From positions 49,660,501-49,724,500 of the forward strand of contig CM077596.1 of assembly GCA_039654915.1 (NCBI GenBank): 64,000 nt of DNA, read 5' to 3'. Both the position numbers and the translations under genes were made by a program. Origin of the DNA: Aquilaria yunnanensis (taxonomy: Eukaryota > Streptophyta > Magnoliopsida > Malvales > Thymelaeaceae). Every line of letters starts with the position of its first letter. The first letter of the stretch is position 1. This document shows, piece by piece, positions 1 to 64,000 of the stretch. The notes beneath the pieces were generated by a model that saw nothing but the letters and a program-made list of their open reading frames with translations, was not told the origin of the DNA and searched no databases.

Positions 1-210
1 ACATTTTAGGTAGCTAAGACTTTAACGGGTTAGTTTTACTTGTAAATCATTGTCAACTAAATTCATTTAGTAACTGCCAGTAACTTGTCAACCAAGTACC
101 TACCCACATCATAAGCAGCAAGTAATGAGATTTCGAGCAAAGCATATAAATTAATGAGATTGGAGTGAAATTACATAGATAGGCAATCAATTTTTGTGAT
201 TGGGGACTTA
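1..210. repeat. NBS-LRR-flanking repeat, copy 1
   Basis: By eye this segment is closely similar to 36797-37500 and 39522-40200. Shared landmarks are the opening TTTTAGGTAGCTAAG-like string, a TTAACAGGTTAGTTTTACTT-like string and a later block ATTTCGAGCAAAGCATATAA. The 39522 copy lies directly downstream of the intact-looking NBS-LRR gene at 40237-43969, so this is a paralogous copy of that gene's downstream DNA. It is shorter than the other copies because of internal deletion. No coding potential is seen. Confidence 0.7.
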
Positions 211-400
211 CAAGAAGGAGAGATTACAAAATCTTGATGTATTTTAATGTCTAGAATGTGAGAAATCTTGGACCACGCCCTTGACACATTTTTCCAACAT
301 CTTTGCACAGCAAAAGATAAGTGTAGATTTCAGATTGGATAGGTGTAGCATGGATTACTCTAATGGCAGGTTCATCAGATTTCTACAATACCAGATTACA
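211..400 (-). pseudogene. 3'-end relic of a CC-NBS-LRR gene
   Basis: Read on the minus strand, this aligns by eye with 40225-40395, the last codons and stop region of the NBS-LRR gene further right. Both share, on the + strand, the strings GAGAAATCTTGGACCAC / GGGAAATCTTGGACCAC, a GATTTGAGATTGGA-like block and ATGGATTGCTGTGATGGCAG (here ATGGATTACTCTAATGGCAG). No reading frame of useful length remains and nothing of the NB-ARC domain is present. It is best explained as the stub of a deleted paralogue whose downstream flank is the repeat at 1-210. It abuts the kinesin-5 fragment of opposite orientation. Confidence 0.6.
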
Positions 401-936
401 ACAAATAGGTTCTCTTTGGAACACATTGACCTCATCAATCTCTAAGCAAAATGAGCATCTCCTACATAATAAAAATCTATGTCATTCATTTTTGGAAGCG
501 CATGATAAGGTATTAAATAATCTAAGATTCACAAATACTGTTTTGTTCAATCAGCAACTTTAGTCTCAATTTGTATCTAGGCGCTCTTGGATTTGAAAAA
601 GAAATTGGTAGACACTAGGGCTCTGTATGTTTTTCAACTGGAAGCTGTGCAGAAGTTTGTGTCCTTACACAAAGCAAGCTATAATGCTGCCTTCGAGGCG
701 ATCTATCTTTTGGCTTCTTCAAATGCGGAATCTATTAGAGTGGTAGTTATTTATGTTCTTTAATAGCCCTTAGTGTTGGTTTTACTATATTCTGATCACT
801 TGCATGTTCCTCTGAAATATCTTGTTTATATCTTCGGAAGGCGGTGAAACTGCTTCAGTCTTTGATGATCTTCAAATAGCTCTTTCAAATCATCAAGGAG
901 AAATGGCTGTTTTTGCCAGGGAGCTACACTAGGTTA
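366..936 (+). pseudogene. kinesin-5 (BimC class) C-terminal fragment
   Basis: Three pieces read as the C-terminal stalk/tail of plant kinesin-5 motors, the mitotic spindle motors that slide antiparallel microtubules. Piece one (366-560) contains LTSSISKQNEHL and LCHSFLEAHDKVL. Piece two (about 582-745) contains DTRALYVFQLEAVQKFVSLH and LASSNAESI. Piece three (about 837-930) contains SVFDDLQIALSNHQGEMAVF then ARELH and a TAG. A GT...AG gap at about 746-836 looks like a retained intron, so this is a DNA-level copy rather than a retrocopy. The motor domain is absent, the first piece ends in a stop, and frames change between pieces. Assignment rests on recalled Arabidopsis kinesin-5 sequences. 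Confidence 0.72.
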
Positions 937-2810
937 GTAACTGACAATAAACCAAACCTTTGTCTTAACCTTAGCAGAACTTACGGAAGTGGTTGTATAT
1001 CATTAGATGTTTGTGACTTTGTATAACTTGTGTTGAACTTGAAAGAACTGCCTTGACTATGTGCTTGCTGGGATGTGCCTTGATCATGCAAGTTTTATTT
1101 AATTTTTTTTTTCATGTGAATTTAATAGATTGTTCGAATCGAGCTCGAATATGCTTATTGAGCTCGAACTGAGCTCCACCATTTGAGCTAATCAGCCGAG
1201 TGGCTCGAGCCTCTCGAGGCAACGAACGAAGCCTGAGCCTACTACAAGCCGAGCTCTAGCCTCAGCTACGAAGTTTTTTGAGCTTGAGCTCATCCCAGCA
1301 TGAAATTTCGGGTTTGGCCCCGAACCCAACCCAAAACCCGAACAAAACATTTTCTACTTTCCGTCCCTACATTTTTGTGAGCAAGTGAAGAAGGCCAAAG
1401 TCAAACTACAAATCTCCACCTATGTCCTTTAGCCAGTTTGCTTTGTGGCCAGGCCATTTAAGACTAATTATTAACATCTTAGCAAAATTTTAAGATTAAT
1501 TTAGCAAAATTTAAAATTTTAAGACTCGAACAAAAAAATAAGATAAATTTTAGGATTAAAAGTGTCCATTCCCTCCAGAGAAAAATCTGGACTCTCGCCA
1601 TTCACATATGGAACCCATGTATGTGATAGGAGATTACAATCAGAGTCTTAAGAACCAATGATCTGACTGATACATTTCTTATTCTGCAATAATGCTCAAC
1701 CTATGACATAAAATGAGGATCACAAGATATTTAGACTATCTCACCTGCCTACCTATTCAGTCCTACCCCACATAAAACATGAGAGGCCAAAATTGTCTGA
1801 AATTTTCTTCCCCCACAGTCCAGAGATGGAGAGGTGAGTAGTATCCTAAAATATAAATAATGCAACAAGTACAACTTTCTTAAGGATGACAACACTAACA
1901 GTTTCATAGTTCTTGTACTTTAAAGTATTCACAACAATGGGGAACACAGAGGAGTCTCAAACTTGAAACCTAAAGTTAGAAGACACATGACCCAAGGATT
2001 TGAACTATTATGTCAATTTTCGTACTCTGAATTTGATTTGCCTGATGCGCCAAATCATTAACACAATTTACAGCTTTTATTTTATAGAACAAAGGAGGAA
2101 CTTTAAAAGAAGAAACTTATGTTAATCTTAATCCATATTTCTCAATCAAGAATAAGATACGATGGTTATAAATGGTTTCCTTTTCTTTCTTTTTTCTTTT
2201 TTTCTTTTTCCTTTCATGTACCAACACAAAGTTTGCAAGCAAAAACCAAAGAAGTTAGTTTTGATAGCAACTAACCATATATAAAAGTATCTCAAGTTGG
2301 TTCAGGTTGAAGTCTGAAAATCAACAAGTTTGCTGATGTATCAGTCTAGAGTTGATGCTTTCATTATCAAGAAGAACATCTTTCCTCACGAATCTAGAAG
2401 GTTGCAGCAGGTTGAGATCATACATAGAAGCAATGTTTGCATCACCTTTTCTCAAACAAAGCTGTAATTCATGCTTCATACATTACTGAAACCAGTTCTC
2501 CAAGAATGGATTTGAATGTTGCAATTAGTCGATAGCAAACTTCAAACTTAAGACACTTGCATTGACCATCATACATAGAAGCTAACAAGAAACAAATGAA
2601 GTTCAAATGTTGTCACCAGTAAGGTGGTTTGTCAGTCTACACTTCGATGCCACCAGTAAGGTTCTAACCCAAGCTGGTTTTGGTTCTTGAAACAAATGTC
2701 ATGTGCCAATATTCAGCTACTTTAATTTCTTCCTTTATGAAAAATTTGGTAAGTTGCTTTATGAAATCGTATCTTCTTCTTCTTCTTAATTATATTCAAT
2801 TGGTAAGAAT
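937..2810. other. non-coding DNA with a paralogous segment
   Basis: No gene is visible. About 1130-1370 is rich in GAGCTCGA-type words and ends with an AACCCAACCC-type stretch, a composition often seen in short plant DNA transposons, but no ends were found. About 1770-2110 closely resembles 34195-34545 (shared GAGAGGCCAAAATTGTCT), and 2588-2770 resembles 34920-35045 (shared AAGAAACAAATGAAGTTCAA and AAAAATTTGGTAAGTTGCTT). These similarities mark it as part of the duplicated NBS-LRR-flanking unit. Confidence 0.5.
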
Positions 2811-4098
2811 AACACAACAATTTAAAGCATTCATATAAAACCAAGCTAGCTTGAGAAGTACAAGATCATAGGTTTATAAGCAAACCACGCATAGCATTAC
2901 TATTTCAAAGGTCTGAACTACATGTTCATTGCAGGAGCACTTAGGAAACAGTCATACATTTATAGGGTCTCTAGACTTTCCAACTGCACTTTATACACAT
3001 AATCACACAAAACACACAAAACCAGAGAAGCCACTTTAGCTACTATCACTTGACAACAGGTTTCACTGCACCCACAAAACTTAGAAATTCAGTTCAAATA
3101 TCCTGCAGACCGGTGGCGCATTACACAACAAGAAGCATGGTAGTCACCCTACCTTCTCAAAACATAAAACCACAACACTTAACAAAGCTACTACTTTTAC
3201 TCTTTCCCTGAAAAAGTTGGTCAACTAAAGGGTGAGTCATAACAAACTCTGCAAGAGAACTTAAGGCATTAACACAACAGCAAACACTCACTAATTAAAA
3301 TGCAAATAAATCACATTTTCACAATTCACTAGAGCTCTAAAACCCTCACTGCGCAACTAATCAGTCACGGTGCTCTAGAAAACACTAGGTTTTACATGCT
3401 TGCCACACAACACTGACTTGATTCTGATTAGGAATCAAGTTGCACACACACTATTCACAATCTGGAACATTTAGCACCCAAATTGCACTAATTTGCATAT
3501 CTGTCCACTGGCTCCTTGAATATATATCACAAGCTAGTCTTCCGCTAACACTTCAAAATCAAGCACAAACACTAGTATAATGCATAAATATTCCAGAAGT
3601 CCAAAGTTCCCTTGCCTGTTCTTTCTCGTGTTGCAAAACAAACTCTGAAAATCTGATTTCCAGACAAGGCTTCTTCTCAAGCAAGTAAGCCTCTTTCTCA
3701 CTCTAGCATTCCTCAAACTCACTCCTTAATTTCCTTGTAATTTTTTTTTTTGCTTAACCTTTCTCTAAACCTCTTAATTACAGCCTACACAAATAAGAAC
3801 CAGCTTTGCTCTTAAGCTAATTTTGCCGGTAACACGTTAACTTCAGCCCCCTTAACTTCTTGCATGTTACAAATGTAACCTAAGCTTCATATGCAGTACA
3901 AATTAGCCCTCAGTTCCTCTTCCTAAATTTTCGAACAAGTCCCTCAAGATTTTCCTTATTGAAAACCTCTTCCTTTAATTGCAATTAAATCGGACCCCCT
4001 TTTACTAATTCATTCTTTTCCCCCACAATAAAATCTCAATTAACCATTTGAAATTAGTAACAAAAAAAATTAGTCACCAATTTTCTAGGGGTGTAACA
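2811..4098 (-). repeat. probable solo LTR of a gypsy element (one end defined)
   Basis: The + strand ends with GGGGTGTAACA at 4098, so the minus strand opens TGTTACACCCC, a common start of plant Ty3/gypsy LTRs. Leftward of this are long stretches with the base make-up of an LTR leader and a CCTATAAATG-type string near 2970 on the minus strand. No polypurine tract or primer-binding site was found beside it. I could not fix the other end or a target duplication, so the left limit is a guess. Confidence 0.35.
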
Positions 4099-4148
4099 TT
4101 AATAATGTATTAGATGTTAAAGGGCTGTGTCAAGAGTGGGGTGAGTAA

Positions 4149-4400
4149 CACTACTAAAAATACCATGTTTTCCAACGGGCAAATTACCAACGGCCAGCGC
4201 GTTGGTAATTTCCAACTCGTAAGACCGTTGGTAAAAAAAATTGAAATTTACCAACGCGTCAGCGCGTTGGTAATTTACCAATGGTCAAACGCGTTGGTAA
4301 ATCAACCATTTTCTAACAGGCAAATTACCAATGTGTATGCACGTTGGTAATTACCAACACGCGTGCACGTTGGTAATGCGCGTTGGTAATTATAATAATA
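4149..4400. repeat. CACTA 5' subterminal repeat cluster
   Basis: About ten copies of TTACCAACG / CGTTGGTAA-type words in both orientations, several as close inverted pairs that could fold into hairpins, for example around 4240-4280 and 4325-4380. They are followed by an (AAT)n microsatellite at about 4423-4458. A matching cluster lies at the other end. Confidence 0.85.
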
Positions 4401-4420
4401 TATTATTATATTAAAATTTC

Positions 4421-4458
<38 letters not shown>

Positions 4459-4935
4459 TATTTTAGGATATTCAATCTCACCATATATATTAAAACCATA
4501 ATTTTTAATTTCACTCTATAAATATGTTAATATATATATTCATACACAATACAAATTGTATATTATTATATATACAAATTGGTCATTCATCCCTAGCCAC
4601 CACCCGTCCTCCGTCCTCCATCAACCTCCTTTTGCCTACGATTTCTTCTTCGATTCTATCCTTTGTCGCGATTTCATCTGGGATTCCACCTTCCTTCGCA
4701 ATTCCATCTACGATTTGCCGTCGTCCATCATGATTTCGTTTGTGATTCCATCTTCTGTCGTGATTTCATTGGCCTTCCTTCGCATGCGATTTGCCGTCGT
4801 TGATTTGCCGTCAAAATCAACGCCCGATTGAGAGCTCTTTTGCCAGCGATTCCAGTTTGTTCCCTGTCTAAAATAAGCGGCCTGCGACGAATTGGTACCT
4901 TCTCCATGCCCACCATTGCTAGCTTTTCAACTGTT

Positions 4936-5076
4936 GCGAGAATCATGGCAGATATACCTTACAATGGCAACATCAGCATGCCTACCGACGCCATCGCTCC
5001 GCTGCTCCTCCTCTCTCCTTCTCTCCCCAAGAATATGTTCTCTTCTCCTGGCCTCTCCCTCACTCTTCTAATTTAA
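4936..5076 (+). pseudogene. captured N-terminal fragment of an HD-ZIP IV (ANL2-like) gene
   Basis: The translated stretch ARIMADIPYNGN, MPTDAIAPLLLLSPSLPKNM and FSSPGLSLTL matches the N-terminus of ANTHOCYANINLESS2-like class IV homeodomain-leucine zipper transcription factors, which regulate epidermal cell identity. Only the region before the homeodomain is present; homeodomain, zipper and START domain are missing. The match continues to about 5070 and then ends. It is followed by an intron-like, T-rich stretch and the next captured fragment at 5188, so it may act as a donor exon in a chimeric transcript. Confidence 0.72.
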
Positions 5077-5187
5077 TTCACTCCCAACATAGCTCACCTC
5101 TTTAATTACTTACCTTTTTTGGGTTTCTGATCTTTTTTGGGGTTTTTGGTTTAGGGTTGTTGTAGCAGCAGCTGCTTATTGAGAACA

Positions 5188-5319
5188 ACCAAAGTGACGG
5201 CGACAGGACCTGGAGCCGGCAGTAGCCGCTCCAACAACCCGGATGATGAGTTCTCTTCCGATCCTTTTGATATCAGAAACATCAAGAAGGCTTCTGCCGA
5301 GCGCCTCCGCCGCTGGCGA
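5188..5319 (+). pseudogene. captured first-exon fragment of an ACA8/10-type plasma-membrane Ca2+-ATPase
   Basis: The translation contains DDEFSSDPFDI and KKASAERLRRWR, the signature N-terminus of autoinhibited Ca2+-ATPases of the ACA8/9/10 group, just ahead of the calmodulin-binding autoinhibitory helix. The fragment ends at a good donor site (GTAAGTG from 5320), close to where the native protein continues as RQAALVLNA in this family. No transmembrane or P-domain sequence follows. Confidence 0.72.
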
Positions 5320-6333
5320 GTAAGTGCCTCCGACTTTTGCAGTTGATTTATCCGTCTGCTAACTCGCCTTTGTGGATATGTGTGTAGCTTGTAATTTGAG
5401 TGTAGGAACTGTTCTGTTACAGTTTGAATTCAAAGTTATTGCTAGATTGATCAAATTCAATGCCTTTTGTTTTTTAAGTATTCGAACTTTTGAAGCATCT
5501 GTCTCATTTCTTATTTGCTTTGGTATGTAGTCTGGATCTGTTCTTCTAAAGAGATTAGAAAAACAAAGCCAGAAAATGTCTAGCTATCCTTCGGGAAAAA
5601 GAATGTCTAGCTAATGATGGTTTTAGCGCAAAGAGATGAAAAAGAATGCCAAAACTCTCTATGTCGTCCTATTGCTGGTACTCTGGAAATGAGATAACAC
5701 TACTGGAGTTGATTTTGCTTGCTCTACTTTATCCTTATGACTAAATGCATTTAAGCTCAGCCACTGATCCTTCTTCCTAATAAATTAGGATTTGGTGTAT
5801 GTCATTTTGATTCTTTTGTGAAAGATGTTCCAAAACTCTATCAAATGGCAAAGGGAAGTTGGTACTGAATGTTCCATGTTGTTTGTTATTTTTCCAGAAG
5901 CACGTGGGGAAATCTGTTTTGTTCCAATGTTCTTTTGATATTGGAGGGGTAGGATCCTTAGTTTTTGTCTGTGCTAAGGACAAAATAGTTTTTGTTTTAT
6001 TTTTCTTGGCGCTTTTAGCTGCTGTTTATTCACCTATCCTTCTGTACTTGTTTGATAGCAGAATCATATCTATTTGATTTTCTTTAAGATGTTTAAGTTT
6101 GTATGTGTTAACTAGGTTTTGTACTTCCGTTTCCACCTATTGTTGCAATTAAACCGCAAACTTTTCAGTTTCTTATAATCTTAAAAAATAATAGATGTCC
6201 TTTTACATGTGATATCTGCTATGGAACAAGTTTTTTAATATTAGAATACTATTTGTGAGTGCATTCATGTTTTCTTTAGTTGAATAAATTTAATTAGAAG
6301 CTTACTAAGATGCATTTTATTGAGTTCTCTCAG

Positions 6334-6495
6334 CAAGTGGGGCGATCTCTCTTTTGTCTTGGATTGCTTATACGATATGGGTACTCATTGGTTACTACCT
6401 CCGAGAACAATAACATTGATGTCACAAGCAATATTAATTTGTTCAGTAAAAACCTGAGGATGGAGGATTTAAGCATAAAAGTTAGATCTTTGCAG
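6334..6495 (+). pseudogene. captured internal exon of SCC2/NIPBL-type cohesin loader
   Basis: A 162-bp open stretch bounded by acceptor CTCTCAG (to 6333) and donor GTGAGCC (from 6496). It encodes QVGRSLFCLGLLIRYGYSL, then a variable loop, then INLFSKNLRMEDLSIKVRSL. This matches the HEAT-repeat region of plant SCC2, the subunit that loads cohesin on chromosomes. The exon is exactly 54 codons with phase 0 at both ends, so it could be spliced into a transcript without changing frame. No neighbouring SCC2 exon is recognised. Confidence 0.72.
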
Positions 6496-7079
6496 GTGAG
6501 CCTTTTCTTAAAACTGCTAGATTATGTTATCGTAGCTTCAGCTTGTTACATTTGGCAATCAAACTCATAGCTTATTAACTTCCAAACTCTTTGTTTTCCT
6601 TCAGGCGTTTGCATTTTTTCTTTATTGTTTGGTGCTTCTTCAGTGCCATACTACAGTATGTTTTTCACTTTTATTTGTCTATACTTATTTGGTAGGGAAC
6701 CTTGTTAGTAGAGCTGGCACACACCCAAAGTGGGCTAGTTAGAGAATCTGCATGTTTTGTTACATGGGATTTTGTTGTTTAAATAATAACAACCATACTT
6801 AATTTGTAAGCTGCAACAACTGGCTGTTATACTTACTAAAACTGGTAGGATAAAATTCCAAGACTACTCTCCTTTAGCTTCCGTCTTTACCAGAAATTGT
6901 TATCTTCACCCTTTTGAATACTGGACTTAATATATTTGGGGTTCCATTATCTTGAAACATGATCTAACAAATAAAATGCTCTGATTAAATGATACTCTTG
7001 GATATGACTAGAAGTAATGCGAAAATTACATCAAACTATATTTTGGCCTAGTTTATGATTAATTAAGTGAAGAAGAATT

Positions 7080-7250
7080 GGAACCTGATGATTTATACTT
7101 TTCTGCTAGAATTTCTGCTGCTGTAGCTGCTGCTGCTTATCTAAATATATTGATTTACTATCCGTGGTATGATCTGTCCCGAGTGCCTGATGTACTTGAA
7201 GGAGATTTGGCTCTTGTCCTCTTTGTGATATCTTATTATTGCTTACAGAA
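7080..7250 (+). other. exon-like open stretch in the CACTA element, unassigned
   Basis: An open reading stretch with protein-like composition (EPDDLYFSARISAAVAAAAY, YYPWYDLSRVPDVLEGDLAL, VLFVIS). It lies between the SCC2 and Ufm1-protease fragments on the same strand, so it is probably another captured exon. I do not recognise the source gene. Borders are approximate. Confidence 0.4.
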
Positions 7251-7301
7251 AGTGTGTGATTCGTCATTCTGCAAACAATTTGAGATTTTCTTTGTTTGCA
7301 G

Positions 7302-8404
7302 CTACACCCATACCACTTCTGTTTGCCTAGGCTTCTTCATCCAATTACTGTTGTCTATGAACTTAATTATGGGGAGACAGAGATGAAGCAAGGTATTCGC
7401 AGTTAAAGCCATTATATTTTATTAATAAAAAGCTATCTATCAGTGGCACTATGAAAGTTCTTATTTGACTGCTTTCAGCCAGAACGTTCCTTTCTTCCCT
7501 TCAGTCAATCCCGTTCTTATCTGAATTTGAAAGTGGCCACTGTCCTTACCAAACTAAGTTTATTAGAATCCTTTTCGCTTGAAGTTACTATTGTCTTCTA
7601 TGACCTTAGGTAAACACTATTTTAGTATTGGTATACTTTTGTGTCAATTTAGTCGTATCTTGCTATCTCTCCAGCCATGTCTTTTCTAAACTCAAAAGCG
7701 ACAGCTAATTGTCAACTAAATTGAGCTGCTTTTATTCTGCAAAATGAATTTTCATTGTCAGATTATGTAACCTTGGTTAACAAATAGTAAGGCATTGGTG
7801 ATGGCTTACTATACAGATAAATACTTGCCTATGAGAAATATGCTCAATTTTAGCAATATTGATAGAATGAAGCTTCTGAAATGTAATGAGTGTACGAATT
7901 GGATTGCATAGTTTGATAGTTGATATGGTATTATATCAGGATTACTAACTAAAAGTTTGTACATTTTCAGTTGAAGTAAGGAAATCCCTGCATTTAAGGC
8001 TTGGATTACCGTTTGATCGTCCCATTTTGGAATTGCCAACGCCATTGATCTGTCAACAGTTTCAGCCAGTTCAAAGAAAAGCTATAATCAGAAAGGTAAG
8101 TTCATCTACTACAGAAAGTTTGAGATTGCTAATGGTTTGCTTCTCTGTTTTATCCTTTCCTTGGTGTTGTTAGGTTCTGCTATGCTTAAAGATGTACATA
8201 TGGGAATTCCTAGCGGTGGTGGTGAGTGCCTGTGTGTGTTTGACTATTTTGATTTTCCTTTATGCTTGCCATGTGGTATTTAATTTTTGTTTATTGACTT
8301 TTTTTTTCTAATTTCCTTTTCAGTCTCTGGTGGCATTTCTTCTCTGGTTCAAGGTTCTTATGAGTACTACCATTATCTTCAAAATGGCTATGATGACTCA
8401 GTAA
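7302..8404 (+). pseudogene. captured exons of a Ufm1-specific protease (UfSP) gene
   Basis: Four exon-like blocks with splice signals. 7302-7392 encodes [15 protein letters not shown]. 7971-8095 encodes VEVRKSLHLRLGLPFDRP; the 7392/7971 junction keeps frame (phase 1). 8174-8221 encodes MLKDVHMGIPSGG. 8324-8404 encodes [20 protein letters not shown] then GYDDS. Plant UfSPs, cysteine proteases that mature the ubiquitin-like modifier UFM1, carry the string [20 protein letters not shown] immediately before the catalytic Cys. This fragment stops just before that Cys, so it cannot encode an active protease. The join between blocks two and three is out of frame as I read it. Confidence 0.75.
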
Positions 8405-8544
8405 TGGATTTTCTTCCTACTTTTCATCTCTTATTGCATCGTTCAACAAGTTGTTTGAAGTGACCATTTTTTGTATATTATCAAAACAAACAAATTATGT
8501 TCAATATTGTTGAGCGAACATTATAAAGAAAAAATGGTTCATGA

Positions 8545-8748
8545 CCGTTGGTAATTACCAACGTGAATTTTACCAACGTCTACACGTTGGAATTTACCAA
8601 CGTGTTATTAATTGCGCGTTGGTGAAAAATTTTCCAACGTATCGAATACCAACTGCCATTTACCAACGGCCCCGCGTTGGTAAATTCAATTTACCAACTG
8701 CTATACGTTGGTAAATGGCAGTTGGTAAAGTCCTATATTTTAGTAGTG
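8545..8748. repeat. CACTA 3' subterminal repeat cluster
   Basis: Mirror image of the 5' cluster: repeated CGTTGGTAA / TTACCAACG words in both orientations, ending at the terminal TTTTAGTAGTG. The two clusters together show that both ends belong to one element. Confidence 0.85.
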
Positions 8749-8751
8749 TAA

Positions 8752-10436
8752 GAAAGCTGAGCATTCCGAGAGAGCAAAGCAGCTGACTGAAAATAGAGAA
8801 AGACAATTTGAGTTCAGTCTGAAGGTCATTGTAGTGATTATGAAAGAAAACCAATCAACTGAAAAAGGGAATGAATTGAATAGGCAGAGAAGTACATCAG
8901 TAGGTTCAGAAAAAAAGTTTGACTCGTATGTTGACTTTCAACTGGAAGCATCAACTGAGTCTGCCAAGCAAGTTTTATTACAAATCTCAAGTCTATATAA
9001 ATGCTCAAACTGAGATTTCTAGTCAAGAATCAAAATTTAATAACAATACTTTTATACACCTGATTTTGTCTGAGAATCTGTTCTAGGCCTTACAAATTTC
9101 TGGTGCATAATTGTGGTGCCTCAAGGCATGATAAGTAGAATTTCTAATATGTGAACTGAAGATTAAATTCTGTTCAGTAAGAGTGCAAGTGGAATTTAGA
9201 GGCTATATTGCCTGAGTATTGTTAACTTATGTCTGAAATTGAAGACAGCAGTTACTCACCAGGAATTGGTGTAGAAGACCATCATTCTTAAAACTGGCAT
9301 CGAAGGTTCGTAACGTAACTTATTGGGGCACAGCTAAGGTGCATTCAAGGCATTGCACTGTAAAAGTAATTAGATTATTCAAGTCACTGAACAGAAAAGT
9401 TAGTGAGCTACAAGGGTCATTTGATAATGTGCACCAGTAGCATAGGCACTGGGGTAAGAGTAGTCTGCAAGCTTACTAATCTGATGAGTCTGGTTTTACC
9501 TATCTGCAAAGTTACTGATCTGATGAACCTGGTATTCTATCTTTGCAAGATTACTGATTCGCATGGTGAAAAGATGAACAAGGATCAATAAAAACAGTAA
9601 AGACTGAAGATTGATAGGCTGAACAGAAAGAAATTAGTCAAGCTACGGGAAATTCACAATAGTTGGTCCAGGATAATAGTACGAACTCCAATCTGCTGAA
9701 CTTCAATCTGATTGTGTCTGTTGAACTGGAGTTGCATCTGCTAGATTTTGAAACTGTCAAACCAGCAACTGCATTGAAATTCTGTATAGACAGTCTCAGG
9801 GTTGCAAGTTTGACTGATGCTTTGACTTTCAGCTAAGCTTATGCGTTTGCTCTGAAATTTTGCATATAAGTCTGGAGTGGTATTCAAAACTTTCTTGCAT
9901 TCTAAAACTTGGTCCTGAAACGTGGCATTGCTGTATTGTTATACAAGTCCCTCAGGTGGATTTCTGGTTACAGAATCTTGTTTTATCTGTCATTGCTGCA
10001 GCAAAAGATAAAGTGTTAGGCAATGTACTTAAGACCAGGGGGTGAGTGGTTCTGCAACAGCCATCAGGAATGAGTCAAAACTCATAGGCTTTGAGAACCA
10101 TGAATCTGAATTGAACTGTAACAACAAGGACCAGGAGCAGAATTTGAAGCAAGATTGTTAGTAGCATAAACAAGGATGTTTCAGCAAGATAGAAGGGAAG
10201 CAGAATAAAGAAGGTAAAAGCCCACAAAAAGAAGGACATTATAGTAAGCATGATGTAGAGGAAAAACAGAAAGAATGTAAAGGAAGCTAAGCTCTAAATG
10301 ATCCAGTTGAAGAAGCTACTGCAAACAAACTTTGAGTATAATTTGGAAGATGGAAGTAAGGTACTAGAAGATTGATTAACTGAACTACTTTGGTGGAAAG
10401 CAAATTTGGATGACCAAATTGGAAGGAGGGGGAATT
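8752..10436 (+). other. non-coding interior of a degenerate gypsy-like element
   Basis: No reading frame resembling gag or pol is visible. The right edge reads GACCAAATTGGAAGGAGGGG, a polypurine tract, followed directly by TGTCACAATC at 10437. This is the same arrangement, GACCAAATT then a purine tract then TGTCAAGAC, as at the 3' end of the gypsy element at 31950-31977. I take it as the 3' internal part of a decayed or non-autonomous gypsy-type element. Its 5' LTR is not identified. Confidence 0.4.
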
Positions 10437-10592
10437 GTCACAATCATCCCTTATTAAGGTCAACCTGCTTTGCTAGTTGGATTGATATATCTGAACTGTT
10501 CTTTCTAGTTTAGGCCTACTAATCTATTTTTGTTATCCGTCTAATTTAATAGCTTATGCTATTGAACTGCTTGCTAGTATATTAGTTGTTCC

Positions 10593-10774
10593 TGTTAAAC
10601 AATATCAGAGGAAGAAATAAAGGGCTTGATCAATACAAGACCCTCACACAACCTTTATATAATAGATGAGAGAAGAATACAAGGAAAGAAAATCCCTAGC
10701 AATAAAGAAAGTAAATCCCTAGGAATAAAGAGAGATTATTATGTTTCCCAAACAATAAATAACATTCCATAACA
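10593..10774 (-). repeat. copia 3' LTR (complete)
   Basis: The + strand runs from TGTTAAACAATATC to CATTCCATAACA. Sequence AATCCCTAGGAATAAAG near its inner part recurs in the truncated 5' copy at 14707-14787, proving it is an LTR. Confidence 0.85.
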
Positions 10775-10906
10775 CTCCCTCTCAAGCTAGAGCATACATA
10801 CCATAAGCTCCAAGCTTCTCATATATAGAATTTACTTTAGACCCTCCTAAAGCTTTAGTGAATAAGTCAGCAAGTTGATCTTCTAATTTGACATACGGGG
10901 TCTTGA

Positions 10907-11271
10907 TCAAGTCTTCTTGAGTTTCTCACGAACAAAATAGCAGTCAACTTTGATATGTTTAGTTTTCTCATGGAAGATGGGATTCAATACAATATGGATG
11001 GCTGCTTGATTATCACACATTAATTCCATAGGAGATGAGTGTGCGAAACTAACCTCCATGAGAAGATGCCTTAACCAAACTAGTTCACCTGTAGTATACG
11101 CCATTGCCCTGTACTCAGATTTAACACTTGACCTTGCAACAATACTTTGTTTCTTGCTTTTCCATGACACCAAGTTTCCTCCCATGAATACATAGTAACC
11201 TGAAGTAGACCGTCGATCATATGAACCTGCCCAATCAGCATCTGTGTATCCTTGAACCTAAGTATGACCAT
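10907..11271 (-). pseudogene. copia RNase H
   Basis: Readable motifs on the minus strand are ADW-like sequence near 11250 (in a shifted frame), then MGGNLVSWKSKKQSIVARSS and SEYRAMAYTTGELVWLRHLL. These are followed by CDNQAAIHIVLNPIFHEKTK and HIKVDCYFVREKL. This is the C-terminal RNase H of a copia pol. A frameshift around 11180 splits it. Confidence 0.8.
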
Positions 11272-11289
11272 GATTTTAGTAAAGGAGAC

Positions 11290-12902
11290 CTCGTCCCAGT
11301 GTTCCTTTAAGATATCTAAAAATTCTAACTACTACATCCTAGTGGCTAGTACGAGGAGAGTCCATGAACTAACTTACTGCACTCACAGCAAATGAAATAT
11401 TTGGACGAGTAACAGTTAGATAATTTAATTTGCCAACAAGTCTTTGATACGTAGTAAGATCCTCCAAGCATTCCCCTTTATCCATGTTAGAGATTATAAT
11501 TGATTGATTAGATGATTTTCAGGGATTATAATTGATTAGGAGTGATTATGGGGCAATTAGTTGCAATTGATATTTACCTTGTATAAGTTATTTCATTCAA
11601 TATAAAGGGATTAGGGAGCTGCGTACAGATGCATGCTCTCAGAAAAATCTCTTCTCCTCTTCTTCCCTCTTACAACCTTTCTTTCTAACAATCTACATCA
11701 AGCTTGACATTTGGCTCCATAGGACTGTCAACCGGTTTGGCTCCCAACAAGCCAGCTTCCTCAAAAGGTCAAGAACATATTTTTTATGAGACAAACATAT
11801 TCCCATTTTGGATTGTGCTACCTCAATCCCTAACAAATATCTCAATGGACCAAGGTCTTTTATTTAAAACTTGGTTTGCAGAAAATCCTTCAATGGTAGA
11901 ATACCAACTGCACCATCATCAGTGATAACAATATCATCAACATAGACGATCAAGAGGATTTTACCAGCTTCAGAGTAGTGATAAAAAAAAAGTGTGATCC
12001 ACACATCGCTGCAAACCAAATTCCATAATGATTGAATTGAACCGACTAAACCATGCTCGTGGCGATTGTTTCAGACCATACAACGACTTGTTTAGGTGAT
12101 ATAAATGATCAGGCTCCTCTTAAGCAATAAACCCCGGTGGTTGCTCCATGTAGATAATTTCCTCACTATCTCTATGAAGAAAGGCATTCTTAATGTCCAA
12201 CTGATGTAAGGGCCACGCATATGTAGCAGCCAATGTAATGAGAACACGAACAGATGTTATTTTGGCTAATGGAAAAAAAGTCTTCAAGTAGTCCATGCCA
12301 TATACCTAAGTATATCTTTTTACTACCGGACGGGCTTTTAATCAATCAACTGTACCATCAGGATGAACCTTTACAGCGGATACCCAGCAACAACCTACAA
12401 CAGTTTGACCACATAGAAGAAGAACCCAGTCCCATGTGTTATTAGCCTACAAAGCTGACATTTCTTCTTCTATGGCTTGCTTCCATCCAGGATGAGAAAT
12501 GGCTTCTGAAACAGATTTAGGCAAGGGTATATAGGACAAGATGGATACAAAGGCAAAATATGATGGTGATAGAGAATCAAAAGAAACAAAGTTGGAGATA
12601 GGGTGAAAAGTACAAGACCTCTTTCCTTTGCGAAGTGCAATTGGAAGATCAAAATCATCACCTTTTGGATTTGAAAATGAAGAAGATGGTGGTGATGGGC
12701 ATGAATCTCCTTTCAGTACTTCAACTCGAGGATGCCGAGTATAAACCTGCAAGTCAAGACGAGACAGACACTTTAAAGAAGGGGGATCAATATCAAGAAT
12801 ATGCTCTAAAAGTGTAGGACTAGTGTTTGATGCATTGTTCTCAAAAGCTGTTTGAGTTGGGACAAAAGGTAAAGGAAGACAGTCATCGGCATTAGTAGGC
12901 AC
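11290..12902 (-). pseudogene. copia reverse transcriptase and linker, disrupted
   Basis: The linker and RT start are open at 12447-12902, ending ISHPGWKQAIEEEMSAL, the standard entry to copia RT. The rest is broken by stops and shifts, but the active-site motif YVDDIVIT is readable on the minus strand at about 11915-11950. A 206-bp solo LTR (11485-11690) interrupts the 3' part. Confidence 0.75.
11485..11690 (+). mobile_element. small solo LTR inside the copia RT gene
   Basis: Starts TGTTAGAGATTATAATTG and ends CTTTCTAACA, with short inverted termini TGTTAG/CTAACA. The flanks are ATCCA (11480-11484) and ATCTA (11691-11695), a 5-bp target duplication with one change. A TATAAAGG box lies at about 11603 and CT-rich leader-like sequence follows, so transcription would be on the + strand. 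The host copia RT sequence continues on both sides. Confidence 0.75.
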
Positions 12903-13073
12903 AGACCGAGTATTAGAAAAATAAGGTGTATTTTCAAAGGATGTAACATCGGCAAAAACAAAGAATCGATTCAGTGAAGGACAAAAGCATTTGTACCTTT
13001 TCTGCAGACGAGAGTATCCAAGGAAAACACATTTTAAGGCTTTGGGATCTAACTTGTCTATGCCAGGCTGATG

Positions 13074-13610
13074 CTAATGAACAAAGCAAACACATTTAAA
13101 AATTTGTGGTACAATAGAAAATAGAGCTTGAAAGGGAAATAGAATAGAGAATGAGGTTTTACCCAACAAAATGGAGGAAGGCATCCAATTTATAAGAAAA
13201 CATGCAGTAAGGACAGCATCACCCCAAAAACTTTTGGGAACATTCATGTGAATTAAAAGGGTACGAGCTGTTTTAATAATATGTTGCATTTTTCTCTCAG
13301 CCACTCTATTTTGTTGGGATGTCTTTGGACATGAAAATTGATGTATAATTCCTTGTCGTTGCATGTAGCTGGACATTGAGTTAGAGAAATACTCTTTAGC
13401 ATTATCACAGCAAAGAATATTAATTCGAGAATTAAATTGGTTCTGAATTTCAGCACAAAAGGAACAAAAGATAAAGAATAACTCAAAATGATCTTTTATT
13501 AAAAATAGCCAAGTCATTTGAGAAAAATCATCAACAAAAATTATGAAATACTGAAAACCTAACTTGGACTTGACATGACTTGGACCCCAAATATCTGTAT
13601 GAACTAGCAT
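13074..13610 (-). pseudogene. copia integrase core
   Basis: The retroviral-type integrase core is recognised by HTDIWGPSHVKSKLG (first catalytic Asp), CCDNAKEYFS (second Asp; family consensus RSDNGGEF) and QNRVAERKMQHI (Glu), with the copia-typical FWGDAVLTACFLINWMPS following. The three acidic residues are present, but flanking consensus residues are altered and the frame breaks before the RT linker. Confidence 0.8.
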
Positions 13611-13637
13611 AAATGGTTTTTCACCCGTTTTATTGAC

Positions 13638-14225
13638 TCATGAAAGGTAGGGAGCATGATGATGCTTCCCCAGTTGACATGACTCACAATCTAAGGTGGA
13701 GATTGAGCCCAAATCTGGGACAAGTTTCTTAAGATTTCCCAAACATTGATGACCCAAACGACTATGAATTAAGTGAGGTGAGACCGATGCATGACAAGCA
13801 ACTGACTGTTGCAATTTATTGAAGTAGTACATTCCATTTGATTCATACCCTTCTACAATCGTCTTCTTGCTCCTCAAATCTTGGAAAATGACATAATCAG
13901 AAAGGAAACAAATTGAGCAATTTAGTTGTTTGGTTAGCTTACTTATAAACATGAGGTTGAAAGAAAAATTTGGAACAAACAAAATAGATGGTAGAGTGAG
14001 AGATTGACAAGGATGGGTGGGTCCAACACATTTGATGGTAGTGGTGGATCCATTTGCAATAGTGAGTTTATCATGAGATAAAGGTAAAAGAGAGATATGG
14101 CCAAAATTGGTTATTTTACCTGAAATGTGGTCTGTGGCACCAAAATCCAATACCCAGAGTTGATTTTTAGAAAGATTAGAAGAATAACAAGTTGTTGGGT
14201 TATCTCGATGAACAACAGAAGCCAT
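13638..14225 (-). pseudogene. copia protease and gag-pre-integrase domain
   Basis: An aspartic-protease start is seen as WVLDFGATDHISG. The family motif is D-S-G-A-T-D-H, so the Ser after the catalytic Asp is now Phe. The gag-pre-integrase domain follows, with HSRLGHQCLGNLKKLVP and a CESCQLGKHHH zinc-binding half. A stop separates it from the integrase core frame at 13610. Confidence 0.8.
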
Positions 14226-14701
14226 AGAAGAAGTGGAAGCCTACCGTGCGGACTCATACTGAGGTATTTAGTGTACTTTTCCTGAGATATCATGACAGAC
14301 TGTTGTGGGGCTGGAGCTAAAGATGACTTCTCATGTGATGCGATATGTGCTGCCTGCAAAGCCGGATACTTGTCCCAACAAGTGTCCTTTTCTTGTCCAT
14401 CTCTCTCACAATAGGTGCAGTGCAAGCGTGAACCTCTACCACGTCCACCTCTACCACTATGACCACCACGACTACCACGTCCTCCACGACCACCTTCATG
14501 ACCACTCTTTGTTTGTGGATGGGTTCGTACTGCAAGGGCAGACCGGTCAGAATTATTACTTGCTGAACTTTCCTTGATCATAGTGCAAGATAGCCTTACA
14601 AAAACTTCAGGTAATGAAGGAAGCCCCATCCCACCAAGAATTTGGGAATGAACTGGTTCAAATTCCAGCTTTAGCCCGGCCAAGAATGTCATAAGCACCA
14701 A
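14111..14701 (-). pseudogene. copia gag, C-terminal part
   Basis: The translation shows a UBN2/gag-like helix (LAGLKLEFEPVHSQIL), a long Gly/Arg-rich linker and a zinc-knuckle remnant CTYCERDGQEKDTC. The family's CCHC knuckle (CX2CX3GHX4C) has lost its His (GH changed to GQ), which would weaken nucleic-acid binding. The N-terminal half is deleted. The frame runs on past the protease start in a different register, so a frameshift separates it from 13638-14225. Confidence 0.75.
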
Positions 14702-14706
14702 CTGAT

Positions 14707-14787
14707 CCCTAGGAATAAAGAAAGGAAATCCTTAGGAATAAAGAGAAATTATTATGTTTTCTAAACTATAAATAACATTCCATAACA
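14707..14787 (-). repeat. copia 5' LTR, truncated
   Basis: Only about 80 bp of the 182-bp LTR remain, aligning with the outer part of 10593-10774 and ending at the same CATTCCATAACA terminus. The deletion also removed the primer-binding site and the start of gag, because gag sequence begins right at 14701. Confidence 0.8.
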
Positions 14788-16197
14788 GTTCTCTCACTGG
14801 TTTTCCATGAAATCTCACCCCTATCTGATTTATTTTTGTAGAGATTGGACTAGCATTGTATAATTGTCACTTGAAATAATAGTTTATGTGTCCATAATGC
14901 AGATAAGCTTCAGCTATAATATCTGATCCGTTCTATGTTAGCAAACCCCAGTTTAATGAGTGTAATCTGTGAACTAATTGTCTGAAACTGGAGTTTATGA
15001 TTAGAGCTACTGAGGTGAGGCTTAAAGGCAGCACAACTTTCAGTTTGAAATGGAGAAATTATGGAACAAGCTGGTCTCTCCTGGTTAAGGGTCAATATGA
15101 AATCTGATGAGTCCTGGATCAGGGTTTCTCAACCACAGATTCCTGTTATCTATACATCCGTAGTCTTCAGACTTGAATCAGTCCTTGTTTTGATTGTAAT
15201 TTGGTTGAAGGCTGATTTGTAGTTCTGAATTAATGTAATGCATAGAAGATCTATTTCTGTAAAGGTTTTAGGTCTAGTTTTTCTGTAAATATTTCACTTA
15301 CTAGTTTCATATCTGAATTTTAAGCATTTATTACTAAATAACTAGTTTAATCTATTCTGAAACACTTGACATGCAATGTTGTTGTTGTAAGTTCAGTTTC
15401 CACTGTGTTTTCACATTTTGACAGTAAAAACATTACAGATAACTTGATCTGATTGTTTGATTTAGAGTGTTATCCTATAGTGATCAGTTTTTCTCAATTT
15501 CCATGAAAATGTCTGTTTATGAAGGTTATATTAGAACCATTTCCTGTAGAAAATAAGTTCAGATGGTTAGAAATAGTTTTGGTTTGCTTCAGCCTAGTTA
15601 TAACAAATTACTGTAGAATTTAGTTAAATGGTTACAAAGTTTGACTCAATGTTTGACTTTATGCTAGAAGACTTTGTTTTAGTTTAAAACTTCACATACA
15701 ATTCTAAAACTGCATTTTAAATGTGTTTTTACTTTTAAATCTAGTTTTGATGCTCAAGTGTGTTTTTTTGTTGCTCCACCTTTGATCTGCAGTTTTATAA
15801 GTAGAACCAGTTTGCCATTCTACTTTTAAAGGTGCACTTGCTGCAGTTTTAGTAATACCTTTCTGATTTGTTTTGGTAATGCTTTAAAGTGCACATTTAC
15901 AAATGGCAATGGCTCTAGTTTGCTACATTTCTAAATCAGTGAACTGAAGTTGGTTTTATAGGCACCTGAAATTGAAATTCTGCAGGAACATAGCTAAGTC
16001 TTGGGTTTGATAGAAAAATTTCTTATTTTGCAAGTAAAGTCCGATCTATCTCTGGAAGCAACTTTCAATTGCTGTTCTAAACTTGTTACCAAAATTATGG
16101 ACAAGGTTTTAACAAGAAATTCTGAGTTCAATAGCGGAACCAGGATTTTTGGCTCAGGTGTCGTGTAAATATCTGTCCTTTTTCAGACAAAACAATA

Positions 16198-16716
16198 TAT
16201 ACAACATACCAAGAAACACCAAATGCATATTCATGCTGATACACTTATGTACTCCAATAAAAAATAGAACCTTAGTATATGAATGCTAAAATTAAAGCAG
16301 AAAAGTTTAGAAAGTGCACCAGAATGACACAAATGCTAAGATTGAAACAAACAACGAAATGAAATTTCACTAGAAATTTGAATAAGTATGCTATAGCACA
16401 AATGCAAGCATGAAATCTTCCAAGAAGCCACAATTTGCTACACTGATCAACATGTCCTTCCAAGGTCTAGGATAACACACACTCATGTTGGATATCATAA
16501 CCTCCTACTTCCATTTGTCTTTCTTCTTCTTTTCTTTTCCGTGCTCTCTTCACTTTTTCTGCTCTTAAAACAGTTCGCCAAATTTTCAGTAGACTAAACA
16601 TAAACTATGAGCAATATTGTAAAGTAATGAGGAAGGAAACTTGTCTACATATGCCAGAACCGTGATGATAAAATAACCATAATCATATAGACTGCCACAA
16701 GGCTTATAAGTAGAAA
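16198..16716. repeat. paralogue of 35690-36170 (NBS-LRR-flanking unit)
   Basis: Shared strings include ACAACATACCAAGAAACAC, TGAAATTTCACTAGAAATT and ATCAACATGTCCTTCCAA. The similarity resumes at 34053 beyond the gypsy insertion, which lets the empty target site be read from 36150 (AAAGTAACTCAGTTACATAG) and proves where that element landed. Confidence 0.75.
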
Positions 16717-16721
16717 CTAAC

Positions 16722-18420
16722 TATCAAGACACTATTTCAGTGCTTGGCCTATGCCAAAATGTGAAGGAAAATTCATTACAATAATAAGAGACTTGAGTAA
16801 AAATGATGAAAGTGCTAAGTGGGCATTGGTAATATCATGGGTAGGCTTGCCGAGCCTATCAGGTCCAAATTGTACATTTGAAGTGACCCATGCACTTATG
16901 GCAGAAAACAAAGTTTAAGGGCTCACTTGAACATTCTTTCGGGTGCTATTAGTGATGCTAATACTTGTGGAATGAAACATTAAGCCATGCAATTTTGTTT
17001 AAGCCGTGATTAAGCCCATTTTAACGTACATGTGGCATTGGCCAGTTAATGCATGCTACCACTTAAGCCGAAAATCATTAGTTTCGGTCAAAACTTCCTC
17101 TTTGCAAGTCAAGCCGTGTTCTTCATGTTCTTGGGTCGAAGGTTTCGGGTTCTTACCGAATTGGTGGTGATTGAAGCTTGAATTGAAGAATCAAGCTTGG
17201 AAGTGGTGTTCTTGCCCTTAGGCGACCTTGCACCTAAGTTGACAAGCTCGGTCTTGAAGGTTCAAGTGCTAATCGAGAGCTCAAGCTAGGGATTTGGTAA
17301 GGTTTCACGAATTCTAATTGATTTTGGTAATGATTCTATGTTCAAGTAGATTAATGGCATCTAAGTGATAGTATTTTTTAGCTATATGATCTTAGATTGC
17401 TAAATGGGGCATATATGGAACCTTTGGGTTTATGTGAATTCTTGGCTAGCTTGTCAATAATGGCAAATACTAAAGTTCAAGGTAAGTAGGCCAACTTATC
17501 TTTGAACTTGGAGCTCTAGTGGAATGGACTTGAATTGATAGTGCTGGAGTACAACTATGTGTGTGTACTTGCTAGTAGTTTCGGCCAATAAGGGCATTGT
17601 GTTGTGGTGTGTGTGTTGTATGCTTGTTTGCTTGGATGTGCTTGCTAACCCTTTGTAGATGTTGTTATCATGTATATATGTGTCTTGGATATCATATGTA
17701 TATGCCATTATGCTTGTGTTTTTGGTGTTTTCTTGTCTTACTTGAAGGTTAAGTAAGGCTTTGTGGAGGTTAAGCTTTCGGGCTTAACTAAATTAGCTCA
17801 TAGAGATGTAGTGAACCTTATTGAGTTTATAAACTCATGCCCCTTATTGTGTTTCAGGAAAAGGCTTAGAGCTTGAGTGATTGTGTGTATTGTTTGTGTG
17901 CTAAGTTAGTTCACTTTTTGTCAAGATATGTGCCAAAACTGAAATCTTGGCTTATGAGTACAATGTGCAAGTCTTGTGATTATTGCTCAAACTTATGTGT
18001 TTGAGTTTTTTAGGCTTTGTATAGAGTTGTGGGATGAGTCTAGGAGCTATGAATGTGTGTTCATGGGCATTAGTATTGTGGTTTGCTTTCATGACCATGA
18101 ATTTGGTTATAGGACTTGTCCTTCAATCCTTAATCTTGTATTGTACCTTCAAAGTACTTCTTGGATATTATAGGTAATTGGGCATGTAAAGCATAACTTG
18201 TGCTTATTTTGGGTTTGTAAGTACTCTTGGTATGTTGCCAAGTAGCTAGTACTTTGTGGAGGCCATTTTTGTGTATGTATATGCCTCAGTGAACTATGAA
18301 ACTTGTGTATATTTTGAAGGTTTGGAATGCCAAGTTATGCTATGAATGTTTGATTATATGTCTTGGAATTGTCCTTTTTGAGTTAAACCTCTTGTGTTCT
18401 TTGTCTAGCCAAATGTACAT
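16722..18420 (+). repeat. 5' LTR of the gypsy element, 3'-truncated
   Basis: Aligns along its whole length with 31977-33690 of the right LTR, with scattered substitutions and small indels, and then breaks off at about 18420 after AAATGTACATG. The last 360 or so bases of the LTR, the primer-binding site and gag are missing, so one deletion joined the LTR directly to protease sequence. Confidence 0.9.
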
Positions 18421-19648
18421 GTATTTGGTTAAAACCGTTGGCAATGAAGTTTTATTTACATATCACATGGTTGAAAATTGTGTGATTCAAATTGACAAGC
18501 TGAAACGACTTAATAGTGCTAAACACTTACGATTATGATGTAATATTGGGTATGAACTGGCTAAGTGAGAATAAAGTAATTATAGATTGTCATGCTAGAC
18601 AATTATTGATGCCTAGTTGTGAACCTTATGAACTGGATAAATCACTAGAGTTAGCTTTGGACTACCAAATTAAAGTGTTAAAATTAATAACTTTAGAAGA
18701 TGAAAATGAATGCCTGGAACTTAATGACCAGGGAGTGGCTAGTGAACTTAGGCAGATACCTACAGCTCAAGATTTTCCAGGAGTATTCCCTACAGACCTA
18801 CCTGGATTACCACCCAAGAGGGAGGTGGAATTTGAAATCAAACTAGTACCAGGAGCAGCACCAGTGTCTACTGCTCTATATAGGATGGCACTACTTGAAA
18901 TGGTAGAATTGAGAAAGTAACTAGATGAGTTGCTTGAGAAAGGGTTCATCAGACCCAGTGTGTCTCCTTGGGGAGCACCTATTTTGTTTGTAAAAAAGAA
19001 TGTTAGAACCCTTAGGCTCTGTATAGATAATAGAAAGCTCAATGCCTTGACCATTAAGAACAAGTACCCCCTCCCCAGAATTGAAGATCTATTTGAGCAA
19101 TTAAAAGGAGCTAAGGTGTTCTCTAAAATAGATCTAAGGTCTAGTTATTTCTAGCTAAGGGTTAAGGAGGAAGACATACCTAAGACTGTTTTCAAGACTA
19201 TGTATGGACACTTTGAATATACAGTAATGCCATTTGGGCTTACAAATGCACCTGCATTTTTCATGGACTTAATGCAGAGGGTGTTTAGAGCACACCTAGA
19301 CCACTTTGTGGTAGTTTTTATTGATGATATTTTGGTGTACTCAAAAAATGAGGAAACTCATAAAGAACACCTAAAGATAGTGTTTGGCTTGCTTCAAGAA
19401 CACAAGTTTTATGGAAAGTTGAGCAAATGTAAGTTTTGGACTCAAGAAATTGGATTTCTGGGTCATGTAATAAATGATCAAGGATTGGCGGTGGATCCTA
19501 AAAAGGTAAGGTCAATCTTGGATTGGAAGCAACCCCAGAATGTGAGAGAAGTTAGAAGTTTCCTGGGGTTAGCTAGCTATTACAGAAGATTTGTGCCAAA
19601 ATTCTTTATTATAGCAGCACCTATGACCTAGTTAACCAGAAAGAACCA
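18421..19648 (+). pseudogene. gypsy protease remnant and reverse transcriptase
   Basis: A decayed protease end (YDYDVILGMNWLSENKVIID, where plant gypsy elements have DVILGMDWL) is followed by RT with [67 protein letters not shown], the active site [10 protein letters not shown] and the thumb motif [18 protein letters not shown]. In-frame stops at 18918, 19152 and 19629 each sit where Gln is expected (LRKQLDELL, SSYFQLRV, APMTQLTRK), as if CAA/CAG became TAA/TAG. The frame is interrupted at 19648 by the Tat element and resumes at 29926 with [10 protein letters not shown]. Confidence 0.88.
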
Positions 19649-20397
19649 TGATGTCCAGGGACATCATCGCTGGAAGGCATGGTGACTTCCGGGAGGACTT
19701 CCTGTGAGGGAGAGCGTCTGGAGTTGAGGTTTCCCAGGGGAAGTGCCTGCAAAGCTCAGAGAAGAGGGTTAGGAAGTCCCCAGGGTGCTTTTCCTAGGAG
19801 GAGCCTCCGACGCCCAAGTCAGTTTCCTGAGAAGGTAAGAGGGAAGCACTAGAGTTTTTAGTGGTCTTGCCTGTGTTTTCTCAAGGAGGAGAAGTCCAAC
19901 CCCTTGCCAGGGTTTTTTTCTTGGTATTTATAGGAATGTCCAGCCCGTTCAGATCGTGACACTTGTTCGGTCGGATGTTCTCTGAATTTCCGGGCGTAGG
20001 GGACAAGTAGCCTGTGGCAGGCTCCTTGAGTCTCGAACCGAGATAGGTCGTGACGAGACCTGGACGGCGTCGGCGTGTCAAATCGCCGTTTGAGGTGACA
20101 TGTAGCGTCTGTGGGCGGCATGTCAGAGGCTCCTTAAATGCTCATACCGTACTCCCGAAGTACCTGGACCAGGTCGTCCTCTGATGCGGACGGTGCCTCT
20201 TCAGGAAATGTACCCGCAGTTCAGGGAGTTCCCTGATTCAAGGTTCCGTCTTCGGGGAGATGTTCTTCGGCTTGCAATAGCTGTTTGTTTGTTTCCAAAG
20301 GTGATCTGTTTAGTACCTCGGGGAGACTAATAGCTTCCTCGCGTTCCCTGACACACCGAGTTTGGGTCAGATAGAGGCGATAGCCCTTCGGTTATCA
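19649..20397 (-). repeat. Tat element 3' LTR
   Basis: 749 bp, same length as the partner at 29177-29925. On the minus strand it opens TGATAACCGAAGGGC and closes GGACATCA. A minus-strand TATA box (CCTATAAATA) lies at 19925-19934. Confidence 0.93.
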
Positions 20398-20832
20398 CAT
20401 GCCCGCCTTTGGAAAGCCGAAGTGGAGACTTCGGTTTGTAGTCTTTCCGAGGATATTCTTTGGGAGTTTTTAGGGAGTAAAACCTGTGCCGAAGGTACAC
20501 CTTTTGCCCGAAGATATGGGCTGTTCGGCAATAGCCTGTCTTTTGGTGTCTTTGTGGCTACTTACTTCTTTCCTTTTTCCTTTTGCAGGTCTGTGCAGCG
20601 TCGCGTCTCATGACCAGGCGTGTCAGTCTGGAGCGACGCGTCCCAGTTTTTTAGGGGTGTCAGAAGGCGCGTCCCCTATTTTGGCGCGGCGGTTGACACG
20701 TGGCACACTGTCATTTGGGGTGAGTCGTGTCGGTTACAGAGAGCCCGTCTTTTTGGGTGCAGAGAGCAGTTATGGCGACGGTTCACCTTCAAAGGGTACT
20801 TATGACGCCGATTCGACTAGCCACTTTTCGGG

Positions 20833-20842
20833 CTATATATAG
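20833..20842 (+). promoter_or_regulatory. putative TATA box of the antisense gene
   Basis: CTATATATAG lies 259 bases before the ATG of the antisense gene and just inside the 3' LTR. The flanking GGG/CCC makes the site palindromic (GGGCTATATATAGCCC). Position and sequence suit a core promoter; activity is inferred. Confidence 0.5.
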
Positions 20843-21100
20843 CCCATTCCATCATAAGTTCCATTTTTGCTTTTGCTTCTGCTCTTTTCCCTGCTTGCTA
20901 CTGCTTTTGCGCTTCCTCTTTGTTTTTTGCGGCGGAGCTGTTTTAACAGAGTTTTTCCGGCAACCTTTCACGACGGCGACTTCAAACCCAGATTTTTGCA
21001 AGTCTTTTGGTGGGTTTTTGTTTTCCAGACTCTTCTGATTTTCAGAGTTTTTTCCGGAACTTGTTTTCTTGCCTTTTTCCGAACCCATTTTTCTGCAAAT

Positions 21101-23491
21101 ATGCCTATTCCGGAGAGCTGGCAACCTCTTTTATCTCATCCTTGCTGCACCACCCCCAAAAAACTGTCAAGATGGAAGAAAAAGTTCTTTCTTCCTTCGT
21201 ATGCCGTTACGAGGTTGCCTCGTTCTGACCAATTTTATTTTTCAACCCGTAGTAACGAGCTTACCGTTTTCCGAGCCCAACTGAAGGCTGGACTTCGGTA
21301 CCCCCCTCCGAAGATGATTTGCGAGTTCTACCAATTTCATGGCATTGCTGTAAGTCAACTTCCGCCGAACTCGTACTGTTATTTTAACGCCTTCATCTGC
21401 ATGTGTGGCGTCTTCGGGATAGAACCCCACTTTATTATTTTTATGCAATACTACAAACTCTTCGTGGTCCCGAAGGGTGGCTTTTACTTCATGCTACCTC
21501 GGGGATCTGGGAGCAAGAAATATACGTTCACCTTCGCCACCAAGGACAGCTGGCGAGGGTGGCAACAAAAATTTTTCTTTCTGAAGATGGAGGAGGCCTG
21601 GTCGCATGTTCCGACCAAATGGGCTCAGGGAAAGCTGGAGATGGACGTCGTGGATCCGAAGATACTGCTAACTCCAGAGTTGGCTCCTATCTTTACAGAC
21701 TTCGACGGCCGTATCCGTGCTGTCTCGGACTAGGGTCCCGAGGTCCCTTCGTGCTCTCTTTACCCCTTCCCAATCAATTGGAAGTTGATGACCGAAGAGG
21801 TTCTTCGGGAGTTAAGGGTAGTGAAGGAGCACAAGACGGACCTCAAGATGCCAGCTCCTTTTATCACCGGGAAGGATTCCTGGTTGGTGCAGCTCCTTCG
21901 GGAGGAAGTTTCTTATGAAACTTTTTATGAGAGTAAGTTATCTCTGACTCACGTTGTTATAGCTTTCATCTCGAACTTACGCTGATGCTTTCTTTCCTTT
22001 TCAGAGATGGGCGACGGCACTGCTGCCTTCTACAAGTCCCTATTCACCGGCCAAGTAGAGAAGGGCGAGCAGACGAAGAAGGCGGCTTCCCGAAGGCGGA
22101 AAACCACTGGTGCTGGACCTTCGGCCAAACGGGCGAAGAAGACTATTCTTCCTCCCCCTTTGGAAAATATTGAGGAGGAAAGCGAAGAGCCTGAGGTCGC
22201 TGCCATTCTGCCTCCCGAGGTTGCTGCCGACGTCGCTTCGGCCGAAGTCCCTCCTCAGAGCCCCACTCCGTCATAGGCTCTTCTGGATGCCGTGGTGGAG
22301 GCTCCTTCTGCCGAGGAGTGGCGTAAACGCAAGGGTAAGGGGATCTCTACCGAGAAGGCCCCGGCTTTTGACGATGACGTCGTCGAGGTGCCGCCAGGTT
22401 TGCTTTTTCCGCCGAAGTGTAATGCCTTTATTTTCCGAAGTTCTTTTTGTTCTCACCAGCTGCTCGTTTTGCCATGCAGAGGAGTCACTTACTCCAAGTT
22501 GGGTGGCCGAACACGCCCAGAAGCGAGCCCTCCGTGATGCCAAAGTCCCGAAAGGGAAGATCCCGAAGGAGCCTTTCTGGACGTTTACGGAGGACATGAA
22601 TTTGTTCTCCGAAGATTGTCCCCAAATGGCTAAGGAGATCTCGAATGGGGTGCTCACTAAGGCCTCCTTCAAGGTTATTGCGGCGGCTCATCCGGGTGAT
22701 GACACCTTCACAGCGAAGGTTACTGAGCACGCTGCTCAGGTATGCTGGCTTGCCCTTGAAGAATTTTTTCTAAGTGTTTGGCTTTTACTGACCTCGCCTT
22801 CATCTTTTTGCAGCTGATGGCGTACGTTGGCTACCTCAGAGTTCGGGTGGCCAGGCAGACGCAGTTCCGAACTTCGGCCTTAGAGGCCATAGAAAAAATG
22901 AAGGCCATGTGTTCGGAACTGGCAGTCAAGAACCTGCAGCTGGCTGATGCTGCGGAGAAGGAGGTTGCCGCCCATCGGGCTGAAAAAGAGGAGATTTTGA
23001 AGGACTCCTCTCAGAAGATTGCCGACCTCGGCTCCGAGGTGGCGGGACTGCTTTCGGCCAACGAAGCGCTTCTAAAGTCAAAAACGGAGTTTGAAGAACT
23101 CCTGGCGACGTTGCTGATTGAAAAGAATGCGCTTCATGCCGAGGTCGGTTCCTTGAAGAAAGAGCCTGAGAAGAAGAAGAGGATAAAGGCGCTGAAGAAG
23201 GAGGTTGCGGATCTGAAGGACGAGCTCGAGGACCTTGAGGTCGAGAAGGATAAATCCGACCAAATGACCAAGGTCGCCTTCCAGGATGGCTTTTGCCTTG
23301 CTCGGCACCAAGTCCTTCAGAGGTTCCCAGATTTGGACCTCTCTTTTTTGGAAGCTTTGAATATTCCCGAGGGGCCCCGATGGTCCTGGTCGAAGATCGA
23401 GCACCTGAACCTGCCTTCCTTAATTCCGGCGCCAAAGGTGTTGGAAAAGGGCGCAGAAGCTGGTGGCTCTTGGGACGCCGAGAACTCTTAG
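21101..23491 (+). pseudogene. Tat element antisense gene (putative gypsy-type transposon domain, coiled coil)
   Basis: On the strand opposite pol. I chose ATG 21101 (MPIPESWQPLL), in frame with the conserved region and downstream of a TATA box. Four exons are readable with GT-AG introns: 21101-21932, 22005-22397, 22480-22739 and 22814-23491. Exon 1 carries the domain often listed as 'putative gypsy type transposon' (Transposase_28): ICEFYQFHGIAVSQLPPNSY-type sequence, FNAFICMCGVFGIEPHFIIF, KKYTFTFATKDSWRGWQQKF. Exon 2 is basic and acidic (RRRKTTGAGPSAKRAKKT), suggesting nuclear targeting. Exon 4 is a long Lys/Glu coiled coil (SELAVKNLQLADAAEKEVAA onward). TAG stops at 21731-21733 and 22274-22276 break it; both suit CAG-to-TAG decay. 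The role of this antisense protein is not known. Confidence 0.75.
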
Positions 23492-23774
23492 GCTGTTTTA
23501 GGGGCCTTTTCCTTTTTTCTTCTTCATTTTTTTGTACTTCTTCTTCGGGCACTTCACCTTTGTAAGCCGGTTTATCTTTAATGGAGAATTTTTGGCTAAG
23601 TCTTTTCGTGTTTCCATTGTTCCGAGTATGTTCGCTCAAGAGACTTAGGAAAACTATCTCTGCATTTTTTGTGGCGAGCACCTTTGCGGAATTCTGACTT
23701 GTACAATCTTGTATACTTGAGAATCTTTCTGTACTTAAAATATTTTTTGTACAACACAATTCTTCCGCGCGTCC

Positions 23775-24838
23775 TTAAGCATAGAATTTTTTCAAGGCAT
23801 CTGAGTGCCAAGTATTTTTCAATTCTACACCTTCGGCGTTGCCAAGTCTGTACACGCCCTTTCGTACTTCGGCGAGGACTAGATAAGGTCCTTCCCAGTT
23901 CGCGCGAAGTACTCCGTGGGATGGCCTTTGAGGTGCAAAGTCAGCCTTTCGGAGAACGAGGTCTCCTTTCTTGATTTCTTTTGGCCTGGCTCGTAAATTT
24001 ATGGCCGCGGCCACTCTTTGCTGAAAAGCTTTTCTTCTCAGCTCGGCTATTTCTCTGTGTTCACCGACGAGGTCAAGCTTTGTTCTTAGGCCGAGGTCGT
24101 TTCCACTTTCATCGAACACTTGCACCCGTACTGATGGTCATACTACCTCGATTGGAATGATGGCCTCTGTACCGAAGACTAGAGAAAAAGGCGTTTCCCC
24201 TGTGGCTCTTCGGGGTGTTGTTCGGTAGCTCCATAATACGCTTTGGAGTTCTCCTGGCCATTTCCCTTTTGCTTCCCCCAGTCTCTTTTTCAGACCATCT
24301 TTCATGGTCCTATTAGATACTTCTACCTGCCCATTGCTTTGGGGGTGAGCTACTGGGGCGAAGTGCATCTTTATTCCGAGGTCGCTGATAAATTCCTGGA
24401 ATCCTTTGTCTATGAACTGGGATCCATTGTCAGCTACTAGCACCCTCGGTATGCCAAATCTGTATACGATGTTCTTCCATACGAACTTTTGCACTTCTTT
24501 TGCCGAGATAGTCGCTAGTGGTTCTGCCTCAACCCATTTGGAGAAATAGTCTACTGCTACAACGCAGAATTTTACGCCCCAGGGGCTGTTGGGAGCGGCC
24601 CAATGAGATCGATGCCCCAGACTGCGAAGGGCCAGGGATAATCAGCCGAAGTCACCATTTCCGAGGGTGTCCTCTGGATATTTGCGTGTCTCTGGCAATT
24701 ACCGCATTTCCGGACGAACTGCCTTACGTCCTTTCTCAGGGTAGGCCAGAAGTATCCTTGGCGAAGTATTACTGCTGCAAGGGCGTCGGTTCCGGTGTGC
24801 GAACCACAAGCGCCTTCGTGTACTTCTTCGAGGATCAT
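23775..24838 (-). pseudogene. Tat integrase
   Basis: The zinc-finger part (24572-24838) has EVHEGACGSHTGTDALAAVI and CGNCQRHANIQRTPSEM, then the start of the core, WGIDLIGPLPTAPG. A one-base frameshift at about 24575 precedes the rest of the core (24138-24494), with ADNGSQFIDKGFQEF and HPQSNGQVEVSNRTMKDGL, so all three acidic residues are readable. A TGA where Trp is expected (24135-24137) separates the C-terminal part (23775-24125), which ends WEGPYLVLAEVRKGVYRLGN and NTWHSDALKKFYA. Confidence 0.88.
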
Positions 24839-24934
24839 TTCAGTATCCTCTTCGCCGACACACCTCTGTAGTGGGTTTACATATCCCTGCCGATATAATT
24901 CTTCACCAATTAGGAAGAATCGACCAGAGCGTTT

Positions 24935-25690
24935 TCAGATTTTGGCAGCTTCACTGGGGTCTTCGGGGAGTGTGTTGTCCTTGAGGTATCTTTTTATCGG
25001 GTCTTTCCAGCCTTTTCCCGAAGTTGATATGCTCAGCACTGTGATGCTCGGGTGACCCAGCACCTCGGTGTATACTTTTGATTTTGCCAAGCAGTTTGCC
25101 TCGGCGTTATCACGTCGAGGCAAGTTTTCGATTCGCACGGTGTCGAACTCCCGGATGAGTTTTGCCACCAGTTCGTGGTATTTTGCCAAGGTTGGGTCCT
25201 TTGCCCCATAGTCTCCTGCCGTTTGCCGAACTACTAGCTGGGAATCGCTGTGGGCTTTTAGATTTCGCACGCCAATTCTCCTAGCTAGGCGTAATCCTGC
25301 TATGAGGGCTTCATACTCAGCCACATTATTGGTGACGTTAAAGCTGAACTTGATGGCCTTCATTACTTTTAGGCCTTCGGGGCCCCTGATGATCACGCCA
25401 GCTCCCTGGTGTTCGGACCCCGAGGCTCCGTCAACATACAAAGTCCATTCGGGATCACCTTCGTCAGGATCCGGATGGCTGTCCTCGGTGGTAGATACTT
25501 CAGCAATGAAGTCTGCCAATGCTTGAGCTTTTATGGCTTTCCGAGGTTCGTAAGAGATGTCGTGTTCGCCAAGCTCTATACACCACTTGGAGAGCCTTCC
25601 GGAATGATCCACCTTCCTCATGACATCCCGTAGTGGTAGACTACTTCGGACGATGATGGGGTGAGCCTGACTTCGGCACCATGCAGGGAT
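24935..25690 (-). pseudogene. Tat RNase H tail and second (archaeal-type) RNase H
   Basis: In the frame after the deletion, AHPIIVRSSLPLRDVMRKVD and RLSKWCIELGEHDISYEPRK finish the pol RNase H. A second RNase H then follows, with WTLYVDGASGSEHQGAGVII (Asp), FNVTNNVAEYEALIAGLRLA (Glu) and LKAHSDSQLVVRQ (Asp). The pattern D-G-A-S ... N-N-x-A-E-Y-E-A ... S-D-S-Q is the extra archaeal-type RNase H typical of Tat elements. All catalytic acids of this second domain are present. Confidence 0.88.
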
Positions 25691-28638
25691 TTGCTCACGT
25701 AATAGACCGGCCATTGATTTGGCCCCTCTTCTTTTACAAGGACCGAACTGACAGCTTTTTCTGTGACGGCGAGGTATAGTACGAGAGGCTCTCCTTCGCG
25801 AGGTTGTCGCAGAGTTGGCAGGCTGGCCAAGTAGATTTTCAGTTCTTCCCAGGCCTTTTGGCAATCTTCACCCCAGGGATGGTCATTACCTCCGAGGTTG
25901 TCCTCCTTTTTTGCTGCCTTTGTGAGGACTTTGAAGAATGGCCGACACCGATCTCCGTATCTGGAAATAAACCTGCTGAGGAAGGTTATCCTTCCAGTGA
26001 GTCTCTGCATATCTTTTATTGTGGCAGGAGTTCGGAACTCAAGTAGGGCCTTGATTTTTTCTAGGTTAACATCAATGCCTCTTTCTAATACCATGTACCC
26101 AAGGAATTTTCCCGAGGTCACTCCGAAGATGCATTTTTCGGGACTGAGACGGATCCCGAAGGTTCTGAGCTTGTGGAAAGTTTCTTTTAGATCTGCGACG
26201 TGGTCGTCCTGCAGCTTGCTTTTGACTATCATATCGTCAACATAGACTTCCATGTTTCTCCCTATTTGGTCGTTAAAGACCTTGCTCATCAACCTCTGGT
26301 AGGTGGCTCCTGCATTTTTAAGCCCGAAGGGCATTCTGATGTAGCAGTATGTTCCTCCCTCGGTGATGAAGGCGGTTCTTTCTTCATCTTCGGGGTTCAT
26401 CCTTATTTGATGATAGCCGTTGAAGGCGTCTAAAAAACTTAGGAGCCCGTATTCGGTAGTTGAGTCTACCAATTGGTCTATCGGTGGGAGAGGATATGAG
26501 TCTTTTGGGCAAGCATCGTTCAAGTTTCTGAAGTCGATGCACATCCGGAGTTTGCTGCTTCCTTCTTTAGTGGTGATAACCACGTTGCTCAACCACTCGG
26601 GGTATTTGACCTCCCTGATGATACCAGCGTCCAACAGGCGCTGGACTTCGGTTTTGATGAAGTTATTTTTATGGGCTGAGATGCCCCGTTTCTTTTTCCG
26701 GACAGGCTTTGCTTCCGGACTTACTTTGAGGTTATGCTGTATTACGCCAGGGCTTACCCCTGGCATATCTTTCGGCGAGTAGGCAAAGAGATCTTTATTT
26801 TCCAGTAGAAAAGATACAAGTTTTTTCTTGTCACCTTCGGCCAAGCTCTTCCCTATTCGGATAGATTGACCTGGGACAAGTTCTACTGTTTCCGTTTCCG
26901 CCTTCGCGGGACTCTCTGCCTCGCCCTTTTTTGGTGCTTTTGCTTCCACAGCTTGCGCGGAGTTGTTTGCTGGAGCCTTTCGTGTTTTGACGAACACCTT
27001 CCTTACTTCGCCTTGATCTATGAAGATTTCCGCATCTCCATCCTTGGTGGCGAAAGTGACGGTTAAGTACTTGACATCAGGGCGAATGTGCAGGTTTCCC
27101 TGTGTCTGTCTTCCAAGGATGGCGTTGTACGATGAAGGGACATCCATAACGATGAACCTTGCCATTGTGGAGGCGTACAACTCTTCTGTCCCTATCACCG
27201 AAGTCCTTTTCAACATCAACGGGAGATCGATCCATCCGAGGATGGGCAGGTCAGCCGGACCTACCCCGAAGGTAGGCGAGGTGACGGGCTTGAGGTCGCT
27301 GGCAGATACACCCAACCTCGGCAGCAAGTGTGAAAACAAGACGTCGGCATTTGATCCGTCGTCAAGCAGCACTCTTTTGACGTCCCAGTTCCCTATTCTC
27401 GCCATGATCAACAATGGGTCATCATGGGGAAAAATGATGGCGGAACCATCCTTTCGGGCCAGCTTTTTTGTTGGACTTTGATACTCCATGACTGTTATTT
27501 CTCTGGCCTTCCTCTTTCTTTCCGAGGATGGCAGTCCCGTCGTTATTGTCTGTATGATTCCTGCTAGAGGTGGAGGGTGCCTTTTCGGACTTCGGTTTCT
27601 CCGCCTGTCGGAGTTGTAGTCCTCATCTTCTGCCTTTCCTTCATCCTCTTTTTTCCCTTTCGGGGAAGGCATGCGCAGATAACGCCGAAGTTGGCCCTGT
27701 TTTATCAGCGACTCTATATACTTCTTCAATTGGAAGCAGTCTTCGGTGTCGTGACCGTGGTCGCGGTGAAACTGGCAGAACTTCTTCATATTCTTTCTGT
27801 TGTCGGCGGTCATGGCCCGTGGCCGCTGGACCTGAGTTCCCTGCCTTTCCATTGTCATGAGGATGTTGGTCCTTGTGGTGTTCAGGGGTGTGAAAATGGG
27901 GAGTTTCCTTCCTCGCGTTCTCCGAGGTCGGCATGACTGTTCGGTGGGATACCGAGTTTGCTGGCTAGACCCTTCGGCCCGGGCGTGATTCGACTTCGGT
28001 CCGCCCATTCTCAGTTCTTCGGCAGTCATGTGCTGTTCGGCCCTTCGGTAAAATTCGCCGAGGGTGTCTGGGGGGTCCTTAGAGAACTCGTAAAACAGCT
28101 GTGAGTCCCTCCGAAGGCCCCGTGTCATGGCGAGGATGCGTATTTCAGGCCGGAAGTCCAGGACGCTCAAAGCTTCCCTATTGAACCTTTCGACATAGTC
28201 GCGTATGGTCTCTCCAATTCTTTGCGCTATGTCGAACATCTGAACCAGCATCTTCCCCGTTGGCCGACTTCCGATAAACTGCTGCGTGAAGGCTGTGGAC
28301 AACTCCTGGAACTCCGTGATGGTTCCTGCGACCAATGAATTATACCAGGCTGTTGCTGGCCCACTGAGAGTGACCTCAAAGCATTTGCACAAGGTAGCAT
28401 CGTCGGTACTGTGCATCATCATGCTGCGTCTGTAGTTGGTCAGATGGGCCTGTGGATCAGTACGGCCATCATAAGTTTCCAGCCGAGGTACTCTGAAATC
28501 ACCTGGCATGGCTGCCTCAACGACATCTTGGGTGAATGGGGACTCGTCCCCACAAAAGGTCCCAAACAGCCTAGCCCAGACGGGTTTACGGGCCCCCTGT
28601 TTCTCCACTCTGTCCAACCTTGCCAATATTTTCTCCAT
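25618..28638 (-). CDS. Tat gag-protease-RT polyprotein (open, 1006 codons)
   Basis: Retrotransposon gag domain at about residues 60-190 (GPATAWYNSLVAGTITEFQ, QRIGETIRDYVERFNREALS). A Cys/His cluster CQFHRDHGHDTEDC lies near 290. The protease is VLLDDGSNADVLFSHLLPRL near 430; its catalytic motif reads DDGS where DTGS is usual. RT spans about 640-860, with IDFRNLNDACPKDSYPLPPI, MPFGLKNAGATYQRLMSKVF and active site YVDDMIVKSK. The start of the pol RNase H follows (LVLYLAVTEKAVSSVLVKEE). The frame ends at 25618 after a small deletion inside RNase H. This is the longest open frame in the window. Confidence 0.93.
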   Translation of the reverse strand: MEKILARLDRVEKQGARKPVWARLFGTFCGDESPFTQDVVEAAMPGDFRVPRLETYDGRTDPQAHLTNYRRSMMMHSTDDATLCKCFEVTLSGPATAWYNSLVAGTITEFQELSTAFTQQFIGSRPTGKMLVQMFDIAQRIGETIRDYVERFNREALSVLDFRPEIRILAMTRGLRRDSQLFYEFSKDPPDTLGEFYRRAEQHMTAEELRMGGPKSNHARAEGSSQQTRYPTEQSCRPRRTRGRKLPIFTPLNTTRTNILMTMERQGTQVQRPRAMTADNRKNMKKFCQFHRDHGHDTEDCFQLKKYIESLIKQGQLRRYLRMPSPKGKKEDEGKAEDEDYNSDRRRNRSPKRHPPPLAGIIQTITTGLPSSERKRKAREITVMEYQSPTKKLARKDGSAIIFPHDDPLLIMARIGNWDVKRVLLDDGSNADVLFSHLLPRLGVSASDLKPVTSPTFGVGPADLPILGWIDLPLMLKRTSVIGTEELYASTMARFIVMDVPSSYNAILGRQTQGNLHIRPDVKYLTVTFATKDGDAEIFIDQGEVRKVFVKTRKAPANNSAQAVEAKAPKKGEAESPAKAETETVELVPGQSIRIGKSLAEGDKKKLVSFLLENKDLFAYSPKDMPGVSPGVIQHNLKVSPEAKPVRKKKRGISAHKNNFIKTEVQRLLDAGIIREVKYPEWLSNVVITTKEGSSKLRMCIDFRNLNDACPKDSYPLPPIDQLVDSTTEYGLLSFLDAFNGYHQIRMNPEDEERTAFITEGGTYCYIRMPFGLKNAGATYQRLMSKVFNDQIGRNMEVYVDDMIVKSKLQDDHVADLKETFHKLRTFGIRLSPEKCIFGVTSGKFLGYMVLERGIDVNLEKIKALLEFRTPATIKDMQRLTGRITFLSRFISRYGDRCRPFFKVLTKAAKKEDNLGGNDHPWGEDCQKAWEELKIYLASLPTLRQPREGEPLVLYLAVTEKAVSSVLVKEEGPNQWPVYYVSKSLHGAEVRLTPSSSEVVYHYGMS

Positions 28639-29157
28639 AAGGGCCGTGGCGCTAGGTTCTTCTTCTTCTTCTGGTAGGGGGGATCGTCGGTGCCTCTTCG
28701 GGGAGCGAGTTCAGTGCTGAGGGGATGGGGACCTCGCCTCAGGCGACTGGCTCCTCCTGTGTGTGCTTTTGGGTCGTTTTGACCCCGCTTGTCCCACGAG
28801 CCGTGCCCCGAGGGGCATGTTTTCTGTTGATGACTCCTCTCATGGGTCTCCGGATCCCGAACTACGATGAGTTGGTTTGGGGCTTTTTCCCCGAGGGTGT
28901 GCTGGCGAATGAGGCCTTTGGGCTTGAGCTTCTTGTGGCCACCTTCGGTCTATCTGTTGTGTTATTTCAGCCACAACAGAACGTTGAAATTCGCGCAGGA
29001 AGCTCATGGTTATGACCAGAGGGCGCTCTTCCTCAGGTGTGGAAGTCCCCGAGGGGGCTTGTTCAGTGGCCGGTTAGACTTCAGGTGCGGACAAGGACCT
29101 CGGGAGTCCCTTGTCCTTAGAACGCTGAGTCTCAACGACGGCGACCCGAGGATGGTT

Positions 29158-29176
29158 TCCCACAGACGGCGCTAAA
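29158..29176 (-). other. primer-binding region of the Tat element
   Basis: Immediately inside the 5' LTR the minus strand reads TTTAGCGCCGTCTGTGGGA. This is very close to the TTGGCGCCGTCTGTGGGAA seen at this place in many plant Tat-type elements. I do not assign the tRNA. Confidence 0.65.
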
Positions 29177-29925
29177 TGATGTCCAGGGACATCGTCGCTG
29201 GAAGGCATGGTGACTTCCAGGAGGACTTCCTGTGAGGGAGAGCGTCTGGAGTTGAGGTTTCCCAGGGGAACGTGCCTGCAAAGCTCAGAGAAGAGGGTTA
29301 GGAGGTCCCCGGGGTGCTTTTCCGGGGAGGAGCCTCCGACACCCAAGTCAGTTTCCTGAGAAGGTAAGAGAGAAGCACTAGAGTTTTAGTGGTCTTGCCT
29401 GTGTTTTCTCAAGGAGGAGGAGTCCAACCCCTTGCCAGGGTTTGTTTCCTGGTATTTATAGGAATGTCCAGCCCGTTCAGATTGTGACACGTGTTCGGTC
29501 GGATGTTCTCTGAATTTTCGGGCGTAGGAGACAAGTAGCCGGTGGCAGGCTCCTTGAGTCTCGAACCGAGACAGGTCGTGACGAGACCTGGACGGCGTCG
29601 GCGTGTCAAATCACTATTTGAGGTGACATGTAGCGTCTGTGGGCGGCATGTCAGAGGCTCCTTAAATGCTCATACTGTACTCCCGAAGTCCCTGAACGAG
29701 GTCGTCCTCTGACGCGGACGGTGCCCCTTTGGGAAATGTACCCGCAGTTCGGGGAGTTCCCTGATTCAAGGTTCCGTCTTCGGGGAGATGCTCTTCGGCT
29801 TGCAATAGCTGATTCTCTGTTTCCGAAGGCGATCTGTTTAGTACCTCGGGGAGACTAATAGCTTCCTCGCGTTCCCTGACACGCCGAGTTCGGGTCAGAT
29901 AGAGGCGATAGCCCTTCAGCTATCA
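29177..29925 (-). repeat. Tat element 5' LTR
   Basis: 749 bp. On the minus strand it opens TGATAGCTGAAGGGC and closes GGACATCA, next to the primer-binding region. This is the LTR that would drive genomic transcription. Confidence 0.93.
29451..29461 (-). promoter_or_regulatory. TATA box of the Tat 5' LTR
   Basis: The + strand GGTATTTATAG gives CTATAAATACC on the minus strand, placed mid-LTR as expected for the U3/R boundary. The same box is kept in the other LTR at 19925-19934 and in the related fragment at 55710-55720. Confidence 0.6.
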
Positions 29926-29930
29926 AACCA

Positions 29931-30405
29931 GAAATTTGTTTGGGAAAAAAAATGTGAGGAAAGCTTCCAAGAGCTTAAAAGGAGGCTGACAACAGCTCCT
30001 GTGTTGGTTTTACCAGATCCTAAAAAGGACTATGAGGTATACACTGATGCATCTTATATAGGGATAGGCTGTGTCCTAATGCAAGAAAAGCAGGCTATTG
30101 CTTTTGGGTCAAGACAATTAAGACCACATGAAAAGAAATATTTAGTGCATGACCTGGAACTAGCAGCAGTAGTTTTTGCCCTTAACCAATGGAGACATTA
30201 CCTATTGGGTAATAGATTTCAGGTCTATACAGACCACAAAAGTCTCAAGTACCTTTTCACTCAGAAGGACTTGAATATGAGACAGAGGAAGTGGTTGGAA
30301 TATCTTAAGGATTTTGACTGTGTGACTGAATACACAGCTGGTAAAGCCAATGTTGTGGCAGATGCCTTGAACATAAATTATACTGGAATACTCAAGGGAG
30401 GATAA
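29931..30405 (+). pseudogene. gypsy RNase H (right half of split pol)
   Basis: Continues pol after the nested insertion. RNase H motifs are [18 protein letters not shown] (catalytic Asp), [19 protein letters not shown] (Glu), [16 protein letters not shown] (Asp) and the ending [13 protein letters not shown]. All catalytic acids are readable in one open frame. A stop follows at 30405 before the integrase linker. Confidence 0.88.
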
Positions 30406-31964
30406 GGAGATCATAAGGCTGAGAGCCTTAACCTTACTTGCTTAGCAAGTCAATGGCTAACTTGGGAACATAAGCAGCTTAGTGTGCTCACCATTATCCT
30501 TGAATGGAAGGAACTTATCAGGGAAGCCCAGTTTAGTGATGAGAACATGGGACTAGTGTTTGGACAAAGGAAACGAGAACTTTTTCAAGGATTCTCCTAT
30601 AAGTAAGGGTTGTTATACTTCCAGAACAGATTATATGTGCCTGAAAAGGATGATCTGAGATTTTAGATTCTGGAAGAAGCACACTCTAGTAAGTTGAGTA
30701 TGCATCCTAGAGCCACAAAGATGTACTATGCTCTTAGAGCTTACTTTTGGTGGCCATATATGAAACAAGATATCAGCACCTATGTAGCAAAATGTGAAGT
30801 GTGCCAACAAGTGAAGGTTGAGCACCAAAAACCAGGAGGGAAGCTTCAAAGTTTGCCCATACCTAAGAGAAAGTGGGATCCATATCTATGAATTTTATAG
30901 TGGGAATGCCACTGACCAGAAGTAAGTATGATGGCATTTGGGTCATTGTGGACAGATTGACCAAGGCAGCCCATTTTCTTCCACTGAATCTCACTGATTC
31001 TTTAGACAAACTTGCCCAACTTTACATAAAGGAGATAGTGAGACTTCATGGAGTACCTGATGATATTGTATCAGATAGGGATCCTAGGTTTGTTTCTAGG
31101 TTCTGGAAATCCCTACATCAGGCATTAGGAACTAAACTTAAGTTTAGTTCAGCATACCACCCACAGACTGATGGACAAACAAAGAGAACAATCCAAACTC
31201 TGGAGGATATGCTAAGATGTTGTGTCATTGATTTTCAAGGAGAATGGGATGCATATCTCCTATTAGTGGAGTTCTCTTATAACAATGGTTATCATTCAAT
31301 GATTAGAATGGCCCCATATGAAGCCTTGTATGGTAGGAAATGTATAACAACTCTTTGCTGGCATCAGCCAGAGGATAAATTGGAATTGGGGCCAGACATT
31401 GTTAAAGAGACCATAAAAAAGATAAGACTAATTCAAGCAAGAATTAAGGCTGCAAATGATAGGCAGCAGTCTTATGCCAACCTGAAAAGGATAAGAGACC
31501 TGGAATTTCAAGAAGGAGACTAGGTGTGGCTTAAAGTTTCTCCTATGAAAGGAGTAATAAGATTTGGAAAAAAAGGGAAATTGGCACCCAGATATATAGG
31601 GCCATACCAAGTGTTGGCCAAGGTTAGAAATGGGGCATACCAGTTAGACTTGCCACCAGAACTTGGTAATATACATGATGTGTTTCATGTGAGCTGGCTT
31701 AAGAAGTATACTCCAAGTTCTAAACAAATAGAGATACTTGCTAGTGTATCTATAGCTCCAAACCTCTCTTATGAAAAGGTATCTATTCAATTCCTAGCTA
31801 GAGACACTAGGAAGTTAAGAAGGAGGTGGATTTCTATGATTAAGGTTCAGTGGAGTAACCATGCTCCTGAAGAGGTAACCTGGGAAGTAGAACAGGAAAT
31901 TTTCAAGAGTTACCCTCAACTGTATCCAAGACTTGTGAAGAATTTGGAGGACCAAATTCTTTAA
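30406..31964 (+). pseudogene. gypsy integrase with chromodomain-like tail
   Basis: The HHCC zinc finger is HSSKLSMHPRATKMYY ... AKCEVCQQVK. The core begins in SMNFIVGMPLTRSKYDGIW and VSDRDPRFVSRFWKSLHQAL carries the second Asp. The third acidic residue is lost: the family motif DGQTERTIQTLEDML reads DGQTKRTIQTLEDML here (Glu to Lys, a G-to-A change). The C-terminal part (31524-31964) has GPYQVLAKVRNGAYQLDLP and IHDVFHVSWLKKY, then a chromodomain-like end IKVQWSNHAPEEVTWEVE. Stops at about 30604, 30665 and 31521 interrupt the frame; two are at expected Gln codons and the third could be from Gln or Trp. Confidence 0.88.
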
Positions 31965-31976
31965 GGAGGGAGGAAT

Positions 31977-34052
31977 TGTCAAGACACTGTTTCAGTGCTT
32001 GGCCTATGCCAAAATGTGAAGGAAAATGCATTAAAACAATGCGGGACTTGAGTAAAAATGATGAAAGTGCTAAGTGGGCATTGGTAATATCATGGGTCGG
32101 CTTGCCGAGCCTATCGGGTCCAAATTGTACATTTAAAGTGGCTTATGCACTAATGGCGGAAAACAAAGTTTAAGGGCTAACTTGAACATTCTTTCGGGTG
32201 CTATTAGTGATGCTAATACTTGTGGAAAGAAACATTAAGCCATGCAGTTTTGTTTAAGCCGTGAAGGGCATTAGGCCCATTTTAACGTACATGTGGCATT
32301 GGCCGGTTAATGCATGCTAACGCTTAAGCCGGAAATCATTAGTTTTGGTCAAAACTTCCTCTTTGCAAGTCAAACTGTGTTCTTCATGTTCTTGGGTCAA
32401 AGGTTTCAGGTTCTTGCCAAATTAGTGGTGATTGAAGCTTGAATTAAAGAATCAAGCTTGGAAGTGGTGTTCTTGGCCTCAGGTGACCTTGCACTTGAGT
32501 TGACGAGCTCGATCTTGAAGGTTCAAGTGCTAATCGAGAGCTCAAGCTAGGGATTTGGTAAGGTTTCACAAATTCTAATTGATTTTGGTAATGATTCCAT
32601 GTTCAAGTAGATTAATGGCTTCTAAGTGATAGTATTTTTAGCTATATGATCTTAGATTGCTAGATGGGGCATATATAGAACCTTCAGGTTTATGTGAATT
32701 CTTGGCTAGCTAGTCAATAATGGCAAGTACTAAAGTTCAAGGTAAGTAGGTCAACTTATCTTTGAACTTGGAGCTCTAGTAGAATGGACTTGAATTGACA
32801 AAGCTTGGAGTGCAACTATGTGTGTGTACTTGCTAGTGGTTTTGGCCGAAAAGGGCATTGTGTTGTGGTGTGTGTGTGTTGTGTGCTTGTTTGCTTGGAT
32901 GTGCTTGCTAACCCTTTGTAGATGTTGTTATCATGTATATATATGTCTTCGATATCATGTGTATATGCCATTATGTTTGTGTTTTTGGTGTTTTCTTGTC
33001 TTTCTTGCAGGTTAAGTAAGGCTTCATGGAGGTTAAGCTTTCGGGCTTAACTAAATTAGCTCATTGAGTTGTAATGAACCTTACTGAGTTTATAAACTCA
33101 TGCCCCTTATTGTATATGTTTCAGGAAAAGGCTTAGAGCTTGAGTGATTGTGTGTATTGCTTGTGTCCTAAGTTAGTGCACTTTTTGTCAAGGTATGTGC
33201 CAAAACTGAAAGCTTGGCTTATGAGTACAATGTGCAAGTCTTATGGTTATTGCTCAAACTTATGTGTTTGAGTCTTGAAGGTTTTGTATAGAGTTGTGGG
33301 ACGAGTCTAGGAGCTATAGATGTGTGTTCATAGGCATTAATATGGTGGTTTACTTTCATGACCATGAATTTGGTTATAGGACTTGTCCTTCAATCCTTAA
33401 TCTTGTATTGTACCTTCAAAGTACTTCTCGGATATTATAGGTAATTGGGCATGTAAAGCATAACTTGTGCTTATTTTGGGTTTGTAAGTACTCTTGGTAT
33501 GTTGCCAAGTAGCTAGTACTTTGTGGAGGCCATTTTTGTGTATGTATATGCCTCGATGAACTATGGAACTTGTGTATATTTTGAAGGTTTGGAATGCCAA
33601 GTTATGCTATGAATGTTTGATTATATGTCTTGGAATTGTCCTTTTTGAGTTAAACCTCTTGTGTTTTTTGTCTGGCCGAATGTACATGGACATGAAAAGT
33701 GTGATTTCAAAACTTGAGATGATATGGGCTTCTTGGTTGCCATGCATGGGATATCACACTTGATGAGCACACACCTTAGACACTTAAAGATAAAAAGTGC
33801 TCATGCCTTGCCTTGTGTTGCAAGTTACTTATGGGCCTTGCCTTGTGCTGCAAATAAAGTATATAAAGTTAACCAGTAAGCCTCCTGGGGCACCTCCCAG
33901 GCCTTAACCTTAAGAAAATAAGACTTAAGCTATAATATTGAAAGTTGGCCGAAAACCTAAATCTACTCATAACGCTTTTAAGTGCAAGTGTTTAATAACT
34001 TTCATGGTAGCTTGGTGAGGGACACTGAGAGTGCACAGGCTTGGGTGTGACA
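31977..34052 (+). repeat. 3' LTR of the gypsy element (complete, 2076 bp)
   Basis: Preceded by the polypurine tract AAGGAGGGAGG (31963-31973). Ends TGACA at 34052 next to target duplication GTAAC. A possible TATA string, AAGTATATAAAG, lies near 33858. Confidence 0.92.
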
Positions 34053-36490
34053 GTAACTCAGTCACATAGACAAGAATGTGCCTCAAACAAAAACACACTT
34101 CATCTTAAGACAAAAGGAGCGGCACAACATCATATTTTTGTTCAAATGAAGACCGACATCACATGGTCATCGATGTTTCTACTTTCAAGTAAAAGATGAG
34201 AGGCCAAAATTGTCTATAATTTTCTTCCCCAACCGTGCAAAGGTTGGGTGGTGAGTAATGTCCTAAAATATAAATGATGCAATTGGTACAACTTTCTCAA
34301 GGATGACAACACTGATGGTTTTAGAGTTCTGGTACTTGGAAGTATTTACAACAATGGGGAATGCAGAGGAGTCTCAAACTTGAACCCTAAAGTTAGAAGA
34401 CGAATGAACCAAGAACTATTATGTCAATTTTCGTGCTATCAATTTGATTTGTGTGATGAGGCAAATCTTCAACACAATCTACAGTTTTTGTTTTATAGGA
34501 ACAAGGAGAACTTCAAAACAAGAAACTTATGTTATTCTTAAAGCAAATTCATTTTTTGGTTCCTTTCATGCACTCCCTTATATCTCCTTTCTTATCCTCC
34601 CTTTTGCCCCTCTCGTTTGTTATTTCAAATTTCAATGAAACCATTATCCAGATCCAAATGACAGATGGAAACATCTATTGGCATCTATTGAAAAGCTATT
34701 GCCAAACCAGAACATAAAACTGGTCAAGAAGGAAAATAATCAATCCAGAAATGGGAACTTGTCTAATATGTTTGTAATTTCATAGCACGACAATGCTGTA
34801 CGATGATTTTAGTACAGGTAAGATTTCAGATCACCTAATCTTTTCAGCACTTTCATTGCATATCCTATGTTCCAGAAAAACAGAATTGTCACCAAAAGTT
34901 CAGCCACCCAAAAATAACAAGAAACAAATGAAGTTCAAATGTTGTAACTACTACCCTGATCAGCAAAATGCTAGTGCTGTGCACGTGGTTTGTCAGCTAC
35001 TTTAATTTGTTCCTTTCTGAAAAATTTGGTAAGTTGCTTTATGTTGATGTTACCACAGGAATAAAATGTACAACAGCCCTAAACTTCAAAATTACTAACA
35101 TCCCTTAGAAAACTTGGAAAACGTAACTTTTGCATCAATCCATTTGTATTTCAAATGGTTAAAAATTAATTGGAAGCAATTCTCTTTTTTTTGGTTGGTT
35201 GTCTGCTATCTGCTGACCATAATCATCATATAAGGTGCTTACGTTATGCTATCCAACTCCGGAAACTTTGGTGGCTTGTCAAGTTATAAATCGCGAGTAT
35301 AATGCATGAAACAACAGTAACTCGTATGCATAAAAACACATAAAAAAAAAGGGAAACGTTAAAACCTTGATCAAAAGTGAAAATTTATAACAAATACCCT
35401 ACCTTTGAGCGCTATTCTGAACTATTCATTTATGTAACTCGGAGTAACTAATTGGGTTTATAGTGAAATCCAGAAATCGATCACCTTTCACTCGGATTCT
35501 ACCAGTCATTTAGCTTACAGTAATTTAACAGGACAAAAAAAACCCAGCTAAATATCGAAAGTGGATTGCTCGCTTCACTTCTCAGAGCTAAATTTTTCCT
35601 TTATTTAACCAAAATATACTTCGACGGCCATAGTTCTTTATGGAATACAAACATAGAAGGCAAACGTGTATTCATGCTGATACAACATACCAAGAAACAC
35701 AAAACGTGTATTCATGCTGATACATTTCATGTTCTGCAGTAAAAAGATAGAACCTAAATGAAATTTCACTAGAAATTGAAACCAACAACATAAATGAAAT
35801 TTCACTAGAAATTGGAGCACAACTGCAAGCCAAGCACGCAATCTTCTGGGAAACCACACTTTGACTTTGCCACACTGATCAACATGTCCTTCCAATGTCA
35901 AGGACAACACTTAGTCTTACACCTTACTTCGGATATCATACATTCGCCATTCTTCTTCTTTTCTTGTCCATGCTCTGTTTGCTTCCTCTGCTTCTGAAAC
36001 AGTTTGGCAATTGCTCAGTAAACTGGACATAAACTTTGAGCAATATTGTAACGAAATGGGGAAGGGAACTTGTCTACTTATGCCAGAACCATGATGATAG
36101 AATATCGCTGATCAAATAGATAAGCACAAGTCACATAAGCAGAAAGTAACTCAGTTACATAGACAAGTATGTGCCTCAATGAAAACACGCTACATCTTAA
36201 GACAAAAGCAGAGACAATATCAGATGGTTGTTCAAATGAAGACTCAGATCACATGGTAATCAACGTTTCTGTTTTCCAGTGAAGGAAATTTCACTGGAAA
36301 TTTTCTAAAAATTCACATAATAACAGTTAAGTAAGAAAATATAATCAAGAAATGGCACCTCGTATATGACACTTCATCGTCTTCTGCTCCAGTCTGACTT
36401 CATATCCCCTATTCCAGCAAAAAAGAGAACTTGTTACACCCCATGACAATTCACTCCTTGATTACCAACTATACATACATACATACATAC

Positions 36491-36530
<40 letters not shown>

Positions 36531-36796
36531 GAAATTTAGATTATTTAGTGACTTGCAAAACAATATAACAGCAGTGATACATTAGCTTTGCATATTATTT
36601 ATGAGGGCAAACAGAGAGGCACCAGCTCCCACAGGTTTCAATACTACTAATATTGGCTTCTGTTCAACTTTCATACCTTTTGGACCAATTTTTATATTAG
36701 GTCACTCTAATTTGGACATCAGTGGGACTGTATTTTACAGCAAAATGCGGTAGCAGTTATGCCAGTTTTGGCCCTTAATCAGTAAATTCAACCAAT
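34053..36796. repeat. NBS-LRR-flanking repeat unit, non-coding
   Basis: No gene seen. 34195-34545 is paralogous to about 1770-2110, 34920-35045 to 2588-2770, and 35690-36240 to 16198-16716 plus 34053-34180. The left edge carries the GTAAC target duplication of the gypsy element. These repeats show an old tandem duplication of resistance-cluster flanking DNA. Confidence 0.65.
36469..36532. repeat. (CATA)n/(TA)n microsatellite
   Basis: Repeated CATA units run directly into alternating TA. Confidence 0.9.
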
Positions 36797-39521
36797 ATTT
36801 TAGGTAGCTAAGGCTTTAACATGTTAGTTTTACTTATAAATCATTGTCAACTAATTTCTATGTCTTTTGGACAAGAGTAAACAAAACTGCAACAGCAAAC
36901 CCATACACTGTTCATTTACTAACCGCTGATAACTTGAGATATGTCAAACTTTTCACTCACAAATCTAAATCCAATTTTTCCACTTCCAACAAGTTTGTTT
37001 TATCAAATATTGAGTTCCTAAAAAATTTCAATCCATTTGATGTTGATTGGAGCCCTTTGTTCCTTAAAGTTCCTAATCTGTGAATTTTTGACAAATTTCC
37101 TTCAAATTTTAGCAGGTAAGTCTTGGTTTTATGCCTTCTACCACCATAAAAGCTAATTTTTATCCAATTTATGATCCAGCAAGTCCCAATCATCAACTGA
37201 AACAGAAACATAATCTTATCCCCTGCAAAGTATCTGGCCAACTTCAGTCAGCATGATGGCAATACCAAAACAAAAGAGGACAACTTTCTAAATTTCGCTA
37301 ATTAGTTTATTGAATTATCAAGGTTTAAGTTTGAGTGGCCAGAGAAAGGTAGTGCCTCAGCAAAATAAGTTCACAAAGGATTATCAAGGTTTGAATAACC
37401 AAACACTGTGATGTCCTACCCACATCCAAGGGAACAATTAATGAGATTTTGAGCAAAGCACATAAATTAATGAGATTAAATAAGGGCAGAGCTTGGAGTT
37501 AAAGTGCATAAAAAGACAATCATTTTCCATGATCTGAGACTTGCAGTAATGAGCAATTCGGATGTCTGGAATTTGGGAAATGTTGGACCACATGGTGGTT
37601 CCATTGAAGTATATTCACTCCTGTAACACACCCACCTACTCTATCAAACACATCCAATTGACTCACCAACCAACTCTCCAACTGACATAAAAATTGCCAT
37701 GAACTGTCACAAGTCCATACCAACTTGTCCTCTCTCTGTTCAGACAAAAGAACAGCCACAGAGACAATTAAAAACCATGACCAACAATGCACTTCTTCTT
37801 CTTCAATAACACAAAAGAGAAGCTAATCATGTGAATCCTAAAAGTAAAACACCATAAGCATACAAAGTGTACCAGAAAAATCAAATGATAAGTGCAACAT
37901 CCCTGGATTGTGAGCTTGCTTAATGCAAACGTTCGTCCTTACCTACCACTTTGTTGCTGACCAGCATATTGACAGTCCTAATTTGATGAGTACAGATCAA
38001 CTTCTTTAGCCCAGATATCTGACAGATTAGTAAATGTTTCTCTACGTGTTACATCATATACTGCAGGTTTTGAGAAAACGGAACACAAGGATCAACCCCA
38101 GGAACAGGAAATTCAGATGTGAACAATGACACAAAACTAAGAGTATTCAGGTGTAGCATATAGGTATTGATGATCCAATATAGCTGAAACTAATGATTAT
38201 TGGATCACCAATTACTTGCATGAAATATTCCCCTAAACAGAAGATTGATTTACAGTGGTTAAAAATGATGCATTTCTATGTGCCAAAACAGGAATCAAAC
38301 TTCAGTGCTAGTGATGAATAACAGCATGCCTAACATATCCCTGCTACCATACATGCTGGTGCTGCATCAGGCCATAAATTACATATACATCAGGCTTTCC
38401 TCCATGAATATTGATTCTTTCTCTTTTTTGTTTCTTCATATTGGGGTGTTTACAATAGAATCAAACTTGAATCGAAATGTACAATCATAGATCAATGGTG
38501 GATATGTCACAGGTACAAAATTCAGTTCAGGAAATTAATGATAACTAAAGCTCTTATTAGGGTGAGCAGTAATCAACAGTATTTGTTCATATCACTTTTG
38601 GATTTTAGCAAAGTCCATACCCATTATTATAACCTGCTCTCCCCTGTAAACATGAACTTGTAAGTGTTCGAAACGTTTCCTCGCCAGCTGCAACAAAATA
38701 ATAATACTCAGAACAATTATTAAGAATAACATCCAGATGCATGCAGCAAAAGGAATTCTAGGCATTGTCCAATAAGATACTATTTATTTACGCTCATTAA
38801 AAATTCCCAACACTGTCATTTTTTTTTTTTGGTTTTTTTAAATCCTTTTCATAAAACATCATAACCCTTTGCTGCGGACTCTAGTCAAATTTTCTTTTAT
38901 CTTTTTAATGATGATCATTTAAAGAAAAAAATGCAAAATCAAATAGTATAGCCAAGTTTCTTTGTTTGTGGTTTTAACTTAGATTGCATTACAAGGTAGC
39001 TAGTACAAGATTGAGACAGAAAATCAACTTGTAACCTGTGTCCTAAATGACAAGCTTCAACTTCTTACCACCAGAGTAACATGCTATACCTTAAAATCAA
39101 CACCTACGTCCACCAAATACATACATAAATCAATCCAAAGAGCTCCATTTGCTTTTATCATGCAAGTGCATAATCTTCAAGGAAAAGGACGCTGCCACAC
39201 TCGCATACCCTTCTCAGTTCTCAGGCCTCCGACTTCCTTTTGCCTCCTCCTTTTATTTTCTGCGCCTATGGTCCTAAAATAGTTCAGCCACCAGAATGTT
39301 AGGATATGAGTAATGTACAGCTAGAAGCATAATGACAAAATAACAGGAGAGACACATTTTCAGATACTTTCTCAGCAATTGATGCCTCTCATTGGCACAT
39401 TCTTTTCTCAAGCACGTTAAAGGAATAAATTAACAATAATCAAGAAACGGCAGTTGAGCATATCCTCTATTTCAAAAAAAAGAGAACTAAAGTTTTAGCC
39501 CTTAAGTAAATTCAACAAACA
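36797..39521. repeat. NBS-LRR-flanking repeat, copy 2
   Basis: The first about 800 bases match 39522-40270 closely (for example CACTCACAAATCTAAATCCA and AGTTCCTAATCTG / AGTTCCAAATCTG), including the block next to the NBS-LRR stop. The rest (37620-39520) is gene-free, with a T-rich run at about 38818. It ends where copy 3 begins. Confidence 0.7.
37545..37620 (-). pseudogene. second NBS-LRR 3'-end relic
   Basis: The + strand GGATGTCTGGAATTTGGGAA followed by a TTGGACCA-type block corresponds to 40232-40275, the last about 14 codons of the NBS-LRR gene (ending [12 protein letters not shown]). No more of the gene is present on the coding side. Confidence 0.55.
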
Positions 39522-40236
39522 TTTTGGGTAGCTAAGACTTTTAACAGGTTAGTTTTACTTATAAATCATTATCAACTAAGTTGTATATCTTTTGCACAAG
39601 AGTAAACAAAACTACTACAGCAAACCCATACACTGTTTATTTACTACCTGTAGTGTTGATAACTTGAGATATGTCAAACTTTTCACTCACAAATCTAAAT
39701 CCAATTTTTCCACTTCCAACAAGTTTGTTTTATCAAATGCTGCGTTCCTACAAATTTTCAATCCATTTGGAGTTGATTTGAGCCCTTTTTTCCTTAAAGT
39801 TCCAAATCTGGCAAATTTTGACAGATTTCCTGCTGGTTTAGCAGGTGAGGCTTGGGTTTATGCCTTGTACCACCATAAAAGCTATTTTTTCTCTAATTCA
39901 TGATCCAACAAGTCCCATTCATCAGTTGAAACATTAACATACTCTTATGCCCTTCAAAGTACCTGGCCAACTTCAGTCAGCATGCTAGCAATACCAAAAT
40001 AAAAAAAAAAAGGATAACTTTCTGAATTTCACTAATTTCATTTATTGAATTATCATGGTTTGAGTTTGAGTAGCCAGAGAAGGTAGTGCCTCGCAAGATA
40101 AGTTCAAAACAATTGATGAGATTTCGAGCAAAGCATATAAATTAATGAGATTAAAATAAGGGTAGAGCTTGGATTCGAAGTGCATAAACAGACGATCAGT
40201 TATCTGTGATCTGAGACTTACAGGAATGAGCAATTA
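39522..40236. repeat. NBS-LRR-flanking repeat, copy 3 (3' flank of the gene)
   Basis: Directly downstream of the NBS-LRR stop codon on the minus strand; by position it should contain that gene's 3' untranslated region and terminator. It is paralogous to copies 1 and 2. No separate reading frame is supported. Confidence 0.65.
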
Positions 40237-43200
40237 CTAAATAATGATGCCTGGAATGTGGGAAATCTTGGACCACTCGGTGCTTCCTTTGACGCATATT
40301 CGCGATAACTTTTTGCAATTGATGCATATAGATTTGAGATTGGAGAGACGTAACATGGATTGCTGTGATGGCAGCTTACTCAGCCTTCTACAATAATAAA
40401 TCTCAAGCTTTTGGAGAGAGGAGAGGTTTCCCAGCCACTCAGGCAAATCTTCAATTGCATCAAAGTGCCTTATCTCCAAGACTTCAAGAGTAGTTAAGTG
40501 TTGTATTTGTGGTGGTAGAGTGCTGCATCCAAATTCATTGAGAGTCAATTTTTTGAGGGAGGAAGGCATGCTTTGGTGGATAGAATCGAAGTATTGAGGG
40601 ATTTCCTTGCCAGACTTCCCGAATCCACCCAACCATAAATGCGTCAGTGATGGCATCGCCTCTAGAGGTGACAAATTCCTCAACTTCTTGCAGCCCCAAA
40701 TTTGTAGCTTCTCTAATGAAGAAAGGTTGCCTAGCCACTGCGGCAAAGTTTCCAATTCATCAAACCAATCAAGCTCCAATTCTTGAAGAGTAGTGAGGTG
40801 CTGCATTTGATGTGGCAGAGACTTTATATTAGCTCCTCCAAAAAGCTTCAACTGGATGAGTGACCCATGCAAGTGATGGATGGAAGTGAAGCATGGAGGC
40901 AATTCTCTTACCTCTTCTGAGAAGTTGAAATACAAGAATAATCTTTTTAAATGGGTGAGGCAACCAAAGCTTGTCTCTGGAATCTTGTCCCATACAATAC
41001 TATTGCATCCACAAATCTTTAACTCAACTAAATTCTTCAAACTTGCGAGCCATTCAAGTTCTGAAGACATTTTAGGACAGCCATTTAACTCCAACCTCTG
41101 TAGGGAAGTGCAGTGTTGCAGTCCACTTGGAGCACACCTCAAATCCTTACAATGATAAAGCTCCAAATGTGTGAGAGAGCAGAGCTCATGAAAGCTCGGG
41201 AGCAATTCCAACTTGTCGCAACCAGATATCTCTAACTCTCTCAAGCACTTGCTGGAAAACATACCATCCCCTATGTGACTGACACCTAAATACAAACACG
41301 TAAGCGTTTTAAGACATGGGAGACCATTTGTCAATTGGATGCGTCTTAAGTTGTGACAGCGACGAAGACTTAACTTCTCAAGGGAAGGAAACATGTCCCT
41401 TCTGGTTGTGTCAAACCACTCTTCCAAGCTTATCATATCCTGTAATTCAAATTCTTTTAGAGCTGGAAAATTTCCACTCCCATAAAAATCAGCATCAATC
41501 AGTTTTACTCCACTCAGTCCATCGATAAAAAGATAGGTTAAGTTGGGTAGGTGCCCGAGGCTTGGAAGCTTCACACACTTGGAGCAAGAGTCCAATGTCA
41601 ACCTAATCAAATTTGGTAGTGAAGATTGGGAGTTATTGATACTCGTGCTGGGAAGCCAGGATGGGAAATAGCCACCTCCGTAGTTTCTAATCCACAAACC
41701 CTTCAAATTTGGGTGAGGTTGTAGCTCCTCCAACACATCGTCATCTTGCCCCACATCTACTCTTTTTTTGCTCCATTTAAATACCAACTCCCATATTCCC
41801 TTCTTCTCTTGCAGTTTTGCCGTCCTTGCATCCTCCATATGTCTCACCCGCTCAAGCTTACGTATTTCTAATTTTCCTTGAAGATGACTTAAGCTCCCTA
41901 GCTCTTCGATTCCAAGCCCTCTTTCTACACCCACAAAAAATAATGGCAATGTTTGCAAACTTGTTAATCTTCCAATGTTGATTGGCATGAGCCGCTCCTT
42001 GTCAATATAAAGATGTGACAATTCGACCAAGTTTTCCATCTGCAGTGGAAGTTCCTTTAAATTTTCACACCATGTGACTCTTAAAGTTTGCAGGTTCAAG
42101 AGTTCAGTGAAGGAGCTCGGTAGACTTTCAATTTGAGTCCCTGAAATGTCCAAGTATTTCAAACGCTTCAATTTTTTTATTGACTTTGGCAATTTATCTG
42201 CACTTGTAGCTTTGTGTAGTTTCAAAATTCTCAACCTTCTGCACTCCTTCGGGAAATGGCAAAAAACATCGAAGCTGGAAAATAAAGAGCGCAGATTTGG
42301 AGCATCAACTTGTGTTAGTCTACCGGCTAGGTCACTTTCTTTTCCTATAATATTCAGATGACGTACAAGAGAGACATCTCTAGAAGAATTTGTATCTGAC
42401 GTTAGGATTGCAGCCTCCGAACGAGATCTTGCGAGACTGTGTACCAAATCATGCATCTTGCATGCCTCGATGTTGCCATAAAAATCCCTTTCCACATCTT
42501 GGAACAATGAATTTGATACTAAGTCTTTGAAATACTTGTCACCCGTATCCCATGCTGTATGACAATGATCTGCTGGAGATGGATGAAGAAAGCCTGCAGC
42601 CATCCAAAGCTGAATCAATTCCTCTCTGTATAGAAGAGAATCTTCAGGAAAGAAGGAGCAGTATGCAAAACATAGCTTCAAATGTGGTGAACCCAAGCGG
42701 TCATAGCTCAATTGTAGTATACGGAGAATATCTTCGTTACTTTCCAAAGAGTTCCATAAATTACTATTTTGAATTGATGACCATGCTCGTTCTGTCCTAT
42801 CCTTGCGCAGGGTTCCTCCAATGACACTTGCAACCAAGGCCACGCCTTTGCATTTTTTCGCAATATTTCTTCCAAATTGTTTCTAAATTGTGAGGGATTT
42901 CAGATGATTTGCCGAATGATTTTGCTCTGATTATAGACCAACACTGATCATTCTTCAATATGGGAACTTCATATAGAAATTCCGGGAGAGAACCCATAGT
43001 TGATGCCACCTCCATATCTCGAGTCGTTGCCAGAATGATAGTCTTGTTTTTCTGATTTATTCCTTCCAAACACTTCCTGAAATCATCCCATTTTTCAGCG
43101 TCCTTGTTCCACACATCATCAAGCACCAGAAGATATGGCTTCTCTTCTAACTTCTCTTTGAGCTTTATAACTAAGCTCTGCGGACTTAAGCTTCCAAAGA

Positions 43201-43969
43201 AAGTAATAGTTTCACTGGTAACACACTCCAGTATTTTACCCAGGATCATCTTAACATCAAAAGTCTCAGAAACACACACCCATAACTGCTGTCTCTTGTC
43301 GAACAGATTGTTCACGCGCTTATCCTCCAAAACCATTTTGGCCAGAGTCGTCTTTCCAAGGCCGGCCATCCCCACAATGGACACAACGCCGAGGGGATGT
43401 GAGGTGTTTGATGAGCTAATCAACATATTTATAACTTCAGAAACAGCAACCTCTCTTGGGACAACTAGTTCCGGATCACCGAGAAAAGCATGAGTCTCCT
43501 GGAGCCCTGATAAGGATGCAGGAGCGGAAACCAGTTGTCCTCTGTTTTGGAGGCCCAATCCGGTGCCCTTGCGGCAGATCTTGTCCAGCGACTTGGTTAC
43601 ACTCTTAACCTTATAAGCCATCCTCAAGCGGAAAACGGTAGGATTGTGGGAAGAGAAGCCGTTAATGAGCTTTCCTCCCCATCGATTGTTGACTCGTAGC
43701 TCAATCCGCTTGGCTTCATAAGCGAGCTCAGCTAACACATCTTGGGCCCGGGAAGCGCCATCAGCAAGCCACTTGAGCCACACCTTAACAGGTGGGTCGG
43801 TTGATCTCGTCTCAGCATCGTCCAGAAAAGCTTCGATCATATCCAGGAAGCGTTGGAGTTCCTTGAGCTTCTTGTCAAAAGTCCACCCCAGTTTTACCAG
43901 CTCGAACACAGCCTTCTTGGCCTCCGATATCATCACCCTTATAGCAGCATGGAGTACAACTTCCGCCAT
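40237..43969 (-). CDS. CC-NBS-LRR disease-resistance-type gene with a single-base frameshift
   Basis: Intracellular immune receptor family; NB-ARC binds ATP/ADP and the LRR region usually gives recognition. Start [17 protein letters not shown] is typical for the RGA-like CC group. Coiled coil about 1-150 (with [15 protein letters not shown]), P-loop [10 protein letters not shown] about 199-208, kinase-2 YLLVLDDVW about 279-287, [13 protein letters not shown] about 311-318. After the shift come a GLPL-like motif (CKGVALVAS), RNBS-D ([12 protein letters not shown]) and [11 protein letters not shown] (MHD) near 505. LRRs fill the remaining about 680 residues ([18 protein letters not shown] and many more). 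One extra base in the AAA run at 42874-42876 (+ strand) breaks the frame at about residue 365; without it the reading is continuous for about 1,240 codons. No intron is needed. It may be a young pseudogene or hold a sequencing error. Confidence 0.9.
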
Positions 43970-44618
43970 TTTTTGTCGATCGCAAGCTAAACTCAGAGAG
44001 AGCTAATTAACTGCTGCCGCCTGCAAGCAAACCAACCGAATAAAACCATACAACGTACAAGAAACAACCGGAAACTCTTAGCAGAGTTTTTCTGAAACTC
44101 AAAAGATCAAAGAAAAGAAAACAGCTTTTAGCGCACCAAATAATAAGGATCATGAAATCCAGGGAAAAGATGATAGCAGTTAAGAATTGTTCTTGTCAAC
44201 TAGAAGATTCGAGATTTAACCCCCTACCCACCCTTACCTCCACCTCCCACCTATGTATCAGAAGGATTCGAAGCACACAAGCGCAGAGAAGAGACCAAGA
44301 TTCAACAGACAAGATATCGATAGTTGGGACAAGGAGCTCCGAGAACAAAGCTCCGGTTTGGTCGGCCGAGTTAGAGTTGCTGAGAGGAGAGTGGAGACAG
44401 GGACGTTGATGGAGAAGGCTAAAGAAACAAGAAAATTTAGAGGTTGAACTTTGAGAAGCTTAAAGCATGAGGGAGCCTGAACAAGAACAGGTGTATCAGG
44501 CTCTGCTTCAAAATGCCGACATGCACAGCAATGGAAAACAAAACGAGAGCTCTTTCTTTCTGGCTTCCGTCTGCGTTGGCACCCGCTCCCAGCCTTCCAC
44601 CGTCCCCAATTAATTAAA
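43970..44618 (-). promoter_or_regulatory. 5' flank of the NBS-LRR gene
   Basis: No gene seen. By position it should hold the gene's 5' untranslated region and promoter. I see no convincing TATA box. It ends at the Mutator-like insertion about 650 bases upstream of the ATG. Confidence 0.4.
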
Positions 44619-45657
44619 GGCTTAAGTACCCCACCGGTCCCTTAACTTAACCAACTCACACGAGTTGGTCCCTCAACCAAAAATCAATTTCAGCTAGTCC
44701 TCAAAGTTGGCAAAATGTGCTGACTTAGCCCTTGAAGCGAGTTGGAATGACACGTGTATTCACGTGAAATAAAGCCGTCACATGTTGTCACTAAATAGGT
44801 CACTCTCCGACGTTTCTCCCCCTGCCACCCTCGCCCTGCCTTCCCTCCCTCTCGGCACCACCCGATTTGCACATCCTCATCATTGTCCTTCGTTCGCCTC
44901 CCTCTCATCCAGCAACCCATCATCCGCCTCCCATATCCACAGACGCTAATCCTCCGATTCGCTTTCTCCTCTGTCCCCGGAATTAATCGGACGCTTCAAT
45001 TTCCTTATGTCACCGTTGTACCTCTCCGACCTCTTCCCCTGCTGCCCTTACTCTTCCTTCCCTCCTTCCCGACTTCCCTTCCTTTCCCACCCCTATCGCT
45101 CTCCCTTCCCTCCCTCTAGTCCTCACCCAAATTGCGTATCCCTGTCGTCACAATTTCTCGATGCTCCATCTGCCTCCCTCTCCTCCGACAACCCTGCACT
45201 TCATCCCCAATTCGCTCGCCAAATTCGCTTCCTTTCTCTAATCGCCCTCAATCCATCAACTCGCTTTCAGTCCCGCATCACCGACATCAATCTTTGGTAA
45301 ATCTCCGTTCTTTAATCGAACACTTCGACAGAGGCGGGGAGGTGGCGAGAGGAAGGGAGAGTGACAAAGGCAGGGAGAGGAAGGGAGGCCGAGAGAGGAG
45401 GAAGGGAAAGCAAAGGTGGCAGGGGAAGGAAGATAGACCAGGTGGCACCCTGTGAGTCCTTTTCTGGCAACCAAGAATCCTAGACAACAAAACGTGGACA
45501 AAGTTACCCCCACATGATGACATGTGTCGATGTAACTCACTTCAGGGGCTAAGTCGTCCTGTTTTGCCAAGTTTGGGGACTAACATAAATTGATTTTTAG
45601 TTAAGGGACCAAGTCGTTCGAGTTGGTCAAGTTAAGGGACCGGTGGGGTATTAAGCC
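44619..45657. mobile_element. non-autonomous Mutator-like (MULE) element
   Basis: Terminal inverted repeats over 100 bp long: the left starts GGCTTAAGTACCCCACCGGT, the right ends in the inverse of GGCTTAATACCCCACCGGTC. A perfect 9-bp target duplication TTAATTAAA flanks it (44610-44618 and 45658-45666), the length made by Mutator-superfamily transposases. The 1,039 bp interior is C/T-rich on the left and A/G-rich on the right, partly self-complementary, and contains no transposase. It may include captured gene-leader sequence, but I cannot name a source. Confidence 0.9.
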
Positions 45658-45666
45658 TTAATTAAA

Positions 45667-48600
45667 CCCTATTTTTTAACCTAAGTTTAATTTAAAATTT
45701 TATCTATTTATTGTTTTCTAAAAAAATTAAAAGTATATATATTTGAAAACTACAAGCTTTAATTTATTATTTATGAATATAAATTTTAGTTTTATATACC
45801 ATAATATTGAAATAAAAATTATATATTAATTATGGGTCAAAAAAATTTTAAAAATATCATTATATAATTTTAGCCTTCTTTTGGTGGAAAAAAATTTGAG
45901 CTATACTTTATTTATTTATCCATCCTTCATATATATTGTATATACTAATTCAAATTCAAGAGTGTCTAATATTAAGTTGTATGTTTAATCAATGACGAAG
46001 CTCAAGTTAACAAGCTGGATTTAGGACATTTTGATATAAAATTTATATCAAAACAATTTATCTAAATTACATGAAACAAATGTCAAAATTATAATTTGAG
46101 TCTTTCATCGAGTAAAAATAAAATTAAAAATAAAAAGAACTCATAGAAATTAGAGGTGAGCTACATGAAAATTGGAGAAGCTGTAAACAATTACAGCTTC
46201 CAACTTACAAATTGTTGTTGTGGTGGATTCATAGTCAGTTTGTAGCTATTAATTGTCAGGTGTGGGGCTCAGCTTAATAGTAAAGATTTTAACTTTGGAA
46301 AAATAAAATTGGGAGAGAGATAGACATCTTCGTTTAAGAGTACATTTTTAAAATATATTTTGATGTTATTTTGATACATATAAAAGCATACATTTTTTAC
46401 ATGAAAAAAGTTTAATGTAGTACTTTTTACCTTTTTTACTATATATATATATATATAGTGCGTGCGTGTGTGTGTGTGTGTTGATATATATATATTTACT
46501 CTTTAATTTTTTTCAAATACCTCATAAAATGTACATTATATAAATAAGTACGAAAAATATTTTAGGGGGAGTGCCTCCCTCTGTCCGCCCTTGTGTTTAA
46601 TTATTTCTACTTCTGTAAACATTTGAATTTTGCATGGAGATTAAAAAAGAGAAAAAAAATTTGTTCACCTTTCCACTTTTAGGCCTTTACTTTTGTACAC
46701 AAATTAAGAAAAATAGAATATTTGAGTATTTAAATGCTAGTTTCGAAGTAACTTATTAAATATGGAAAAGGTGCAAAGATGTATGGTCCAAAATAGTAAA
46801 TGATGTTAATAATGTAAGACAGGAGAAGTATTATTCTTTTTTAATATAAGATTGTTCATCCTGTTAATTATTAGTCGTTTGGTATCTACAAAAAAATGCT
46901 ATAGTAAAATATATAGATAATCGGCTCAACTACGAGCTTTACATTTGTACGTCCTAAAAATTTAAACACCTTATTTTAAATAGAACTATTGTGAATAATA
47001 TCAGTAATTCCGATATTCACTTCTACAAATTGATAAAGATAGACTAAGAGAACAGAAACACAAATTAGGCGACATAGGATTGGACTCCCCATGATATTAT
47101 ATCCTAAAAGAAAGTCTGTGAATAATCGAACTCAATTATTATCTGTACTACATTATTTTGTGCAAGAAATTTTATAAAAAAATTACTACTCTAATGTTGG
47201 TTTCAATTTAAATAATAGATTATTGGTAATACCCACCCGAATATTATTTGGCTAGAGCAAGCCTAAAAGTCCTAAGATGACTTAAGGCCCAAAATGACCC
47301 AAAATAGCTAAGGCTATCATAAAGGTTCAATACTTCATTTTTCACGAAAAGGTCAGTAGTGACCCTCATCATACAATAAGTGTCTTACTAATCCTACAAT
47401 ATAGAAGATATGAAAAGCAATGCCTTATCCAATGACCTTAAATCCAAGGGGCACCACTGCTAAAACCTATATAAAGGTCATCACTATTTATTTATGAGTT
47501 ATAGTATCACTTTTTTGGTATTTGTGCTTTATCTAAAATTTCTACTAACTTAAGCATTGATGAATGTTTTGCAAGTCTCTATACTCCTTCATCTACTTCG
47601 TGCTCATATATGAAGACCTATTATTTAATGTCAAGGCATCATATACCAAGGATAATGCATCATCAATTATTTAATACGTTATTTTAACTTTCAATAATTA
47701 TTCATTTAACTTGTATGCTAAATTGTACGTTTAAAGAACTTTTTTTAAAAAAAAAAAAAGCTTTATTGATTTTTCCTTCATTGGGTTGGCTGCAAAAAAA
47801 AATTATAAAAAATTAATTACTTAAAAAAATTATTCATGTATGGAGTTTATATTGTTATGTATTGGGACAAATCACCAAAAGACTCTTCGTGGCCGGGCTT
47901 AGTCACAATAACTCTCTCCTCGTAAACCGTTATACCCTGTTAAAACCGAAACTTTACTTGTAAATAAAATTCCAAGTATGGAATTTCATATATTTTACCC
48001 TTCATTACGTCAGTTACAGATAAGGATTAGATTTGTTAGCTTAAGCTAACTTCTAGTCTAAGCTATCTGTATCGCTAGCTTCTAGCTTAAGCTATATATA
48101 TATTATTAAATTGACTCATTAGTTTCTTTAAATTGCATTAAATTGACTGGTTAGGTTTCCTAATTATAGTCAACTAATGTAGCCAAGCCATCTTGCCCTA
48201 CCGATCTTAATCTTTGCATGCAAGTTGGGGAATAAACAAACATAACATGATAATCGATTGTCTTACAAGCCTTAATCTTTGCAGCAAGTTGGGGACTAAA
48301 CAAACAGAATAATTTTAACACGATAATCCATTGCCTTACCGGTCTTAATCTTTGCAGCACGTGCAGAAGTTCCATCAAATTAATAAGTCGGAGAAAATAT
48401 ATTAATTTTGTACCTACAATTAAAAAACTTGTAATTTTCTAATTTCTAAACTTCATTCCTCGCAAATATTCACTCAAAATGCTAGACCAGTGAAGCTCGT
48501 CAGAAACTAATAATTAGACCAAGCTCCCATTACATTAACAGAACAAAATGGACACTGTATGAAAAAAAATTTAGAAACAATTTAGACTCCCCGCATTCTA

Positions 48601-48760
48601 TGAAATGTTTAATATTATTTTTTACTGTTCAAATAAGAATTCATCAAGTTTATTACTCTCCTGTTTCACAAATGTTGGTCCTTTTATTTTTATTTTTTTA
48701 CTAAAATCTGACTTGAATATATTTATATTGTAAAAAATTCTTAAAAAATATATTTATAAA
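45667..48760. other. AT-rich non-coding DNA with repeat remnants
   Basis: No gene is supported. A (TA)n/(TG)n microsatellite lies at about 46441-46490. About 47225-47720 has LTR-like features (CCTATATAAAGG box near 47468, then CTAACTTAAGCATTGATGAA, a leader motif common in plant gypsy LTRs), but no ends were found. 48480-48640 resembles 51708-51845 across the solo LTR. Confidence 0.45.
48185..48365. repeat. short tandem repeat, about 65-75 bp period, 2.3 copies
   Basis: CTTAATCTTTGCAG(TG)CAAGT-like sequence begins copies at about 48206, 48271 and 48345, with AATAAACAAACA-type and CGATAATCNATTG-type blocks between. Confidence 0.7.
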
Positions 48761-49039
48761 TGTGGCAACGTCGGGTTTTCTGGAGTCGCCACCAATCTGT
48801 TTCACTTAGGTCGATTGGACACCTTAATTATGGTCTGCGAGAGTTCGGGGGTTCGGGAGTACGGTTACACTAAAACAACTTTGTTATAGCGCCCAAAATT
48901 GGCACCTTAGTTGATTTTAATTTTGTTTTACTTTGCTTTTAAAACATCTTCAGTTAATTTTCAAAACCGAAAACTTTAACTGAATTATATAGTCGGATGT
49001 GGATTTTTGGTAATTAATTTGTATAAAAATTTGATATTT

Positions 49040-49600
49040 CCGAACCATGGACTCTGCCGAGTCACCCGGACACGGAATTTGACAAAATTTTAATCCATAT
49101 CGTAAAATATGGATTTTTATCTTTTTATTTATTTAATTTATTCAATTAATTTAAAAGTTGATACTTTTCAAACCGTTAATTATTTATGTTTTATGAAATT
49201 AATTATTAGTTTAATTACTAATTTATAGGTTTTTTTTTATTTATGAAATTTTAGATTCATTAATGATCTTTTAATGTTAACTAATAAAAAAATATTCTTT
49301 TGTTTATTTATATTTTTATTACCTTTATTTGAAATTATTTGGCTAAAATTTTTATTTTGTTTAATAAAGGAAACAAAAAGTTCTATCTTTTTATTATTTT
49401 AAGAGAAATAAATAAAATACAAAGTCTTAATTTTCATCTATTTTTTATCAAAAGAAAGTTTTGTTTTCATTTTTTACCTTTTTACTTTTTTTATTGGATA
49501 AATATTAAAGTAACTATTAAAATTAATTTTTATATTTTATTTTTTTAAAAAAAAAATTATTCTCCAAACCATTGGATCCTGGCGGATCATTTGGACATGG
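49040..49600. repeat. dispersed hairpin motif in the LTR family
   Basis: A motif of about 36 bp, of the form AACCATGG-stem-loop-stem-CATTTGGACACGG, occurs at 49040-49075 and 49564-49600, and in the related LTR at about 56022, 56070, 56203 and 58080. The stem/loop is GACTC-TGCC-GAGTC, GATCC-TGGC-GGATC or GATTC-TAACC-GAATC, so the stem is kept though the bases differ. Function unknown. Confidence 0.7.
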
Positions 49601-50539
49601 AGTTTAATTTTTATTAATTAATTATTTAATTAATTACTAATTTAAATCATAATTTTATTGGATTTTTATTGTTGTTTTTATTAAATTTTAATTATTGCTA
49701 CTTTTAAAGATATATTTAAAAAGAAATGATTTGTATTATTATTATTTTTTTATTATTTACTTATGTTTATTTAATTTTAATAAAAGGAATAAAAAGTTAA
49801 TTAATTTTTTTTTGCTTTTTAAAGAAATAATAAAAGATAATTAGCTTTTTTTAAAAAAAAAAATTTATGTTAGTCTTAAAGAATAAAATTAATTATTCAC
49901 ATAAAAGGATTTTCTTTTAATTAGTTATCGTTTACCTATTTATATTATTTTTTTTTCATGATTAATTTCTTTTTTTTAAATAAAATAAAATTTTTGCATA
50001 AAGTAAATAAAGGAAAATGAATAAAGTGGAGGTTTTCTTTTTTTTTTTGGTTTAGACATCCATTTAAAAAGTAAAAGATGCATAAAATAAATAAACAAAT
50101 AAAGAGAAAACACATAAAGAAATATTAAGAACAATTATTAAATAAATGATAAAAATGGGGCTTTTTGGCCATCCATTAAAAGAATTAAATAAATAGGAGG
50201 TATAACCTTCCATGAATTATAATAATTAGCAAAAGTTAGTAACAATAAAAATAAAAGTTAGTAAGTTAGTTGAGTTAATTGTTAGTAACAATAAAAATAA
50301 AAGTTAGTAATGTTAGATCAATTAATTGTTAATAACAATAAATATAAAAGTTAGATTAATCAATTGTTAACAACAATAAAACAAAAGGTTAGTAATAATA
50401 ATAGTGAATAAACAAGTAAAAATTAAAAAGGGTTAGTAATTAATTCTGCAAGAACAAAATAAAAAGTTAGTGACCAAAGTGAAAGAAATTGAAAAGATGA
50501 AGTATGAAATAGGGGTTTACCCTTAAAATTTTGAAATTG

Positions 50540-50930
50540 AATTTTTGCTGGTAAATAGACGCGACGCGGCGGCGTGGGGGGGGTGCTGCTGGCGCAGAGG
50601 AGGAAGAGGAAGGGCAGGGCGGCGACGGCGTGGGGCGGAGCGGCGGCGGGCAGCTAGGGCGGCGAGGCAGCGAGGGCAACGGCGGCCGGGACGACAGCGG
50701 CGAGGGCCCGGGGCGGCCGGGGGAATAAAAAAAAAAAAAAAGGATGACGGAGCGCGGCGGCGGAACTGCTGGGCGGAGGGGCTGACGGCGGCGGGACGGC
50801 CGGACGACGGCGGCAGGACGGCTGGGTGGAGGCGTGGCAGCCGGCGGACGACGGTGGCGGGCAACGTCGGAGAGAGAGAGAGAACGGAGATAAACGGGAG
50901 GAGGAAGACAGGGGCCAAGGCGTCAGAATA
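50540..50930 (-). other. GC-rich leader segment of the solo LTR
   Basis: An abrupt island of GGCGGC-type sequence in an otherwise AT-rich LTR, lying downstream of the TATA box on the minus strand. The reading frames across it (Arg/Pro/Ala-rich) look like composition artefacts. The related LTR has a purine-rich counterpart at about 58560-59340. Confidence 0.5.
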
Positions 50931-51071
50931 AAAAATTTTGAGATTTTCTGGAGAAAGGGAAGAGAGCCAGGGACAAGGGCTATAATTTTATCTTTTTTTA
51001 AAACCGAGCTCTAAGCTTTTCCTCTATTTTTTTCTGTCTTTCTTTCTGTGTTAACACACAGATTTGGACCC

Positions 51072-51081
51072 CTATTTATAG
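51072..51081 (-). promoter_or_regulatory. TATA box in the solo LTR
   Basis: The minus strand reads CTATAAATAG inside CCCCTCTATAAATAGGGG, about 540 bases from the LTR start; the GC-rich leader follows downstream on the same strand. The position fits an LTR core promoter. Confidence 0.6.
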
Positions 51082-51899
51082 AGGGGAAGGGGTGCTGGAC
51101 TGTTCATAATTAAAAATTAATTAAATTCAAACTTATCTTTTAATTTGGTAAAATAACAGTTTCAGTCCTTTACGTCTCTCAGACTCTGGATAAGTTCCTG
51201 AAGCTTCCGATTTTGACAATTTTGTCGTTTTCTGTTAATTGGGGCCAGAACGATTACGCTGGCCCCAAATTGATGTGACAAACTACCAAATGCTCCTAGA
51301 ACTTTCAGATTTTGTCAATTTTTCCCGAAACTTCTCAATTTTGTCATTTTTACCTCAAACTTTTTAATTTTGTCATTTTTATGGAGTTTTCTTTTTTTCT
51401 TTCAAACATACACATATACACACATATATCATTTTAAATCAAATCTTCACAAAACAAAACAAAAAAAAATATATTTTAAACTAATTAACTTAATTAAAAT
51501 TTTTCAGTAATAATAATAATAATAAAATATATTATTATTTATTTTTATTATTATTTTTTTTAATTAATTTTTTTTAGTTTAATTTTTTTTTAATGGTCGG
51601 ACGAAATTGGGTGTCAACAATAAACTAGAATCTTTACCGTACTAGTTTCATATAAAATTTTATATTTTTATAAGAAATTTTAAAAGAAAGAAAATCATAA
51701 ATTAGTTACTTTAAATTAGACCAAGCTCCCATTACATTTTGAAATTGGATACTCATAAACAGAACAGAATGGTTGAATGAAAAATATTTAGAAACACCGC
51801 ATTGTATGATATGTTTAGTATTATTTTTCACTATTCAAATAAAAATATTTAAAAAATTATGAATTAATTACTTTGAATAGTAAATATTGCCTTATTTTA

Positions 51900-52369
51900 A
51901 GGGAAGAAGTTATGAATGGATAAAGGCACCTCTTGGCGAAGTAGTACAATCTTTTTATGAAGAGGTGTGACTCTTTTATGAAGGGTTATGACCCTTCATA
52001 AGTGCCGATTCATCTTTTATGAATACAGGGCAATAGAATTGTGCAAAGTAAAGTTGTGAACACAATTTTTGGAGGCTCTACTTATTCTATTTCATCATAC
52101 ACACTTCTCTATGACAATAAAGAGAATTATAGTCGAGTATTGAGTGTGAAATAACATATTTAATTACTTGTATTTCCAAGTTAATTAAATATCTGATCTT
52201 GGGTATTCACAACAAGTCACGTCTTCCGCAAATATGTTTAAAGAGGCATTTTTCATCAAGGAGGCTCTCACTCGATTCTTCAGTGATAACCAAGTACGCC
52301 TTAATTTTGGCATTAATTTTATATCATGGAAATTAAAGTGTTCATTAGTTGTGCACTAAATTTCCTTCA
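51900..52369 (+). repeat. probable copia-type 5' LTR end
   Basis: Gene-free sequence ends TTTCCTTCA at 52369, followed after one base by TGGTATCAGA (52371-52380), the initiator-tRNA-Met primer-binding site used by many plant copia elements. The left end of the LTR and a 3' LTR were not found. Confidence 0.5.
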
Positions 52370-52370
52370 T

Positions 52371-52382
52371 TGGTATCAGAAA
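52371..52382 (+). other. primer-binding site (tRNA-iMet type)
   Basis: TGGTATCAGAAA, complementary to the 3' end of initiator tRNA-Met apart from the last positions. It marks the start of the internal region of a + strand element. Confidence 0.55.
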
Positions 52383-55300
52383 CCATAGGTTTAATATGCA
52401 TGCTCCCTTAGACAACCTAAGGTTGTTTGAAAACTTTTTACATGTGATACCAATATGATCGACCTTAACTTTAATCTATGTGCTAGGATTTAGTTTTGGT
52501 TACTAAATCTGAAATCAACATGCATGTTTAGACTTGCTACATATATTAAGTTAAGCAAAACTTATGTTGATAAGCGTATAGATTATTTTGGTGTATTCGG
52601 CATTATGTGTATGCAATTTGTGCATCTTTTGTTTTTTTGAACTTTGTGTTCTTAAACAAAAAAAAATTGGGCATACTGGTAGGTCAGATTGCATATATGG
52701 TTTTGTTCAATTATATTATTGGCTTTGTGTCAATAATGACTATTTAAATGTTCTAAGGCAATTTAAGACAAGTAAAACTAAAATAATGAAAACTTGTCAA
52801 AATAGATTTGATTACATGTGCATGCGTATGTTTTTGGTTTGTTTTGTCATGAATAAGTTATTTTATTTTACTTGTGCTTGAAATTGTCTTGTTGTGATAA
52901 TATATGCATCTATTTACTGTACTAACTATTACACGTTGTAGATTGCTAACTTTATAAGTGGAGTTATCAATGAACTAAGATTTGATCTGAAACTTGATGA
53001 TGATAGATAAGTCATCACGTACAAAGATGTTTCAAGAAGTGCTAAGTGAAATAAAGTTATTATTCATCATGTTTAAAGCTTTTGGAAAAAGGCAAATAAA
53101 AAAAACAAACTAAGTGTTTGGTTTGTAACTGCAAAGAAATCTGAGAAAAGGGTTGCTTAGTGACTACTATACAAAGTTTCTCATTCTCTTCAAACTTTAC
53201 ATTATATGTAGTATATACATTTTGGCCGAATCAAAATTTTTTGTGAATTGATGATTCATGGGTTAAAACTCACATTTATTGTGAGAATAATTTTTCAAAA
53301 GGACATATATGTCTCTAGTGAACAAACTTCAAGTTTGAAAATGAAGAGTTGGTCATGCGAGACTCTTTATTAAAAAAATACACATTAGTTGTATGATATG
53401 TACTTAGTTTAAGAGAATGTGTTCCTCTTAAATTCTTTGTATAAATCTTGTTTGCCATGTAAATTTTTCCTATACATGATGTTTTATCTTAGTGATAATA
53501 ATAATAATTCATTGTTTCTTGAATTATGGCCATATAGTCTTAGTGACTAATTTTTTCATAAATTTTAATAAGTTTTTTTTTTACTTCGATATCAAAAGTG
53601 ATATTCTAATAATGCACATTTAGGCTAACAAAAAGTACAAATTTGTCATAAGTGATTCACTTAGTTCTTTTTATAAAGTGACCTTACAAATGTATTTCTT
53701 TTGCATATGTGCAAAATAACTATGATTGGCCATGTTTTGAGAATGTTTCAATTAGCATGTCTTTTAGGCAATTTACTTAAAATCTTTTGAGGTTCAATGA
53801 ACATCAAGTCTAGATTATGTTCTAGATATAATCATTTAAATTTTACTTCATACTATCAATCCTAAAAATGTTCCTTAGAAGAGGTTTTTGAGTTTATATG
53901 ATCTAATGCTTAAGGAGCATTGGATACAACATGTTTTGTATGGAAATTGTGAAGGCCGATGGTAAATATGTTGCTACCATCATTTCTTGAACATAAAGAG
54001 GTTGGTCATCAAAATTATCGTGATTATGATTATGTTGGTTAGATTGATTATCTCTATCAAAAAATGAGCCTAGAATATGAGGACTCAATACCTTTCAAAT
54101 GCCAAAATGATCATGCAAATCTGTAAAATCAAGATGTTTTTTCCTTGTTAGTATATCTTGAGATGTTCAAGTAGATAACTATACCACAAAGAAAAATGGT
54201 TGATATTGGTTGAGAGGGAGGCACACTTGGTATTGTTTTGATATAGATGAATCAAGTAATGTATAAGATTGACATTATGCATTTTGATGCAATTTTATGC
54301 TTGATTCTCAACATTTTGGCAAAACGTGAATATTAACTTGATTAATCATGTATTCATGATTTGATCATGAGTATGAAGTAATTATCAATAAAATTCAAGT
54401 AGTGTGTTTATGGTTATCAAGGTAGCCAATCCATGCACACATCTCAACTTAGTTGGAAAGCATTTGCAAGAATTATGTATTCTTTGTGAACAAGAAATAT
54501 TCTAATTTGAGTATATCTCTTATTGTGGAGAATATCTTGTTCATAGTCATTCACAAAGTTAGAATAAAATGTCTGCCAATGTTAGTTAAGGCCATACCTA
54601 CTGTGTACGGTTAAATGAACCCTCTTAACAAACCTTAACATCCAAAGGGTTGTAAAAGTTTGATTTCTATGTCATTGCCACTCTTGTAGTGTATAAGTAC
54701 CAAGGGGAAGAAAATGTGTCTTCCTAGGCAACAAATTAACATTTAAAGAAGAATGTTAATTGACATGAAATGTGTAGAGGTTCATAATATTGAATCTTGA
54801 AAAGATGTCATCTTGGTTAAGTTCTAAGAGGCTAGTGATTATGAATGTTCATTTTAGTTTTCTTATTTGGACACCTTAATATACGTAGAGCTTATGAATT
54901 TCTTCTTTTGAGAAGAAATGGTATAAGGCTCACTAAGATATTTGATTATTTTATGTTCTTGATTATTCAGTATCTTATCAAAACCAAACGTTAGTCAGAT
55001 TAATAGATTTTGTACCTAGCATAAGTACAAGATCAATGTGATCAAGAAATGAGTTTAGGGCATGAGGTTATGCACCTCATATTGAATCCATTGATTTGAC
55101 ATAAGTGCTAAATCAATTGAATTTTCATAAGTGAAAATGGCTCTTTAGTTGTCCAAATTAGAAATACAAAATTATCATAAAGAGATAATCTGGATGTCAA
55201 TGATCTTCCATTTGGCCAAAGAGGCTATATGAGAACTATTGGGTTCTAAGCATCATTAGTTGATCTTATATTCAATAGAGACTTAATGAGATTGTATTTA

Positions 55301-55414
55301 AAAGTTGAAGATCCACAGATGGATAACTTTACACATTTAATGGAATTTGTATCCATAAGGTTAATTACAGTAAAAAAAGTTAGATTTGGATATGAGCTTA
55401 CATCTAGTAGATGA
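52383..55414. other. degenerate, gene-free interior, probably of the copia-type element
   Basis: No gag or pol motif can be read with confidence in any frame. The AT-rich text has many stops. It ends at the LTR fragment beginning at 55415. Confidence 0.4.
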
Positions 55415-55750
55415 TGATGCCCAGGGGCTTCATCGTTGGTAGTCATGGTGACTAATGGAGGGACTCCTGGAGGGGAAGAACGCCTGGTGGCCGGTTTGCC
55501 CAAGGGAGAGTGCCTGAGATGCTCAGAAAAAGTGGGTTAGGAGGTCCCCGGGGTGTTGTTCCGGGGAGGGGCCTCCGACGCCCAAGTCAGTGGTGCTGAG
55601 AGAAGGCGGAGGAAAAAGCACTGAGGGGTTCAGTGAACTTGCCAGGTCGTATTTTCTCAGAGTGAGGAGTCAAGATGTTTTTCAGCCCCCTGCCAGAGTG
55701 TATTCCCTGGTATTTATAGAGGTGTCCAGCCCGTTCAGATCGTGACACGT
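55415..55750 (-). repeat. partial LTR related to the Tat element at 19649-29925
   Basis: Aligns with the first about 315 bases of the 749-bp Tat LTR: TGATGCCCAGGGGCTTCATC here against TGATGTCCAGGGACATCATC there, then GAGGTCCCCGGGGTG, GGGGCCTCCGACGCCCAAGT and TCCAGCCCGTTCAGATCGTG. It carries the same minus-strand TATA box at about 55710-55720. It stops exactly where the next LTR begins at 55751, so it was split by that insertion; the missing part should lie beyond the other end of the inserted element. Confidence 0.85.
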
Positions 55751-56627
55751 TGTGGCAACGTCGGGTTTTCGGGAGTCGCCACCAATCTGTTTACCTAGGT
55801 CGATTGGACACCTTAAAATTGGTCTGCGAGAGTTCGGGGATCGGGAGTACGGTTACGCTAAAACAACTTTGTTATAACGCCCAAAATTGGCACCTTAGTT
55901 GATTTTAATTTTGTTTTGCTTTGCTTTTAGAAAAATTTCAGTTAATTTTCAATCTAAAATTTTTAACTGAATTAATCGGATGTGGATTTTTGGTAATTAA
56001 TTTGTATAGAATTTTATACCTCCGAACCATGGACTCTGCCGAGTCATTTGGACACGGAAGATTTGATTCCGAACCATGGACTCTGCCGAGTCATTTGGAC
56101 ACGGAATTTGGTAAAATTTTAAACAATTTTATCCATATTGTGAATATGGATTTTTATCTTTATATTTATTTAATTTATTTTTTAAAAAAAAATTGATATT
56201 TTCCAAACCGTAGATCCTGCCGGATTATCCGGATATGGAAATTAATTTAATTTATAGTTAATTATTTAATTTGTAAGTCTTTTTGTTTATGAAATTTTAG
56301 ATTTGTTAATGAACTTTTAATGTTAACTAATTTAAAGAAAAGAAAATCTTTTGTTTATTTATATTTTTATTATTCTTTTCTTTCTTTCCTTTTATTCTTT
56401 TTTTGTTTGTTTATATTTTCTTTCATTTTACTTTTCTTTTCTTTTCTTTCTTTTCTTATTTTTTTATTTGTTTTTAGTTTTCTTTTTGTTTTTCTTGTTT
56501 ACTGAAAGATATTTATTATTTAAATAATTACTCAATTTATAAAAGAATTAAAAAAAATTAATTTTTTTTATTTAATAAGAAGTTAATTTAAAGGAATCAA
56601 AGAGTTTAAAAATAAAAAAAAAAACTT

Positions 56628-56740
56628 TGATCATGGTACGGGGCGTTGTTACTCAGCCAGACCCTCTTTACCAGGTGAAGCAGCTCAAAAGCGGGCACGA
56701 GACAGTTTCCAGCCAATATACCATGAACTAAAAAAAAAAT
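56628..56740. other. small insertion-like segment with inverted ends
   Basis: Non-AT-rich sequence inside the AT-rich LTR, bounded by TCATGGTA and TACCATGA (8-bp inverted ends) and absent from the solo LTR. It could be a tiny transposon footprint or captured sequence. No tRNA fold was recognised. Confidence 0.35.
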
Positions 56741-57185
56741 TTTTTTGACTTAACAATATGGTTCAGATTTATTTTACATATATATTTTTTTATGGCTAAT
56801 TTCTTTAAATGAAATGAGTTTAACCATAAAATAAAGAAAAATTAAATAACAATAAATAAAGTGGAGGTTTTCTTCTTTTTATTTATTTTTTTTTTTTTTG
56901 AGCGAATCGTTATTTTGTTTTGAACATCCATAAAAAAAAAAAAAAGAGATGCATAAATTAAATAACACATGCAAATAGATAAAGGGAAAACACATAAAGT
57001 AAACAAAAGAATATCAAAAGATGATATATAAATAAATAAAGTGGGGCTTTTCGGCCGTCCATTTTTTTTTAAAATAATAAATAGGAGGCATAACCTTCCT
57101 TTATAATAATAATAATAATAATAATTAAAGTTAGTTATTAATAAAGTTAGTAAAGTTAGTTGTTAGTATAACAAATATTAAATGG

Positions 57186-57425
57186 TTAGTGACAACAATA
57201 ATAATAAAAGTTAGTGAAGTTAGTAAGTTAGTAACAACAATAATAATAAAAGTTAGTGAAGTTAGTTATGTTAGTAACAACAATAATAATAAAAGTTAGT
57301 GAAGTTAGTTATGTTAGTAACAACAATAATAATAAAAGTTAGTGAAGTTAGTTATGTTAGTAACAATAATAATAATAATAATAATAACAATAAAAGGTTA
57401 GTAAAGTTAGTTGTGTTAGTTGAAT
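57186..57425. repeat. 43-bp tandem repeat in the LTR, about 4-5 copies
   Basis: The unit contains GTTAGTGAAGTTAGTTATGT followed by an AACAACAATAATAATAAAA-type spacer. The solo LTR has a simpler relative at about 50225-50400. A long (AAT)n microsatellite follows at about 57459-57520. Confidence 0.85.
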
Positions 57426-57458
57426 TCTGCAAAAATTAAAGGTTAGTGACTTATAATG

Positions 57459-57505
<47 letters not shown>

Positions 57506-59555
57506 GTAATAATAACAAGTAAAACAATGGCTAATTTGTAAATCAGAACAATATTAGGGTCTCGGATAAACGAATCAAATAAGATCTAACCAGCTCACAC
57601 AATTATACTTAATATTAATTCTTTAAGTTTATTCATATTCTTAAATAAATGAACAAACAAAGAGATAAAAGAAAATAAACATTAGTAACCAAATTGTAAA
57701 TCCAAAACAGCTTAAAAGTCTCAGACGATCAAATTAAATAAATTGAGTGAAAAATTATTTATTAAAAAAATATTTATACAACCTAATCATGTAATTAATC
57801 TTAATGTTAATTTCTAAGTTAATTTATGCCTTTGATTTAGCTGAACAAACAAAAGCATAATAGAAAATAAGTAAATTAATGACTTAATGACAAATAAAAA
57901 CAACATTAGAGTCCCAATTAGAGAAATCAAATAAATCCAAGAACAAAAATTATAATTATGCCAAAATTGTGAACTTTTGAATTAGATTCTGGGTTGAGAA
58001 CGGGTCGATTTACAATCTGGGTTTCATTATTTAATTTTAATTTTTACTTTTGTTTGCTTTAAATAATATCAATTGATATCCAAACCATGGATTCTAACCG
58101 AATCATCTGGACATGGATTTTGATAATCGATCTTAGGTCGGATTTTCCAATAATTTACATATTACTTAACAAATAATTTGATTCACATTTAAATACATTA
58201 CAAAAATCAAGATTTAGCATATTCTAAAATAAAGATAAATAAATAAATAAATAAATATGTATATGAAATCAAAATCCTAGGATGTTCTCCTATGTTAATT
58301 TAGAGATGAAATTAAACATAAGATCAAACAGTAATAACTAAGAGAACAAAGAAATGTACGAACAATAAAAGTTTGCTGTCAGTGACGTATATGTAAGAAT
58401 AAAATATGTTAGTGACTTAAATGAATAAAACAAAGAGAAATAGGGGTTAAACAAGGATTTTACCCAAAAAACAAATTTTGACTCGGTCAAAAAAAAATGA
58501 AAACGCGTAAACGCGTCTCTGTTTTTTTTTTTTTGTCCGTCTTCGTCTTCAAATTCGTTTCTGGTTTGAATCTTCCGGCGTCGGGCGGCGTGGCAAGCTG
58601 GCTGGTAAGCTACACGGCGGCGAGGAGGAGGAAGACGGCGAAGCGGCATGACGGTGAGGCTCAGTAGACGGTGGCGTGTCTGGTGCGACGCGATAGATCG
58701 ACGGCAGGAGCTCGGGAGGATAGAAGCGTCAGAGCTCGGACGACAACAGGGGAGAAGCCAGGCGCTACGGGCGCGAACCACGGGCGGCTAGACGGGGAGA
58801 CCGAGAAAAGAGGAGGGGAAGAGAAAGAAGGAGGCCGACCCGAGAGAGGAGGGGAGAGAAGGAGGCCGACGCGGGAGAGGAAGAGAGAGAGGGAGGCCGA
58901 CGCGGGAGAGGAGGAGAGAGAGAGAGAGGCTGACACGGGAGAGGGTGTGTGACGGAGGCTGGCGGCGGCAGAGGTGCAAGAGAGAAGGAAAGGAAGAGAG
59001 AAAGAGGTCTGGGCGAGAGAGAGAGATCAGAGAGAAGAGGCTGGTGGAAGGAGACAAGAGAGGGACCGGACAGAGAGAAAGAAAGAGAAGGCTTCTGTCT
59101 GGGGAGAGAGGGAGCGAGTTAATTGAAGGAGAGCCAGAGATTTTCCCGGAGGGAGATGAAGAAAAAGAAGAAGAAGAAGAAGAAGAATAGGAGCGAAGCG
59201 TGCTCTGCCAGAGGGAGAGGAGAGAGAGAGAGAAGATTTTTTTTTTTTTTTGTTTTTAGAGAGAGAGGGGAGCTCCTCCTTTCTGTTCGCTGGAGTCCAG
59301 GGGCTTCTCTTTTAACTAGAAAAAGAAGAAGGGAGAAGCCTCCCGAAGCCTCTCGAGAGCCATTTTCCATTTTCTTTTTTTTTTTTAAATAAAAATTAAC
59401 TAATAATATTTTAATTTTTAATTTTTAATTAATTTAATCAATTTTTTTTTTATACACACATATTTAGAATAAAAATACCCCTAAAATAATATATATATAG
59501 ATTTTATTAATTAATTTTTTAATGAAGGTCGGACGAAATTGGGTGTAAACAGCTG

Positions 59556-59564
59556 CCCCCCTTT
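59556..59564 (-). other. polypurine tract
   Basis: The minus strand reads AAAGGGGGG, four bases before the LTR start TGTTTACACC. It primes plus-strand DNA synthesis in LTR retrotransposons and sets the element's orientation. Confidence 0.75.
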
Positions 59565-59654
59565 GCATGCTTCATGGGACATGATGTATGCAAAGTCGTT
59601 ATCAAATTTCGTCCGGCTTAGCTAGGCATTGAGAATTTTCTCGTCGCCTAAACT

Positions 59655-62165
59655 CAGAGGTTAAGGAATCTTCCTTAGAGCCTCTGCGATAGGAATTCTC
59701 CTATCATTTAAGGGAAAATTTGATAATTTTGAGGTTAAGGGTCCTACCTTAGAACCTCGACGATAGGAACTCTCCTATCGTTTGAAGAAAAATTGATGAT
59801 TTTGAGGTTAAGGGTCCTACCTTAGAACCTCGATGAATGAAAATTGATAATTTTGAGGTTAAGGGTCCTACCTTAGAACCTCGACGATAGGAACTCTCCT
59901 ATCGTTTGAAGGAAAATTGATGATTTTGAGGTTAAGGGCCATACCTTAGAACCTCGACGATAGGAACTCTCCTATCGTTTGAAGGAAAATTGATGATTTT
60001 GAGGTTAAGGGCCCTACCTTAGAACCTCGACGATAGGAACTCTCCTATCGTTTGAAGGAAAATAGATTATTTTGAGGTTAAGGGTCCTACCTTAGAACCT
60101 CGATGAATGAAAATTGATAATTTTGAGGTTAAGGGTCCTACCTTAGAACCTCGACGATAGGAACTCTCCTATCGTTTGAAGGAAAATTGATGATTTTGAG
60201 GTTAAGGGCCCTACCTTAGAACCTCGACGATAGGAACTCTCCTATCGTTTGAAGGAAAATTGATGATTTTGAGGTTAAGGGCCCTACCTTAGAACCTCGA
60301 CGATAGGAACTCTCCTATCGTTTGAAAGAAAATAGATTATTTTGAGGTTAAGGGTCCTACCTTAGAACCTCGATGAATGAAAATTGATAATTTTGAGGTT
60401 AAGGGTCCTACCTTAGAACCTCGACGATAGGAACTCTCCTATCGTTTGAAGAAAAATTGATGATTTTGAGGTTAAGGGCCCTACCTTAGAACCTCGACGA
60501 TAGGAACTCTCCTATCGTTTGAAGGAAAATTGATGATTTTGAGGTTAAGGGCCCTACCTTAGAACCTCGACGATAGGAACTCTCCTATCGTTTGAAGGAA
60601 AATAGATTATTTTGAGGTTAAGGGTCCTCCCTTAGAACCTCGATGAATGAAAATTGATAATTTTGAGGTTAAGGGTCCTACCTTAGAACCTCGACGATAG
60701 GAACTCTCCTATCGTTTGAAGAAAAATTGATGATTTTGAGGCTAAGGGTCCTACCTTAGAACCTCGATGAATGAAAATTGATAATTTTGAGGTTAAGGGT
60801 CCTACCTTAGAACCTCGACGATAGGAACTCTCCTATCGTTTGAAGGAAAATTGATGATTTTGAGGTTAAGGGCCCTACCTTAGAACCTCGACGATAGGAA
60901 CTCTCCTATCGTTTGAAGGAAAATTGATGATTTTGAGGTTAAGGGCCCTACCTTAGAACCTCGACGATAGGAACTCTCCTATCGTTTGAAGGAAAATAGA
61001 TTATTTTGAGGTTAAGGGTCCTACCTTAGAACCTCGATGAATGAAAATTGATAATTTTGAGGTTAAGGGTCCTACCTCAGAACCTCGACGATAGGAACTC
61101 TCCTATCGTTTGAAGAAAAATTGATGATTTTGAGGTTAAAGGGTCCTACCTTAGAACCTCGATGAATGAAAATTGATAATTTTGAGGCTAAGGGTCCTAC
61201 CTTAGAACCTCGACGATAGGAACTCTCCTATCGTTTGAAGGAAAACTGATGATTTTGAGGTTAAGGGCCCTACCTTAGAACCTCGATGATAGGAACTCTC
61301 CTATCGTTTGAAGGAAAATTGATGATTTTGAGGTTAAGGGCCCTACCTTAGAACCTCGACAATAGGAACTCTCCTATCGTTTGAAGGAAAATTGATGATT
61401 TTGAGGTTAAGGGCCCTACCTTAGAACCTCGACGATAGGAACTCTCCTATCGTTTGAAGGAAAATAGATTATTTTGAGGTTAAGGGTCCTACCTTAGAAC
61501 CTCGATGAATGAAAACTGATAATTTTGATGTTAAGGGTCCTACCTTAGAACCTCGACGATAGGAACTCTCCTATTGTTTGAAGAAAAATTGATGATTTTG
61601 AGGTTAAGGGTCCTACCTTAGAACCTCGATGAATGAAAGTTGATAATTTTGAGGTTAAGGGTCCTACCTTAGAACCTCGACGATAGGAACTCTCCTATCG
61701 TTTGAAGGAAAATTGATGATTTTGAGGTTAAGGGTCTTACCTTAGAACCTCGACGATAGGAACTCTCCTATCGTTTGAAGGAAAATTGATTGTTTTGAGG
61801 TTAAGGGTCCTACCTTAGAACCTCGACGATAGGAACTCTCCTATCGTTTGAAGGAAAATTGATTGTTTTGAGGTTAAGGGTCCTACCTTAGAACCTCGAC
61901 GATAGGAACTCTCCTATCGTTTGAAGGAAAATTGATGATTTTGAGGTTAAGGGTCCTACCTTAAACCTCGACGATAGGAACTCTCCTATCGTTTGAAGGA
62001 AAATTGATTGATTACGAGGCAAAGGTTCCGTCCTTAGAACCTCGTTGAAATTAAAATTGATTGATTACGAGGCAAAGGTTCCGTCCTTAGAACCTCGTCG
62101 AAATTGAAATTGATTGATTACGAGGCAAAGGTTCCGTCCTTAGAACCTCGTTGAAATTGAAATTG
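59655..62165 (-). repeat. hairpin-rich tandem array (3' untranslated region of the element)
   Basis: About 38 monomers counted by eye, mostly of two lengths: about 73 bp (ending in the palindrome CGATAGGAACTCTCCTATCG) and about 51 bp (ending CGATGAATG). Each contains GAGGTTAAGG ... CCTTAGAACCTC, itself a stem. The last three units (about 62005-62160) are a diverged form with ACGAGGCAAAGG ... CCTTAGAACCTCGT. The position, between a polypurine tract and the rest of the interior, matches the hypervariable 3' untranslated tandem repeats known in Tat/Ogre elements, which are a source of plant satellites. Confidence 0.88.
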
Positions 62166-62493
62166 ATTGTGGAGAAAAACTCTTTCCTCCTTTTTAAGTA
62201 CCTCAGACAATCGAAGTTGAAATGTTCTATTCGGAAGTGTGAATTTTCATAATAGGTGAGTGCAGAAATTTAAACTTCGATAAGATGAGTGAATCTTGAT
62301 GATGACAATAACACTGACAAATTATGTAAAGGGAATGGATGTTTGGAATCAATATCCAAGGTTCATCTAATATTTTCTTCAGTAAATATAGATTCCCTTC
62401 TGAGATATGTCATCCAAATAAGGTCAAAGCTTAACTACCCCAAAATGTTATGCCTAGTAGACCTAATAGGATGCGTCTCAAGAGTAATAAAAA
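62166..62493. other. spacer between the array and the LOG-like frame
   Basis: No gene, LTR end or transposon terminus recognised. If a border of the retroelement exists between array and LOG-like frame, it must be here. Confidence 0.5.
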
Positions 62494-63335
62494 TTACTCT
62501 TTACTCAGCCATTCCAACCTAAAGGCATTGTCGCATGGTTTTAATATCAGCATGGACGAAACTATCTTATAAGATAACAAAATTCCCTGAAAAGAAAAAC
62601 TGAAATACAAAAGAAAATGCTGATAATTAAAACGAAAGGACAAGAAAAACGGATCAGATCGCTTCTTCTTCCACAATGCTTCAACAGGCCGGGTAAAGGA
62701 CAATTTTGGGAGTGAACTGGTCGGGAAAGACTGTCGTGTCCAGTCTCTTTGGATCATCGCTGGATCTGGTTCAGGAACAAAAACTTGCATTTTATCTAGC
62801 AATTCTTCAGCAGTTGTTGCGGATATTATGATTTGTCGTGCCACCTCAGGGATATGAAATTCTTCTGCATAGCATAATCCATAAAAGCTATCAGACCTGT
62901 AAAGAAATTGTTAACATTTAAAAGCCCAATGAGTTTCTTATGCAAATTAAGTTGGGCCATGGAAGCAATTTGAAAGACTTCTCCCAATGTGCCAAAACCA
63001 CCTGGTAGAGCGATAAAAGCATCAGCATTTAAAAGCATTTGTAACACACACTCTTGCAAATTTTTAACCACTAATTCTTCTCCAATCGTGCCCCCAGAAA
63101 CAAATTTCAAAGGTCCAGGGATGATGCCCAAAACTTGACTTCCTCCTAAAGATGCTGCTGATGCTACACCTCCCATTAATCCGACACTACCTCCTCCATA
63201 AACTAAATGTATTTTTCGCTCAGCTAATACTCTACCCAAATGGTTGGCTGCCTTTAAATACTCTTCATCTTTTCCAGGAAAAGCCCCAGAAAATACACAA
63301 ATACTTCGGGATTTACGAGTTGGGGTTTTCTCCAT
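62494..63335 (-). CDS. LOG-like (cytokinin riboside 5'-monophosphate phosphoribohydrolase family) frame, intronless, one frameshift
   Basis: LOG enzymes release active cytokinin bases from their nucleotides in the cytosol. Start MEKTPTRKSRSICVFSGAFP at 63335 matches the family N-terminus; an upstream ATG at 63422 lies in repeat DNA. The Rossmann-type motifs are HLVYGGGSVGLMGGVA and the signature PGGFGTLGEVF (family PGGxGTxxE), followed by LIGLLNVNNFFTGLIAFMDY and, in the other frame, ARQIIISATTAEELLDKM. A missing base in the GGG run at 62849-62851 (+ strand) shifts the frame at about residue 162. The family's MHxRKxxM segment reads NLQECVLQM here, so the conserved His and Arg are gone. Plant LOG genes normally have several introns; this copy has none. 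The tail after about residue 230 looks non-coding. Confidence 0.8.
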
Positions 63336-63419
63336 TCCTATCCTTACCCTTGTGAGAAAAGATGATATATTTATAGAGATGAAGAGATAAGGCAATAATT
63401 TTATTTTCAAGAATGGATA

Positions 63420-64000
63420 CATTATTGCCAGCTATTCACAGTAGTCACGAGTATGACTCTGGTCAGGTATGGGTACACTATCGTTAAAAGAGGAGGAAAA
63501 TTTTCAAAATAGCTGCTAGCATGTACAGTAGTCACTACTGTAGCTTACGTCAGGAGTAGGTACGTGATTGTTGGAAGAGAAGGAAAATTTTAAAAAGTGG
63601 CAGCTATATACAGTAATCATAACTGTATCTCATGTTAGGAGTGGATACATTATCGCCAAAGAAGAAGGAAAATTTCAAAAGCGACAGCTAGCATGTACAG
63701 TATCGTGACTATGGCTCATGTCAGGAGTGGATACATTATCGCCGAAAGGGGAGGAAAATTTCAAAAGCGACAGCTAGCACGTACAGTAATCGTGACTTTG
63801 GTTCACGTCAGGAGTGGATACATTATTACCAAAAGGGGAGGAAAATTTCAAAAGCGACAGCTAGCACGTACAGTAATCATGACTTTGGTTCACGTCAGGA
63901 GTGGATACATTATTACCAAAAGGGGAGGAAAATTTCAAAAGCGACAGCTAGCACGTACAGTAATCGTGACTTTGATCCTCGTCTTCCACTGGCTTTGCGT
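63420..64000. repeat. 87-bp tandem repeat upstream of the LOG-like frame
   Basis: Near-identical units begin with AGGAGTGGATACATTAT at about 63637, 63723, 63810 and 63897 (spacing 86-87), each with GGAAAATTTCAAAAGCGACA and CTAGCACGTACAGTAATC. Two or three more diverged units precede them from 63420. The array runs past the window end. Units nearest the LOG-like frame are the most diverged. Confidence 0.9.

Follow-up and report, generated by a model that had tools for sequence, protein, structure and literature searches.

A complete CACTA-type element of 4.6 kb occupies positions 4149–8748 of the window, the 64-kb stretch of DNA that was analysed here, and the coordinates of its ends and target site duplication (TSD) are exact. 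Analysis of its sequence indicated that it is very probably a non-autonomous Pack-CACTA transposon that carries pieces of at least four unrelated host gene families (Table 1). Comparative searches confirmed plus-strand pieces assignable to four plant gene families that are unrelated to one another (HD-ZIP IV, ACA, SCC2 and UfSP2), and these searches rank the support for the sources as strongest for SCC2 and UfSP2, good for ANL2 and weaker for ACA.

Table 1. Features of the element and its immediate flanks (window coordinates).
Feature	Position	Strand	Evidence
Left TSD, TAA	4146–4148		Read from sequence
Left terminal inverted repeat CACTACTAAAA, 11 bp, perfect	4149–4159	+	Sequence
Left subterminal repeats, ACCAACG/CGTTGGT in both orientations, strong hairpin	4168–4390		Repeat count, fold
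TATAAATA, weak candidate for the TATA box of a promoter at the left end (role inferred)	4517–4524	+	Sequence
ANL2-like HD-ZIP IV fragment, N-terminal region, protein residues ~16–59	4936–5067	+	Direct protein comparison
ACA-type Ca2+-ATPase N terminus, exon-like, recognisable at ~5257–5319	5155–5319	+	Pfam CaATP_NAI, splice sites
54-codon piece of an SCC2 exon flanked by AG and GT, phase 0 at either end	6334–6495	+	Protein comparison, splice sites
Probable start of next SCC2 exon	6605–6622	+	AFAFFL versus ALGFVL, inferred
Exon-like open stretch, no family assigned	7066–7250	+	No Pfam family, no meaningful structure
UfSP2 exon a	7302–7392	+	Pfam, PDB, splice sites
UfSP2 exon b, frameshift near 8030	7971–8095	+	PDB, frame comparison, splice sites
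UfSP2 exon c	8174–8221	+	PDB, splice sites
UfSP2 exon d, 3' end uncertain	8324–8402	+	PDB, splice sites
Right subterminal repeats, strong hairpin	8541–8728		Repeat count, fold
Right terminal inverted repeat, 11 bp, perfect	8738–8748	−	Sequence
Right TSD, TAA	8749–8751		Read from sequence

Element ends and transposase content

Terminal inverted repeats that start with CACTA, a 3-bp TSD (TAA) on both flanks and subterminal repeats in both orientations place the element in the CACTA (En/Spm) superfamily, and the ends, repeats and TAA duplication named in the original prediction are all confirmed in the sequence. The 7-mer ACCAACG/CGTTGGT is concentrated in two regions that make up 0.7% of the 64-kb window, with 17 of its 18 occurrences in the window found there, nine in 4149–4400 and eight in 8530–8748. 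Both regions are predicted to fold strongly (z −10.6 on the left and −12.8 on the right), and 0 of 200 shuffles were as stable in either case. Self-comparison revealed no second copy of the element within the 64-kb window.

When the element was scanned against Pfam in six frames (E ≤ 1), no transposase family was detected, which agrees with the earlier description of the element as lacking one; the sole match was CaATP_NAI (E 0.027). The scan is insensitive to exon pieces, as UfSP2_N was absent from its output though the joined exons match that family, and a small transposase remnant, for example one split by introns, could escape it. The element has the further hallmark of a Pack-CACTA, captured coding DNA of host genes (weaker for ACA). 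Its ends would be bound by a CACTA transposase supplied from elsewhere, with any movement, present or past, occurring in trans.

Captured gene pieces and their origin

The identity of the SCC2 piece is very secure as judged by protein comparison: of 194 candidates drawn from 5.8 billion proteins, 186 scored E ≤ 0.1, and the best match (E 2.3e-15) has 76% identity over 54 codons. A PDB search with this piece gave a single match (E 0.85), which was taken as chance. The exon is defined by AG and GT in the element together with the loss of homology; so defined, it has the proposed length of 54 codons with phase 0 on both sides. The capture probably reaches into the next SCC2 exon at 6605, across a gap that corresponds to a 109-bp intron. 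The AG preceding 6605 is the best of 36 local AG sites for continuation of SCC2, and 5 of the 4058 plus-strand AG sites in the window score as high in this comparison of six codons.

Four consecutive exon pieces of UfSP2 retain the introns between them, and their assignment is likewise secure. When joined, they match Pfam UfSP2_N (E 7.3e-7) and the solved UfSP2-type structures 3oqc (E 9.8e-6), 5ejj and 5xda (both 5.1e-4) and 2z84 (0.03). Switching exon b to the other frame from ~8030 raised the Pfam UfSP2_N score from 29.7 to 34.4 bits. Two solved structures gained as well, one going from 28.8 to 33.1 bits and the other from 23.3 to 30.8 bits, with a query that had a further difference of a single glycine where two later exons meet. 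By this comparison of frames the UfSP2 piece is frameshifted near 8030, that is, its frame is lost.

The ANL2 assignment has good support from direct comparison with 120 listed HD-ZIP IV proteins, which were fetched with a bait sequence while the window sequence was left unaltered. All 120 match the region, starting at 4921–4945 with E values of 1.7e-8 to 0.004 (115 at ≤1e-3, 76 at ≤1e-5), and five decoys gave best E values of 0.01–0.37. The ACA assignment is weaker and rests on a sub-threshold Pfam match to CaATP_NAI (E 8.1e-4; 19.3 bits versus a gathering score of 25). A donor, GTAAGT, follows the ACA piece directly at 5319, and its 5' border at 5155 is an AG selected by us; a PDB search with the piece returned nothing at E ≤ 10. 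Of the four sources named in the original prediction, SCC2, UfSP2 and ANL2 were matched in direct protein or Pfam comparisons, and ACA by the sub-threshold Pfam score, which weakened to E 0.027 in the six-frame scan. Against both ANL2 and ACA, a database-wide search with the stretch that holds them examined 401 candidates and scored none at E ≤ 10. The exon-like stretch at 7066–7250, which had been noted earlier without a family, still has none: there was no match in Pfam, two PDB matches (E 0.15 and 9) were taken as chance, and no listed SCC2 or ANL2 protein overlapped it at E ≤ 10.

All recognised pieces lie on the plus strand with AG and GT at the chosen borders, as had been proposed, although exon borders were placed where AG and GT stand and the intact splice sites are partly a product of this construction. 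The SCC2 piece deviates at 2 of 23 columns conserved in ≥95% of 120 relatives, and two or more such deviations are found in 8 of the 120 relatives themselves. The ANL2 piece deviates at 4 of 18 such columns, where no relative exceeds three, and in median identity it ranks under every one of the 120 relatives, but these were bait-selected. Neither set of deviations proves decay. The gene pieces are probably passengers that have started to decay, with the UfSP2 frame lost and AG/GT kept at the recognised borders.

By homology, the interior is genomic DNA, introns included, from at least four unrelated host genes. Origin of all pieces from a single locus was considered and judged unlikely because in Arabidopsis the four families occupy separate chromosomes or chromosome arms. 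Capture probably proceeded through successive fusions between adjacent CACTA copies, each of which took in the intervening DNA, as published work on Pack-CACTAs would suggest. The exact subterminal 7-mer has zero occurrences between the two element ends, so no relic of this route is visible. The same lack of inner relics of earlier CACTA ends would suit an older pseudogene cluster, or a cluster assembled by another kind of element, that CACTA ends came to bracket later. We regard such a history as most improbable, however: the ends closely bound the gene pieces with matching TAA on both sides, and Pfam, in scans that can miss small exons, showed no gene family in 1–4148, while its sole finding in 8752–12503 was a copia reverse transcriptase.

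Possible transcripts and products

If the Pack-CACTA element is transcribed, it could yield a spliced chimeric RNA, or could give rise to silencing RNA or be targeted by it. A gene in the making, in which a left-end transcript has its collinear, phase-compatible pieces spliced into a stable chimeric RNA, possibly with a short SCC2–UfSP2 peptide from the internal ATG, or into a parent-regulating RNA, is very unlikely. More improbable still is a working chimeric gene, transcribed from the left end into a spliced and translated ACA–SCC2–UfSP2 RNA. When the six exon pieces are joined in silico at their AG/GT borders, 223 open codons do result, donor sites are good and TATAAATA is present at 4517, but this octamer occurs 17 times on the two strands of the window, and the first ATG of the joined chain does not appear before codon 98. 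Nine ATGs lie between the assumed transcription start at 4545 and 5319; seven of them (4730–5035) open frames of 13–56 codons that stop before 5319, and those at 5243 and 5246 are open to 5319 but not in the ACA frame. Beyond ~8030 the chain no longer follows the UfSP2 frame. Together, the UfSP2 frameshift, the missing early start codon and the short upstream frames make a long chimeric protein unlikely.

The element could also act in trans on its parents ANL2, ACA, SCC2 and UfSP2 as a source of small RNAs, which we consider unlikely. The strong hairpins at both ends could feed silencing if transcribed, but they sit in the transposon ends, outside the gene pieces, and small RNAs derived from them would therefore not match the parents.

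Comparison with known systems

En/Spm-type elements of the Tpn1 family are reported to capture host gene pieces in Japanese morning glory. Gene capture by CACTA elements was already known, as the original prediction acknowledged, and a 2007 report describes multi-gene capture with chimeric splicing in soybean, where the 5.7-kb CACTA element Tgm-Express1 holds five host gene fragments and chimeric splicing was shown (PMC1947982). Tgm-Express1 and the present element are both non-autonomous CACTA elements of similar size with pieces of unrelated host genes, introns included, although the captured genes differ. The host pieces of Tgm-Express1 are spliced as cassette exons, whereas here AG and GT at chosen borders are read from sequence alone; Tgm-Express1 lies inside an intron of the expressed F3H1, whereas Pfam indicated no adjoining host gene here.

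Publications on the Pack-CACTAs of Arabidopsis, rice and maize describe the same combination of CACTA ends with a TSD, no transposase and captured coding DNA (PMC8903248, PMC13317346), in other hosts and with other subterminal repeats. Those of maize are described there as containing more distinct loci than any other Pack-TYPE elements (PMC8903248, PMC13317346), and related elements are at times mis-annotated as genes (PMC8903248). The present element adds a clear dicot-like case of CACTA exon shuffling, in which 4.6 kb combine four unrelated sources and the exon borders retain AG/GT, and would be a useful test of repeated capture if copies with fewer pieces exist. It leaves the known picture of gene-shuffling transposons unchanged and illustrates well a kind that has already been described.

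Ends and flanks of the CACTA element

Inverted CACTA repeats, TAA flanks, subterminal arrays and stable folding are recognised features of CACTA ends. The terminal repeats and TAA flanks of this element (see table) are accompanied by the 7-mer ACCAACG/CGTTGGT, 17 of whose 18 copies in the 64-kb window lie in the two ends (9 in 4149–4400, 8 in 8530–8748, 1 elsewhere), which bears out the predicted CACTA ends, subterminal repeats and target duplication. Single-strand folds of the two ends are more stable than their shuffles by 10.6 SD (left) and 12.8 SD (right), and 0/200 shuffles were as stable in either case. Self-comparison revealed no second copy within the window. Imperfect repeats, such as CGATTTGCCGTCGT (two copies), occupy 4590–4860, between the left end and the ANL2-like piece.

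Features of the element
Feature	Position	Strand or orientation	Description	Basis
Terminal inverted repeats	both ends of 4149–8748	inverted	CACTACTAAAA, 11 bases	sequence
TAA flanks	directly outside 4149 and 8748		both sides	sequence
SCC2 piece	6334–6495	+	54 codons, AG before, GT after	protein homology
UfSP2 exon pieces	7302–7392, 7971–8095, 8174–8221, 8324–8402		in order, introns between	Pfam and solved structures

A six-frame Pfam scan of the element (E≤1) found no transposase, as had been predicted, and its sole match was CaATP_NAI (E 0.027). The same scan missed UfSP2_N, although the joined exons match this family, and a small transposase remnant may therefore still be present. At E≤0.1, no Pfam family was found in the left flank (1–4148), and the only match in the right flank (8752–12503) was a copia reverse transcriptase on the minus strand, split over two frames (RVT_2, E 1.2e-36 and 4.1e-12), thus indicating a frameshifted copia element near the insertion. 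No host gene was recognised in either flank using Pfam, which small exons may escape.

Elsewhere in the window, direct repeats of 1.7 kb (16724–18421 and 31979–33688; 93.6% identical) are probably the LTRs of one retrotransposon or of nested ones; the frames between them look gypsy-like by eye. Two overlapping long frames at 40237–43969 (minus) resemble, by eye, the two parts of a CC-NBS-LRR resistance gene. A minus-strand frame at 62826–63422 resembles, again by eye, the beginning of a LOG gene (cytokinin-activating, lysine-decarboxylase-like). Self-comparison revealed tandem repeats directly upstream of it (63426–63983) and a large tandem array at 59657–62169 (units 70–92% identical to one another).

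Captured gene pieces

The predicted 54-codon SCC2 fragment was recovered by protein search, in which 186 of the 194 candidates reached E≤0.1, and the best match among the 120 listed, a Citrus SCC2, covers the full stretch at 76% identity (E 2.3e-15). In tblastn against the window, the 120 listed SCC2 proteins gave 120 matches beginning at this place; those of 106 distinct proteins begin at 6307–6343, with E values from 2.8e-20 to 1.3e-13, followed in the list by others that begin at 6298. Five decoys (the reversed window, the element-less window and three 2-base-block shuffles) gave best E values of 0.022–0.087. In relatives the exon is followed by ALGFVL (119/120 listed proteins used), and 109 bp past the exon the element has an AG and then AFAFFL, at 6605. 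This resemblance suggests that the piece extends into the next exon. The site at 6605 scores highest for ALGFVL likeness among 36 AG sites in 6496–7301, and its score or one as high occurs at 5/4058 plus-strand AG sites of the window. Judging from these six codons, the captured piece probably extends from one intron across the exon to the start of the next exon.

Assignment of a Ufm1 protease fragment, here Ufm1-specific protease 2 (UfSP2), also held up: the joined exons match UfSP2_N (E 7.3e-7) and the solved structures 3oqc (E 9.8e-6), 5ejj and 5xda (both E 5.1e-4) and 2z84 (UfSP1; E 0.03). Switching frame near 8030, in the second piece, raised the scores for UfSP2_N (29.7 to 34.4 bits) and, with a query also one glycine shorter at a later join, for 3oqc (28.8 to 33.1 bits) and 5ejj/5xda (23.3 to 30.8 bits), which indicates that the piece is frameshifted. 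Because introns lie between them, the pieces must have been captured from genomic DNA, not cDNA.

Searching 4924–5319 against the whole protein set gave no score at E≤10 among 401 candidates, a caution on the ANL2 assignment that is not fully explained. An HD-ZIP IV set, fetched with an ANL2-like stretch as bait only, comprised 453 proteins at E≤10 among 844 candidates. Despite the empty whole-set search, an HD-ZIP IV fragment is borne out by all 120 listed proteins, whose tblastn matches begin at 4921–4945 (E 1.7e-8 to 0.004; 115 at E≤1e-3, 76 at E≤1e-5), the best listed having 63% identity over 52 aligned positions; decoys gave best E values of 0.01–0.37. The match corresponds to protein residues about 16–59. 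Median identity of the fragment to the 120 listed proteins is below that of each to the rest, a pattern compatible with decay, with a different HD-ZIP IV paralogue or with the baited selection.

The ACA-type Ca2+-ATPase is the weakest of the four assignments: upstream of the donor at 5319, 21 residues match CaATP_NAI, the N-terminal autoinhibitory domain (E 8.1e-4), but they score 19.3 bits where the gathering threshold is 25, and the piece matched no solved structure. ACA8/ACA10-type genes presumably read similarly here. The stretch 7066–7250 is an open, protein-like frame with no Pfam family and a best structure match of E 0.15; four gene sources, not five, are counted.

Splicing and coding potential

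Six acceptors and five donors are present at the chosen borders, which were guided by homology and then set at AG/GT; since they were partly picked by these signals, splicing is feasible but selective upkeep is not demonstrated. The six joined pieces give 223 open codons from 5155, with the first ATG at codon 98, and past about 8030 the chain no longer follows the UfSP2 reading frame. In the interval from 4545, the assumed transcription start, to 5319, seven ATGs each begin a frame of 13–56 codons that stops before 5319, and the frames from the ATGs at 5243 and 5246 stay open up to 5319 but differ from that of the ACA piece. The octamer TATAAATA at 4517 could be a promoter element, but it has 17 copies over both window strands. 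A chimeric protein is unlikely; an RNA that is chimeric or silenced may be made.

Relation to known Pack-CACTA elements

Overall, the observation behind the original prediction is confirmed and its interpretation is largely right, and the kind of element is already known. Two papers describe Pack-CACTA elements from Arabidopsis, rice and maize (PMC8903248, PMC13317346) and propose capture through fusion of neighbouring copies (PMC13317346, PMC8903248). The soybean element Tgm-Express1, a CACTA transposon of 5.7 kb, carries pieces from five unrelated host genes, which are spliced with F3H exons in many combinations (PMC1947982). The element here is likewise a CACTA transposon with several unrelated host gene pieces; chimeric splicing is known for Tgm-Express1 and is a possibility here.
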